Assembly (NCBI GenBank): GCA_914767715.1
Contig: OU612067.1
Location: 20,365,162-20,429,161, forward strand
Length of the DNA: 64,000 nucleotides
Source of the DNA: Membranipora membranacea
Lineage: Eukaryota; Bryozoa; Gymnolaemata; Cheilostomatida; Membraniporidae
Reading direction: 5' to 3'
Translations under genes and position numbers: made by a program
Shown here: in pieces, positions 1 through 64,000 of the stretch
How the letters are laid out: each line of letters begins with the position of its first letter
How positions within the stretch are numbered: position 1 is the stretch's first letter
Notes under the pieces: generated by a model
The model's database searches: none
Told to the model about the DNA's origin: nothing
The model's input: only the letters and a program-made list of their open reading frames with translations

Positions 1-272
1 CGGGTGCCAAAGCGCCCTCCTGCCGACGAAAATTTTTTGAAATTCGAGACCCAAAAAGAGACATTCTGGTACATACCAGCCAACTTTTATGGATGAGCAA
101 CACCAAGCATGATAACAAAAATATTTAATAGCAACAGCCTCTTGCCCGGGCCCAGATTGAAAGTTCTAGCGATAAAAGAAAACATTGAGTTCCAATTGTT
201 AAAAAAAAAAAATTTTAAACCTCCCAAGGGGTGCTCACTTGAGCACCCTGAGCACCCCTTCTGACGCCCATG
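1..272. mobile_element. hAT-like MITE, right part (copy 1)
   Basis: This is the right-hand 272 bp of the same MITE seen complete at 15,596-15,952; the window starts inside it. It ends with the inverted repeat CCTTCTGACGCCCATG and is followed by the 8-bp target copy AGGTCATG at 273-280. No coding capacity is seen. Confidence 0.8.
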
Positions 273-1140
273 AGGTCATGTAGGTTGAACTGTTCCAATA
301 GATCTTCCACAGCTAATTTATTAAAATCACTATTTATGAGGAATCTTGACTTTGGGTACTTCTTATGCAATTTCAGTAGCGTAGTCGGTATTGTTGTGTT
401 TCTGACCGCTAAACATTAGGTGGACGGTACAAACAGCCAACTATAATAGGAGAGTAGGATTTGATGTTTATTTTTGCCCAGAGTGCAGAGAAAGTGCTGG
501 ATGTTTCTGAGGATATAGTTGTTGCATCGAGGTGGTCATGCAAGAAAATCCCTACACCTCCTCCTATTTTTTTTGTCCTGTTGCAAAAGTGGGTTTTATA
601 TCCATCGATATTAACAGTTTGCTGTTTGTCATTGTTAAGCCATGTCTCTATGGACAAATAATGCTTGGTTTGTGTATTTCAGCATGAGCCTCCAATTCCG
701 CAAGTTTCCAAGTGTTTAACGACCTGCAATTTAATATAGAGCAGGCTGGATGGGTGACATTTCTTTTCTTTATTAGCTGTACTGGAATGTTGTTGTTATT
801 AAGTGACCTGCAGTTTATGTATTGAACGACAGGATGGCTCTGTGAGGTTTTCTTATCACTCGGTGCAGGTATTGGATCTGGTCTCGATTGTTGAGTGATA
901 TGTCTAGTTTTATGTTTGCCAGCTCTGCAGCCTCGCTTAGTTTTCCTTGAGTGTAATAGATTCTTAGTGCCTAGTCCTTTAATTGCACTAGTTTGAGATA
1001 TAATATCTAAGATCTGTTTGTTGATAATTTGAAATCCATTGCTGTTGCAGTCTTTTAAGTTGAGTATATCTGCTCTGCTATAGCTAGTACGATTATCCGA
1101 CATATTATATGAGTGGATCGGCAACGCCAATATCTATTCG
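273..1140 (-). mobile_element. LINE 5' region, copy 1 (broken)
   Basis: This is the 5' part of a non-LTR retrotransposon, read on the minus strand from about 1,130. One frame (648-1,130) carries a basic N-terminal stretch and then two motifs of the form INCRSL/LNCRSL, typical of the start of an APE-type endonuclease. The next frame (409-657) continues with ETWL, a GGGVGIFLHD block and YRPPN, which are endonuclease signatures. The two frames overlap with a shift, so the copy is dead as it stands. The rest of the element lies beyond the window start; the equivalent element is complete at 13,837-16,810. Confidence 0.82.
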
Positions 1141-1438
1141 CACGTATGTTTTCAGAGTTATAGTCCAAGATTTTAGCAGCGTGATCAACTAAATTCACAG
1201 AGCACCAGTTAGGTGCAGCCTACCACGGGGCAAACTAGCTAACTAATGTGAACATGTCAACTAACTTGGCCCAACATATTGTACCTCTAAGTGGATCAGT
1301 CAATCCAGTATAAGCTCTTATTGCTGTTAATACCAGAATACTGCATTGCGGGATACTAAATGGAATGTCATCTATCCTATATCCAGCAAAAGGAGGGCCA
1401 TAAAGTAAATTCTCCAATTCTGACAAATGATCATAAAT

Positions 1439-3257
1439 GTGGCATGTCCCATCTAAAACAAGCATAACGCGGTAGTCCCTATTGTTAGTTATTAGCTGAT
1501 GAAGTCAATCATGCTGAAAATATAATTTTGTTTACAATTTTGTGTTTTCTACTTTTCTGACCAATCAGAATGTCCTCTTTCAGAATATCATATTTTCATT
1601 GGCCAATTCTAAATAGAAACTCCTCATTTTGACCTACAAAGCTGTTGCTAGGCACACATGAAGTAAAAGAAAATGGCGGCTGCAGTTAACATTGTGGATT
1701 TTGAGACACTGTTGGAGCAAGTAAATGATGATTATTTTAATCTGGGAACTAGAGAAGTTGACAGTGAAGATGAAAACAGTGATTGGACATCTGCATGTGG
1801 CAATGACAGGGATCTGGAGTTCGATTTTGCTGAGGAGGAGAGTGAAAGCACCAGTGAAGTGGTAGTGACAATTATTAAAAAAAAGCATCCAGTCACACTC
1901 ACAGTGAGTGATGCTTCTACAACTAGTAGTACTAGTAGTGGTGATGATGCCACAGCTACTTCTAGCACTGCTGCTGCTGGAGATGCTATAATTCCTAATG
2001 TTCTCTCTACTCCTGTGGCTGGTGATGCTGGTGATGCAGCTCTCCTGAATGTCCAAACTGAAGACCCTGCTGGTGACGATGTTCTTCCTCGGACTAAGAG
2101 ACAGAATTATCTATCCAAATTCAAGTGTCCCTGTAAATCCAACTGCATATCTAAGTTTAACTTGGACACACTTCTTGGGCAACTAGTCTACTATGAATCG
2201 CTAACCTCTGCTGAGAAAGACATGCTTGTGCTAGGCAAAATTTCGGTGGCTTTGCACACAAGTTCGAGTGTCGGGCCGCAGAGCAAGCACAAGCAGAAGC
2301 AACGAGAACGGAATTCAAACACGAAGGTAGGCCTATGTTGATTTGCCATGTTGGCTGGTATAATAATTGACCAGTTGTCAATTTCCACTCTGCTACTGCA
2401 GACATTGATCTTTGAAATTCTACTTTTCTCCTCGCAGGAGAACCTATCTGTAGCAAGACATTGGCATGACATGACGGCCAAACAAGTGCGTCCTCTTATA
2501 AGGATTGAATTGAGATCACAATATTTTTGGTTTTGGTTTCTAGGAGTTGTGACCTCGAAGAGGTTTTGTTCCGACAAAACTGGTTTAGAGGAAAAAGTTC
2601 TCAAGAGTGCCATTGGAGGAACCCCAGTCGAGCTAACGCCCTCCGGCCTGGACAGCAAGCGCCAAGCCTACCTCTACAAAGAGATAAGGGAATTTTGCAC
2701 CCCTGAGACAAGAGATCTTGTCTGCCCACCACCTACAGAAGTGCAAGATTACGAAGGAGGAGCAGGGGAACCTTCCACAAAGAAAGCCAAACGCAGTGCC
2801 GATAAATGATAACGCTCTCGCTCAAGGGACATGATTCTTAAAAAGCAGCTATAGCTATGAATTACGCAATAATTAATATGACATTTAATATTTAATATTT
2901 CAAAAATTATTTACATAGTGCAATAATAAACATAATCATTAAAATTGTCACACTTTTCTGTATCTGTATGTCAATTTTCGTTGTTATTTGTGAATATTTG
3001 ACCCCCGTTGCTATGGTACAAACAAAGTTCCAGCGATTTGACACATTGTTTCGACTTCGGCGGCCATTTTCTAAGAACAGCCTTTTGCGGCAACGGCCAG
3101 GTCGGCGTGACATTTTTCCCGATAACTTTGCGAATATTAATCATAGAAAAAAAGTAAAGGTATCTCCAGAATCACCAAAGAATTCTGCACATGTTGACAG
3201 CAATAACTCAAAATTTGATGTCACCTCCTTATGCTTGTTTTTGATGGGACACACCAC
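1439..3257 (+). mobile_element. 1.8-kb DNA transposon with TIRs and 4-bp TSD
   Basis: This 1,819-bp insertion is present in copy 1 and absent from copy 2. Its ends are imperfect inverted repeats of about 28 bp: the left reads GTGGCATGTCCCATC and the right, reverse-complemented, reads GTGGTGTGTCCCATC; both run on to AACAAGCATAA. The target AAAT is present at 1,435-1,438 and 3,258-3,261, but once in the empty site of copy 2. The size difference between copies (1,823 bp) equals element plus one target copy exactly. It carries one spliced gene (1,673-2,809). A 4-bp target copy is known for several cut-and-paste superfamilies such as Sola and Ginger; I cannot assign it. Confidence 0.88.
1673..2809 (+). 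CDS. Transposon-borne protein of unknown function (two or three exons)
   Basis: The start ATG lies in a good AAAATGG context. Exon 1 (1,673-2,326, 218 codons) is acidic and Ser/Thr-rich for about 140 residues and ends in a basic Cys motif (KFKCPCKSNC; C-x-C-x3-C) near residues 150-160. It ends at a GTAGGC donor. A second exon starts after CTCGCAG at 2,438 in the same phase and runs to a stop at 2,809; its tail is basic (TKKAKRSADK). A further small intron between about 2,486 and 2,545 is possible, since a GTGCGT donor and a T-rich TTTCTAG acceptor are there, but the simple reading frame stays open. I see no DDE triad or helicase motif. The Cys block recalls N-terminal domains of transposon-associated proteins in marine invertebrates (recollection, unverified). 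It may be a deletion derivative. Confidence 0.6.
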
Positions 3258-4035
3258 AAATATGTAATGCCCCATATAATATACAGATTTGTTTACAGCT
3301 CTGTTCTTTCACATGTCAAGGGTTTTCTCATGTCAAAGTTAGACGACTCATGATTTTATATTTTTTCTTCGGTTTTGATCTTAGAGTGAAAAGTGAACAT
3401 GTCATCTTTAATAACAATTAGTAATAAGTTCAATTCAAGAAATGTCAACTAGAACTAGTATGATAGAAATCAATCAATAAGGGAGGGAAGGGAATATATA
3501 TTGACCATTATTCTTTGCTTCCATGCTCTGCTATAAAAGAGTGAAAGTTTACTTCTCTCCCAATCCACATTTTTATCGCATTTTTTTTTTCTGCATGAAT
3601 CTAACTCACAGTTGTTGCAAAAAAAAACATCTGTCTTTGCTCATATATATATATTACCAACCAGAAACATGTAAACATTGACCCATGCTTTTATTTACTT
3701 TCTATAGAATGTTTGCTACTCCAAATGTTTTTTCATAGCAGAATACCAAAAAGATGTTAACAATTTCTCTTAATTAAGATAATAATTCAGTGCGGAATTA
3801 CAATCACAGGAATGCATTTCTAGGGCGGGGGCGCTCATAATATTTTGATTCATTTATGAAGACTATCGGCGAAAACTTCACTGAAATTCAACAATTGCCA
3901 ACAATTGATTTTTAAGTGAATGCAAGTTTTTAAAATCTGTTACATTTGTTATAAATTTGAATTAATCTGTAAAAAGCTTATACTAAGTATTATCTGTAAC
4001 AAATTTTTGTGTACATTAAATTCAGAGCATTTAAT

Positions 4036-5110
4036 TCAGAGTACTGAAGTGTGGGTTTCTTTTTTATTTTATTTATATTAGCTCTTGATTACAAGAACAC
4101 AAATTGCTAGCAATTGCGTTTGGTCTGTTACCGCAGTTATTTCATTTTCAAACTTCAAGGTAGCTTTATATTTCGACCTGAAATAATATTTAGTATCATT
4201 ATCGGGAAATTGTCTTACTAATCAGAGTGAATTGCTCATCATTCTTGTCATACTGAAGACAGATTTCTGCACACATTTATACATCACACAACAGGACAGT
4301 TTTTAAAGAGGTTACGAGTATCCATAAAACATGCGTGCAAAATGCACCTTACCTAACCTACCTACCTTTACCTTACCTAACCAGAAAATTAAACTTTTTT
4401 ACACTAAAATGAGTCACGAAAAGGTCTAAATGGAATACGATCACTGGAACACGGACGCGGATTCTATATAATTTATTTATAGCAGAAAATACCACTTGAA
4501 GTACTCAAAATACACAAAATAGTTACTGTTCATCAGAAGCAGCATTGGTATATGAAGGGAAGTAAACTCACCATTTAGATAAGGTTTCCAGACCACACTG
4601 CCTGATATTAAGCTCTTTTAGAGATCTGAGATTACTGAGTACTGAAGTGTGGGTTTCTACGTTATTTTATTTATATTAGCTCTTGATTCCAAGAACACAA
4701 ATTGCTAGCAATTGCGTTGGGTCTGTTACCGCAGTTATTTCATTTTCAAACTTCAAGGTAGCTTTATATTTCAACCATTAATATTTATTATTATTATCGG
4801 GAAATTGTCTTACTAATCAGAGTGAATTGCTCATCATTCTTGTCATACTGATGACAGATTTCTGCACACATTTATACATCACACAACAGGACAGTTTTTA
4901 AAGAGGTTACGAGTATCCATAAAACATGCACGCAAAATGCACCTTACCTAACCAGAAAATTAAACTTTTTAACACTAAAATGAGTCACGAAAAGGTCTAA
5001 ATATAATACGATCACTGGAACACGGACGCCTGGAATAAAGGCAACTCAGAGTCACATTAATATTTTACCTCATCATTCAGCAGTTACAACTTCAGGGACA
5101 GATTCTATAT
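4036..5110. repeat. Tandem ~600-bp intron/LRR unit (two copies)
   Basis: The sequence from GAGTACTGAAGTGTGGGTTTC at about 4,036 repeats from about 4,634 with the same order of sub-blocks: a run beginning AGCTCTTGATT, then ACCGCAGTTATTTC, then ACACAACAGGACAG, then AAAATGAGTCACG. More diverged copies lie at about 9,056, 17,895, 18,492, 22,907 and 23,599. The unit is an LRR exon or half-exon plus its intron, so the locus has grown by serial duplication of one exon-intron module. Confidence 0.85.
4572..4634 (-). CDS. Half LRR exon (one repeat), copy 1
   Basis: A 63-bp exon-like segment on the minus strand, bounded by a TACTCAG acceptor-like site and a GTGAGT donor. It encodes one leucine-rich repeat (NLRSLKELNIRQCGLETLSKW without its first residue). 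Like the full 138-bp exons it starts and ends in phase 2, so it could splice in cleanly. It matches the second half of the full exon; the acceptor seems to come from the flanking intron repeat. It may be a working mini-exon or a relic. Confidence 0.5.
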
Positions 5111-5212
5111 AATTTATTTATAGCAGAAAATTAAACTTGAAGTACTCAAAATTCACAAAATAGTTACTGTTCATCAGAAGCAGCATTGGTATATAAAGGG
5201 AAGTAAACTCAC

Positions 5213-5350
5213 CATTCAGGTAAGGTTTTCAGACCACACTCCTTGATATCCAGCTGTTTTAGAGATTTGAGATTAGATAACTCATCGGGTAATGTGATGT
5301 CACGATTATGTGATACATCAAGCTTCTCTAGGCTTGTTAGGGAGCCGATC
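5213..5350 (-). CDS. LRR exon B, copy 1 (46 residues, two LRRs)
   Basis: Minus-strand exon of 138 bp between TTTACAG and GTGAGT. It reads IGSLTSLEKLDVSHN, then DITLPDELSNLKSLKQLD, then a CGLKTLPEW end: two 23-residue leucine-rich repeats of the plant/Shoc2-like type (LxxLxxLxxLDVSxNxxxxLPxE). Phase is 2 at both ends, so such exons can be chained in any number. LRR proteins form curved binding surfaces; no partner can be named. The upstream exon in this copy is only a remnant (5,910-5,934). Confidence 0.85.
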
Positions 5351-5786
5351 CTGTAAAGAATAAACTCATGTCATGCAGGAAAATTTACAAATTTACTCAA
5401 TTACAGATATTTGTTCACTACACCTCGATTATTCTGTCTATGCTTTTGCTGATGTGCATTGATGTCATCTGATTTGGTCTAATTATGATTGTATTGACAG
5501 AATTTATATTTCAGAATTTTAGAATCAAAACATCAGAGCAGCACCAACAACACACAAAATAGGTAATGAATTCATCAATTTAAACACGAAAAAACAAATT
5601 CTGTGCGCACCCAGTGATGCATTTTTGGAGTAACTTGAGAAAAAGATTGTTAGATTTTTACAACATGAAAAATTAATTACAATGTGCCTCATAGTAATCT
5701 CCACTCCATACTCTAACTCTCTCTTGCTTTTCGTATCATTGATAAGTTCTCACGCCATAAAGATCGCCATTAGGTTATCTGTTTGT

Positions 5787-5804
5787 GGGGGGGGGGGGGG
5801 GGGG
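5787..5804. repeat. Poly-G tract
   Basis: A run of 18 G. The matching tract has 9 G at 19,648-19,656 and 12 G at 24,865-24,876, so its length changes faster than the sequence around it. Confidence 0.95.
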
Positions 5805-5909
5805 AGAGAAGATGGAGATAGCTGACATGTTTTCTTCATTTTCTCTTAATATTCTTGTTATTTAACTGATGAAGTCTATAAATTAATTTGTCTTCCACAT
5901 CACACTTAC

Positions 5910-5934
5910 CGCTTGAGCTGATCACTGTCTGGTA
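5910..5934 (-). pseudogene. Remnant of LRR leading exon, copy 1
   Basis: The last ~25 bp of the exon seen whole at 24,980-25,211 survive here with the GTAAGTG donor still attached (ending in a QLKR-like reading). Upstream sequence is unrelated, so the exon is truncated. The same remnant lies at 19,760-19,784. Confidence 0.75.
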
Positions 5935-7470
5935 TATCTATCTAACTAGTATGTCAAGTAAGGGTTACAAAGGGCACAAATATAATGCAACCGCATGTAC
6001 ACACATCATGCCATGTTTCATATTCTTTCTTTATAATATAAATGTGATATATCGCTTTTTAAATCTTTTTAATATTGTATTGGTGATCATGTCCAATAGT
6101 TATTCACAGTTGAAACCTCCTAAATATTTGACATTGAGTCGCAGTGACCTCTGGAAGTTTATTTTGGGGCAAAAGTGCCCTTTTATAAATTGAGCCCTCT
6201 GTGCTTTGTTTTTGAGGTATTTGATTAGTTTATGCTTTCATCATATAGAGGAGGCATGGCACTATCAGAATGAGTGACATTTTAGTGAAACTTTATGCTT
6301 TTAGGTCTCCTGTCTTCGTGTCTTGAAATTGATTTTTGCAATAGTCATATGGCCATTTCTGACCCCTCATTACATGCGACCCCAATAATGCAGAAACTAA
6401 AAGTCAGTGTACCATTCTGGTCTTTTACTGTCACTTCCATCAATAATATTACCAGCTTACAGATCCTGGTTGTCACAACTGTAACAGATAATAACCAAAA
6501 TTTTCACTAATTACGGTCAAAATTTTCGAGCCAAAATTCAGAAATCAGGGAGATGTCAGTCAAATTTATTGTCAGCATGATGAACAGCGGGAGATTGTCT
6601 AAACTTTGATCTAAGCGAGTATTGATTATGGCTTTCAATCTTGAGATAGTTGGACTTTTGTGGCTAAACTAGCTTTATTAGGTCCAAAACATGCACTCCT
6701 CTCCAGCCAAAAGCTGAAAATAGGTTAAACAACATCTTATACACACCAGCTTCCAATAAAGTAGAGAGTATATCTAAGGTTTTGATCGTGGCGTTTGATG
6801 ATAAGTTCAGCAGTTATGGTAACTTACTGCATTATTTTGCCCGATGCTGCCTATATGTTTTCAATGTATTTTAGTTAATGTACAATTAATGAAGTGAGAA
6901 ACTTGCGGTTTAAAAAAATTTGAGATATCAGACATAAGTCAGACTACTAGCTACAAGTCTGTGAAGGAATTTTTTGAGGTGGGACAAGTAGTTCCTGAGA
7001 AACTGATGTGATGAGATGATGCATTTCTCTGCAGCCCATCCTTACTTTATTTGCCCCTTGTTATCTTAAACATCTTATATTGATACAATCTGTATTGATA
7101 GTTTTCATTTTTCTTAGAGTTAATGGAGAACAAAAATAAATGTTGCTTTACAGTACTGTGAAATCCTCACCATGCAACTAATTTTTGATGCATAATAATA
7201 TCGAATCATATTCCTGGTCACCCAGGCAGCCTACAATACATTTGTGTATCTCATGCCATAGGTTTCAAAAACTGAGACCGGTATGACAAACCAACTGCGT
7301 CCTACCAACTAGCTTGGTGGGTAGAGTTTTGTAATTTTCCCTATACAAATATTGCTTAACTTTATCATAAGTAACTGCCTGACTAGAAAATACATGTTAC
7401 ATGATCAAGTGACAGCGAAGCTAAGAATATTAAAAATGTAAGTATAACTCATGGCTAAACAAAGGAGTAA
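5935..7470. other. Non-coding, duplicated at 19,785-21,320
   Basis: AT-rich sequence with no supported exon. Short open frames (5,888-6,193 and 6,295-6,510) are conserved in copy 2 only because the whole block was duplicated recently; they show no recognisable protein. Confidence 0.6.
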
Positions 7471-7487
7471 CAGTCCCCTGCTACTCC

Positions 7488-8452
7488 TTGGCCAGCCAAA
7501 AAATGGCAGATCTCCCCTCATCTAGGGTGCAGCCTTCTCCCCCGTTCACTCACACTGGACTGGATGTTTTTGGCCCTTTCATGGTCCAGGACTACAGGAA
7601 ACAGCTGAAGAGGTATGGCCTGATATTTACATGCATGGCAAGTAGGGCTGTCCATCTCGAAGTCTTGGTCGATCTCACCACTGACTGCTTCATCAATGGA
7701 ATGAGGAACTTCCTGGCTATCCGGGCACCAGTAAAAGTGTTCTATTCGGACATAGATACAAACTTCGTTGGTGCCGATAATGAGCTCCAGAAACGATTAG
7801 ATGTACTGTCCACACAAGAGCTGAAGAAATTTCTGGAATCTCATCACAGCACCTTCAGCTTCAACGTTCCGTATGCCAGTCACATAGGAGGAGCATGGGA
7901 ACGCTTTATCCGTACAGTTAGGAATGTGCTGCATGGTATTCTTTGCGAGAAGAAGTCTACTTGGCTGGATTCATCAAGCTTACTTACATTAATGTAAGAA
8001 TGCATGTACATAATCAACTCGAGGGCTCTTACTACTCAACAACTCAGCAAAAACTCATCCAGCGAGCCTCTCCCTCTGACACCAAATAATCTACTAGGTC
8101 TACATCCGCCACCAGGAAAGTTTGAGGAACCAGACATCTACAGCAGAAAGCGATGGAGAAGAATACAGTATTTGGCGGAGCAGTTCTGGTGTAGATGGAA
8201 GCTGGAGTATTTACAAACACTTCAAACCAGATCCAAGTGGAATGAGAAAAAACAAAACAGAAAGGTGACGTGGTACTCCTGAAGGACGAGGATACACCAA
8301 GATGTGAATGGAGACTTGCCAGAATCCTCAACGGTGTAGAGAGCCCAGACAGCCTGGTAAGGAAGGTGGAGCTGAAGACTTCGTCAGGGCAAGTGTACCA
8401 GCACCCTATCCACAATCTGACACTACTCGTACCCAGCCAAACTAAAAGTTGA
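7488..8452 (+). mobile_element. BEL/Pao integrase region, copy 1 (degenerate)
   Basis: Three consecutive frames give a BEL/Pao-type pol 3' end. Bases 7,488-7,997 encode the integrase core with its three acidic sites: GLDVFGPF, YSDIDTNF and GGAWERFIR. Bases 8,004-8,282 continue with RKRWRRIQYLAEQFWCRWKLEYL, here interrupted from the first by a stop, and 8,270-8,452 gives WRLARILNGVESPDSLVRKV, the C-terminal region usual after this integrase. The frame breaks and the lack of reverse transcriptase, gag or visible LTRs show a dead 5'-truncated fragment. The copy at 21,338-22,302 is nearly identical, so insertion came before the duplication. Confidence 0.88.
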
Positions 8453-8469
8453 TTGGAAAACCGGAGGGT

Positions 8470-9020
8470 TCACAGTGGATGTATAGCTGCGGGGAGTTGT
8501 GCGCTTGTTTCTGGAATGCTTTGCATGCGTTTACCACCCCTGGCAAACTTATCATCATTCACCCTCATTGCATATCTATTCATCTAGTTTGTGTGTGTGC
8601 TGTTTCCTAATAAGGGTTAATACCATGACCATATTTGGGGAACAGCGCATACTGGCACATCATCTCCACATCATAATTTTGGGGCGTAGTCATACAAGCA
8701 GTGCTTGGGGCCAGGTTGTCTAGCTTTGAATGTGAGAGTAAAAGTTGTTAAATAATGTTGATGTAGAAGGATTATGTTTTTTGTACTCAAATCAGAGTGA
8801 CACAGATGTAAAGGTATGTTTGCAATGATTATTTATCTGTTATACTTAATATGCTATTACACATTTGCATTTATTTGATGCAGCTTTTACATATTATCTA
8901 TTTACCAATTGTTATCCTTCTGTCATCACATAATGATTGAACCTTGAATTGATATCTCAAAGTAATTGAACCGTTTTTTGATTTCAGTTTTACGAGCAAA
9001 TATAACACCTCAACAGTAAA
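8470..9020. repeat. Intron repeat, also at 13,306-13,836 and 22,320-22,860
   Basis: About 540 bp beginning CTGCGGGGAGTTGTGCGCTT recurs in direct orientation at about 13,306 (diverged) and 22,320 (near identical). It ends near TTTTACGAGCAAATATA. At 13,836 the LINE 3' end sits exactly at this repeat's end. Copy 2 lacks 11 bp near 22,510. No coding sequence is convincing. Confidence 0.8.
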
Positions 9021-9737
9021 TCCTGTCACAAATCACTCGAGTGCAGAAACTAGTTAAGCGTGCTGATGTGTGGGCTTCTCAACTGTATTTATATTTAGCT
9101 CTTAATTTCTCAAGAATACAAATTGCTCTCAACAGTGTTGGGTCAAGTACAGTAGTTTAATCATTTCAACCTGAAATAAATCCTATCAAAACACTATGCC
9201 ATTAGAGTGTAAATTACATCATTCTTATCATATTGAAAACTGTTCTCGGCACACATATATTATGATAGGACTGGATACATAGGATCCTGAACACAACAGC
9301 ATTTTCTTAGCCTTATCACAAGACAGGGCGGACTTTAAAAAAACAAGCTCACAAAATTAACCACCCGATTTTCAGAAAATTTAAGTTTTTAACGCTAAAC
9401 TCAATATAAAAAACAACTTTATGACACTTTCAAATTACATTCCCTGATGATAAGTAGAGCATTTTATTGATTGTTGATGCCGATTTTGGATCTGATGGCG
9501 AGGGAGAACAAATACAAGGACTCAAGGGATTTCAAATTAAACAATTATAAGACGTTGTGGAGCCTAGGCATGTTGAATCTTTCACTAGACAGGTGTATAA
9601 AAATGTTAATAAAAATAGATAATCATTTATTTTAAATTCAATTCACTTGATATGGTTTAGATGAATGATTTATGGTTTTTTAGATTTTTAGAAATTAGAT
9701 TTTTAGATGAATGAATATGGTTTAGATGGTTTAGAAA

Positions 9738-10925
9738 ATGGTCAAATATGTCGTTGGGATCTTTCTCGATTTCAGCAAAGCATTCGACTGTAAACTAAAG
9801 ACATTCAATATTAGTGGTTTATCACTTCAGATTATCAAATTGTTCCTCAGAAGTCATCATCAGATTGTCTCTTTGAAAGGTGCACTCTCCCAGACTCTTC
9901 CGATTAAAGTCGGTGTTCCCCAGGGTGCGATTCTTGCCCCCATCTTATTTCAGATGTTTATAGATGATTTTCTGCATCTCCCCGTATTATCGACCTTATA
10001 TGCATATGCAGATAGCACTGTTTTTCTGTTAGGTCACAGCAGTCCTCATTCTTTGGAGAATGTGCAACAATGATCTTTTGAAGATATTGGATTGGTGTCT
10101 TGCAAATAAGATGACAATTAATGTCAAAAAGTCTCACTTTTTTATGCTTCAAAGGTAAAGGAACTAAATTCAAGTTTTCTATTCTTAACAAAACATTAAA
10201 GGAATCAGACGAGACAAAACTTTTGGGTTTCACAATTTCTGAAACTTCAACTTGGAACAGTCATGTAGATAATTTAATATAAAAAAAAATTGTCTTCTGA
10301 GTCTGTGCAGATGCTTTCTCATCACATTTTCCTCAAAACAATTCTATTACCAATACATACGTTGACACCTTATACAAGGCATTGAAATATATTTCTCACT
10401 ATGCCCAAGGAATTTAACAGACAGTTTGTTTTTATGCCAAAAGACTGCAATATGAGTCATTGCCAATGTTAATTTTCTGCTTCCTGTACTTTCATCATGA
10501 ACAAATCTGTTTAAGAGACTTTCTATTCTTCCTTTACCCACATTACACAAACTGGAGAGAGGACAACTCCGAATTCAGGCCTAAATCAATGCTCAGAAAA
10601 CTGTCTATTCACACACACACACACACACATGAGGTAGCCTAGCCTTAAAAATCCATGGATTATATTATAATATCACCAGGCCAGCTTCCATCAAACCGGA
10701 AATTACATCTTAGAATTTATTTCCGGTCTTTATGTTTGATGCTAAGGGCAGCAAAAATGTGGCAGAGAAAGCAGGCGATTTTCATCATCAGCCATTGACG
10801 GCCGTTATTCCAAACACTCTTTGCTTGTTTTATTTTGTATTAAATGCAAAACCTTATGTTCCATTGATAGGACAACAATTCATGATAAATCTGAAAACAC
10901 ACTTGATGACTACCAAAGGCAAATA
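9738..10925 (+). mobile_element. LINE reverse transcriptase fragment (degenerate)
   Basis: Plus-strand remains of a non-LTR reverse transcriptase: LDFSKAFD, then VGVPQGAILAPILFQMFIDD, then YAYADSTVF, where the usual catalytic YADD reads YADS. Beyond a stop near 10,071 the frame continues with WCLANKMTINVKKSHFF and LLGFTISETSTWNSHV, followed by stops. The 5' half is absent. It differs from the minus-strand LINE at 13,837-16,810 and is found only in copy 1 of the duplication. A (CA)n tract lies at about 10,611-10,630. Confidence 0.8.
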
Positions 10926-10929
10926 AGGA

Positions 10930-11440
10930 CGAATATTGGTGATTGGTCGTTATTTATTAAGAGACACCACATGGATCAAGTTTCCATTTCAAATTCATAG
11001 AATGAACCTCTTTTTCCTTCATTTATTGACCAAGTGTTATAGATATTAGACTTTGGTACTGGTAAATTTAGCAAAACATATATCTAGAATGCTTAATCAT
11101 TGCAAAATCTTTATCTTATATGTAAAAACTTGCAAGTCAACATTATAATCTAAAGCAGATTGGAGATGACAGATTAACTTATGTGTCTGTTGTATTGTCA
11201 TCAGCAGTAATTGTTCCTATTTAATGATACTTAGTGAGCTATAATAAGCTGTGTGGTAGTTACAGTAAAAATACCACAAATATTGTGTCCCAAAATAGGC
11301 AAAAGTTATATATCCTCCTAAGTTGCATTCTGCCCATTCCAATGATATGAAATTAAGTGATAATAATAAACGTTCTGTCAGCTACGTGCCTCTTTTTAAA
11401 CAATTTTATGTTCAAATACTTTGATACAACTTGAGTCTAA
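10930..11440. other. No feature seen
   Basis: AT-rich intergenic or intronic sequence. I see no exon, hairpin or repeat here that I can support. Confidence 0.5.
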
Positions 11441-11445
11441 CTTAC

Positions 11446-11583
11446 GAGTCAGGCAGCCTCTCCAGCATATTTTCGCTCACATTTAACTCCTTCAGATAAG
11501 TGAGCCTACCGATTTGATCAGGTAGAGAGTGTAGCTGGTTAGCGGATGCATGTAGTGTCTCAAGCTTTGTCAGAGAGCATATC
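11446..11583 (-). CDS. LRR exon C (46 residues, two LRRs)
   Basis: Minus-strand exon of exactly 138 bp between TTTACAG and GTAAGTT, phase 2 at both ends. It reads ICSLTKLETLHASANQLHSL, then PDQIGRLTYLKELNVS, then ENMLERLPDS: two 23-residue leucine-rich repeats. It is clearly a paralogue of the exon at 5,213-5,350 but much more diverged than the three B copies are from each other, so it is an older module of the same gene. It lies between the duplicated blocks and has no second copy in the window. Confidence 0.85.
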
Positions 11584-11589
11584 CTGTAA

Positions 11590-13300
11590 AAAATACACAC
11601 AACACTTTAGACTAACCCTATGTAGTATTAAATTAGATTGTTCATTGTGGGATATTACATGGAAAGTCCTGTATCCTTAACCACAACACTTACAGGAGTG
11701 CCATATGCTCACTAGCATCATACGTGTAGCACTAAATCAGTTGTCAATTGTAATAGGTGAGACAATATCCATGTTACATAATGGATGCAATTATAATGAC
11801 AAGTTGTTATATTGTGATCGGTATTATAATAATGTATATATCTATTTATATTTAGAATAGATGTTGATGCTGGAGCTGATACTGATCCCTCATATTAAAT
11901 AATCATTTTCTTATCGTTATTGGATATCATTATGAACTAGGAGCATATAAACAAGAGTGCTGCAGGCACACTATTACCACATTTGTGATTAGTTTGAGAC
12001 TAAGGCCGGATGCACTTTTTCGGTGGAATCGGGTCCAATACAGTGTATGAAGTAAACCTTCCATTACTACCATTTAATCAAAAATATGTGTGAATTTATA
12101 ATATACTCATAATGGTGGATCAGGTCAATCCGGTAAATGTTCTCATTCCCGGTAACACCAAAACATTGCATTGTGGGATATTACATGGGAAGTCCTGTAT
12201 CCTTTGCACAACAACAGGAGTACCATATGCACACTATTATCACATCATATTTTCAGCCTCGGAGTCCTACACCAATATTTCACAAAGTAAGTGCATCTAA
12301 ATCTAACACATGATTATAAATGTAATGGGTTTATTTATAATATACAAAGCTGTCTGCTATTCTATTCTATTCTTTCACATGTCAAGGTTTGTCCCTTCTC
12401 ATGTCCAAGTAAAACAGTACATATTTTCATTTTATTTGTAGATGTCAATTGAGATCCGAAAGTAAACATGCAATGTTTTGGGCCCAAGGTCTATCATTTT
12501 GATCCTGTAGCACTAGATAAATCAGTAATTTAATAATGTCATTATTGCTAGCAATACAAAAACACTACATTGTGGAATACTGAATTAAATACCCTATAGT
12601 CAATGTAAAGCAACAGCACTTGCAGATATGCTAGCAAACATATAGAGTATTTTACAGGTGTATATTTGTTGAAGAACAGGAAGGTGAGGCATTCCAACTG
12701 ACACTGAACCAACCCAGTGTTGAGATAGGAAGGCAAATCATATCGGTTAATGTGAATGAAAAAGTGCAATCTTTAGAGTTATTTGCAGTTGTTTCCAAAT
12801 CTTTGCCTTGATTAAAACAAAAGATCAGATTTTAAAACTAAACATAGAATTAGTGATACAACTCAATACATCAAACAGTATGATAGAAATTGATTAGTAA
12901 GGGGAGGGAAAGGGAATTTAGATTGGCTATGTTGTTGCTTCATGAGCCTAGTCTCATCCAACTGTAACCGACAGTAACTCATCTCTGTTAATAATGTAAC
13001 AGTATTTGGTGAAAAAATAATCATGTGTGTCTTTGCTCCTAAATATGTTATTACCAAAATTGTGCCACAAAGATTCCTGCATTTTCATCTCTCAGGAGGC
13101 AAGTTTTAGCAATAGCATGTTTTCAATGTTGAACTTCGGTCACGATGTGAGGACAATTTCCCTCCATTTAGATAATTAGAAACAGGATTACAATCATAAG
13201 AATGCATCACAAATGGGAAACTCATACTTTTTTAGTTCCTCTATGAAAACTATCACCGACGATTTCACCAAGTGTCAATGATTGTCAATGACAATCAATT
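11590..13300. other. Non-coding AT-rich stretch
   Basis: No exon is supported. Short blocks resemble the flanking repeats: the phrase around 12,160-12,200 recurs near 11,640-11,680, and a run at about 12,880-12,920 resembles 3,460-3,500, so this is probably a decayed older copy of the same unit. Confidence 0.5.
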
Positions 13301-13836
13301 TTCTGTAGCTGCAGGGAGTTGTTCGCTTGTTTCTGCGATGCGTTGCATGCATTTTCATCCCCTGGCAAATTTATCATCATTCACCCTCATTTGCATATCT
13401 ACTCATCTAGTTTGGGTGTGTGCTGTTTCCTAATAAGGGTTAATACCATGACCATATTTGGGGAACAGCGCATACTGGCACATCATCGCCCCATCATAAT
13501 TTTGGGGCACAGTCATACAAGCAGTGCTTGGAGCCAGATGGTGTAGCTTTGAGTGTTAGAGCAAAAGTTGTTAAATAATAATGACATACAAGGATTTTGT
13601 TTTTGTCCTCAAATCAGAGTGACACAGATGGAAAGGTATGTTTGCAATGATTATTCATCTGTTATATTTAATATGCTATTACGCATTTGCGATTTATTTG
13701 ATGCACCTTTTTCGTTTTATCTAGTTACCAATTGCTATCCTTCTGTCATCACAAAGTGATTGAACCTTGAATCGATTTCTCAAAGTAATTGAACTGTCAT
13801 TTGATTTCAGTGTTACGAGCAAATATACACCTCAAG

Positions 13837-16810
13837 CTTCGATTTGGTAGTGTCTGATAAAAATTGATAAAAACCCGGCGCACCATAACAGAGAACTGAT
13901 CTAATATTTAAACAGTAAAAATCACATAAACCAGTTGAGGACATTCCCAATTTTTGGAGTTGTCTCATTAAGAATAACGTCTTAGAGTTGTATCTTTTGA
14001 TTATAGTATTAACATGTGGAATAAAAGTCAAGTGGTCATCAATGTAGATACCTAAAAACTTCATCACCTGGGAGGGATTGATGCTACCATTCTCATAAAA
14101 TACTGGATTTCGGTGTTCTTGTAAATAATTCAAATAAAAATTCAAAATGACAGTCTTGTCAGCATTTAGGAGCATGTGATTGTTTGCTGACCATAGAGCG
14201 GTCTGTTGAATGGCTGGCACAATTGATTGACTATCAGGGTTGCTCACTCTTAAATAGAAAGTGCTATCTTCTGCATACTTCACAGTTTTGAACTCGGGAA
14301 CTAAGAGATCGTTAATGTATATAAGCAACAATATTGGCCCCAGCTTTGTGCCCTGTGGAGCTCCAAAATTGATGTCAATGTATTCGGAAGTGGAGCTGTT
14401 GAATCTCACCCACTGCTTGCGTCATTTCAGGAAGTCTGCGATGAGTCTGGTAATCTGAGGGTGGAAGTTGTGGTTGTTCATTTTCTGCAGTACTATGGAT
14501 GGTTGCAGCCAATCAAAGGCTTTGGAAAAGTCCAAAGGCGCTAGCTGGATATACTTGGTTTGGAGTTTGTCGAGATCTGCTGTTATGTCATCAACAAGCT
14601 GGAGTATTGCATCAATGGTGCCTACTTTCTCCTGATATGCATACTGTGTTAGCTCAATTGTTTCCTGCAGTTTGCCCCACATTTCGTTAATCATAATTTG
14701 TTCGGCCAGTTTTCCAAGATGGAATAGCAAGGATATAGGCCGATAATCTTTGTATTTGCTAGGCTGTTTGGTTTTAGGCAGTGGTTTTACTTCTGCACTC
14801 TTCCAGATATCCGGATACTCCCCACAGTCTATCATTGTGTTCATTATGTGATGTACCGATTACACAGGTCTTCACGACCGTCTTTTGACACCCAGGATGG
14901 AGAATCTAGAGTGTTACATGCCTTGGTATGGTTGATTTTACTGAGCAGCACTTTTATCTCACCTAAACTGATGTGTTGTAGAGGAGTATGTGATGATGGT
15001 GTGTCAGGTAGGGATTCTTGGTTGATTGGCTGTTTTGGTTGTTGGTAGTGAGTTTTTTTACAGTTGCCCACCACTTTTTAGCATTTTTGTTGTCATTCAG
15101 CTGTTTGCCTACAAACTTCCTCTTGCTAGTTCTAATCATTTGCTAAACCATCGACTTGAGCTGCTTGTAACCAGAGCTGCCTTTGTTGTATGCTTTGTCC
15201 CTGGCTGTGATGGTTTTATCAATGTCTGCAGTTATCCAGGGCGGCTTGTCCTGTCGCTGTTTTTTAATCTGGTACGGACAATGTTTATCAAGGAGCTGAT
15301 CGATAGATTCGTGCAGATAAACAGCCTGTTGGTGAACATTTTGCTCGTTGCGAACATTACTCCAATCATTTTGTGATAATGATACCAGAAACTCATTCTT
15401 GTGACCTGGAGTGATGAGGCGTATTTTTACTGGGATGTAACGTTTGTGTTTTGCTGGCTGTCCTTTCATGAGTACACAGCAGTGATCGTTGTCGCCGAGT
15501 GGAGATAAGTTTTCAGCTGCATTGTATTCCTCTACATTGGTTAACACAAGGTCTAGTTTGTTGTTTTCTTGAGTAGGGTAATTAACCAGGTCATGCATGG
15601 GCGTCAGAAGGATTCACCAAGGGGTGCTCCTTTTAGCTGTGGAGTAGTTAGTGGCATGTGTAAACGGGGAGGGCGCGGGACGGGTGCAAAAGTGCCCTCC
15701 TGCCGACGAAAATTTTTTGAAATTCGAGACCCAAAAAGAGACATTCTGGTACATACCAGCCAACTTTTATGGATGAGCAACACCAAGCATGATAACAAAA
15801 ATATTTAATAGCAACAGCCTCTTGCCCGGGCCCAGATTGAAAGTTCTAGCGATAAAAGAAAACATTGAGTTCCAATTGTTAAAAAAAAAAAATTTTAAAC
15901 CTCCCAAGGGGTGCTCACTTGAGCACCCTGAGCACCCCTTCTGACGCCCATGAGGTCATGTAGGTTGAACTGTTCCAATAGATCTTCCACAGCTAATTTA
16001 TTAAAATCACTATTTATGAGGAATCTTGACTGTGGGTACTTCTTATGCAATTTCAGTAGCGTAGTCGGTATTGTTGTGTTTCTGACCGCTAAACATTAGG
16101 TGGACGGTACAAACAGCCAACTATAATAGGAGAGTAGGATTTGATGTTTATTTTTGCCCAGAGTGCAGAGAAAGTGCTGGATGTTTCTGAGGATATAGTT
16201 GTTGCATCGAGGTGGTCATGCAAGAAAATCCCTACACCTCCTCCTATTTTTTTTGTCCTGTTGCAAAAGTGGGTTTTATATCCATCGATATTAACAGTTT
16301 GCTGTTTGTCATTGTTAAGCCATGTCTCTATGGACAAATAATGCTTGGTTTGTGTATTTCAGCATGAGCCTCCAATTCCGCAAGTTTCCAAGTGTTTAAC
16401 GACCTGCAATTTAATATAGAGCAGGCTGGATGGGTGACATTTCTTTTCTTTATTAGCTGTACTGGAATGTTGTTGTTATTAAGTGACCTGCAGTTTATGT
16501 ATTGAACGACAGGATGGCTCTGTGAGGTTTTCTTATCACTCGGTGCAGGTATTGGATCTGGTCTCGATTGTTGAGTGATATGTCTAGTTTTATGTTTGCC
16601 AGCTCTGCAGCCTCGCTTAGTTTTCCTTGAGTGTAATAGATTCTTAGTGCCTAGTCCTTTAATTGCGCTAGTTTGAGATATAATATCTAAGATCTGTTTG
16701 TTGATAATTTGAAATCCATTGCTGTTGCAGTCTTTTAAGTTGAGTATATCTGCTCTGCTATAGCTAGTACGATTATCCGACATATTATATGAGTGGATCG
16801 GCAACGCCAA
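13837..16810 (-). mobile_element. Near full-length CR1/L2-like LINE, inactivated
   Basis: A minus-strand non-LTR retrotransposon of about 3 kb. From 5' to 3': a basic N-terminal region and start of the endonuclease (16,328-16,810), endonuclease core (16,089-16,337, with GGGVGIFLHDH and YRPPN), linker (15,143-15,598), then reverse transcriptase in two frames (14,422-14,844 with YRPISLL and LDFSKAFD; 13,813-14,409 with GAPQGTKLGPILL and YAED). The catalytic YADD is changed to YAED and several frames are broken. A hAT-like MITE interrupts the linker at 15,596-15,952. Its 3' end abuts the intron repeat that ends at 13,836. ORF1 and a poly-A tail are not seen. Confidence 0.85.
15596..15952. mobile_element. 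hAT-like MITE, 357 bp, inside the LINE
   Basis: The ends are the 16-bp perfect inverted repeat CATGGGCGTCAGAAGG. The 8-bp target AGGTCATG is present on both sides (15,588-15,595 and 15,953-15,960). An 8-bp duplication and a GGGCGT-type end are usual for hAT elements. The inside has no transposase, so it is non-autonomous. The insertion splits the LINE coding region. The same junction is present at 272/273 in copy 1, so it predates the duplication. Confidence 0.88.
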
Positions 16811-18429
16811 TATCTATTCGCACATATGTTTTCAGAGTTATAGTCCAAGATTTAAGCAGCGTGATCAACTAAATTCACAGAGCACCAGTTAGGTGCAGCC
16901 TACCACGGGGCAAACTAGCTAACTAATGTGAACATGTCAACTAACTTGGCCCAACATATTGTACCTCTAAGTGGATCAGGTCAATCCAGTATAAGCTCTT
17001 ATTGCTGTTAATACCAGAATACTACATTGCGGGATACTAAATGGAATGTCATCTATCCTATATCCAGCAAAAGGAGGGCAAGAAAGTAAATTCTCCAATT
17101 CTGACAAATGATCATAAATATGTAATGCTCCATATAAAATACAGATTTCTTTACAACTCTGTCCATTCACATGTCAAGGGTTTTCTCATGTCAAAGTTAG
17201 ACGACTCATGATTTTATATTTTTTCTTCGGTTTTGATCTTAGAGTGAAAAGTGAACATGTCATCTTTAATAACAATTAGTAATAAGTTCAATTCAAGAAA
17301 TGTCAACTAGAACTAGTATGATAGAAATCAATCAATAAGGGAGGGAAGGGAATATATATTGACCATTATTCTTTGCTTCCATGCTCTGCTATAAAAGAGT
17401 GAAAGTTTACTTCTCTCCCAAACCACATTTTTATCGCATTTTTTGTTGCTGCATGAATCTAACTCACAGTTGTTGCAAAAAAAAACATCTGTCTTTGCTC
17501 ATATATATATATTACCAACCAGAAACATGTAAACATTGACCCATGCTTTTATTTACTTTCTATAGAATGTTTGCTACTCCAAATGTTTTTTCATAGCAGA
17601 ATACCAAAGAGATGTTAACAATTTCTCTTAATTAAGATAATAATTCAGTGCGGAATTACAATCACAGGAATGCATTTCTAGGGCGGGGGCGCTCATAATA
17701 TTTTGATTCATTTATGAAGACTATCGGCGAAAACTTCACTGAAATTCAATAATTGCCAACAATTGATTTTTAAGTGAATGCAAGTTTTTAAAATCTGTTA
17801 CATTTGTTATAAATTTGAATTAATCTGTAAAAAGCTTATACTAAGTATTATCTGTAACAAATTTTTGTGTACATTAAATTCAGAGCATTTAATTCAGAGT
17901 ACTGAAGTGTGGGTTTCTTTTTTATTTTATTTATATTAGCTCTTGATTACAAGAACACAAATTGCTAGCAATTGCGTTTGGTCTGTTACCGCAGTTATTT
18001 CATTTTCAAACTTCAAGGTAGCTTTATATTTCGACCTGAAATAATATTTATTATCATTATCGGGAAATTGTCTTACTAATCAGAGTGAATCGCTCATCAT
18101 TCTTGTCATACTGAAGACAGATTTCTGCACCCATTTATACATCACACAACAGGACAGTTTTTAAAGAGGTTACGAGTATCCATAAAACATGCGTGCAAAA
18201 TGCACCTTACCTAACCTACCTACCTTTACCTTACCTAACCAGAAAATTAAACTTTTTTACACTAAAATGAGTCACGAAAAGGTCTAAATGGAATACGATC
18301 ACTGGAACACGGACGCGGATTCTATATAATTTATTTATAGCAGAAAATACCACTTGAAGTACTCAAAATTCACAAAATAGTTACTGTTCATCAGAAGCAG
18401 CATTGGTATATGAAGGGAAGTAAACTCAC

Positions 18430-18492
18430 CATTTAGATAAGGTTTCCAGACCACACTGCCTGATATTAAGCTCTTTTAGAGATCTGAGATTA
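18430..18492 (-). CDS. Half LRR exon (one repeat), copy 2
   Basis: Same 63-bp mini-exon as at 4,572-4,634, with the acceptor-like TACTCAG and GTGAGT donor kept and phase 2 at both ends. Sequence is unchanged from copy 1 across the coding part as read. Confidence 0.5.
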
Positions 18493-19073
18493 CTGAGTAC
18501 TGAAGTGTGGGTTTCTACGTTATTTTATTTATATTAGCTCTTGATTCCAAGAACACAAATTGCTAGCAATTGCGTTGGGTCTGTTACCGCAGTTATTTCA
18601 TTTTCAAACTTCAAGGTAGCTTTATATTTCAACCAGAAATAATATTTATTATTATTATCGGGAAATTGTCTTACTAATCAGAGTGAATTGCTCATCATTC
18701 TTGTCATACTGATGACAGATTTCTGCACACATTTATACATCACACAACAGGACAGTTTTTAAAGAGGTTACGAGTATCCATAAAACATGCACGCAAAATG
18801 CACCTTACCTAACCAGAAAATTAAACTTTTTAACACTAAAATGAGTCACGAAAAGGTCTAAATATAATACGATCACTGGAACACGGACGCCTGGAATAAA
18901 GGCAACTCAGAGTCACATTGATATTTTACCTCATCATTCAGCAGTTACAACTTCAGGGACAGATTCTATATAATTTATTTATAGCAGAAAATAAAACTTG
19001 GAGTACTCAAAATTCACAAAATAGTTACTGTTCATCAGAAGCAGCATTGGTATATAAAGGGAAGTAAACTCAC

Positions 19074-19211
19074 CATTCAGGTAAGGTCTTCAGACCACAC
19101 CTCCAGATATCCAGCTCTTTTAGAGATCTGAGATTAGATAACTCATCAGGTAATGTGATGTCATGATTATATGATACATCAAGCTTCTCTAGGCTTGTTA
19201 GGGAGCCGATC
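19074..19211 (-). CDS. LRR exon B, copy 2
   Basis: 138-bp minus-strand exon, TTTACAG to GTGAGT, phase 2-2. It differs from the 5,213-5,350 copy by several substitutions, most clustered in the second repeat (ELDIWRCGLKTLPEW instead of QLDIKECGLKTLPEW). The LRR consensus leucines are all kept, while variable surface positions have changed. That is compatible with selection on the binding face but also with chance. Confidence 0.85.
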
Positions 19212-19759
19212 CTGTAAAGAATAAACTCGTGTCATGCAGGAAAATTTACAAATTTACTCAATAACAGATATTTGTTCACTACACCTCGATTATTCTGTCT
19301 ATGCTTTTGCTGATGTGCATTGATGTCATCTGATTTGGTCTAATTATGATTGTATTGACAGAATTTATATTTCAGAATTTTAGAATCAAAACATCAGAGC
19401 AGCACCAACAACACACAAAATAGGTAATGAATTCATCAATTTAAACACGAAAAAACAAATTCTGTGCGCACCCAGTGATGCATTTTTGGAGTAACTTGAG
19501 AAAAAGATTGTTAGATTTTTACAACATGAAAAATTAATTACAATGTGCCTCATAGTAATCTCCACTCCATACTCTAACTCTCTCTTGCTTTTCGTATCAT
19601 TGATAAGTTCTCACGCCATAAAGATCGCCATTAGGTTATCTGTTTGTGGGGGGGGGAGAAGATGGAGATAGCTGACATGTTTTCTTCATTTTCTCTTAAT
19701 ATTCTTGTTATTTAACTGATGAAGTCTATAAATTAATTTGTCTTCCACATCACACTTAC

Positions 19760-19784
19760 CGCTTGAGCTGATCACTGTCTGGTA
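19760..19784 (-). pseudogene. Remnant of LRR leading exon, copy 2
   Basis: Same truncated exon end with GTAAGTG donor as at 5,910-5,934. Confidence 0.75.
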
Positions 19785-21337
19785 TATCTATCTAACTAGT
19801 ATGTCAAGTAAGGGTTACAAAGGGCACAAATATAATGCAACCGCATGTACACACATCATGCCATGTTTCATATTCTTTCTTTATAATATAAATGTGATAT
19901 ATCGCTTTTTAAATCTTTTTAATATTGTATTGGTGATCATGTCCAATAGTTATTCACAGTTGAAACCTCCTAAATATTTGACATTGAGTCGCAGTGACCT
20001 CTGGAAGTTTATTTTGGGGCAAAAGTGCCCTTTTATAAATTGAGCCCTCTGTGCTTTGTTTTTGAGGTATTTGATTAGTTTATGCTTTCATCATATAGAG
20101 GAGGCATGGCACTATCAGAATGAGTGACATTTTAGTGAAACTTTATGCTTTTAGGTCTCCTGTCTTCGTGTCTTGAAATTGATTTTTGCAATAGTCATAT
20201 GGCCATTTCTGACCCCTCATTACATGCGACCCCAATAATGCAGAAACTAAAAGTCAGTGTACCATTCTGGTCTTTTACTGTCACTTCCATCAATAATATT
20301 ACCAGCTTACAGATCCTGGTTGTCACAACTGTAACAGATAATAACCAAAATTTTCACTAATTACGGTCAAAATTTTCGAGCCAAAATTCAGAAATCAGGA
20401 AGATGTCAGTCAAATTTATTGTCAGCATGATGAACAGCGGGAGATTGTCTAAACTTTGATCTAAGCGAGTATTGATTATGGCTTTCAATCTTGAGATAGT
20501 TGGACTTTTGTGGCTAAACTAGCTTTATTAGGTCCAAAACATGCACTCCTCTCCAGCCAAAAACTGAAAATAGGTTAAACAACATCTTATACACACCAGC
20601 TTCCAATAAAGTAGAGAGTATATCTAAGGTTTTGATCGTGGCGTTTGATGATAAGTTCAGCAGTTATGGTAACTTACTGCATTATTTTGCCCGATGCTGC
20701 CTATATGTTTTCAATGTATTTTAGTTAATGTACAATTAATGAAGTGAGAAACTTGCGGTTTAAAAAAATTTGAGATATCAGACATAAGTCAGACTACTAG
20801 CTACAAGTCTGTGAAGGAATTTTTTGAGGTGGGACAAGTAGTTCCTGAGAAACTGATGTGATGAGATGATGCATTTCTCTGCAGCCCATCCTTACTTTAT
20901 TTGCCCCTTGTTATCTTAAACATCTTATATTGATACAATCTGTATTGATAGTTTTCATTTTTCTTAGAGTTAATGGAGAACAAAAATAAATGTTGCTTTA
21001 CAGTACTGTGAAATCCTCACCATGCAACTAATTTTTGATGCATAATAATATCGAATCATATTCCTGGTCACCCAGGCAGCCTACAATACATTTGTGTACC
21101 TCATGCCATAGGTTTCAAAAACTGAGACCGGTATGACAAACCAACTGCGTCCTACCAACTAGCTTGGTGGGTAGAGTTTTGTAATTTTCCCTATACAAAT
21201 ATTGCTTAACTTTATCATAAGTAACTGCCTGACTAGAAAATACATGTTACATGATCAAGTGACAGCGGAGCTAAGAATATTAAAAATGTAAGTATAACTC
21301 ATGGCTAAACAAAGGAGTAACAGTCCCCTGCTACTCC

Positions 21338-22302
21338 TTGGCCAGCCAAAAAATGGCACATCTTCCCTCATCTAGGGTGCAGCCTTCTCCCCCGTTCACT
21401 CACACTGGACTGGATGTTTTTGGCCCTTTCATGGTCCAGGACTACAGGAAACAGCTGAAGAGGTATGGCCTGATATTTACATGCATGGCAAGTAGGGCTG
21501 TCCATCTCGAAGTCTTGGTCGATCTCACCACTGACTGCTTCATCAATGGAATGAGGAACTTCCTGGCTATCCGGGCACCAGTAAAAGTGTTCTATTCGGA
21601 CATAGATACAAACTTCGTTGGTGCCGATAATGAGCTCCAGAAACGATTAGATGTACTGTCCACACAAGAGCTGAAGAAATTTCTGGAATCTCATCACAGC
21701 ACCTTCAGCTTCAACGTTCCGTATGCCAGTCACATAGGAGGAGCATGGGAACGCTTTATCCGTACAGTTAGGAATGTGCTGCATGGTATTCTTTGCGAGA
21801 AGAAGTCTACTTGGCTGGATTCATCAAGCTTACTTACATTAATGTAAGAATGCATGTACATAATCAACTCGAGGGCTCTTACTACTCAACAACTCAGCAA
21901 AAACTCATCCAGCGAGCCTCTCCCTCTGACACCAAATAATCTACTAGGTCTACATCCGCCACCAGGAAAGTTTGAGGAACCAGACATCTACAGCAGAAAG
22001 CGATGGAGAAGAATACAGTATTTGGCGGAGCAGTTCTGGTGTAGATGGAAGCTGGAGTATTTACAAACACTTCAAACCAGATCCAAGTGGAATGAGAAAA
22101 AACAAAACAGAAAGGTGACGTGGTACTCCTGAAGGACGAGGATACACCAAGATGTGAATGGAGACTTGCCAGAATCCTCAACGGTGTAGAGAGCCCAGAC
22201 AGCCTGGTAAGGAAGGTGGAGCTGAAGACTTCGTCAGGGCAAGTGTACCAGCACCCTATCCACAATCTGACACTACTCGTACCCAGCCAAACTAAAAGTT
22301 GA
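21338..22302 (+). mobile_element. BEL/Pao integrase region, copy 2 (degenerate)
   Basis: Near-identical to 7,488-8,452, including the same frame breaks. The only coding change I notice in the integrase frame is Asp to His at the seventh or eighth residue of the open stretch. The shared lesions show that both copies were already dead when the block was duplicated. Confidence 0.88.
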
Positions 22303-23536
22303 TTGGAAAACCGGAGGGTTCACAGTGGACGTATAGCTGCGGGGAGTTGTGCGCTTGTTTCTGGAATGCTTTGCATGCGTTTACCACCCCTGGCAAACTT
22401 ATCATCATTCACCCTCATTGCATATCTATTCATCTAGTTTGTGTGTGTGCTGTTTCCTAATAAGGGTTAATACCATGACCATATTTGGGGAACAGCGCAT
22501 ACTGGCACATCATAATTTTGGGGCGTAGTCATACAAGCAGTGCTTGGGGCCAGGTTGTCTAGCTTTGAATGTGAGAGTAAAAGTTGTTAAATAATGTTGA
22601 TGTAGAAGGATTATGTTTTTTGTACTCAAATCAGAGTGACACAGATGTAAAGGTATGTTTGCAATGATTATTTATCTGTTATACTTAATATGCTATTACA
22701 CATTTGCATTTATTTGATGCAGCTTTTACATATTATCTATTTACCAATTGTTATCCTTCTGTCATCACATAATGATTGAACCTTGAATTGATATCTCAAA
22801 GTAATTGAACCGTTTTTTGATTTCAGTTTTACGAGCAAATATAACACCTCAACAGTAAATCCTGTCACAAATCACTCGAGTGCAGAAACTAGTTAAGCGT
22901 GCTGATGTGTGGGCTTCTCAACTGTATTTATATTTAGCTCTTAATTTCTCAAGAATACAAATTGCTCTCAATAGTGTTGGGTCAAGTACAGTAGTTTAAT
23001 CATTTCAACCTGAAATAATTCCTATCGGGACACTATGCCATTAGAGTGTAAATTACATCATTCTTATCATATTGAAAACTGTTCTCGGCCAAATATATGA
23101 TAGGACTGGATACATAGGATCCTGAACACAACAGCATTTTCTTAGCCTTATCACAAGACAGGGCGGACTTTAAAAAAACAAGCTCACAAAACTAACCACC
23201 CGATTTTCAGAAAATTTAAGTTTTTAACGCTAAACTCAATATAAAAAACAACTTTATGACACTTTCAAATTACATTCCCTGATGATAAGTAGAGCATTTT
23301 ATTGATTGTTGATGCCGATTTTGGATCTGATGGCGAGGGAGAACAAATACAAGGACTCAAGGGATTTCAAATTAAACAATTATAAGACGTTGTGGAGCCT
23401 AGGCATGTTGAATCTTTCACTGGACAGGTGTATAAAAATGTTAATAAAAATAGATAATCATTTATTTTAAATTCAATTCACTTGATATGGTTTAGATGAA
23501 TGATTTTTGTTTTTATATGAAGGGAAGTAAACTCAC

Positions 23537-23599
23537 CATTTAGATAAGGTTTCCAGACCACACTGCCTGATATTAAGCTCTTTTAGAGATCTGAGATTA
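23537..23599 (-). CDS. Half LRR exon (one repeat), copy 3
   Basis: Third copy of the 63-bp mini-exon, with the same splice signals and phase 2-2. Confidence 0.5.
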
Positions 23600-24180
23600 C
23601 TGAGTACTGAAGTGTGGGTTTCTACGTTATTTTATTTATATTAGCTCTTGATTCCAAGAACACAAATTGCTAGCAATTGCGTTGGGTCTGTTACCGCAGT
23701 TATTTCATTTTCAAACTTCAAGGTAGCTTTATATTTCAACCAGAAATAATATTTATTATTATTATCGGGAAATTGTCTTACTAATCAGAGTGAATTGCTC
23801 ATCATTCTTGTCATACTGATGACAGATTTCTGCACACATTTATACATCACACAACAGGACAGTTTTTAAAGAGGTTACGAGTATCCATAAAACATGCACG
23901 CAAAATGCACCTTACCTAACCAGAAAATTAAACTTTTTAACACTAAAATGAGTCACGAAAAGGTCTAAATATAATACGATCACTGGAACACGGACGCCTG
24001 GAATAAAGGCAACTCAGAGTCACATTGATATTTTACCTCATCATTCAGCAGTTACAACTTCAGGGACAGATTCTATATAATTTATTTATAGCAGAAAATA
24101 AAACTTGAAGTACTCAAAATTCACAAAATAGTTACTGTTCATCAGAAGCAGCATTGGTATATAAAGGGAAGTAAACTCAC

Positions 24181-24318
24181 CATTCAGGTAAGGTTTTCAG
24201 ATAACACCATCTGATATTCAGCTCTTTTAGAGATCTGAGATTAGATAACTCATCAGGTAATGTGATGTCACGATTATATGATACATCAAGCTTCTCTAGG
24301 CTTGTTAGGGAGCCGATC
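24181..24318 (-). CDS. LRR exon B, copy 3
   Basis: 138-bp minus-strand exon, phase 2-2, two LRRs, with second-repeat end ELNIRWCYLKTLPEW. It is the only B copy that has the complete leading exon (24,980-25,211) next upstream, and the join reads QLKR-IGSLTSLEKL in frame. This pair is therefore the best supported piece of the working gene. Confidence 0.88.
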
Positions 24319-24979
24319 CTGTAAAGAATAAACTCATGTCATGCAGGAAAATTTACAAATTTACTCAATAACAGATATATTTTGTTCACTACATCTCTAT
24401 TATTCGGTCTACGCTTTTGCTGATGTGCAATTGATATCATCCGATCTGGCTCTAATTATAATTGTATTGACAGAATTTACATTTAAGAATCAAAACATCA
24501 GAGCAGCACCACAACACACAAAATAGGTAATGAATTCATCAATTTAAACACGAATAAAAAAATTCTGGGCGCACCCAATAATGCATTTTTGGAGTAACTT
24601 GAGAAATAGATTGTTAGATTTTTACAACATGAAAAATTAAGTACCATTGTGCCTCATAGTAATCTCCATTCCATACACTATCTCTGTCTTGCTTTTTGTA
24701 TCATTGATAAGTTCTCACGCAATAAAGATCGACAATCTAGCCTTTTAAATTTGAATCTACTTCCAAGGGGTCCTCTGGTTGTGGGGAGAAAAGACGGTGA
24801 GTTTCAACCATCAAGTTTTTTTATCCAAAATCTATGCCCTAGCCATTAGGTTATCTGGTTGTTTGGGGGGGGGGGGAGAAGATGGAGATAGCTGACAAGT
24901 ATTTTTCTTTTTCTCTCAATATTCTTGTTATTTTAACTGATGAAGTCTATACAGAATTTATCTTCCACACCACACTTAC

Positions 24980-25211
24980 CGCTTGAGCTGATTACTGTCT
25001 GGTATACCCCTCAGTCTGAGCTGTTTGAGATGAGGGGTGATTGTCTGTAAGTTAGGTGGAATGTTACCATCGATGTCCATGTGGGTTATCTGAGCTTCCT
25101 TGGTGGCTGCTATCAACCCATTTACCGTCAATAATTTATATTCAGTAGCACCATGAACAGGAATTCCCTCAAACTCAGGCTCCAAATCACTCCTGAACCA
25201 CACATAGGAGC
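24980..25211 (-). CDS. Leading exon of the LRR gene
   Basis: Minus-strand exon of 232 bp between TTTTTCAG and GTAAGTG, phase 1 to 2. It encodes about 77 residues: SYVWFRSDLEPEFEGIPVHG, a stretch with NGLIAATKEAQITHMDIDG, then LKQLRLRGIPDSNQLKR. The second half reads like a degenerate capping repeat (HMDIDG, LKQLRLRGI) that leads into the LRRs. No signal peptide or membrane span is in this exon. Upstream exons, toward higher coordinates, were not found, so the protein's N terminus and class remain unknown. Confidence 0.78.
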
Positions 25212-25214
25212 CTG

Positions 25215-25980
25215 AAAAACGAGAAATAAGATAAGGCATCAATAGCTGTTTGTTTTATATAAAAGATTCGTTTGTTCCTGATGAATTTATTTAATTGGGC
25301 ATGTTCTAGGTTGGTATGGTAAACATAATTATTCTAGGGTCTTATGGAATAACTCTACACGGCTTATCTGAATATTTCCTATGCGGTTTGTCTTTAACTT
25401 TTTCTATTACTATGAAATGGTTTTATTCAACTTACTCGCAGTTGCCATGTTATCACTCCAATAGATCAGCTCGGAATACCTTGGACACCAAATTCTGTAT
25501 CCACCTTAAAAAAACTTAACAGTGATAAATTGTATACTATGTGTAATGGTACTAACTGATAGTTATACGAACAGGGGCACCAGAGAGTCCAAAATATCAT
25601 TTACCCTCATTCTAGTAGGGGATTATTTTGCAATAATATATTTGGGAGTTGTATTCAGGTTATCGAGCTTCTTTGTGAAACTAAAATGTTGCAGCTCACT
25701 ATAGCCAATGTATTGGCTGAGATTTGAGCCAACACATTGCTTCATTATTTGAACAATGTTAACTGTATTTGGTATAGTTTGAGTTCGATTTATTCATACA
25801 TTGCTGATAAATAATCTTATTTAGTTTTGCAAAATTTCTCGATCTTCTCTATAACTTGACACTAAAATTAAGTGATATACACACAATGGTGCCAGGACCC
25901 TCCCTAGTAGTGTTTTTTAGCTGTCAATTCACCTTGCCATCATGTCTTTCAATGTTATAACATTTCTTTCATTGAGTCAG
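25215..25980. other. No exon supported
   Basis: AT-rich sequence. A short piece at about 25,704-25,735 (AGCCAATGTATTGGCTGAG and GAGCCAACACATTG) resembles the dispersed foldback ends at 43,963-44,020 and 62,185-62,262. Confidence 0.4.
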
Positions 25981-25984
25981 TCTG

Positions 25985-26110
25985 AAGAAGATTACACGGC
26001 AGAGATTTACAACCGAGGGTGCTCGAGCCTGGAACAATCACCCTAAAAGGGTCGGCCAGTGGGACTCAATACAAAGACTCCTGCAGCACCTATCGCCTGG
26101 CAGTGAAAGT
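25985..26110 (-). mobile_element. tRNA-derived SINE-like copy, minus strand
   Basis: Its reverse complement aligns with 26,985-27,112: both contain TTTCACTGCCAGG, GGTGCTGCAGG, GATTGTTCCAG and GCACCCTCG in the same order. The B-box part is weak in this copy. Two inverted copies 0.9 kb apart. Confidence 0.55.
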
Positions 26111-26114
26111 TTCT

Positions 26115-26970
26115 TGGGTTTTATGTGCTCAAATGGGAACAGTTCAATATGGATAGATTGCAATAGATCAGAATGTATCACACTCTATATCCAGCTTACA
26201 TCTCTGGAAAATTACCTACTTTTATTCCTGCACTGAACCGATTTCCTCTGGCTTCATGAACTGCTCTGGATTACAGCCTCAGTGACATCCACCTAATAAC
26301 ATCAAAAGTTATAAATTAATAAAGCTCACATTCTCGAACTAGGTATGTCAATTTCAAAGAACATACATGGTTTTAACTGTTACATGTAGATGTCCATGTT
26401 AACTGCTAAAGGTGCTATCACGATGATGTTGACTTGCCATTGATGGGGAAAATCATAACAATTATTTTATCATCAGGGTACAATTACAGGTACTCGCAGT
26501 ACTCAAAGGCCCCAACAATCAAGTTTAATAGTGATCATGATAAAGCTTGCATGACTGATGAATGAAGTCAAAAAGAGCTGGAAACTGGATGAATATTATG
26601 GTTTTCTGGATGACATTTAGTTTTTTGCCATGGGGAATTTCCTAATGCTATTACATTCGGTAGAATGTTGAACAATGTAAATGTTGTCTTCCTGGTTTGC
26701 ATCACAATCGGGACATTAGGGCTTCTCATAGTTTAGTGAGGTTTAGACCTGAACTGCTGATGTCCTGTGATTGTGTCGATTGTGTAAAAGATGGAGTGGT
26801 TTATGGAGATTTGGTAACTTTGGAAGGAGCTTCAAATCTAGGGAAGCAAAAATTCTGTTGGTAACCTTTATTCTTTGAGGGTTCTGAGTCATTGATAAAA
26901 TATGGATAGTCGAATTTTACCACACTTATAACACAAGAGGATTCGAAACACCTCAAAAAAGATAGTTTTC
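26115..26970. other. No feature seen
   Basis: AT-rich sequence between the two SINE-like copies; no exon is supported. Confidence 0.4.
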
Positions 26971-26974
26971 AATT

Positions 26975-27112
26975 GGTTAGCACATTGCTTTTCACTGCCA
27001 GGGGATCGGTGCTGCAGGGGTTGTGGGTTCGAATCCCATTGACGAGCTTTCAAGGTTGATTGTTCCAGCCCATAGCACCCTCGAGTGTTTACCTCTTCTA
27101 AACTAAAGCTTC
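26975..27112 (+). mobile_element. tRNA-derived SINE-like copy, plus strand
   Basis: It has an A-box-like GGTTAGCACATTG and a canonical RNA polymerase III B box GGTTCGAATCC at about 27,027-27,037, in tRNA-like order and spacing (longer than a tRNA). No cloverleaf closes, so it is not a working tRNA. The inverted sister copy at 25,985-26,110 supports a dispersed SINE. Confidence 0.55.
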
Positions 27113-27236
27113 CTCACTGTTCTGAAAGTTGTCTTTCTGTTATTCTAGGTACATCCGTCGAGCCTCAGTATTTGCTTTCTACATCAATCTGTAAATAGAA
27201 CAAGCGTTTAACAATAGATTCTGATGAAGCAGCTTA

Positions 27237-27511
27237 TGCTTGGTTCACATTGTCCCAGATGACACTAGGATGCCATCCCAGACGCTTATCCTAGTCACAT
27301 TATAACATATATCCCAGATAGCCATCCCAGATAGCCATCCCAGTCGATGTGAACCAGACGGACCCAGACAGTCTGGGATTGTGTCATTTTCTGGTTCACA
27401 TTGACTGGGATGGCTATCTGGGATGGCTATCTTGGATGAATGTTATAATGTGACTGGGATAAGCATCTGGGATGGCATCCTAGTATCATCTGAGACAATG
27501 TGAACCAAGCA
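27237..27511. mobile_element. 275-bp foldback MITE with TTA target copy
   Basis: The sequence reads nearly the same on both strands. It starts TGCTTGGTTCACATTGTC and ends with the reverse complement. Inside, blocks such as GATGCCATCCCAGA, CATTATAACAT and CCCAGATAGCCATCCCAG are mirrored across a short centre near 27,370. TTA is present at both sides (27,234-27,236 and 27,512-27,514). A 3-bp TTA/TAA target is usual for PIF/Harbinger elements. Non-coding. Confidence 0.82.
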
Positions 27512-27514
27512 TTA

Positions 27515-28590
27515 GAATTCGAAGCGTCTGTCCTTTGTGTGGAGAACATGTCACTAATCCAATTAAGACCTTATTGGTAACTCAAGATTTTGATACAAGT
27601 GCTGCTGATGAGCCCTTGACAAAGTTGATGTTCCATTCACCACACCCAATTTTACATCGATGCGAGTAGCCGCTCCCAATTTGTAAAGGCGTCAATCTTC
27701 AAAAACCTCCAATAATAAAAATTTTGTTGCGTTGAGAAAGGAATTTTCCTAAGTTTTCTCATCATTTCATTTTTTGCTGTAGAGAGTATTTTACTTAGAC
27801 TTTAGATTTTACTTGAGTGTGATTTACAATCACTGTTAAGCGGACTGATGGTAGAGGAACTTCCTGGTCATAGTTGACTGTTTTCGAGCTATTTTAGCTG
27901 GTTTGTTTATGGATAATAAACTTGCGTAACATATGGCGTAATCCAAAATACTGGCTGCATTTTGGAAGTAGAATGACATGTCACCACAAATGTAAATAAT
28001 GTTATTGCGAATTGGCATGTAGGAATTTCATACCAACCAGGCATACATTACACATTTTACTGTAAAGGTCATGAACTGCCATTTATTATGACATGCTATG
28101 ATTACAGACACTTATTGACAGGCTTCTTTTTGGAAATATTACATTGAATCACATCATGAGTGTGTCAAATACATTCTGAACTGAATCCTATATGTTGCAC
28201 CCATTACCTGTAAAAAATTCCTGCAATTTGTTTGAACTGTTTGTGTGTAGAAGCAAGGAGTTTGCTGTCAATCAGGCACCTATAAGACACTCTTCTGAAG
28301 AATTTACATACAAACCCCTTTAGTTGTTGAAATACATGGCTAAATATAGCTGACCTGAATTTAAAATAACTCAGACTTCTAGGCGGGACGGCGCTAGCCT
28401 TTTGTGTCGTATGTCACAACAAACAATTACTGTGATCATATACTGGTGGAGGGACATGTCAATACTTTTTGTCAATCATATAATTCCTTTTTATACATGT
28501 GCCTAATACCGATCGATCGGTATCTTAGTTAATATCTTCAGTCATGATTATCTAGCTCCAATATACACACGTAAAGCCAATTCAATCTAA
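27515..28590. other. No exon supported; may include a Copia LTR
   Basis: AT-rich. The 5' LTR of the Copia element should end just before 28,594, but no second LTR exists in the window to define it. Confidence 0.4.
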
Positions 28591-28593
28591 CAA

Positions 28594-28607
28594 GGTTATG
28601 GGCCCAG
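28594..28607 (+). promoter_or_regulatory. Copia primer-binding site (initiator tRNA-Met, internal)
   Basis: GGTTATGGGCCCAG lies 56 bp before the gag start. It is complementary to the anticodon stem-loop region of initiator tRNA-Met, which is the half-tRNA priming site known for the Copia and Ty5 lineages, rather than to the tRNA 3' end. Confidence 0.75.
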
Positions 28608-28662
28608 TCAGCTTTTGATACTTCCTAAATAACATTCTCAACGAAAGTAGCTGAATCCAGTT

Positions 28663-30370
28663 ATGGCTAGTGGTGAGGAAAAGGTATCTGTGGACAAGCT
28701 TAGCAGCAAGAACTACAGCACCTGGAAGTTTAAGCTCAAACATTGATTTATCGCGAAGGAGCTATGGGGAATAGTGGATGGCTCAGAACAAGCACCTGAA
28801 AGTTCAGCAGAGCCCCCTGTTAAGGCTCAGTATGCAAAGAATCCTATTCGGGCTATGTCATATATAGTCTTAGCTGTCAGTGACAATCTGACGTATCTAA
28901 TCACGTCCTGCAACACGCCAAAGGAGGCATGGGATACCCTGCAGGGCCATTTTGAGAGAAATACTCTGGTAAATAAACTTTTCAGTAGTATTTCAGAGCT
29001 GTTATGACTGAGGGTTCCTCCGTAGAAGAGCACATTCGTTTTATGAAAGAGCATGCTGACTAGATGCTGTGATCTCTGAGGAAGATCAAATCGTAACATC
29101 GCTTGGTAGTTTACCTGATAGTTATGCAACAATGGTTACTGCTATGGAAGCACATATGGGCACACTAACTCTCCAATATGTCCAACAGGCTGTCATAAGT
29201 GAGGAGCAGCGGAGAGGTGTCGGAGGTAGGCGCCAATCGGATACAGCCTACCAAGCTGGGCATTAAAAGTTCACCCAGAACAAGTCCCGCAACTGCTATG
29301 AATGCAACAGTCCTCATCACATGAGAAGAGACTGCCCCAAGCTCAAGTCCCAGCACTCTGGCCAGAGGCATATCGCTAAAAATGCTGCAGAAATGAGAAG
29401 TTTTTGGCATCAATGATTACGGGTTTGTCATGTCTACTGCTTGTGACAACACCAAGGAGAAAAGAAAAAGTGGCTGATTGACTCGGGGGCCTCCAGTCAT
29501 ATGACTCACAATCGTGACATATTTACGGAATATACAAAGTTCGAGAAGTCGCAGAATGTCTGCCTAGGTGATGGACATATAGTGGAAGCTGTTGGTGTTG
29601 GTAATGTTGGTGTCGTCACATCGGTGAGTCGTAACAAATCCAATAGAACCACCATGCATGGCGTACTGCACGTACCGGCCATGATGGTAAATCTATTCTC
29701 AGTCAGATCAGCAGCGTCCAGAGGTATTATTGTTCAGTTCGGACATTCACATTGTTGGCTCAAAAGCAAGCAAGGCCAACTAAGGGCCACAGGAACTCTG
29801 ACTGATAAACTGTATATCCTTGATGCATGTGATGATAATGACCACAAGGTTTCGGTTGCATGCGACTTGTGGAATAAACGATTAGGGCATGCTAGTGTGC
29901 AAGTGATCAAAGCTGCACAAAACTTAGTTGAGGGTGCTGATTTTTCTAAAGTTTCTCTCGATAGTGTGTGTGAGCTCTGTGTTAAGCGCAAAATGGCTAG
30001 ACAACCTTTTTCTACTGAATCAAAGAGTCGTAGTCAAGCGACGAGGCCACTAGAGTTGATCCATAGTGATCTTTGTGGTTCAATGCAAAATAAGTCTGTA
30101 GGCGGCAGTTTTTATTTTGTGACATATGGATGACTATTCTAAATTTGCTCATGTGTATTTTATCCGCGAGAAGTCTGAGGTATTCACTAAATTCAGGGAG
30201 TTTGAGGCTCTGGTCTGTAATCAGACAGGGCTCAAGATTGGTAAACTACGTAGTGATAATGGTGGGGAGTATGTAGAATAGGGACAGATTTTGAGCGGTA
30301 TCTTTCTGATCGGGGCATACATCACCAGCTTACTGTGCGATACACACCTGAGCAAAATGGTGTTCACAAA
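28663..30370 (+). mobile_element. Ty1/Copia element, gag to integrase, broken
   Basis: Gag starts at ATG 28,663 (KLSSKNYSTWKFKLKH, then a stop at 28,744; it continues from 28,774 with KEAWDTLQGHFERN). A zinc knuckle C-x2-C-x4-H-x4-C (CYECNSPHHMRRDC) lies at about 29,294-29,335. The protease site LIDSGASSHM is at about 29,473-29,502. The pre-integrase motif LWNKRLGHASV follows, then integrase pieces LIHSDLCG, DDYSKFAHVYF, KLRSDNGGEYV and YTPEQNG. At least four stops or frameshifts interrupt it. It ends abruptly in integrase at about 30,370, so reverse transcriptase, RNase H and the 3' LTR are missing. Confidence 0.9.
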
Positions 30371-30374
30371 GTGC

Positions 30375-33225
30375 CCATAGCTTTGAAAAAGATAAGTTTG
30401 TAATGTAACACACTTAATCTTGCACACTTACAGTGTTAGGAGTCGTATGTTAACAAAACCAACTGCTATTCGAATGACAAATTAGTCCTATTTTATGGGC
30501 AACTAGGACAGACGGACCTGCCTTCCAACTTTGTGACTGAGGAAAGGTAATGATCTCGGGTTTGTAAGGGAGCAGCCTCTATATATTTATTTCAATTACC
30601 CCTCACGCCCCAAAAATGTAAGTGACTAAAGAACCTTTGCTATATTCTCTACATCGACTACGCTGAGGCATGTCATGTTCACATCTCAATGACTTATGCC
30701 GGCTCTAGATTGCCAGGTTGAAATAAATATCTTTCTTCCATCAACAGCTGACGCATCATCGAGTCAACTTGTGTTCTCTCTCCCTCAAACAGGCAAATAA
30801 ACAATTTGCATTGAAATGATGAGATGACTATAACTTACATACAATCTTACATCCTGCCAGCCAGATTGACCTTATGATTGATCCGCTGTCTGGCTATACT
30901 TTGCTGGATAGCACAGCTTTCTTCCCTGACTAATACTCTCAAAGTGATAAGTGTTGTTGTTCTCATGTGTGACTGTTATGAATTTCAGGTGATACGTCAG
31001 ATAATTTTAGTGTTTCTCCTAGTTGATTCAGTTAGTAAATTGTAAACGTAAGGTTTAATTTTCAGCTTTACAACGATTGAGGAAGTGCCTGTTTAAAGTT
31101 CTGAGCAGTGTGAAATATAAAATTTAGGACACCTCCACGTTTGCAGACCTGCCATATATAATTTGTCAAAGTGATCCACTCTTTTCGTTTTTCTCAATGC
31201 ATTTACTTAATGTTACAGTTTCAGAAACAACTTCAGATTTCAACAACCTTGGCTTTTTATTGGTTGTCGCTAACAATCTTCTGTCATGCTGAACAAGGAA
31301 CTAGCCAAGCTTTTTCAAATCTGAGACTTGCCAGTAGATGTGGCAGTTAAATCAATGTCAATAGTTGAAAGTTTTGAGCAGTTTTGAATTACTGAACCTC
31401 TAGATGGTACCTCATGTGCAGACCTACCATGTCTTTCATACTGTATTTAATAGAACATTCTTAAATAATCACTGAAGTTCCAGCATTTTGGGAAATACAT
31501 TGGATATTTTATTGGTTGTTGACCAATATCTTCTGTCTGCCTGAATAAAGCACTAGCCTAGTTTTTGAAATTGGAGACTTGCCAGTTCATATGATGACAG
31601 TTTTATCAAGCGTATTAAAAATATGCATATTGGCAGGTCTGCCTAAAGAGAGATGTCATATCATGTGCCATGTCAGTGGCAGATGCAGTAGATTTTGCAG
31701 CTTGTTATGATTAATTCTGTGGTATTTTTTGAACATTACGAAATAACATCAACATGATCTCAACAGGCTGCTGATTTAATTAGTTGAGTTATGACTGTCA
31801 TATGATAACCATGAGTATAAACCACTGATACTGCACTACGTCACAATACAATGAAGTGCAAATTATATCAGGGCGCCGTGCTTGTGAACACTCTGCAGGG
31901 ACAATTTTCTGCCCCCTGATACAAGATACTATTGGACTTCAGCTCAGAATTTGTTAGGATATGATTTTAATATTGAATAAATATCAACACACAGTTTAGA
32001 GTGGTAGCCAGTGCAGGTGTAAGATACTCTGACAATTTGTGTTGTTGGCAGTTTCCTGGTTTTATTCAGACACAATATGCATGACCCTAGCAGCAAGTTG
32101 CCAGGCAAAATCCAAATTGCGACTACTCCATTCCAAATCTGGCAGGCTTTATGTTAATTGATTGGTGTCCCAGTAAAAAAGTTGAGAAAACTCAGGCAAG
32201 CTGCTCGACAAAGGTTTAAAAGGGACGGCTGTATCAATAGCAGTACTTATGGACCAATCAAAGACAAGATATGCGTTTGGGTAACCAGACTTAATTGTGA
32301 CTCGCTTGTACGGACTCAGTTCTGTTCCCTAATCCATATAATATGTACCAAAGAGCATTGGTGTATTGAAATCGATCATTTACTAAATCTATTATCTGCT
32401 TACGAATCTTGAAGTCGTCCTCCTGTTATTTCGGATCTAAGGTAGGTACTTTGTGCTCGTACAACCATATGGGTAACTTCTTGTTGAGCAACGGTTTAAG
32501 CTATGTCAACCTACAAGAGGCATGACCACAGCAACTAGGATTACTAGAGAAGGTAAGGTTATGGATTGCCTTGCCCTTGATATAGCGTGGGCAAGAGATT
32601 CAAATTTGACATAGTACTCGGTACTCAACCGTAATCAGATTCAATTATTTCTTTAGATAACTTCAAACCTCTACGAAGTAAAACATAGAGACCTAAAACG
32701 CTGACTGATATTTCCGAGTATAAAGTTAATGAGACAAGCCAGGTCTCACCATCTCCCAAAATGAACATTATTTACCTGCATAGATTGATATATCGCAAGC
32801 ATATTAAATTATTTGCTTCTACACCAACACCATTGGTTGAATTCAGAGGTTCCGATCTCAAATAATGACTGAGGGCACTCCTGGGCACTCCAGGGAGACA
32901 GAAGAGTGCAGTGGAATTCAAATCCAGGATTTTCAACACTTGCAAGCTGAAGGCCACAGCACTCCAATGAAATGTACAAATTCCGTACTCCTTTTGGTCT
33001 TTGTATTTTATGTCTTGTTGGTAGGAACAATGAACTAAACCTAAAGGTTTAGTTCATTGGTAGGAAGACCTTTGCAATAACCAAATATCACAATTTTAGC
33101 AGATAGACAGATTATTATTTAGTGTGCGACAAAATACTACCAGCCTGCACAGGGACAAATAAGAAAAACAGAGAACATTGTTAAGGAGGAGACTATGCGA
33201 GCTAAGAAAATGGATGGTTGTGAAA
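30375..33225. other. Gene-free stretch with a diverged direct repeat
   Basis: A block at about 31,137-31,360 recurs at about 31,408-31,610 (shared GCAGACCTGCCAT-like, TTTATTGGTTGT, CTTCTGTC and GAGACTTGCCAGT in order). Short open frames at 32,158-32,412 and 32,772-33,030 show no family features. A 30-bp near-perfect palindrome is at 33,029-33,058. Confidence 0.5.
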
Positions 33226-33230
33226 CTCAC

Positions 33231-33346
33231 CTTTGCTCGAAGATTTAATACCGTGCTACACCTAAGCTTGACTTCCTGAAGCTCAGTCGAAATTGTTTCA
33301 CTTGAAGCAGTAACTTTATCAAAGTGCACGCTAAGAGGACTAAGGT
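33231..33346 (-). CDS. Orphan exon of unknown protein
   Basis: Minus-strand 116-bp segment between TTGTCAG and GTGAGT, open in one frame: LSPLSVHFDKVTASSETIST, then ELQEVKLRCSTVLNLRAK. It looks like amphipathic or coiled-coil helix. Phase 1 in, 0 out. No neighbouring exon was found with confidence. Confidence 0.35.
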
Positions 33347-33349
33347 CTG

Positions 33350-34240
33350 ACAATTAATCTCAAGGTCTCACATCTTTGTTGGACAGGTCCTAGAAGCCCG
33401 TCCTTATTATCACCAGCGATATAGGATGATCACTCATATGACTATAGCCTTAGTTACATAAACTAAGCTTAAAACATTCTGATAAGGGGTAAAGATAATG
33501 CCCTCAGCCCACTCATATTTAAAATTCAAGCACAGAAACATGAGTTTTGTGGGAGCTGATAAGTGATAGTTCCTCCTTCACTAACCCCACGTAGGACAAT
33601 ATTCTAATCACTACTGATAGCGACTCCATAAACGACTAAGCACCTGTATTAATCCAGTCCACAGGTTACGCAACGTGACCAAACTGACAGGAAGATAACC
33701 ATATAGAATGCACCAAAAATCTTTTAGGAACCAGTATGTGTGTCGACAAGAGATAGGCGCAGTCAACTTGCCCCAAATCGGCACATCCCTTGGTCGCATT
33801 AGTCAATCAAATTACTACTGACTGTTAACAGTAAACTAACCATATTACTTGATAGATGCTTTGTTAAAATGTAAATATAAGATTATTATTCATACAATAG
33901 CATAACATATAATATAATATCACAGAATTGAAAAAAATTGAGGGAGATAAATTTCGGACTGGCAACATATAACCAATGAAATATAACAATGCTCTCTACC
34001 TTGCAATCGGATTTTACTTCTCTACCTTATCAAAAGTAAACGCATACATGATAAAAAATGTTTCATATTAATTACTTGCATTCCACCTTTAGGTGTCACG
34101 GAGCTATAAAACAGTAATACATCTCACTACATCCTAACATAACAGGACATATAGTATAACCTGGCAATATATTTTCCCATATTAAATACTCGTGAAAATA
34201 CAAAAAAATAATAAATGAAGATGATTACCATATATTGCAC
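33350..34240. other. No feature seen
   Basis: AT-rich sequence downstream of the SPFH gene stop codon. No supported exon; polyadenylation sites cannot be chosen with confidence. Confidence 0.4.
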
Positions 34241-34241
34241 C

Positions 34242-34489
34242 TCAACCGCCTTTGGGGGTAAATAAGCCGAGTTTAGACCATTGGACGGCACCGGCAAAGT
34301 TATCCATAGTATTAAGTGTGGCTAGGTAATAGAATGAGAGTGAATGGTTAATGTTAGTAATACTGAGCGTGTCTATCATGGAGCTGAAAGCCTCGACGTG
34401 TGTTGTCTCCACATGCCCCTGCTTCTCTGTTTTGGCTACCAGTCTAATAGCTGCAGCTTTAACTGTTCCATTATTTACTGCTTCACGCG
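34242..34489 (-). CDS. SPFH gene last exon
   Basis: 248 bp from TCTCAG to the stop codon. AREAVNNGTVKAAAIRLVAK and ends QWSKLGLFTPKGG. Helical, with no second membrane span. Confidence 0.85.
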
Positions 34490-37400
34490 CTGAGATAGTA
34501 AACAAAGAAGGTCAATTATTAGCAACGCATCGACTGGATGCAGTGTGTAACATTAAATTATCTTAGCGCGCATTCCTCCAAGATAAAACTTGGTACCATG
34601 ACTACCCCAATAAGGAAAAATAGGAAGTTTATCTCTATTTGAATGTTACATTTTGTGTTTAGCTATGATGGCTCAGGTCACGTCACAATGTGACATGACA
34701 GATAAAGTGCAGTTTCAATCTCAGCAAAGTACAAAGTAAGCAGGTCGACACGAAAAGCTGCCGCAAGGGCCCCTTTAGAGAAGCAAAATACTCTTAGTTT
34801 CACTGATGATGATATTGTAACATATAGTTATACACATCGTTTTGTTTTCGCAGTCCGTGACAGAGATAAAAACACAACCATCCTTCCATCATGACAGCCG
34901 CCAATCCCTTTGACGGTGATAAAGGTGATGACAAAAAGTGGAAGTTTAATTATCAGCATTTTTATCTGACCGTGGGTGTAATGTTACTGCAGAATTGACT
35001 GTTGTCCATTGATAGTAATGCGGTATCATCAGTTAAATGGGTTTAGTTTAACAAACCAGGTGATATAATTGTTAAAACTTGAATTTAGCCCTTCAAGATA
35101 AAGATCGAAGACTATCTCTTGCTGTAATGTGCTAATCCACAATGTGAATTTACAAACTTACCCGAGTAAAGTATGGGAGTTGTGATTAGCTCTGTTCCTA
35201 ACTCCACTTCTCTCTGCTGTTGATAAGCTAACTCCTTCTCTATATCTGTCCTTATAAGTAATAGCTTAAGTTTCTTCTCCAGCACACGCTCAGGTAGATA
35301 TAATCTGAGATAGTTAAAAATAGGAACCTCGACACCAAAATCAGCTAAAAAAAAACAAAGAGCGCAAAGGTTAACACATGAAAAACGACATTGGAGATGA
35401 TCAGCTATCTTACATAGTATTTTCAATCGAATGGTTTGCCACATATTGAGAGCTTTTATATAGGCTGATAACGTCATCATAGTTTTTCTAGTTTATGAGA
35501 TGAACAGCGTTACTAGATTTTCTATCGCGGTCTCTATAGGACCATTGTGTCACATACCTAGTTTGCCTATGAGAGCGTTGTGTCACATACCTAGTTTGTC
35601 TATCAGAGCGTTGTGTCACATATCTAGTTTGCCTATGAGAGCGTTGTGTCACATACCTAGTTTGTCTATAAGAGCGTTGTGTCACATACCTAGTTTGTCT
35701 ATAAGAGCGGTGTGTCACACACCTAGTTTGTCTATGAGACCGTTGTAAGATTGGAAATATCATTGTCCTTGTTTTATTACCCATCACTAGGTCCATTGTC
35801 CTTGTTTTATTACCCATCACTAGGTCATGTTTTATTTAGCCACACAAACAACCAAAATCATCTTGTTTGTTTTGATAATAATTCACTATGGCTAGAACTA
35901 AACTAAGGGATGATTATGGTTGTTTGAGTGGCTAAATAAAACATGACCTAGTGATGGGTAATAAAACAAGGACAATGGACCTAGTGATGGGTAATAAGAC
36001 AAGGACACCGATATTTCCAATCTGCACATCGGGAGATTTAGTTTGAAGTTCAACAGATGTCGATAGGTTGATTGATGGTTATTTTATTGTACTATATACC
36101 TTAGACACCATAGACACCTGTTGAACTTCAAACTAATTCTCCCGATGTGCAGTACAACCGTCGTGTCACATACCTAGTTTGTCTATGAAAGCATCATGGC
36201 ACATACCTAGTTTGTCTATAAGAGCGTTGTGCCACATACCTAGTTTGTCTATAAGAGCGTTGTGTCACATACCTAGTTTGTCTATGAGAGCTCTGTGTCA
36301 CATACCTAGTTTGTCTATAAGAGCGTTGTGTCACACACCTAGTTTGTCTATGAGAGCGTTGTGTCACATACCTAGTGTGTCTATAAGAGCGTTGTGTCAC
36401 ATACCTAGTTTGTCTATGAGAGCTCTGTGTCACATACCTAGTTTGTCTATAAGAGCGTTGTGTCACACACCTGGTTTGTCTATGAGAGCGTTGTGTCACA
36501 TAACTAGTTTGTCTATGAGAGCGTTGCTTCACATACCTAGTTTGTCTATGAGAGCGTTGTGTATCAGGTCCTGTACAGCTTCCCTATCGTTGAGATATTC
36601 ATCCTGAGACACTCTGTAAGCACAGTTTCTTATGGTGGTCTTAGACACACTCTGTATCACTGATTCATGTTTACCTGCATAGTCACGCCACAGCTGTCCA
36701 ATACTTTCATATCTGTAAGATGGATACAAAAATGAAATGATATATTAGTGCTGTGGCTTAATAGATTCGGCATTGTCTAGCTAGATTATGTGGGTGAGAT
36801 TCGCCTGCATTCTTGCTCGCTACCCCTTTGTGGAAAAGCTGCTGCTAGAGGCTTGAGAGGGAGCGACTCTAAATGGAGGCAAACTGGATTTAACTTGAGC
36901 TTAGTTCACACCAGAGCATGTCCTTCAGCAGGTACAGCTGGGAAATGATACAATCAATGCCAAACTCTACTGAGAAATACACAGTCACAGAATATATGGA
37001 CAAAGTCCCTGTCATTTGGCTTGCATCCCAAGCCTTATATGGGCAACATTTTATATCTCTAGTATAATCTCTTACTTGAGGAGGTAGTAAACTTGAGCAT
37101 CTACTGACAGATCAACGTTATCTCTAGTGAACATTCCGAGATTATTAAACTCCTCCATATGCATCGTCCTGTTCAGGTACACAAACTCTTTATCAGCTCC
37201 GAGAACGTAACATCCATGTTCATAGACACGATCAGTGGATACAAGCCCAGTAGACTTTGTTCGAACCAATGCAAACTGTAATTCAGAATTTCATAAATTC
37301 AAATTCACAACATTAAGGTGACAGACCAATATTTATCAAGATTGTATAAATAATTTTTACTCAAAATACACATCCAGTATGATGGTTATGGCACAAGAGA

Positions 37401-40400
37401 TGCAGTTTAAATTCTCAAGTGCCAACTGGTTAATGACTTGATCCATTTGATCAACATCTGACAAGTAACAAATTTGAGTGATCTTCTCAATATCTGCTTA
37501 TGTTTTGGCAAAAATAGTGTCATGATCATGACTATTCATGGAGGAGCACTGAAAACCCAATAATTTAACTTCACAAATTCTTTAGCCTAAATCATTTTTG
37601 AGAGATCTAGAATCATATAACAAATTACAATGATCATGTACATAAACCCTGCAATGACCAGCCAAAGAAGTGTCTTTATTCCTCATTGAACCTCAGTTGA
37701 CCCCTACCATTGAAGTCACATGTCACCACAAAAGTTGCAGTGTAAACATAATATTATTTCAATTGGCAATAAACCACCAAAAAATCAACTGTTGAAATAA
37801 TGTTTGGCGGCCTCTCAAGATTTTTAATTGTGGACCATAAACTTAAGACATGCAGGAGGGGCTACAAGGTGATAAAAGATGAGTAATTTGTGTTTCTGCT
37901 CCCCAGGGTTGGAGTGAATTCAATTCACGGAACTAACCGGGTCAAACCAGTCTATCAGTACATGGTGCAGGGATACCCAGCTTATATATATTTTAACAAT
38001 TACAAATAGCTAGTTCTAACATGAACACTAAAGTGAATCATAATCATGATAAGACTCAAACAATTTGAAGTTGTGTTCCTGTTGACGACTTACCTGGTAA
38101 TATTGAACATAGCTGAACTGGAAAGGGAATAATATTGCAAACAGCACAAGTAGGCTCACTATAATACAGGTTATCACAATGACATTCTTTGCCTTAGTGC
38201 TCAGTGAGAATGTTGATGCGAGTCTGGCCCTGTAAACACAGAATTGTGGTATACAGTGAGGAAACAATATAGCAAGATATGATTATTGATCATATCATAT
38301 TGGTAATACAAAAAGGCACCTTCAGATAACCGGACCGACATAATATTGTTTGTATGGGGGAAATATACTGTAGGAATCATCAGTCCAAGTTTCTCCCACT
38401 TTTCAGTACCCCTGGGAAAAACATAGGCTATGTCATTGGTTCAGTGAACTATGTGGGGATTCAAAGGCAAGTTCCTCATCACGAGCATCAGTTGAAAGGT
38501 CGGAGGTTAAAACAAAGGAGATCCGTCTTAAACTCTGAGCTTTAAACTTCATGTTAGGCAAACAATCATGATACTCTTCACCTTATCTCTCTAAAGAATA
38601 ATCGATCTCATGGTTAAGAGGTGAGGAGAGGATCAGCATCTGTCTTAACGATCCGCACAAGATAACCCTTGTAGAAATTAAGAGATAATATAGGAACTGT
38701 CAGATAAATACCAGATTCTTGCAGGAAATCCATTTGGTTCTGCTGTTTCTGCCTCAACTTCAGCCCTGCTATGTCGAGACTCGATGTCGGCATCGCTATC
38801 TGAAGATTGTGGATCAGTCTGCTCTGATGGTGGTCGTCCGTCTGAGATAAAAGATTAAAGAGCGTAAAAGGGAGTCTGTATAGGCGAGCTTCATTTGAGT
38901 CTAATGTGATCCATTTCGCTTTTCAATTGGAGTACTACTGCCTTGTGATTTCCGGTTTGAAACCGGCCCCACATGTTAATTGACATGGTAATACTTGGTA
39001 CATAGAAGGGTGACTGGATTAAATGATTCTCCATTGGATTGTGGTGGTATCATTAAGTCTAATGACATTTCATTCTCAACACTGAAGCATCTCATCTCTT
39101 TTGTAAATGGAGGTGCCGTATTCATTTGACTCATTTGACTATGAAAACTTAGATATTTGATCATCATAGAAGGGGCTCAAAGTCCAACCTATAACTCATG
39201 CAAAAAGGGTGCAGTCTCACTTCCAATCGCATTATTTTTATATTGGATCGTGTGAGTGTGATTCAGTTGTCTCCTCAGGTTTAATTTTCATTTTTATAGA
39301 CTGTGATCACTAGTCTAGCCTTCTATTCTATCTAGGCTCTTTTGATTATCCTCTCCTTCCTAAAATGTCAGCCTCAATGAAGTCTCTTTCTCTTTAGTGT
39401 TAGCAGTAATGTTGTCATGTGCCTACACGAAACGCATTGGCTAAGGATTAATATAATATATTAAATCTTTATGTTTGTGTGACTTGAATGGCAAATAAAA
39501 TTGATGAATTAAATAAATTTTATTCGCTAGTCAAGTCACAAGACAACTCATAATGTAATTAAACAGCTCACCGATGTCCGTGTAATTGGGTGGAGGTTCG
39601 TCTCTTACAAGACCTGTGATAACTTCAGGGCCAAATGTAGTTTCCACCTGTCTAGAGATTCCAGCATCTAATCGCGACATGGCTTCATTATAAGGCGGGG
39701 GCTCAGGTTGATTTTCCGTCACCTCAGCGTTCATAGCCTCAAGTTCCATGGCGGCATCGGCTGGGAACAAAAAATAAAAACACGAAAAATCACTAAAAGA
39801 TTTTGTACCCAATATCAACGCAAGACCTGTGTTAGAAATAAAATGCTAGAAACAAACAATAACCAAACAAAACAACGCACTATAACTAAAGTTGGTGAGG
39901 AGTGATTAATAGGTTGAAAATGATCCTTATTCAGACTGGCTTGATTGGTCAGGTGTATATTAGTAGGAAGATATTGGAGTTGCAGTCACACTTGAATGAT
40001 GGAAATCAATTTTCCGAAATAAATTTCCACAAGCAAGTACCCAGCACCAAGAAAAGGCCATGTCGCTGAGCTCAATGGGAAGACATCAGCAGCAGAACTA
40101 ACTGTTTTCACCAGGTGTTTGCTGCGCTAAATTAGCAGTATTGGTCGGATTTAAAAGGTCACTGGATTCATCAGCTGATTGGTCAGAATTAGCAGCGCCA
40201 TCCACCTCAAACCTAAATGTTCCTAGATGGTAAATTATAAAAGAGGCAAAAGTGTGAGTTTTGTGGTAACAGAGGAAGCACACACTGTGTTGGTGTGTGA
40301 TTAGTTTGGGAAGTCGTGAAGTAGAAACAGCAATCTGGGCACCGTCACAGCTTCTTCCGCATTCAAACTTGCACAATGCTGATCGCAATCTTAATAACTA

Positions 40401-43400
40401 GGGCCAAACTCTTTATTTAGAAATATTCTGGCTATAATGATCACTTAAAATGTTTAGGGTTCCTTTCGCTTGCTATCAGGAGTGAGTTATATTGATGAAC
40501 TATGCATTGTCTTTTCTTCTTGTGGGCCTCAAGATACATTTACAATGCAGATTTTGCGGTCAGATTTTCGCTTTTATAAAACATTGTCACGATAGGCAGA
40601 TTTTTGATTGCTCTTGATGATAGCTATATAAAAGCAAAACACTGATCAAGTAATGTGACCGAAAGTCTGACTTGAAATCTACCATGTCAATGTAGTGTTA
40701 GTGAAAGACTCAGGAATAAACAAGAGAACACACACTATAAATCAGGATAACACAAGTGTTAATTCACTTCTGCGCTGGGAAATAAGGCAATGTGAATTAC
40801 ATTAGAAAATCAATACAAGAATGTTAGCATAAATATAACAAGTAACTAAGGAAGAGATCATTCCTCACTAAATTTATCAGTGGGCATCATCGGATAACTG
40901 AAAAGCTTTGTTTTGGCTGCATTTTATTCCTTGAATTAGCTCTGTACAGATTGCTGGTTAGGGGTCGGGCTTTTCCTCCCCTAAGAAGTATATACATGAC
41001 AGGATACTATCTAGTTTCCCTGATGTAGTGATGGCCTTATCACCCAGCCTTCATCTGTTAAATGCAGTAAGTTACATGTTCTCAGGCTGTGATCCCCAAG
41101 ATGACCCTGGCCTCATTGCAACAGCAGTCGAAATTTACATTTATAGAGAATAACCTAAACCAAATTTGATCCAATTTGGAATTGCTTCCCTTTGAACTGC
41201 CACTCTTGTTGCAACGGCTTTACACTATGATAAAAGAACGGAGTAATACATGCAAATTTGATCAAACTTGATATAGGGTTAGTCAGAGTATTTGTATGTC
41301 TTACTTGGCTTGATAGATCCTCGTAAAGGTGGCAGTTGTCCATACGCTGGTGGGTGTGGCCCATTCCCAGCAGAAGCCTGTGCTCAGGGTAGGCCGGAGG
41401 TGGAGAACGAGTGGAGCGAACTGCCCCAGTAGTTGCGTCTTGTGGGATCTCAGTATATGTTGTTGTGGGCGTGCCTGCCTCTAAAGCATTATCGGGTACA
41501 TAAGGGAGTGGCTACGATCAATATCCTGTTCGCCGACAGCTGAGCCCTGCGATCGTACATTATCTAATCCCAGAGGTGAGTTTTCCACTAAAGAAGAAAA
41601 AGACTTACTATAATGTATTAAACAAGTTTCAAAACCAGAATAGACTTCTGTCCAGTGAAAAGGGTTCGTCTATTCAAAGTCTTATGAAAACTTTAAATTA
41701 TGTAAAAAAATCATACTATTGCTACTGATCATCTTCCTTATTATTTACAACAGAACACTCGAGTTTAGGTGCTTGAACTGTTGCGATCCAATTTAACCAA
41801 TTTGTAGCCATTTCACTAGTAAAGCACCTATATCACAGAGTAAGGATATACAGAAGGGAAAGTTCAATGATAGTTATAGTGCCTGCGGTTTTTGATTCAC
41901 TGGGGGAAAATTGTGCACAGCTGGATGCCAAAAACTCATCATCTCTATATGTTATAATGACATTTTTCTTGCAGACATCCCTACCTTTGATGGGCCATAA
42001 TTCATTCTGTATTTATTCTTAAGACTGATTTCCAACTTTGTTGAAATGTCCAACCTTCAAGCTATACACCATATTATTGTCATTTTGTGCTAGGATTCAT
42101 AGGCTAAGAGTAATCCAGGTTTTTAAAATGAGTCTTTTCATATAGATTTACATGTGACAATTGATAGACGGCTGGTCATCAAAATTAGGAAATGGCCGTG
42201 CATTGACCTAAGCCCCATGTAAATCTATATGATAAAACTCATTTTAAAAACCTGGATTACTCATAGCCTATGTATCCTAGCAAAAAATGACAATAATATG
42301 GTGTATAGCTTGAAGATTGGACATTTCAGAAAAGTTGGAAATCAGTCTTTAGGATAAATACATAATGAATTATGACCTATCAAAGGTGGCTATGTCTGCA
42401 TGACAAAACTCCACCGTAACTTATATATATTCTGAAATTGGCAGGTGGCCAGATTGATGAATTTCCCCCAGTGGATAAAAACCGCAGGCACTATAACGAT
42501 CATTGAAGTGTCCCCTCTGCATATCCTTACTCTGTGATCTATATCTATAAAAGTTAGAGATATAATGCATCATTTTTTTTCAGTTTATTGGCACAGTCTT
42601 ATTATTTTTGTTGAATCTTTGTTAGTATTATTCATTGCTCTCATACACCATAGCTTATGCAGCCTAACTATCTACCAGCAGGAATTTAGTATAACTCCCC
42701 CCCACCCTGAGGTTGAGTTCTATAACTAGAGACTGAAAACACGATGGGAAGATAAGAAACTTCTAACACATAGTAACAGACATAAGTCAGCATTTAATTG
42801 AATTGCGGTCGGAGGCAAAACGGCAAATTCTATAAGAAGCTAACAAATAGAAACAGGAACATATAAACATAAACATATAAATACTAAGTTAATGATTTGG
42901 ACACCCCTTGATAAACTGTAGACTACACAACAATAAATTTGAAAGATTGATGTGCATACAATCATTATTCAAGCATCTAGACGATATATTACAAATCAGC
43001 CAGGATGTATGTCATTGCACCAGCGGGCTCTTGATATAACTATGGAAGCTGATCTTGCTCAACTTGTTAATGGGCCAACACACATGTTAGGAAATACACT
43101 GGATCTAGTTTTGATAAATAGATCACTCCTTGATGATTTAAATGTAATTTGTAACATACTAAATCGTATATCCGATCACAATATGATTTTGGTTGATGTA
43201 TATGTTCAGGTTTTCAGTTCACACATAGCACCCGCACAAGCAACCGTTAAGAATAAATACAACTTTAGAAAAGCTAATTTTACGGAAATAGAAAATGACT
43301 ACAAGGATTTTAAAGAAAGAATAGGCCACTACGACAACGTTTCACAGATATGGACAGACTTGGACCAGACTATAAAGCAGGTGTTAGATAGAATCCCCTC

Positions 43401-45311
43401 CGTTCTCCCCCGTCCAAATGGCCGACCATGGATTACTCGAAATGTCGTTAGGAAACTACGACGGCTGAAACGTCTTTACGATAAATTAAATAGGTTTCCA
43501 AGCGTCAAACACCAAAAGCAGAGTATATGAAGAACCACCTTACCAAGACAATGGAAGAAGGTAACTCGAAGCCACTATATAACTATCTTAAAAAACATAC
43601 CGGGCGTTCTAATAGTATTGCCAGACTGGAAAACACTGTCTCTCAAAATATCCCTAATGCCTTAGCTCACCACTTTGCCAAAATCTACGAACACAGAGAC
43701 TTGCCAAAACCTACTTTGGATCATTCATCATTCCCCACTATGGAACCGCTTTAACTGACTAAAGCAGGTATCGAGAGCTATATTTCAAATCAGCCAGGAT
43801 GATTTGCCCACATTAATTTCAAACCCCAACCAAAACTCCAAACTCACAGAAAAACCTGAAAGTCCTAAGGAAGACAGGTATACTACACTCCCGTGCAAAA
43901 TCAGAAGCACACAAACATGAAAAGGTGAATAATTATTAAAAACCATAAGACTCGAGCAAATTTGTTGGCTCTGATTTGTTGGTGGGGAGTAGAAGCCGAC
44001 CAATCAGAGCCAACACACTGGCTACATGGACACATTAATAAATTAATATCATGATTGAGTCAATAGCTACCACACACATTACCGTACCTGGGCCAGATTC
44101 TGGATCCATCCCTTCAGCAGGGGTGGGACTACCAGGCAGCAACACTACAGATTCAGTATCAATCAGGTATAAAGTATTAAGTGTTAAGTTTAGTTTAAGG
44201 TCTCCCTGAATGTACCAGTTTGACTAGTACTGCAACCTATTTTTCGCAACACCGTATAGTGTTAGTGATAGAATAAAATCAATCAATCAAACAAACCACT
44301 TATTCTGTAGGTTTTAATTAGGTCTAAATTTAAATGATAGTCCAGTTTATTATCAAAACTAGTTAAAAGTTGCTTCACAGTGATTAGAGTATAGAGTACT
44401 TAATGGAGAGAAAATTAAATTAGCTTATAAATGAGTTTCAAAGCTCTTGTAAGTCTTATGATCTACGTTGATTATTGATAATCCTCTTGTATTTAATAAA
44501 TAAGTTCCATGCACAGCAGGAAATAAGTTTATTGTAGCTCTGTTTATGAGCCTAGTATATAAGTTCAGTTCCGGACATATATTCATCCTAAAATGTAGGC
44601 CCCAAAGTAGTCAATGCAAGTAGTTATGGCATGCTGTGCTCATTGTATCGAAGAGAAGCAAAATGTTGTGTTAGAGGAGGAATCAGACAGCTATTACTGC
44701 AAGTGGCAAAGAATTGAAAGTTAGAATTATTGAATTTCCTTTTTTAGTTTTGTTTTGCCATAAAATCAGAAAAAAATTTGCTTGTTGGTATTTGTAGTGC
44801 TTATTATGGCTAGATCAGGTTAAAAGTATCCACAAATTTTGGCCATTTTGAGCAGCTCCATGTATTACGCTTTTAATATTTTCATTTATGTCTTGACATC
44901 ATCATAAAGCCTGTCCAGCATTTGCCCTACTAGAACAAGATTGATTCAATTTTCCAGCAGTCCAGTCATTCCCATTCTCCTGGTGAGCCTGCAGCCGCTA
45001 AAACCCCAAATGCAGGCAAATTGGATCATGCTTGATCTAAAAAAGCCCTACTAAATATTTTTGAGCTTGGTCCCTTGTGTAAACCTTGGTATACTGCTGT
45101 GATATAACATAACATCACAGATATCTTCATCCTCTCATCCGCTGAACCAATAAATGAATCAATGGGCCAACCATCCACTCATTCAGCCAATCGCTCAGTC
45201 AGTCAATCACTACCGGGTACAAAAGTTAAGTATACTGACCATCACCCTCCTGTTCCTCACTACTATCACTGACTACTCCGTCAGCGTCCATATCTCGCAT
45301 CTCATGTTGCT
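34242..45311 (-). CDS. SPFH/band-7 membrane protein with PY motifs (about 11 exons)
   Basis: Exons on the minus strand in order: 45,240-45,311; 44,088-44,144; 41,305-41,587; 40,112-40,222; 39,572-39,760; 38,712-38,841; 38,094-38,229; 37,076-37,275; 36,537-36,712; 35,162-35,344; 34,242-34,489 (stop TGA). All junction phases agree. The product is about 590 residues: an acidic, Pro-rich N-terminal region with PY-type motifs (PPAY twice, PPPY, PPNY), one membrane span (VIVITCIIVSLLVLFAILF), then an SPFH domain (HGCYVLGADKEFVYLN, MFTRDNVDLSVDAQVYYLL, LPERVLEKKLKLLL). SPFH proteins organise membranes; PY motifs usually recruit NEDD4-family ubiquitin ligases. The first exon and start codon are uncertain. 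Exon 41,305-41,587 carries two frameshifts. Not assigned to flotillin, stomatin or prohibitin. Confidence 0.8.
34893..34997 (+). CDS. Possible small first exon (34 codons)
   Basis: ATG after a CGCAG acceptor-like site opens MTAANPFDGDKGDDKKWKF and runs to a stop after 34 codons. It lies inside an intron of the SPFH gene on the other strand. No family recognised; may be chance. Confidence 0.2.
35162..35344 (-). CDS. SPFH domain exon 3
   Basis: 183 bp, TTTTTAG to GTAAGT. DFGVEVPIFNYLRLYLPERV, then a charged helix typical of the end of SPFH domains (IEKELAYQQQREVELGTE). Confidence 0.85.
35545..35745. repeat. 33-bp splice-donor minisatellite, distal block (6 units)
   Basis: Six units of the same 33-bp repeat as 36,163-36,560, separated from that block by two foldback elements. 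On the minus strand each unit holds GACAAACTAG followed by GTATGT or GTGTGT (one unit has GATATG). Confidence 0.92.
35751..36021. mobile_element. 271-bp foldback inside the minisatellite
   Basis: Arms of about 115 bp mirror each other from TTGGAAATATC inward. Each arm has a 33-bp block (starting CATTGTCCTTG) twice in tandem. The centre is about 50 bp. Non-coding; splits the donor array into 6 and 12 units. Confidence 0.85.
36022..36152. mobile_element. 131-bp foldback next to the first
   Basis: Ends are 35-bp near-perfect inverted repeats (CTGCACATCGGGAGA outward, GAAGTTCAACAG inward) around a ~60-bp AT-rich centre. It directly abuts the 271-bp foldback. Confidence 0.85.
36163..36560. repeat. 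33-bp splice-donor minisatellite, proximal block (12 units)
   Basis: Twelve 33-bp units counted on the plus strand; the last overlaps the 3' end of exon 36,537-36,712. On the minus strand each unit carries the exon end (reading HNALIDKL) and then the donor AG-GTATGTG. Most units keep GTATGT; two read GTGTGT, and the unit next to the exon has lost its GT (reads CTAGTTATG). Read past the first donor, the coding frame gives Gly-Met-stop at once. Confidence 0.95.
36537..36712 (-). CDS. SPFH domain exon 2, whose donor is tandemly repeated
   Basis: 176 bp, CTTACAG to GTATGT. Reads YESIGQLWRDYAGKHESVIQ, then TTIRNCAYRVSQDEYLNDRE, then HNALIDKL. Its last 24 bases plus the donor form the first unit of the 33-bp minisatellite that fills the next intron. 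Confidence 0.85.
37076..37275 (-). CDS. SPFH domain exon 1
   Basis: 200 bp, ATTACAG to GTAAGA. It holds the signature start of an SPFH/band-7 fold: a variant of G-x-x-L-G, then TRDNVDLSVDAQVYYLL, as in stomatin and prohibitin families. Confidence 0.88.
38094..38229 (-). CDS. SPFH gene transmembrane exon
   Basis: 136 bp, TTTACAG to GTAAGT. One hydrophobic span of about 22 residues after a basic stretch (STKAKN), then QFSYVQYYQ. Confidence 0.85.
38712..38841 (-). CDS. SPFH gene exon (juxtamembrane)
   Basis: 130 bp, TCTCAG to GTATTT: DGRPPSEQTDPQSSDSDAD, then SRHSRAEVEAETAEPNGFPA; acidic and probably disordered. Confidence 0.75.
39572..39760 (-). CDS. SPFH gene exon with PPPY and PPNY
   Basis: 189 bp, TTCCCAG to GTGAGC. 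It carries QPEPPPYNEAMSRL and RDEPPPNYTDIG, the strongest PY-type motifs in the protein. Confidence 0.8.
40112..40222 (-). CDS. SPFH gene exon (acidic linker)
   Basis: 111 bp: TFRFEVDGAANSDQSADESS followed by DLLNPTNTANLAQQTP; GTGAAA donor. Confidence 0.7.
41305..41587 (-). CDS. SPFH gene, PY-motif exon with two frameshifts
   Basis: 283 bp from TTTAG to GTAAGA. The first part is in frame with the upstream exon (ENSPLGLDNVRSQGSAVGEQ), the middle is open in a second frame (YVPDNALEAGTPTTTYTEIP and SPPPAYPEH), and the last part is open in a third frame that joins the next exon (GPHPPAYGQLPPLRGSIKP). Each shift equals a lost base modulo three. The protein character is kept across both shifts, which suggests recent indels or sequencing errors rather than random sequence. 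Confidence 0.6.
41832..42538. mobile_element. 707-bp foldback element
   Basis: Arms of over 300 bp are imperfect reverse complements: the left end reads ATCACAGAGTAAGGATAT, and landmarks such as GTGCCTGCGG, CAAGCTATACACCATATTAT and CCTGGATTAC (or its partner) are mirrored. The centre is about 70 bp near 42,180. Non-coding. It lies in the intron between exons 41,305-41,587 and 44,088-44,144 of the SPFH gene. The same end is found at 53,394-53,428. Confidence 0.85.
42952..43754 (+). mobile_element. LINE fragment (endonuclease end and linker)
   Basis: Plus-strand open frame 42,952-43,530 gives the last part of an APE endonuclease and its follow-on: LVNGPTHMLGNTLDLVLINR, SDHNMILVDV and NGRPWITRNVVRKLRRLKRL. 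A second frame (43,527-43,754) continues the linker with LYNYLKKHTGRSNSIARLE. Neither a 5' start nor a reverse transcriptase follows, so it is an internal fragment, opposite in strand to the host gene and inside its intron. Confidence 0.82.
43963..44020. mobile_element. Short foldback (GCCAACACA family)
   Basis: TTGGCTCTGATTTGTTGG is mirrored by CCGACCAATCAGAGCCAA around a short centre. A related copy lies at 62,185-62,262 and a piece at 25,704. Confidence 0.55.
44088..44144 (-). CDS. SPFH gene, Pro-rich exon
   Basis: 57 bp, CTGTAG to GTACGG: LLPGSPTPAEGMDPESGP. Phase joins correctly on both sides (ends with one base that forms GTG in the next exon). Confidence 0.65.
45240..45311 (-). CDS. 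SPFH gene, acidic N-terminal exon
   Basis: 72 bp from TTCACAG to GTCAGT: HEMRDMDADGVVSDSSEEQE. It holds the first possible start Met residues. A 20-bp look-alike (GATAGTGAAGAACACGAGG then GTGAGG) at 46,077-46,096 may be a duplicated micro-exon. Confidence 0.6.
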
Positions 45312-46099
45312 CTGTGAAGGATAGAGACAAGATAAGGTGAAACAAGACTAATCATGGTATGATAAAAGGGGGAAAAAAGGTGGGAACTAGATATTCTGTG
45401 ATAAAATTTTAGAACGGAATTTCCTGATGATCAAGTCAGGCGAAAATTGTATTGAAATTGCTAACAGGTGGAGCTACGTAAAGTTAAAAATTTTCAGATT
45501 AAACATCTTTACTCTGTATGGGTTTGTAACTAGTCACTAACTAGCCTTAGACGATCTAGATGTGTTTATTACAGGTTATTTCGCTATGAAAATCCATCAA
45601 TAAGGTTTCGCATATATATGCTTGCTGACGCAAAACAATCCAGCTGTCTCATTCACAATCGGATATCAACACTTTTAAGCAGATACAATGTGGTATGATG
45701 ACCGCAGTCCTGGTTTGACAGTTTTAACTTGGGTGACCTTTTACAATGATGTGCGGTTGAATTTGTCATTAGTGGACACATTTTTAAACAAAACAAAAGT
45801 AGCCATAATTCAAATTTCTTATGACCTGATGAACCTTTTTTGCACCTGACCGACCGTGTTCAAAAGCCAAGCGAGAGAGAAGGGGTGCTGTAGCCCCCTC
45901 CCTCAACGAAAAAGGAAGATCGAACGGGAGGCAAAACAACTTTTATGTTTAAAATAACTGTCTTGCAATTACAACTTCAAGCTTGCAGGATATTATTATT
46001 GATATATGGGAGGGACAGGATAGGATATCATAATTCAATTTTGCAATGCAACTTATGGTAAGATATAGATCCTCACCCTCGTGTTCTTCACTATCACTA

Positions 46100-48030
46100 A
46101 TATTGAGTTATTAGGGATATCTTATGTTAGCCGCGCCCTCCGCTGTGTCAAAACTGCATTGCCACCTCCTGTCAACCTGCATAATGAATTTAATAATATA
46201 AACAGTCATCAACACAAGAATCAGGGGCAGTCAAAAATTGCCAGATACCCAGGTTTTGGAGAACTCCATTGATAACAGTGAGTAATACTAGCATTAAATC
46301 AGCAGCCCCCACAAATATGGAACAAGGCCAATAATGTAATACTCTACAGTAACCTTCAGTTATACAATTATATTATAATACATTAATCTGAGTCTTAACT
46401 CCATATTCACAGCCTATTACTTGCTCATAGCACTCGGCACAGTTTGACCTATTTTTGGATGTCTTCTGCTTCTGCTTTTTAATTGTAGTCGACTGGGTCC
46501 TTACAACAATATCCTGTAGCGAGATTTGTCTGTAGTTAATGTCCAGTCGTTATAAATATCAGTGTAGCGATAGCAGAATTTGGCAGATTGCTGCGGTTGT
46601 GGCTGAAGTGCGTTGACCGCGTCTCGCATCCAACCGGATTTCAGTCCCGGTGTTCCTAATGATTTGGGATCACTTCGGTAGAGATTAGTACATGTGTATG
46701 GGGTGATGTAATAACAGTGCTAACATGGACAGACAAGGGACGATCAAGAAAACAATGTTGACGGGAGAGATGTGAACTTTTCAAGCACACATGACAATGG
46801 TAGGTTGAATGCATTGCTGCAATCAATTGGATGAGTGCTACCCACAGCGTATTTTATCAACCTCATTTACGAGGATGATCAATATCATTAACTACCATTA
46901 ATCAGGCTGAGCCAGTGACGATGGAATGTGTACAAGAGAAGGGCAACACAGGGCACAACAAACAAGCTGTAGCGGTGTGCGGACAAGCTATCAGGCCATG
47001 ATGATGGGGGTTACTTTACCACCACCAAAGCTCGATCAGCATAACTTTGTGTGATGTGTCACGGCAGGATTGAGGCGTATGTGATGTTTAAAGAATATCA
47101 ATTAAATAACAATAAACGTAGAAGCGACTGCCTGGCCAAGACGATGTCCACTCAGTCACTCAATCTGCTGCCTGTCTCTTTTTTTCAATTACAATAACAT
47201 CATTCATATTACCAAGTAGAGTATTACCCATTGAGCCATTGATACTGTACTTACTCCAATGACTCCTGCTTACTAGTAGGCCTACTACTACTACTACCAA
47301 AATCTTGGTATTGGCCTGGCAATATTAGATTGGCTCCCCTAGGAGGTGGGGTAGCATTTATATATATTTAGTATATTTTTAATCATGATCATCTGAGCTG
47401 ATAGTGCTAGATAGATAGGGATAGCCAGTCACTGACTACTAGTAGTCAGTGAGTGACTGTGAGTGACAGCTAGTGGAAACTTGAAAACTAGGAAAACAAA
47501 GAAAGGAGTAGTAGGAAAACAGTTTAATTTGGGCTACTGATTGGTTAATACAAGCTCTCTAAGATGCATGTTGCCAGCCACTCTCAATCAGAGATCTGGC
47601 TTTCCTATTTATACCGAGCATACCTTACTATGATTCAGAGTCAATGGGGACGTTGAATTACTCCCTTGTTTACTATTTCTTCCTGGCTACCATACATTCA
47701 CTACTTTGGGTGTACACATTGTCACATGACCATATTTGCCCAATCACATAATATATTTTAGGGCCATTGTTTTAGCGTTACACATTGACTCACCCAGGTT
47801 CAGACAAACATTCTGTTGTTGAGGACTAATCAACATATTCCTCATCGATAAAAACATTGGGTGTGGAACTCAGGTAAAAGATTTCACCATCTGCATTTTT
47901 TTCTGTTGGCAGTGAACTAGTAAAGACTACTATAGCTATCCTTCATTTAATGGTGCAACAAACACTATTTCACCATTCTCATATAGTGTGTTTCCCTGAT
48001 CAATCACTCAACAGCAAGACAAAGTCACCC
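46100..48030. other. Intergenic between SPFH gene and RIOK3-like exons
   Basis: No exon supported. The segment at about 46,590-46,690 (GTGCGTTGACCGCG, GGATTTCAGTCCCGG) loosely resembles a tRNA-derived SINE. The promoters of the two divergent genes may lie here, but no core element is clear. Confidence 0.4.
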
Positions 48031-48032
48031 TG

Positions 48033-48128
48033 ATGGAAGGTAAAGCAGCTACCACAGCATGGAAAGGCTGGAATGTCAATACAACCCCAGCAGCCCCTGC
48101 AGCAATACTTGAAGATGTTATGAGCCAG
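48033..48128 (+). CDS. RIOK3: RIOK3-like kinase, exon 1
   Basis: ATG to a GTAGGT donor, 32 codons, phase 0. It has AAILEDVMSQ at its end, which corresponds to the conserved LADVMSEQ-like element in the N terminus of RIO kinase 3, and WKGWNVNTTPAAP before it. RIOK3 is an atypical kinase linked to ribosome maturation. Only the non-catalytic N terminus is present in this window. Confidence 0.65.
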
Positions 48129-48564
48129 GTAGGTACATCATCACATTGAATTGATTGTTATGTTAAATTTGTAAGAATTGTGAGAAAATCATATCCATGG
48201 CAAGAACAGTAAATACATTATCCATATCTTGACACAAACAGCTAACCAGCAGTGAGAAAAAAAACAGTGAAGATTAGTTCAAGTTTGATAAAACAATTAC
48301 AATAGTGGTATAAAATTATAAAAGAAGTTATATGTTACTGCTACCACCTTAGGCTACTTACTTTCACCAGAGAGGGTTGTCCCTGCTTTCATACATTACA
48401 AAGAGAAGTGACTCTTCTTTCATCCAGTCAGATTCCACAATGTGGTAGATTGCTAAGGCGTGAACAAAGCGTTGAAAGGAGCTGAATGTCATAATGAGAT
48501 ACTCCATACTCCTCAGTAGATACAGTAGGCTCTCTACCACAGGCGTCCGGACTTACCTTTGTGA

Positions 48565-48648
48565 ACTTTGCTAATGTCCATGATCAACCACCGCCCAACA
48601 AATGTTTGTTGGGGGGGGGGGGTGGTTGATTATGGACTTCGGCAAAGT
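48565..48648. repeat. 84-bp hairpin with poly-G
   Basis: ACTTTGCTAATGTCCAT...CAACCACC pairs with GGTGGTTGATTATGGAC...CAAAGT; the turn is AACAAATGTTTGTT followed by a G run. Confidence 0.8.
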
Positions 48649-48820
48649 ATACATGCTTGTAACTCCAGATGCCTATGCTCTCTACCACTCAAATTTAGCG
48701 GTAGGGGTCATAATAATAATACTATACACGTCGCTGGACTGTGATAACCCTTCAAGCATTACATCGTATGGTAGCATCTGTTTATTTTGTGTTTTGTTGG
48801 TTGTATATAAATCAAGCTGT

Positions 48821-49006
48821 TTGATTTATTGTTGGAGCGTGTACATTTATTATGTGACCATTGTGTCAATGACTTATAAAAATGACTGTATATCAACTGT
48901 ACATCAACTGATTATAATTATGATGGCATGCCTTATTTATACTATTGGCAGCATACTAAATGAGCACGTGACTTAATTAGTGGTCACTGCATATGAGGAC
49001 ACAACA
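48821..49006. repeat. 186-bp direct repeat, copy 1
   Basis: Repeats at 49,305-49,490 with one difference noticed (TTGG against TCGG). Each copy stays open to a shared stop as ...YCWSVYIYYVTIVSMTYKND, hydrophobic and then ending NEHVT. The two copies lie between RIOK3-like exons 1 and 2. Confidence 0.9.
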
Positions 49007-49304
49007 TCCCTCTTTTCCTCATTAAACTTGAATGAGTGATTATCTGAAAACTTTACATACAAAAAGCGGCCATAAAATATTACAGCAACATAAATGTCTT
49101 ATTTATAAAATTTGTCAGCAATAATATATTTTAGTATGTAAATGATATGTCAATGGAATCTCTTTATAGTGTAGAGATGTTCAGAGTCAATTGCGGCCAG
49201 CAGCTACCATGCCATCCTTGCCTCAAAAAACCATAATCTATTTATGGGAAAATAGAGAACAAGCACCACTGATATTCGCGTTGTTAGTGGGGGTAGGATT
49301 TGCC

Positions 49305-49490
49305 TTGATTTATTGTTGGAGCGTGTACATTTATTATGTGACCATTGTGTCAATGACTTATAAAAATGACTGTATATCAACTGTACATCAACTGATTATA
49401 ATTATGATGGCATGCCTTATTTATACTATCGGCAGCATACTAAATGAGCACGTGACTTAATTAGTGGTCACTGCATATGAGGACACAACA
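49305..49490. repeat. 186-bp direct repeat, copy 2
   Basis: See 48,821-49,006. The 298-bp spacer between copies is unrelated. Confidence 0.9.
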
Positions 49491-49628
49491 GCATCTACGA
49501 CTGACGTGTCAGAGGAGAATGAACATGAGCTTAGGTAGTTGATTCATCATCATAGGAAGCAAAAGTCCTTTCCTTTTGGGTTTACTGCATGCTAAAATCG
49601 TTTGAGGTAGATTTTTTATCTGTTTTAG

Positions 49629-49728
49629 GCATTGGCAGAATAGATAGAGAGAGAGAGGAATTGGAGAAAATATACGGGAATACAGAGTTTCCTGAGTTAG
49701 CTCATCAGGGCTGCAGCTCCGCGCAGGC
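49629..49728 (+). CDS. RIOK3: RIOK3-like exon 2 with a one-base frameshift
   Basis: From TTTTAG to a GTAAAT donor. The frame set by exon 1 reads ALAE and then stops. The frame that joins exon 3 reads DREREELEKIYGNTEFPELA, which fits the charged helix after the first RIOK3 motif. One missing base between AGAA and TAGATAG explains the break; the site is at an AG-rich simple repeat. Confidence 0.5.
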
Positions 49729-50476
49729 GTAAATTCAACTTAGAAAATATGGCCTGCACTCGGAATTGCTCCCGCAAAACTGTTGAGTCACTGGCAAAAC
49801 GTGCCTACAGAAACTTCAAAACCACACTTTATGCTTGCAGCCTATCATTAAGGTCAGGGGAATTCAAAATTCTGGCAACCCAGATCAATCTTGATCAAGA
49901 TCTGAACCAATCGTCTCCAGTTTATTCACCTGGTGGCTCCATAAATTATACGAATAGTTATCACAATACATCACTATGTAGGCTAACACAATTTGTACTG
50001 TTCATAACAAGAGACCACAACACAAGATTTACTTGAGGGCCTTTTAATTAGAATGAGCAATGCTTTACTAAAGAAAATTATCACTATCACATCGCTTAAA
50101 ATTATCGTTCACTTGGTCATTAAATTAAACATATCCATTCCCAGTCACGCAGTCAGAATACATTGATTGATTGATCGATTTCATATATTTGTCATGAGTA
50201 TTAAAAAACACTTTGATTTTTGTTCTGGGTGTAAACTGTCCATAAAGTAGTGTAAAAAGTTAAAAACTATATAGACTAAAGCAGATTGTTATAATATATA
50301 GCTCCATCAATGAGTGAGCCCTCCAAGCAGGTCTCACTCAGTGAGTGAGCGAACAGATTGCGAATTTGGCTGTTTTTAAGTGAAAGACCCCCCCCCCCCA
50401 AGATTATTGAGTCTGCATTTCTAGAAGATTCGATATGTGCGGGGATATCAAATTATGTTATTTGCAATGATTACAG

Positions 50477-50633
50477 AGTGAATGATATCCCGGCAGAGTT
50501 TTTAGTCTGTGAAGCAGACGAAGGAGACACTTCCATTGATCTGCTCATGGCTCAGATGCTGCAGATGGAATTCGATAAAGAGGCCGATAAAATGCTCAAG
50601 AGAGAACAGGATAATTATAATAGAAACAGCAAG
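50477..50633 (+). CDS. RIOK3: RIOK3-like exon 3
   Basis: From GATTACAG to GTAAGA, phase 2 to 0. It has VCEADEGDTSIDLLMAQMLQ followed by MEFDKEADKMLKRE and NRNSK. The pattern LLMAQMLQMEFD..D..LKREE..N..SK is diagnostic of RIOK3. The next family exon and the whole kinase domain are not found downstream in 50,634-56,960, so the gene is truncated, has very long introns, or is a fragment. Confidence 0.8.
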
Positions 50634-51180
50634 GTAAGAATATAAGATAAGATAGCGTGTTATTGGTGAACCCGTCAAAGAAAGTTTACAATCGTTTAAA
50701 AAGGCTCTGTGTTTGTGATGGCATATCATTTAAAACGTTGATACTGGTAGGTATGAAACTATGTGAAAACCTGAGTGAGCTAGGGAGAACTTAGGAGTTT
50801 GAAATATCAATTTTTTTTCTTTGGTCAACCCTTTTTGAGGTGAATACCATCCATGCGTCATTTTGCTATACATAGTGATAGAAATATGATGCTGGTACAC
50901 AAGAAAAAATATCTTCACATGTTGTCATATTTTTTTTATCTACTGACAGATTTTGCAACCTTGCATGAGTAGGTGGCATGTCCCTCTTTACTTCTTTGCT
51001 TCATATCTTATGAGCAATATTGTAACAATTATCAGTCCCCCCCCCCACATATGAAATAGGCCGCCAGGCTTTAACTGAACATCTCTTGCTATGAATCATG
51101 TCCGTATAATATTGTTTCCAGCATGACCATATATCAAACATATTTCAAAGTTTTCCGTTCCTGGTCAAAAAAGGAGGAAG

Positions 51181-51330
51181 GTTAAACCACTAGGTGGCTC
51201 AATATTACTTATGCATCACATTATTCTCTGATTCTTCACCTCAGTAATGATATGCTTCTTTAAAAAATTAGTCCACTCTAAGTGCATTATATATCTATCT
51301 ATCGCAGTAGAGGCCTTCCTAAAAACGCTC
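51181..51330. repeat. Left copy of a 150-bp inverted pair
   Basis: Reverse complement (estimated 80-85% identical) of 54,717-54,862. Shared blocks: AACCACTAGGTGG-like, TTATTCTCTGATTCTT, GTAATGAT, TGCATTATATATCTATC, GAGGCCTTCC. Either the long terminal repeats of a 3.7-kb element or two solitary inverted copies. Confidence 0.75.
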
Positions 51331-51334
51331 GCAT

Positions 51335-53340
51335 AAAATTAACCCTGAAAAGGGTGTGATATTTGATGTCACAGAGCTGTTAGTGCACTGTGTTGATAGA
51401 AATTCCTCAACAACTTTAGCTAAATAGGTCACGCATCAACATCTTTGTCGACTACACACAGTATCCTCAAAGATTATAAATACTAAGATATGACACTCCT
51501 ATCAAACTGCGGTCTTCAGTTGAATAGGCAAGTAGTGGCTGCATGAAAACGAGTGTTACGCTTCAATTATGAGCTTTATGATTAGTGGCTTTCAATAGAA
51601 TTTCAATAGGAAATTCAAAATTTACACAGGTAGCCTGTTTGTTTTTCATGAAAATTATGTATTTCCAAATTTCACTGAAACTTCAAATAAAAATATTTTA
51701 GATCTAGACATTTCAGGCATCTCAATGATGTAAAAATCAAAATCATGTGATGATTACAAACAAGTGATTTTGAGTTTTGAGGATTTTTTTTAGCAATCTT
51801 TACAAACTTTAAGATGTTTTGACACACAAGACTTACTCAGATAAACAGTTCTCTTTACATCAAAAACTAGTATTTGCATGTCTTAAAGTAGATCCATGTT
51901 ACTAAATGTGTTATCTAGTTATTTCAGGCTTCAGGGTGATAAAAAATCCAAATGAATTTGACGGCCTCCTAGAGAGTAGTATTGAAATGTGTTAGCAGTG
52001 GGTGACTTGGAGAAGCTTTCTGTTTTGTGGCATCAGATCTTGTTCATTTGTGCACCACAGTTACTCAGCACATCTAAACATGGACTATCAATATTACTGA
52101 ATAAGTGCAGTCTATGTCAATGCACAGATCAGCTTTTTTTTAAAATGAATTCAAATTTTTGAGTATCGAGTTAGTATGGATCTTACTCGAGAGGATATCG
52201 TAGGATCTTATTGCAAGATTTGGTAAAAAACTATAAAGTACACTGTAGGATCAACTAAGTGACATTGGCCTTATCATAGTGTTTGAGGGGAAACATGACT
52301 AACGATAGTTTGACTACCAAGGGAAGGTGATATAAATGCAACTGTGGTGATCTTACCACTTACTATTTTGCCAGCGACTAAACGCCTGTAGGTTAACTAT
52401 ATGATAGCTGAGATTATGGGTGGAGTTTCACTGATGTAGTTGAGTACTAGAGTATTGACCTGAGTTTTCATGTTATAACGCTAAGCTCAATCTAAAATAA
52501 AGGCCCCATCATTCATGCAGATGGTTGGGTAATTTTTGCTTAGCATATGTATAGAAGAGACATGTCCATATGGCGCTATGAACTGGACACTTTTTGGGCC
52601 GTCTCTATAGCCAAATTTACCTCTTAAATTGGAGCAAATTGATTGAGGTGATTGTGGTAATAATGATTATTTTCATGGTTCACAAAAAGATTATGTTGGA
52701 GGGGGAGGGAGAAAAGAAGGCTGTTTTTGGGCTGTTTTTATCTAGTTTTCAGCTTGTGAATGACAAATTTCATAAATCTGACACCTTCCTTTGGTCAGCT
52801 TAGAATGACTGTTGGTCATAGGAAACTTTGTTTGATGTAAGGGCTATCTAGTATTGTGTGTACCTTGTCTTACTCATCTCACAAAGGAATGTTAGCCACT
52901 AAATCAAATATATCTGCAAAATCCATTGACTGACTACATGAATAAATGCCTAGACTGTGGCCCATATGTTCTGGTAACACATGTAAAAAAAACAAGAGAA
53001 TTGCATGACCCATTCTCAGGCAAATCTGAAATAAGTAAGGCTATATCTGCAGAAAGAAATCATTTCTACATTGTAATCTTATATAAACAGAGCAAGCGAG
53101 CACAGCATCCTAAAATGACAAACACTCGTTTTCACGCTTGAATTGCTGTGGACAGGGAACAGCGGGAGTGTCATGTCATAGTCATTGGTATCCTAGCGGA
53201 TGCGGTTATGTCTACATGGCCAATGTTTTATAATCTTGGTCAAGGCTCTTCCCCCATAAATTATCACATTGCAGTCAAAACAAACATTATTGTGGCTCAT
53301 AAAAAATTACCTCATCGATGACTGCAAATTATGCTCACAG
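51335..53340. other. No exon supported
   Basis: AT-rich sequence inside the 51,181-54,862 inverted pair. Open frames at 52,594-52,803 and 52,926-53,141 have no family features. Confidence 0.4.
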
Positions 53341-53393
53341 ATATAATGCTTACTCTGTGATATGCTCATCGTATTAACATCCATGACCATAGA

Positions 53394-53428
53394 ATCACAG
53401 AGTAAGGATTATATCCTTACTCTGTGAT
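53394..53428. repeat. 35-bp palindrome, same end as the 707-bp foldback
   Basis: ATCACAGAGTAAGGAT followed by its mirror. A third half-site (TTACTCTGTGATAT) is at about 53,350-53,363. Confidence 0.85.
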
Positions 53429-53582
53429 AGAATGATACAAGCCCCAACTCTCAAAGCCAGAGTTAGTTTATTAGCTAAGATCAATTTGTCTAACATTATT
53501 CAACACACGTTATTAAATTTACGATCCTTAGTTTTGGGCAAAATATTTTTACGGCAATAGTGTTGTCAGATAACTGATGTTA

Positions 53583-53925
53583 TCTAAGTGACGAATCTGT
53601 TGATTCCGAAAATGAAGCTTCTGGGGCCATTCTAGAGGAATGGGGCAGGCAACTGATGGTGAAGGAATATGTTTCTTCACAAGAACTGATCGTGGAGGAT
53701 ATGCATGTAGAAGTAGGCTCGTTTCTGAAGCGGAATGACAATATTATTTCAATGGACATTACAATAATAGATTTTGATTTACATAACCAGCAAAAATTTG
53801 TGTCTTCGTTGATGTTTTGTGTCTGGCCATTTTTTACAAAATATCAAGAATCTTTGTCACAGTTAGCCGCAGCGCAGTATTTTCGGATTTACCTCGGCTC
53901 GCCATCTACCCAGCACATTATTTAG
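53583..53925 (+). CDS. Unassigned open frame
   Basis: Open from about 53,578 to the stop at 53,923-53,925: LSDESVDSENEASGAILEEW, GRQLMVKEYVSSQELIVEDM, then less protein-like. An AAG acceptor and a phase-0 GTAGGC donor at about 53,713 could make the first part an exon, but no family fits. It may belong to a transposon bounded by the inverted pair. Confidence 0.25.
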
Positions 53926-54716
53926 GATTTTATCATCACATAGAATGTTTGTCTGCTGATAAAGTTTGACCAATTAAAAATCTCCAATTATAAATATACA
54001 ATGGATGGCAAACAGCAGGTCGTCAGTAAAGTTCACATAATTATGCATAAGGCATACTATAAACTTGTCAGTTTCAAGAATATGAGAACAGTAACACAGT
54101 TCATGTCTAAAGCTTTATCTAAAGTCTAAAGCTATAACAAATTTGAATGCTAATGTCTAAAAGTTCTTGATCTCCTTTCAGTCGCCTTATTTTCACTAAC
54201 TTCGTGCAGCCGATGACCTGATTATTTTGGATTATTTTAGCTGGATTATTTTATTATCTGACCTGCGTCTTAACTCAGTTTATAGTATGTGTCATTTATT
54301 CTCAATCGAACACACACACACTGCAGTGCTTTTTGTAGAATAAAATTCCAAGCTTGTTTACTTAGCCAGTGGATTTCAGTAGAGTATTGTATTCAATGGG
54401 GACCTTTCATAGAAAACCTTACTACACAATATGGCCTTAGTTTAGTGCTCTGTGTTGACCTATATTTGCAGAAATCACACAAATAAGCTGACTTTTTAGA
54501 ACATCATATCTCAAATTTGGGGATGGGGATGCCAGTGGCCTTCCATGAGGTTGCAATTGAGATGTGGATGCAAAGGCTCATAGTGGAAGATGAAAATCAG
54601 CACCATGGATTTTCTGCTGTATTGAATACAAGATAGCTCTGTTTGTTTTGATTTTACAATAGGCTGATCACTCAAACAGTCTTCTGACTTCACAAAACGT
54701 TAGTCTGGCTTGATGT

Positions 54717-54862
54717 GAGCGTTTTTGGGAAGGCCTCTTCTGCGATAGATATAGAATGCACTAATAGTGGACCAATTTTCTAAAGAAACACATCATTACG
54801 GAGCTAAAGAATCAGAGAATAATTTGATGCATGAATAAAATTAATCCACCTAGTTGTTAAAC
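54717..54862. repeat. Right copy of a 150-bp inverted pair
   Basis: Inverted partner of 51,181-51,330. Confidence 0.75.
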
Positions 54863-54864
54863 TT

Positions 54865-56960
54865 TTTTGGTGAGTGACTGGATGGGTTTACTGATAAGAT
54901 AAAATGGGACTTTAATGGACGAAAATCAGGGGTGGAGAAATTGTGGGAGATATTTTGTCGGGGGGAAGTGAGTTTGTTGTGGATTGTCGGTCTCAAACAG
55001 CAATTGGGATAAACTAGAGTTTTATGGAATAATTGGCAAATGCCATAAATAGATCTAGATTGTAAATATATAAAGACTATATTTTTGGATAATACTCATT
55101 TGTTGAGAATCTTTTACAGAATACCCAAACAAAAATGACAAGATAAAAATAAAGTCACAAAGATGTTATGCATAATTGATGAGAAATATATTGATATGGA
55201 TGGACTTGATCTTATGTGAATTGGTAAATAATTAAAAGTGGTAGCTCAAATTGTAAGCTTCATTACAGCAATGAACTCCCTCTTCCTCGGGAGTTCATTG
55301 ATTACAGCTAAATAGCTTATAGACTATATCACATCACCCCCTTTTTGGTTAGGAATAGGGAGCGCTCCTGTTTTTAGTAAGGGATGATTTAGTTCCACTT
55401 TTCATCGCATATTTGATGTGTGCACAAGCAGTCTAGTCCTTTAGATGATAATCTCATCATGTTTTTATACCAAAGGTCAGCCTAAGTCAACAACACACAC
55501 TATTATGTAGACCAAGAACCTTGAAATTTGTGGTATTAAGTTCGGAGGCTCAACCTAAACCCTCCTGTGATTTAGATGTAGACTGGATAAGACCTTTTGG
55601 CAAACACATGATGTGCTGCTAGTCAACACTGGTGTTCCAAATGTAATTCACTTCTGCAAAATTTGTGATTTTTATCAGATTTATTTGAGCAAATTGTCCA
55701 TTGTTTTGCAGCCCAAAAGAGAGTTAAAAGTTTCAAGGCCCTAGCCAGGAAAATAATCACCCCTTATCCTCTCTTTGGCCATCAAGATCCCAAACAGGAG
55801 TTGGTTGTTCACTAAGAGACACATTTGCCTAATGATGAGTAATTAAACACTTTTAGGGTAGCCAATTGATCTTAATTTTCAGCTTACTTTTCTATTGTTT
55901 TTATGGACTTTAACCTAATGATTGATTAAAAATAAGGGATACATCCAGTTTATGCTGGTCTAGACATCTAATAGTATTCCATATATTACACCACCAAGTC
56001 ATGTTGCAAAGACATGCACATGAACAAATCAAGAAGAACTAGTGTAGTGTTGGTATTGTGTAACTTAACTACGTGATTCACTCTAAATTCAGTTGATGTC
56101 CTGAAAATTGTAACAAGCTCAGACGAGCGAGCAGTTGTTGAACCTGATATTGTGGCGATTAGCTGCCAAAGGGTTTCATATTGTATGGCAGCTTGACAAC
56201 AAACCACCACAACATCACCAATATTGACCGTCACACCCTGGCATTCAGACTACGCTATTATCATGTGTATCTCTGATCGGTAGAGTCAAATTAGTAGGAG
56301 TACCTAACATGTACCAACTTTTACTAACTAATTTAAACACGGGCCGTTACACCAAATTCCTTGCGATGGTACTTACAGTAAATTATTTGGTTCACTCTCT
56401 ATTGATCAGAGATATACATGCAATAGTACATCACGCAATCAATGTGCTCCCCGCATGGCCCTAACCTCTTGCTGGCCATGAAACACTGCATTTGACTAAC
56501 AGCTGTTGTGCATCTATATTATTAATTATGTACTTTGTTCAAGCTGATTCCTGGTTCTCTCAGAGTGCCATATGGTTAAGAAAAGACAATATTATGGTTT
56601 CAAAATTTGTTTAGTTAGTTTTGCACAAGACTTGGTGGTCACTAAAGGTTAGAAGTAAGCACAGGTAAAGTCAACATGACTACGGTATCCCTCAGGCAGT
56701 GTGTTTACTGAGAACAGCTTCAATTACTCTTTCTGTCCTCTACCCCGCCCTAACACCCGTGAGAAAGACATGTCAAGACTAGAACAACTCTGATCCAATT
56801 TGCCTGTATTCCAGTTGCTCCCCTCACACTGGTCATGTGGTCACTGCGGCGAATGCAGGCAAATGGACGAAACTTGGTGTACTCAAGATAAGATTTTACA
56901 ACCTTTCTTACCTAACCTTATTTGCATGCATATCATACCATATGTGATCACTTTTTACTT
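54865..56960. other. Upstream of the bHLH exon; no exon supported
   Basis: A small hairpin (AATGAACTCCC...GGGAGTTCATT) is at about 55,270-55,300. The minus-strand open frame 55,986-56,234 has no family features. The N-terminal exons expected for a Mondo gene were not found here. Confidence 0.4.
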
Positions 56961-56964
56961 GCAG

Positions 56965-57078
56965 GATCGTCGCGGTGACGGGCAGAGTGCAGAACAGAAG
57001 AGGAGACAGCAGATCAAATCTGGATTTGAGTTGTTAGCTGAGCTTATCCCTACTATACCTACAAATACTACGTCTAAA
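56965..57078 (+). CDS. MLXIP: Mondo exon: basic region and helix 1
   Basis: 114 bp, TTGCAG to GTAAGT, phase 0-0. The E-box contact pattern (AEQKRRQQI; Glu and Arg-Arg) is present. It ends TNTTSK at the start of the HLH loop, and its donor is unit 1 of the 21-bp array. Confidence 0.88.
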
Positions 57079-59443
57079 GTAAGTACCGCTGTATCTACAG
57101 TAAGTACCGCTGTATCTAAAGTAAGTACCGCTGTATATAAAGTAAGTGCCGCTGTATCTACAGTAAGTACCGCTGTATCTAGAGTAAGTACCGCTGTATA
57201 TAAAGTAAGTACCGCTCTATCTAAAGTAAGTACCGCTGTATCTAAAGTAGTACCGCTGTATCTAAAGTAAGTACCGCTGTATCTAAAGTAAGTACCGCTG
57301 TATCTAAAGTAAGTACCGCTGTATCTAGAGTAAGTACCGCTGTATCTAGAGTAAGTACCGCTGTATCTAGAATACTGACGATGGCCTGGTGCTAAACTTT
57401 ATCCGCCGGGAGTGATAATGTATTGTAGTAGAAGCTTCTGTTATATAAGCTTTCACACCAATTTAATGAATATACTATATATATATATAAATATATATCA
57501 TATTACAATATGTGATAAAAAGTGCCTTAGCCGCAATATTTGGGTCAATACTAGCTATGTATATGGTTGTAGTATTTTCACACCAATAAACATACAAATA
57601 CTTATTTGTGCATGGTAAAGATGTCTATAGCCCTACAGCCCTAAGCTGCTGAATATATTAATAACAGAGGTGAAACATGATAGGCAAGCCATCACCGGCT
57701 CCCTAATACTATCCCTGCATTATCACTACCATTTAGTATTTACTATACTTAACCGTTACTTACCTAATTACTTTTCATTACTACCATTCGCACGTACATG
57801 TATTAGGACCTCAGCAACATCAGGGATTGGATAGGATCTTTTTGTCTGAAGAACTTACCCTCTATATTTGACAGACAAGTAAGGCCAATGTTTTGGTGAA
57901 GACTATCGAGTTTATCACTAAACTTGATGATGAAAAAGTGGAGATGGAAAAAGAAATGGACGTTCTCTCTCAAGAGATAGAGGCACTGAATGATGCTATC
58001 ACGTAAGTTGTCAAATTGATAATCGGTTAGCATGCCTGCTATCCCAGGCCCGTAGTTGTGGAAATATTGGAAGGGGAGGCGGAAATCATTGAGGGTGTGA
58101 AGTAACACCAGGTTGGGTATTGTAAGCTCCTCCTGCGGAGCCTGTGGTTAATCCCCAACCTCCTAGCAATTAGAAGACCCAAATGACCTGATTCTGACAG
58201 AACATATTCAACTATAACAGTTTTAGGCCACTCTATTCAACATTCTAGGGGAGGCAGAGCTGCTACGGGCCTGCATTCACTGCCAGGTGCTGTGGATTTG
58301 TCTGTTGTAAATAAAGATTTAGCTTTGGAGGGTGCGAATGTCACATATATTGAGTAGTTATCAACTCTCTGAACCAAATGTTCAAAGAGTGGATGACTCC
58401 GAATTGCGAACATGTTTTGCAAATAATTTTATTCACCAGACTTTTCACGTTTTAATTGATCCGTACTAATTACAATATTTGCATTCTGATTATTGTCTTT
58501 GGTCATTCATCACTTTGTATATTTTTATGCCTTTCTTTTCACAGCCAATGCCAGTCCAAACTGCCAGCCACAGGTTTGCCAGCTGTCTCTCAGCAGAAAG
58601 AGCATCTGGATCAGATGTTACAGGTGTACATACAAGATCAGACTGCCAGGGATTGGAGATTTTACGTGTTTAGTAAGCTTGTCTCGCCGTTATTCGAGTC
58701 CTACTGTAAAACTGTGTCCACTGCTAATACAGATGAACTGGGCAGGACATCGCAAGCCTGGCTTGATCAACACTGTGATCTGAGTAACCTTAGACCAGGC
58801 AAGTTCTGTTTTTACCAACTTTCACACTTTGATGCTTATTTGGGTAGTCCACGTGTTCATGCTTTGATCTATTGGCCAGAAGAGGTAGGAGCAGTCTGCT
58901 GGTTGACTGATAGGACTTGGGACCATATGATCCAGGATTGATTCCCGGCTCCGTTAGTTATATCTGACGAGCTTTTAATAAATAAAAATAAATACAAGTC
59001 TATTGTGCGTTTGCACAACCAAACGCACAGTATTGTGATCCCACTCTAGCTTACAGATGCTTGCTAAATAGGGTTGTCTAATAAAACTTACCCAACTATT
59101 TAACTTTGGAGTGACATTATTTTTTTTTATTAAATTTTTATGCTAACAATGAACCAAGAAAAGATTGCGAAAGTTGATTTACTGAACGTCAAATAAATAA
59201 CTTGCCTTTTGTAGGCAGTCGAGTCTCTCAATCTTTGTATGACTTTTATCGATGAATTTAATTGTCTATCAACATTCTTTGTTTTATGTTTACACAGTTG
59301 TGGTGAAGTCATTACAGCAGCTTTGCTCAGAGACCAGTATCTTAACAGATCCAGCGCTTTTTCCTGAGGAGGCTCAGGGTTCAGCTGCCCCACCCGCATA
59401 CAACCAGAGACCTAAACCTGAGAAAACCTGGCAATTTGGATGA
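56965..59443 (+). CDS. MLXIP: Mondo-type bHLH-Zip factor, C-terminal half (4 exons)
   Basis: Exons 56,965-57,078; 57,875-58,002; 58,545-58,798; 59,298-59,443 (stop). All phases match; 213 residues. Order: basic region and helix 1 (GQSAEQKRRQQIKSGFELLA), loop, helix 2 and zipper (ANVLVKTIEFITKLDDEKV, DVLSQEIEALNDAIT), then the conserved C-terminal domain (PATGLPAVSQQ, WRFYVFSKLVSPLFES, VSTANTDELGRTSQAWLDQH, then SETSILTDP). SILTDP, PLFES and P-ATG-P mark Mondo/ChREBP rather than MLX. These factors pair with MLX on carbohydrate-response elements in glucose sensing. The glucose-responsive N terminus was not found. Odd points: a donor minisatellite in the first intron and a GC-AG third intron. 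Confidence 0.88.
57079..57371 (+). repeat. 21-bp splice-donor minisatellite (14 units)
   Basis: Fourteen units follow the exon end directly, starting at 57,079, 57,100, 57,121, 57,142, 57,163, 57,184, 57,205, 57,226, 57,247, 57,267, 57,288, 57,309, 57,330 and 57,351. Each begins GTAAGTACCGCTGTATCTA or a near variant, preceded by AAA, ACA or AGA like the true exon end. Unit 9 is 20 bp (GTAGTACC). Units 1-8 are open in the exon's frame and would encode VSTAVSK-like heptads; after unit 9 the frame shifts and stops at 57,268. Confidence 0.96.
57875..58002 (+). CDS. MLXIP: Mondo exon: helix 2 and leucine zipper
   Basis: 128 bp, TTGACAG to GTAAGT, phase 0 to 2. It starts TSKANVLVKTIEFIT, so the loop reads TTSK-TSKA across the junction. 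Heptad leucines and valines follow. Confidence 0.88.
58045..58273. mobile_element. 229-bp MITE in a Mondo intron
   Basis: Inverted 11-bp ends CAGGCCCGTAG / CTACGGGCCTG, hAT-like in style. No clear target duplication is visible. Confidence 0.6.
58545..58798 (+). CDS. MLXIP: Mondo exon: C-terminal dimerisation domain
   Basis: 254 bp, TTCACAG to a GCAAGT donor (GC instead of GT). It joins in phase 1 to the last exon as LRP-V-VVKSLQQL. Confidence 0.88.
59298..59443 (+). CDS. MLXIP: Mondo last exon
   Basis: 146 bp from TACACAG to TGA: VVKSLQQLCSETSILTDPAL, then EEAQGSAAPPAYNQRP and a WQFG end. Confidence 0.88.
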
Positions 59444-59444
59444 C

Positions 59445-60475
59445 ATTGATCATAAAGTCAATGTGAAGGTGAACAGAAGGAGTGTGAGGGATCGATAGCC
59501 GATGTGAAGTTGATAATGATGGAGGGAGCGGGGTTGTGATGATCACTCTCAACCATAACCACCCGAGAATTGACGATGTGAAGGACATTTGTATCACCCT
59601 AACACGTCGGAATGAGATACTAGATTTTTTGGATCATAAATGTACATATACTTGATATACTGTTTTCAGATCTTGTTAGCTACATGTGGAGGGGGAGTGG
59701 GGGGGGGATTAAATTTCCAATTTAGTCATGATTTGTACTACTAACCATTGTAACATCTATGTTTACGGAATCTTGAATGAGTATCGCAATCTTGGCTGAT
59801 GGCTTCATCTGAATAAGCCATGTCCAGATTAAAAATACTTTACTTGAAATTAATACCTGCACAAAGCTAATGCATTTGTGGAGTTGTCAATTTTTGATTT
59901 TTCAGCCATCTTTATTGTTGCCTGTCTACCAACATTATGTGTAATATTTGACCGGTTGACATATTTTGAATTACTGAAGCGGGCGAAGTGATGCGCCGTT
60001 GCAGTAGATCTATGCATTTTTCATCCCAACTCCTATATACAAGCACAATGCAGTTTGTTCACCAGCTTAGCAGTATTAGGATCTAAGGTTAAAAATCAAC
60101 ATCATGGTGCCATTTGTTATGGGTAATAGACTTCAGCTAAAATAATGTTTTGAGGCTGAATTTTAATTCACATGGTTGTTTATATGCATCATACTGTATT
60201 TTTGCTTTCCTTTATTACAACATTGTTTTGGATTTATATAAAATGAATTTGACTGTGGAATAAAATAACATCATAACTTTGACAATAACTGTAATTTGCA
60301 TGCCATAGAAATGATAAAACAGTCTTGTCAATAATAAAAAATCAGTGTATAATTAGCACTAAAATTGAACACATCACGGTGGTAAGGTTCTACCCTGTAA
60401 ATCAGTAAAATTTGATTGCGAAGAAAATGGTTGTATGGAAGCTCTTCGGAGCCAGTAAAAAATTTTTTTTTTCAA
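59445..60475. other. Between Mondo and protease genes (convergent)
   Basis: The 3' ends of both genes face each other here. An AT-rich stretch with AATAAAATAA near 60,258-60,268 could serve polyadenylation. No exon supported. Confidence 0.45.
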
Positions 60476-60477
60476 GA

Positions 60478-60650
60478 TTAAGCTAGAATAGCAGTGGTCA
60501 CCTGTGTATTGACACCACATGTACCGTCGCCTCGCTTGATTTTGAAGTATCCGTCTAATCCCCACTTGGGTCCCCACGAATTCTTTATTAGCCAGTAGGG
60601 TGTGGAGCTAAATGTTCCTTTCTCTGTTCCAAAGCCAACCATCAGCACAG
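60478..60650 (-). CDS. C1A protease last exon (active-site Asn)
   Basis: 173 bp from TTGCAG to stop. LMVGFGTEKGTFSSTPYWLI, then KNSWGPKWGLDGYFKIKRGD, then GTCGVNTQVTTAILA. Confidence 0.9.
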
Positions 60651-63403
60651 CTGCAATTATTCAAGTTTGACGGTAAAATGCACAGCGACAAACATAAGAA
60701 GAAATGAAAATTCCATCTAAGCCTTCAATGTAGTCGTATGTCAAGCAAAAGAATTTAGAATTTGGTTATTGTCACCTCTATTGAAATAATGTCCTTCATT
60801 GACAAGATTTGGGCAGTTTCTCGACAATATGAGGCCTAAACATCTTTTGAATTGGTGGTTATGCCACTAAATACTTGAAATTCCATCAGCAGAGTTACTT
60901 CCCCTGTATGAAGAGAGGACAACCCCTCTGTATTATTCACTTGATTTTGAACGCAAGGCCAAAGTTTAGCAATTCAACTCAGCACAACCACACTGATAGT
61001 GATAACAAAATTGATATATTATGTATAGCTCTCATCGATGGATAAATAAGGTAGCCCAGTTCCTCAGGAGGGAAAATGGTCAAAATCTATAATTAGGATT
61101 GCAAACAAGTTAGGAATGACTGTACAGACCATAAACATATAAATTTATTTATATGTTTATGGTACAGACAGTTAGTGTACTGCACAATCTGAATCGCAGT
61201 AACACACAAACGCTTCCTGTACCAAACTCGAGACAGAGATAGGATAATTATGACTCCCTGCTTATTATACTGAAGATTGAAGATCGGGAGTTTTAAAGTT
61301 AAAGAAAGATTCGGTCAGTTTAAATGAAACCTGAAGAGAAGATTTCCCCATATTGAAGAGAAAAGAAAGCAAAGAGAACATCTCCTTCATATACTATTGA
61401 ACTTTTGCCTAATTAGGTTCAGCTTTATGTCCAGTTAATCGGTTGTTTGGAAGGATTTATTCTGAAGATGACAGATTTGAAATTGAAGATTGCTCTATTT
61501 ACTCAGAAGAAATTGAAGACAGCATTATTGTGTGCAGGGAGCCCCATGTTTAATATCCAGGATAAGTTCCCTGATCTTATAATCACCATGGTCAAGAGAA
61601 GTCTTGCTGCAGATAAAAGGGTTGAAAACTCCCTTGCGATAAAACTGGAGCATCCTTGCATCTAAGGCTATTGAGAGTGGTCCGATCTTCATCAGCTGTT
61701 GGGCAATGATGGTCTCATTCTACAATAACAATGCGATAGGAGATGTTCAACAACCAACAATAGCGCTTCAGTGATATCGATATACTATTGCACATTACTG
61801 TCGGTTCATGACTTCATTGATTAATATATTGCATTTTTATCATTCTTCACTTAAATCTGGCATGCTTTATCAAGGTGTTTCAAGACTCCCAGGACTGTTT
61901 AACTCTTTGGTATTGTCGAGGGTGGGGGCGGGGATAGCAAGGAGGATTGGAAATTTGAATTGCTTCTAATACTGAGGATACCAAGTCTATGATATTAGCT
62001 TACTAGGGAGCAATTTGCTCAGAAATATAATGATTTTGTACCCTATTTTGATTTCCGGTGAAAACATACTGGTGATCTCTCTCCATCACTTTCTCTCCTC
62101 GAATGGTGTATCAAATCACAGGATAGTCAATACATAAAATGTATCCTATATCTCTATAGTGTGGGGTAATCAACTGGACAATGTTTTGGTTCTGATCTGA
62201 TTGGCTGTTGGGTTGGTTGCCCCTCCCACCAACAAATCAGGGCCAACACATTGGCTAGCAATCAACTCTTATATCACTTCTAAATTTGAACTATTGTTTG
62301 GCCGTAGCAAGCCTTTATGCGTCTTACGGTATCAATAGCAGTCCAACCAGTAACATTCAAGCCTTTTACAAACTTTGATCTATCCAGTTTAACTGGACAG
62401 CTTTGCGTCATGTTGCAATAAGGCTCTGGCGGGCCACACAAAGTAGTGTTCCATATACCCATAGGGCATGCAAAGCAGGGATCTTTCCCACCCCCGCAAC
62501 AATAACTATAGTCGTCCCAGGACTCGATGCCTCCCTGTTTTGTGGTAGAAACAGTCAAACAATCTCAGTAAACATAGTTTAATACATCAAACTAACGCAT
62601 CATCAATCGATATCAAATCGATAGTGAACTTGTCCTTTGTATGGTTTAAAGATTCATTGGGCATAGTGAAAAGTTTAAAGCATTATCAATGACCCCTCGA
62701 CTTGGTTTTCTAATCAGTGATTAAGTTTTCATTTGGATGTAGTGATGCGCTCAAACGCTTTCAGTGCAAAGGTTCACCTCTGCATTAAATTCAATCATGT
62801 GACAAGCTATCTACTATTTGATATCAACAGATAATGCACGCATCTCACACTTGTACATATGTATGTACAAATATGACACCTGATAACCTTTTACCACAGA
62901 GAACAACATCAAACACACCAGGCACCAACTTTCTAAGCTTTCATTTAGTAATGTTACATTGTGCTGTCTTGAAGATCCCATGTACAATAAATATACACTG
63001 TTTCTTCATTCATCGACAGCCGTAGATTCAGTTTGAAAATAAATTTTCATTAAAATAGTGCAACAGGTGCATTTCAGTTGGAATTTTGGAGAGTGATTGT
63101 TATGAGCTGATCTCTGTGGTAACGATATCAGGGAATACACCGGTATCTGAGATTTCTCATATAGATACCAGCCTATCAAACAAGCAGTAATCATACCGAA
63201 TCTATGGTCTTCCAGTCTTTAACTGTCAGGCCTTCAATGAACTTAGATTTGTTCAGTCTGTAAGGGCAGCTCTGAGTCATGTTGCAATAAGGCATTGGTG
63301 GGCCGCATATAGTTGAGTTCCACGGTCCATTAGGACAGACCTCGCAGGCATCCTTTGTGATGCCCGCACAATATGGGTAATCAGATTCAGATTCAATACC
63401 ACC
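60478..63403 (-). CDS. Papain-family (C1A) cysteine protease, C-terminal exons
   Basis: Minus-strand exons: 63,197-63,403 and 62,328-62,534 (alternative-looking copies), 61,587-61,719, 60,478-60,650 (stop TAA). The product has GGIES..DYPYC, a Cys-rich insert, QLMKIGPLSIALDA, LQFYRKGVFNPF, the catalytic His in SLDHA, VLMVGFG, and the catalytic Asn in YWLIKNSWGPKWG, ending DGTCGVN. These are cathepsin L/F-like marks; such enzymes work in lysosomes or outside the cell. The exon with the catalytic Cys, the propeptide and signal peptide lie beyond the window. Confidence 0.88.
61128..61163. repeat. 36-bp palindrome
   Basis: ACCATAAACATATAAA followed by its mirror, flanked by TACAG on both sides; in a protease-gene intron. 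Confidence 0.75.
61587..61719 (-). CDS. C1A protease exon with active-site His
   Basis: 133 bp, TTGTAG to GTGATT, phase 0-1. ETIIAQQLMKIGPLSIALDA, then RMLQFYRKGVFNPFICSKTS, then LDH at the end. Confidence 0.9.
62185..62262. mobile_element. Short foldback (GCCAACACA family), second copy
   Basis: TTCTGATCTGATTGGCTGTT is mirrored loosely by CCAACAAATCAGGGCCAAC; related to 43,963-44,020. Confidence 0.5.
62328..62534 (-). CDS. C1A protease exon, copy A
   Basis: 207 bp, phase 0-0, AACAG to GTAAGA. GGIESWDDYSYCCGGGKDPC, then CGPPEPYCNMTQSCPVKLDR and SKFVKGLNVTGWTAIDT. Confidence 0.85.
63197..63403 (-). CDS. C1A protease exon, copy B
   Basis: 207 bp, phase 0-0, TTTTAG to GTATGA. GGIESESDYPYCAGITKDAC, then CGPPMPYCNMTQSCPYRLN. 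Same length as copy A and about 60% identical by eye, with all eight or so cysteines of the core pattern in register. Confidence 0.85.
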
Positions 63404-63404
63404 C

Positions 63405-64000
63405 TAAAATCAGATGTAACATCACAATTTATCACAAAGCATCGGTGTGTGATCTTATAAATTGTGTATAAGCTGTATCCAGTTTTGCATGTATGTTTAG
63501 GTTTGTCTGGGTCAACCTTGACAAACCGTTAGATAATTCTCTGATTTCAAGGATCATTCAATCTCGAAACCACAGTTCTAAACTTGTAAACACATCTTAG
63601 TCATACAATTGATCAATGTTGGCCAGCACCACATAATGATTTCTATGTATCTGATATTCGATTAGACCTCATTTGACTTTCATGACTGAAATTATGAGCC
63701 CTTTTTGGGTGAGTTTTCTATGATATAGTGTTATCTGGCATATTCAATAATTTTGAGTTCAGATCGTTGCCGATTTTTCGGTGCCAAAAATGATGTTGGA
63801 GAACTCAATTTCGAATAGGCAAAGTAATTTACAGAAGTGGCCCTCATTCAAAATTTCATTATGTGCCAGATGGCACTATAATATAGGGAGGGGACTTAAA
63901 AGGCCCAATGTTGAGAAATGATTGCCAGAGGGGCAAATAGCGGTTTGCTGAATATCAGATAGTTATAAATAGGCTCAAAAACCCAAAAACCCTTCCAGTT
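63405..64000. other. Upstream intron of the protease gene; no exon seen
   Basis: The catalytic-Cys exon should be further upstream on the minus strand, beyond the window end. Confidence 0.5.

Follow-up and report, generated by a model that had tools for sequence, protein, structure and literature searches.

Exon-boundary repeats that multiply a donor site

Two human genes, ABCA7 and CBS, are already known to have a VNTR at an exon boundary in which the 5' splice site is repeated, and Lievers et al. 2001 reportedly described alternative splicing at the 31-bp VNTR of the latter. The ABCA7 intron 18 VNTR has a 25-bp unit whose first two bases are the exon 18 donor, and next-unit donor use, shown by cDNA PCR and sequencing, results in a 25-nt insertion in 2 +/- 1% of transcripts, as read from the order of the paper's figures (PMC5954066). 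In the same report, unit-number variation was shown between people, exon 19 skipping rose with VNTR length with one-unit retention unchanged, and cycloheximide raised premature-stop transcripts (PMC5954066). The CBS 31-bp VNTR lies over the exon 13/intron 13 boundary, denoted c.1444_1467+7(16_21) with 16-21 units, a notation from which each unit reads as 24 exonic and 7 intronic bases such that the donor is repeated (PMC2630376).

Two further systems are related. Nearby donors compete and generate subtle variants at GYNGYN and 4-nt tandem donors, although as described these are two sites 3-4 nt apart with no repeat array (PMC1779574, PMC2423196). Splice signals are also multiplied during intron gain by tandem duplication, which makes a new intron (PMC4974935), whereas the array described below multiplies an existing donor.

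A 21-bp minisatellite with repeated donors was identified in a 64-kb stretch of Membranipora membranacea DNA (the window) and was grouped with the ABCA7 and CBS repeats on account of the same architecture, as it spans an exon donor (inferred from the join of an HLH domain) and carries a donor in its units (GTAAGT in 13 of 14). As in ABCA7, many units are arranged in tandem beginning at the exon donor and, as in CBS, the unit spans the boundary. In contrast, the ABCA7 array begins at the first intron base, belongs to a transporter gene, and has a unit of 25 bp that is not a multiple of three, such that a retained unit shifts the frame (PMC5954066), while the 31-bp CBS unit, also not a multiple of three, lies in an enzyme gene (PMC2630376). 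Two features belong to the present array itself, namely a unit length that preserves the frame and a location within a dimerisation-domain loop.

Structure of the array and of the exons it joins

Tandem Repeats Finder identified the minisatellite at 57073-57369 (period 21 bp, 14.2 copies, 94% matches, score 524), and a unit-by-unit reading gave 14 units with unit 9 one base short at 20 bp, in agreement with the 14 units of 21 bp claimed by an earlier sequence-only reading (Table 1). Each unit consists of the last six exon bases (TCTAAA) plus the first fifteen intron bases, in the register TCTAAA/GTAAGTACCGCTGTA. The array had been said to start at the exact exon/intron boundary; it does span the donor at 57079, but its start is 57073 since the repeat takes in the six exon bases. 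Compared to the consensus, the units carry nine substitutions of five distinct kinds plus the single-base deletion in unit 9, and the variant units (TATAAA, TCTACA, TCTAGA, and the one deletion) are scattered through the array.

Table 1. Coordinates of the array, its donor sites and the exons of the host gene.
Feature	Positions	Strand	Evidence
Exon a (38 codons), encoding basic region and helix 1, DRRGDGQSAEQKRR...IPTNTTSK	56965..57078	+	Pfam HLH
21-bp minisatellite, 14 units	57073..57365	+	Tandem Repeats Finder, unit-by-unit reading
Donor 1, AAA/GTAAGT, loop without insert	57079..57084	+	
Donors 2-8 (57100, 57121, 57142, 57163, 57184, 57205, 57226), in frame, +7 to +49 residues	57100..57231	+	
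Donor 9, weak site GTAGTA in unit 9, use would keep the frame (+56 residues)	57247..57252	+	
Donors 10-14 (57267, 57288, 57309, 57330, 57351), intact, out of frame, premature stop	57267..57356	+	
Exon b, rest of loop, helix 2, zipper, TSKANVLVKTIEF...	57875..58002	+	Pfam HLH join
Exon c, QCQSKLPATGLP...NLRP	58545..58798	+	Frame join
Exon d with stop, VVVKSLQQLCSETSILTDP...TWQFG	59298..59443	+	Join reads through, no earlier stop

When donor 1 was joined to the acceptor that precedes 57875, the product contained a complete HLH domain (Pfam PF00010, 47.1 bits against a cutoff of 20.7, profile positions 7-52 of 53), which upheld the earlier placement of the array at the loop between the two helices. 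Since this join has the highest HLH score, the donor at 57079 is most likely the constitutive site. Of the 81 residues of the joined protein, 1-73 could be aligned to MAX structures, and the gene product is a bHLH protein with MAX as its nearest solved relative. Exon b is preceded by TTTGACAG and followed by the donor CAC/GTAAGT at 58003, and exons b, c, and d maintain a continuous frame to the stop ending at 59443. The donor of exon c is a GC site (CAG/GCAAGT at 58799) whose join to 59298 is backed by the uninterrupted frame.

The sequence-only reading had further named the gene a Mondo factor, of which the bHLH part was established by PF00010 and the MAX structures, while the Mondo name is based on C-terminal motifs. 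These are LPATG in exon c, which we take to be a Mondo/ChREBP signature, and TSILTDP in exon d, presumably a Mondo signature; the bHLH-zipper gene is probably of the Mondo type. Exon c had no Pfam match, matches to PDB ended by residue 85 of 213, and NCBIfam returned four weak matches, all far below their own cutoffs. Four short, strict patterns for the N-terminal Mondo regions gave no match in six frames, and the 5' part of the gene may lie outside the window. Protein searches of collections poor in animal DNA returned 891 candidates for exon a plus the array, none at E <= 0.001, and no candidate for exon c. In vertebrates, the ancestor has been assigned 17 coding exons, and one intron, located at codon 728 in human MLXIPL, is described as common to Mlxip, Mlxipl, Mio, and Mlx (PMC4766361).

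A near-perfect GTAAGT donor had been proposed for each unit. The hexamer is intact in 13 of 14 units and is replaced by GTAGTA at 57247 in unit 9, and the donors, although good, fall short of perfect and differ in quality because the -1 base is A instead of G throughout, the -2 base varies (A/C/G), and scores with a textbook matrix are 5.5 for eight of the 13 intact donors against 3.2-3.3 for the other five (donors 2, 5, 6, 13, and 14). By this matrix the 13 were nonetheless the top 13 GTs within 56990-57869. Their predicted pairing with the U1 5' end ranged from -6.7 to -7.8 kcal/mol, compared to -5.7 and -7.4 kcal/mol at the exon b and exon c donors, and the matrix and the U1 pairing rank the copies differently, as donors with AGA are low by the former and best by the latter. 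The window (GC 37.8%) holds 45 GTAAGT on both strands versus 33.9 expected (sd 5.6), and 13 of the 45 sit in the array on one strand. In a two-class donor scheme, the GURAG class has strong U6 and weaker U5 pairing (PMC9803359), and the array donors would fall nearer to this class as it is outlined there, which may make the choice among them easier to shift. How position ranks a large set of like donors is unpredictable; SRSF1 and hnRNP A1 are reported to favour opposite sides (PMC5585400).

Each of the 14 donors was joined in silico to exon b and the frame checked. Donors 1-8 keep the frame with 0, 7, 14, 21, 28, 35, 42, and 49 added residues, and donor 9 would keep it with 56 residues but its site is broken, while all five of donors 10-14 lead to a premature stop. 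As had been read earlier, units 1-8 are free of stops and the frame is closed by the missing base of unit 9, with the stop at 57268-57270. The proposed series of zero to eight seven-residue blocks from donors 1-9 therefore holds in frame but shortens to zero to seven with intact donors, since donor 9 is needed for the eighth. Because splicing at the intact donors 10-14 would end in a premature stop, the array could reduce expression in addition to generating isoforms. The products of donors 2, 3, and 8, with 7, 14, and 49 extra residues, retained Pfam HLH matches of 39.8, 43.1, and 41.5 bits, and exon a with the array left unspliced to 57246 scored 29.4 bits, although a profile match across an insert reflects the tolerance of the model and says nothing of a working protein. 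With 49 residues inserted, the best single stretch of HLH similarity runs from residue 8 to 42, which is helix 1 and the loop start only.

All nine differences from the consensus unit (five distinct kinds) are non-synonymous in the exon's frame, seven of them in units 1-8 and two in units 10-14. A unit has 63 possible single changes, comprising 17 silent, 45 residue-replacing, and one producing a stop, and by hand calculation the probability that none of five kinds is silent is about 0.2. Purifying selection acting on the seven-residue blocks was thus unsupported, and units 1-8 could stay free of stops without any selection, as a stop arises from one in 63 single changes. The donor hexamer was hit by none of the five substitution kinds and by one deletion, and selection on it was likewise without evidence ((15/21)^5 ~ 0.19). 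RNA structure hiding or exposing the donors was rejected because the predicted folding of the array did not surpass that of shuffled sequences (z -0.06, with 44 of 100 shuffles folding at least as well).

Other sequence features of the array and the window

The acceptor-like CTACAG occurs in units 2 and 5, and an intron from donor 1 to either would be very short. A minus-strand ORF of 147 aa overlies the array and is presumably a by-product of the open repeat. No match was found in the whole window with Rfam at the gathering threshold, nor in viral contigs with an exact scan for a 36-base pattern of the repeat.

A second repeat region was identified at 35545-36562, consisting of two main blocks of a 33-bp unit (6.1 and 12.2 copies), with two short arrays of another 33-bp unit in between, inverted relative to each other; the region is open in 11-residue repeats, and the minus-strand consensus unit of the main arrays, TAGGTATGT, is donor-like. 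Positions 1-1458 are duplicated at 15681-17139 (98.9%) and 3255-9680 at 17113-23514 (98.8%), with 1459-3254 lacking a counterpart in the second copy (15681-23514) and a third partial copy at 23514-24731 (95.5-96.1%). The pair 1-9680 and 15681-23514 could be a recent duplication or two haplotypes placed end to end in the assembly. A 186-bp direct duplication with 99.5% identity was found at 48821-49006 and 49305-49490. Positions 29447-30133 encode a Pol polyprotein fragment with Pol_BBD and gag_pre-integrase domains, presumably Copia-like. An exon-like ORF at 50349-50642 has no Pfam match and appears to resemble the N-terminal region of RIOK3; four RIO patterns were searched in the window, and the loosest alone matched elsewhere, at a single site (31932) where stops interrupt the frame.

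Origin and splicing of the array

The account we lean towards is a young minisatellite with splicing mainly at donor 1 and a low-level leak to later donors. The 21 bp across the exon/intron junction would have been tandemly duplicated to form the array, and most transcripts would be spliced at donor 1 with a small share using later donors. Splicing that leaks to donors 2-8 would lengthen the HLH loop by 7-49 residues rich in Ser/Thr/Val/Ala, while leak to donors 10-14 would produce premature-stop transcripts that nonsense-mediated decay should remove. This leaky account is favoured because the later intact donors carry the hexamer of donor 1 with similar predicted U1 pairing, and because of the precedent of one-unit retention at 2 +/- 1% in ABCA7 (PMC5954066). 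Two points count against it, in that leak to donor 2 would be reduced, as its matrix score is 3.3 compared to 5.5 for donor 1, and that the order of preference among so many like donors is unpredictable.

Without any leak, the array would be a neutral intronic minisatellite in which donor 1 alone is used, exon context fixes the choice, and the message is unaffected. This is an unlikely reading that nevertheless carries some weight, being consistent with the best HLH match from the donor 1 join and with the encoded blocks bearing no sign of selection. However, the hexamer of donor 1 is common to the later intact donors and its matrix score recurs in seven of the 12, and the donor of the next unit is used at about 2% in ABCA7 (PMC5954066).

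In a further reading, the array would mainly cut gene output, via donors 10-14 or skipping of the neighbouring exon, and a longer array would act more strongly. Donors 10-14 are intact and all five yield a premature stop, longer ABCA7 VNTRs are associated with reduced expression and increased skipping of the following exon (PMC5954066), and CBS enzyme activity is lower when the 31-bp units are more numerous (PMC5188458). Against this, the five out-of-frame donors are preceded upstream by eight intact in-frame ones, and an expression-reducing role was judged rather improbable.

A regulated in-frame series, with loop-length isoforms differing in dimerisation or DNA binding, is possible but unsupported and was given a very low likelihood. 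It would be consistent with a unit of 21 bp being divisible by three, with units 1-8 being open, with the placing of the insert in the loop, and with the HLH match being kept by the +7, +14, and +49 residue forms. One third of unit lengths are in frame by chance, though, the encoded blocks are without a sign of selection, the best single HLH stretch of the longest of these forms stops at the loop start, and one-unit retention was constant across the VNTR lengths reported for ABCA7 (PMC5954066). A related proposal in which unit number and splicing-factor balance set the loop-length mixture, the loss in unit 9 turning the distal donors into a brake linked to nonsense-mediated decay, seems just as remote and is disfavoured because the reported ABCA7 retention did not track repeat length (PMC5954066). 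Least credible is a mis-assembly of the unit number or of the whole array. The assembly may not be clean, given that the 98.8-98.9% duplication elsewhere in the window could be two haplotypes end to end, yet the scattered unit differences would be unlikely to arise from a repeated stretch of reads.

The locus constitutes a natural multi-donor construct in which thirteen 5' splice sites with an identical hexamer line up at one exon end and eight share a matrix score, so that position is the main variable. The ranking of like donors by place has mostly been studied with minigenes, and RNA from the array locus would show how the spliceosome ranks such donors. In contrast to the ABCA7 and CBS arrays, the unit length here preserves the frame, and if the in-frame forms exist, the locus would be a case of a repeat tuning the loop length of a transcription factor.
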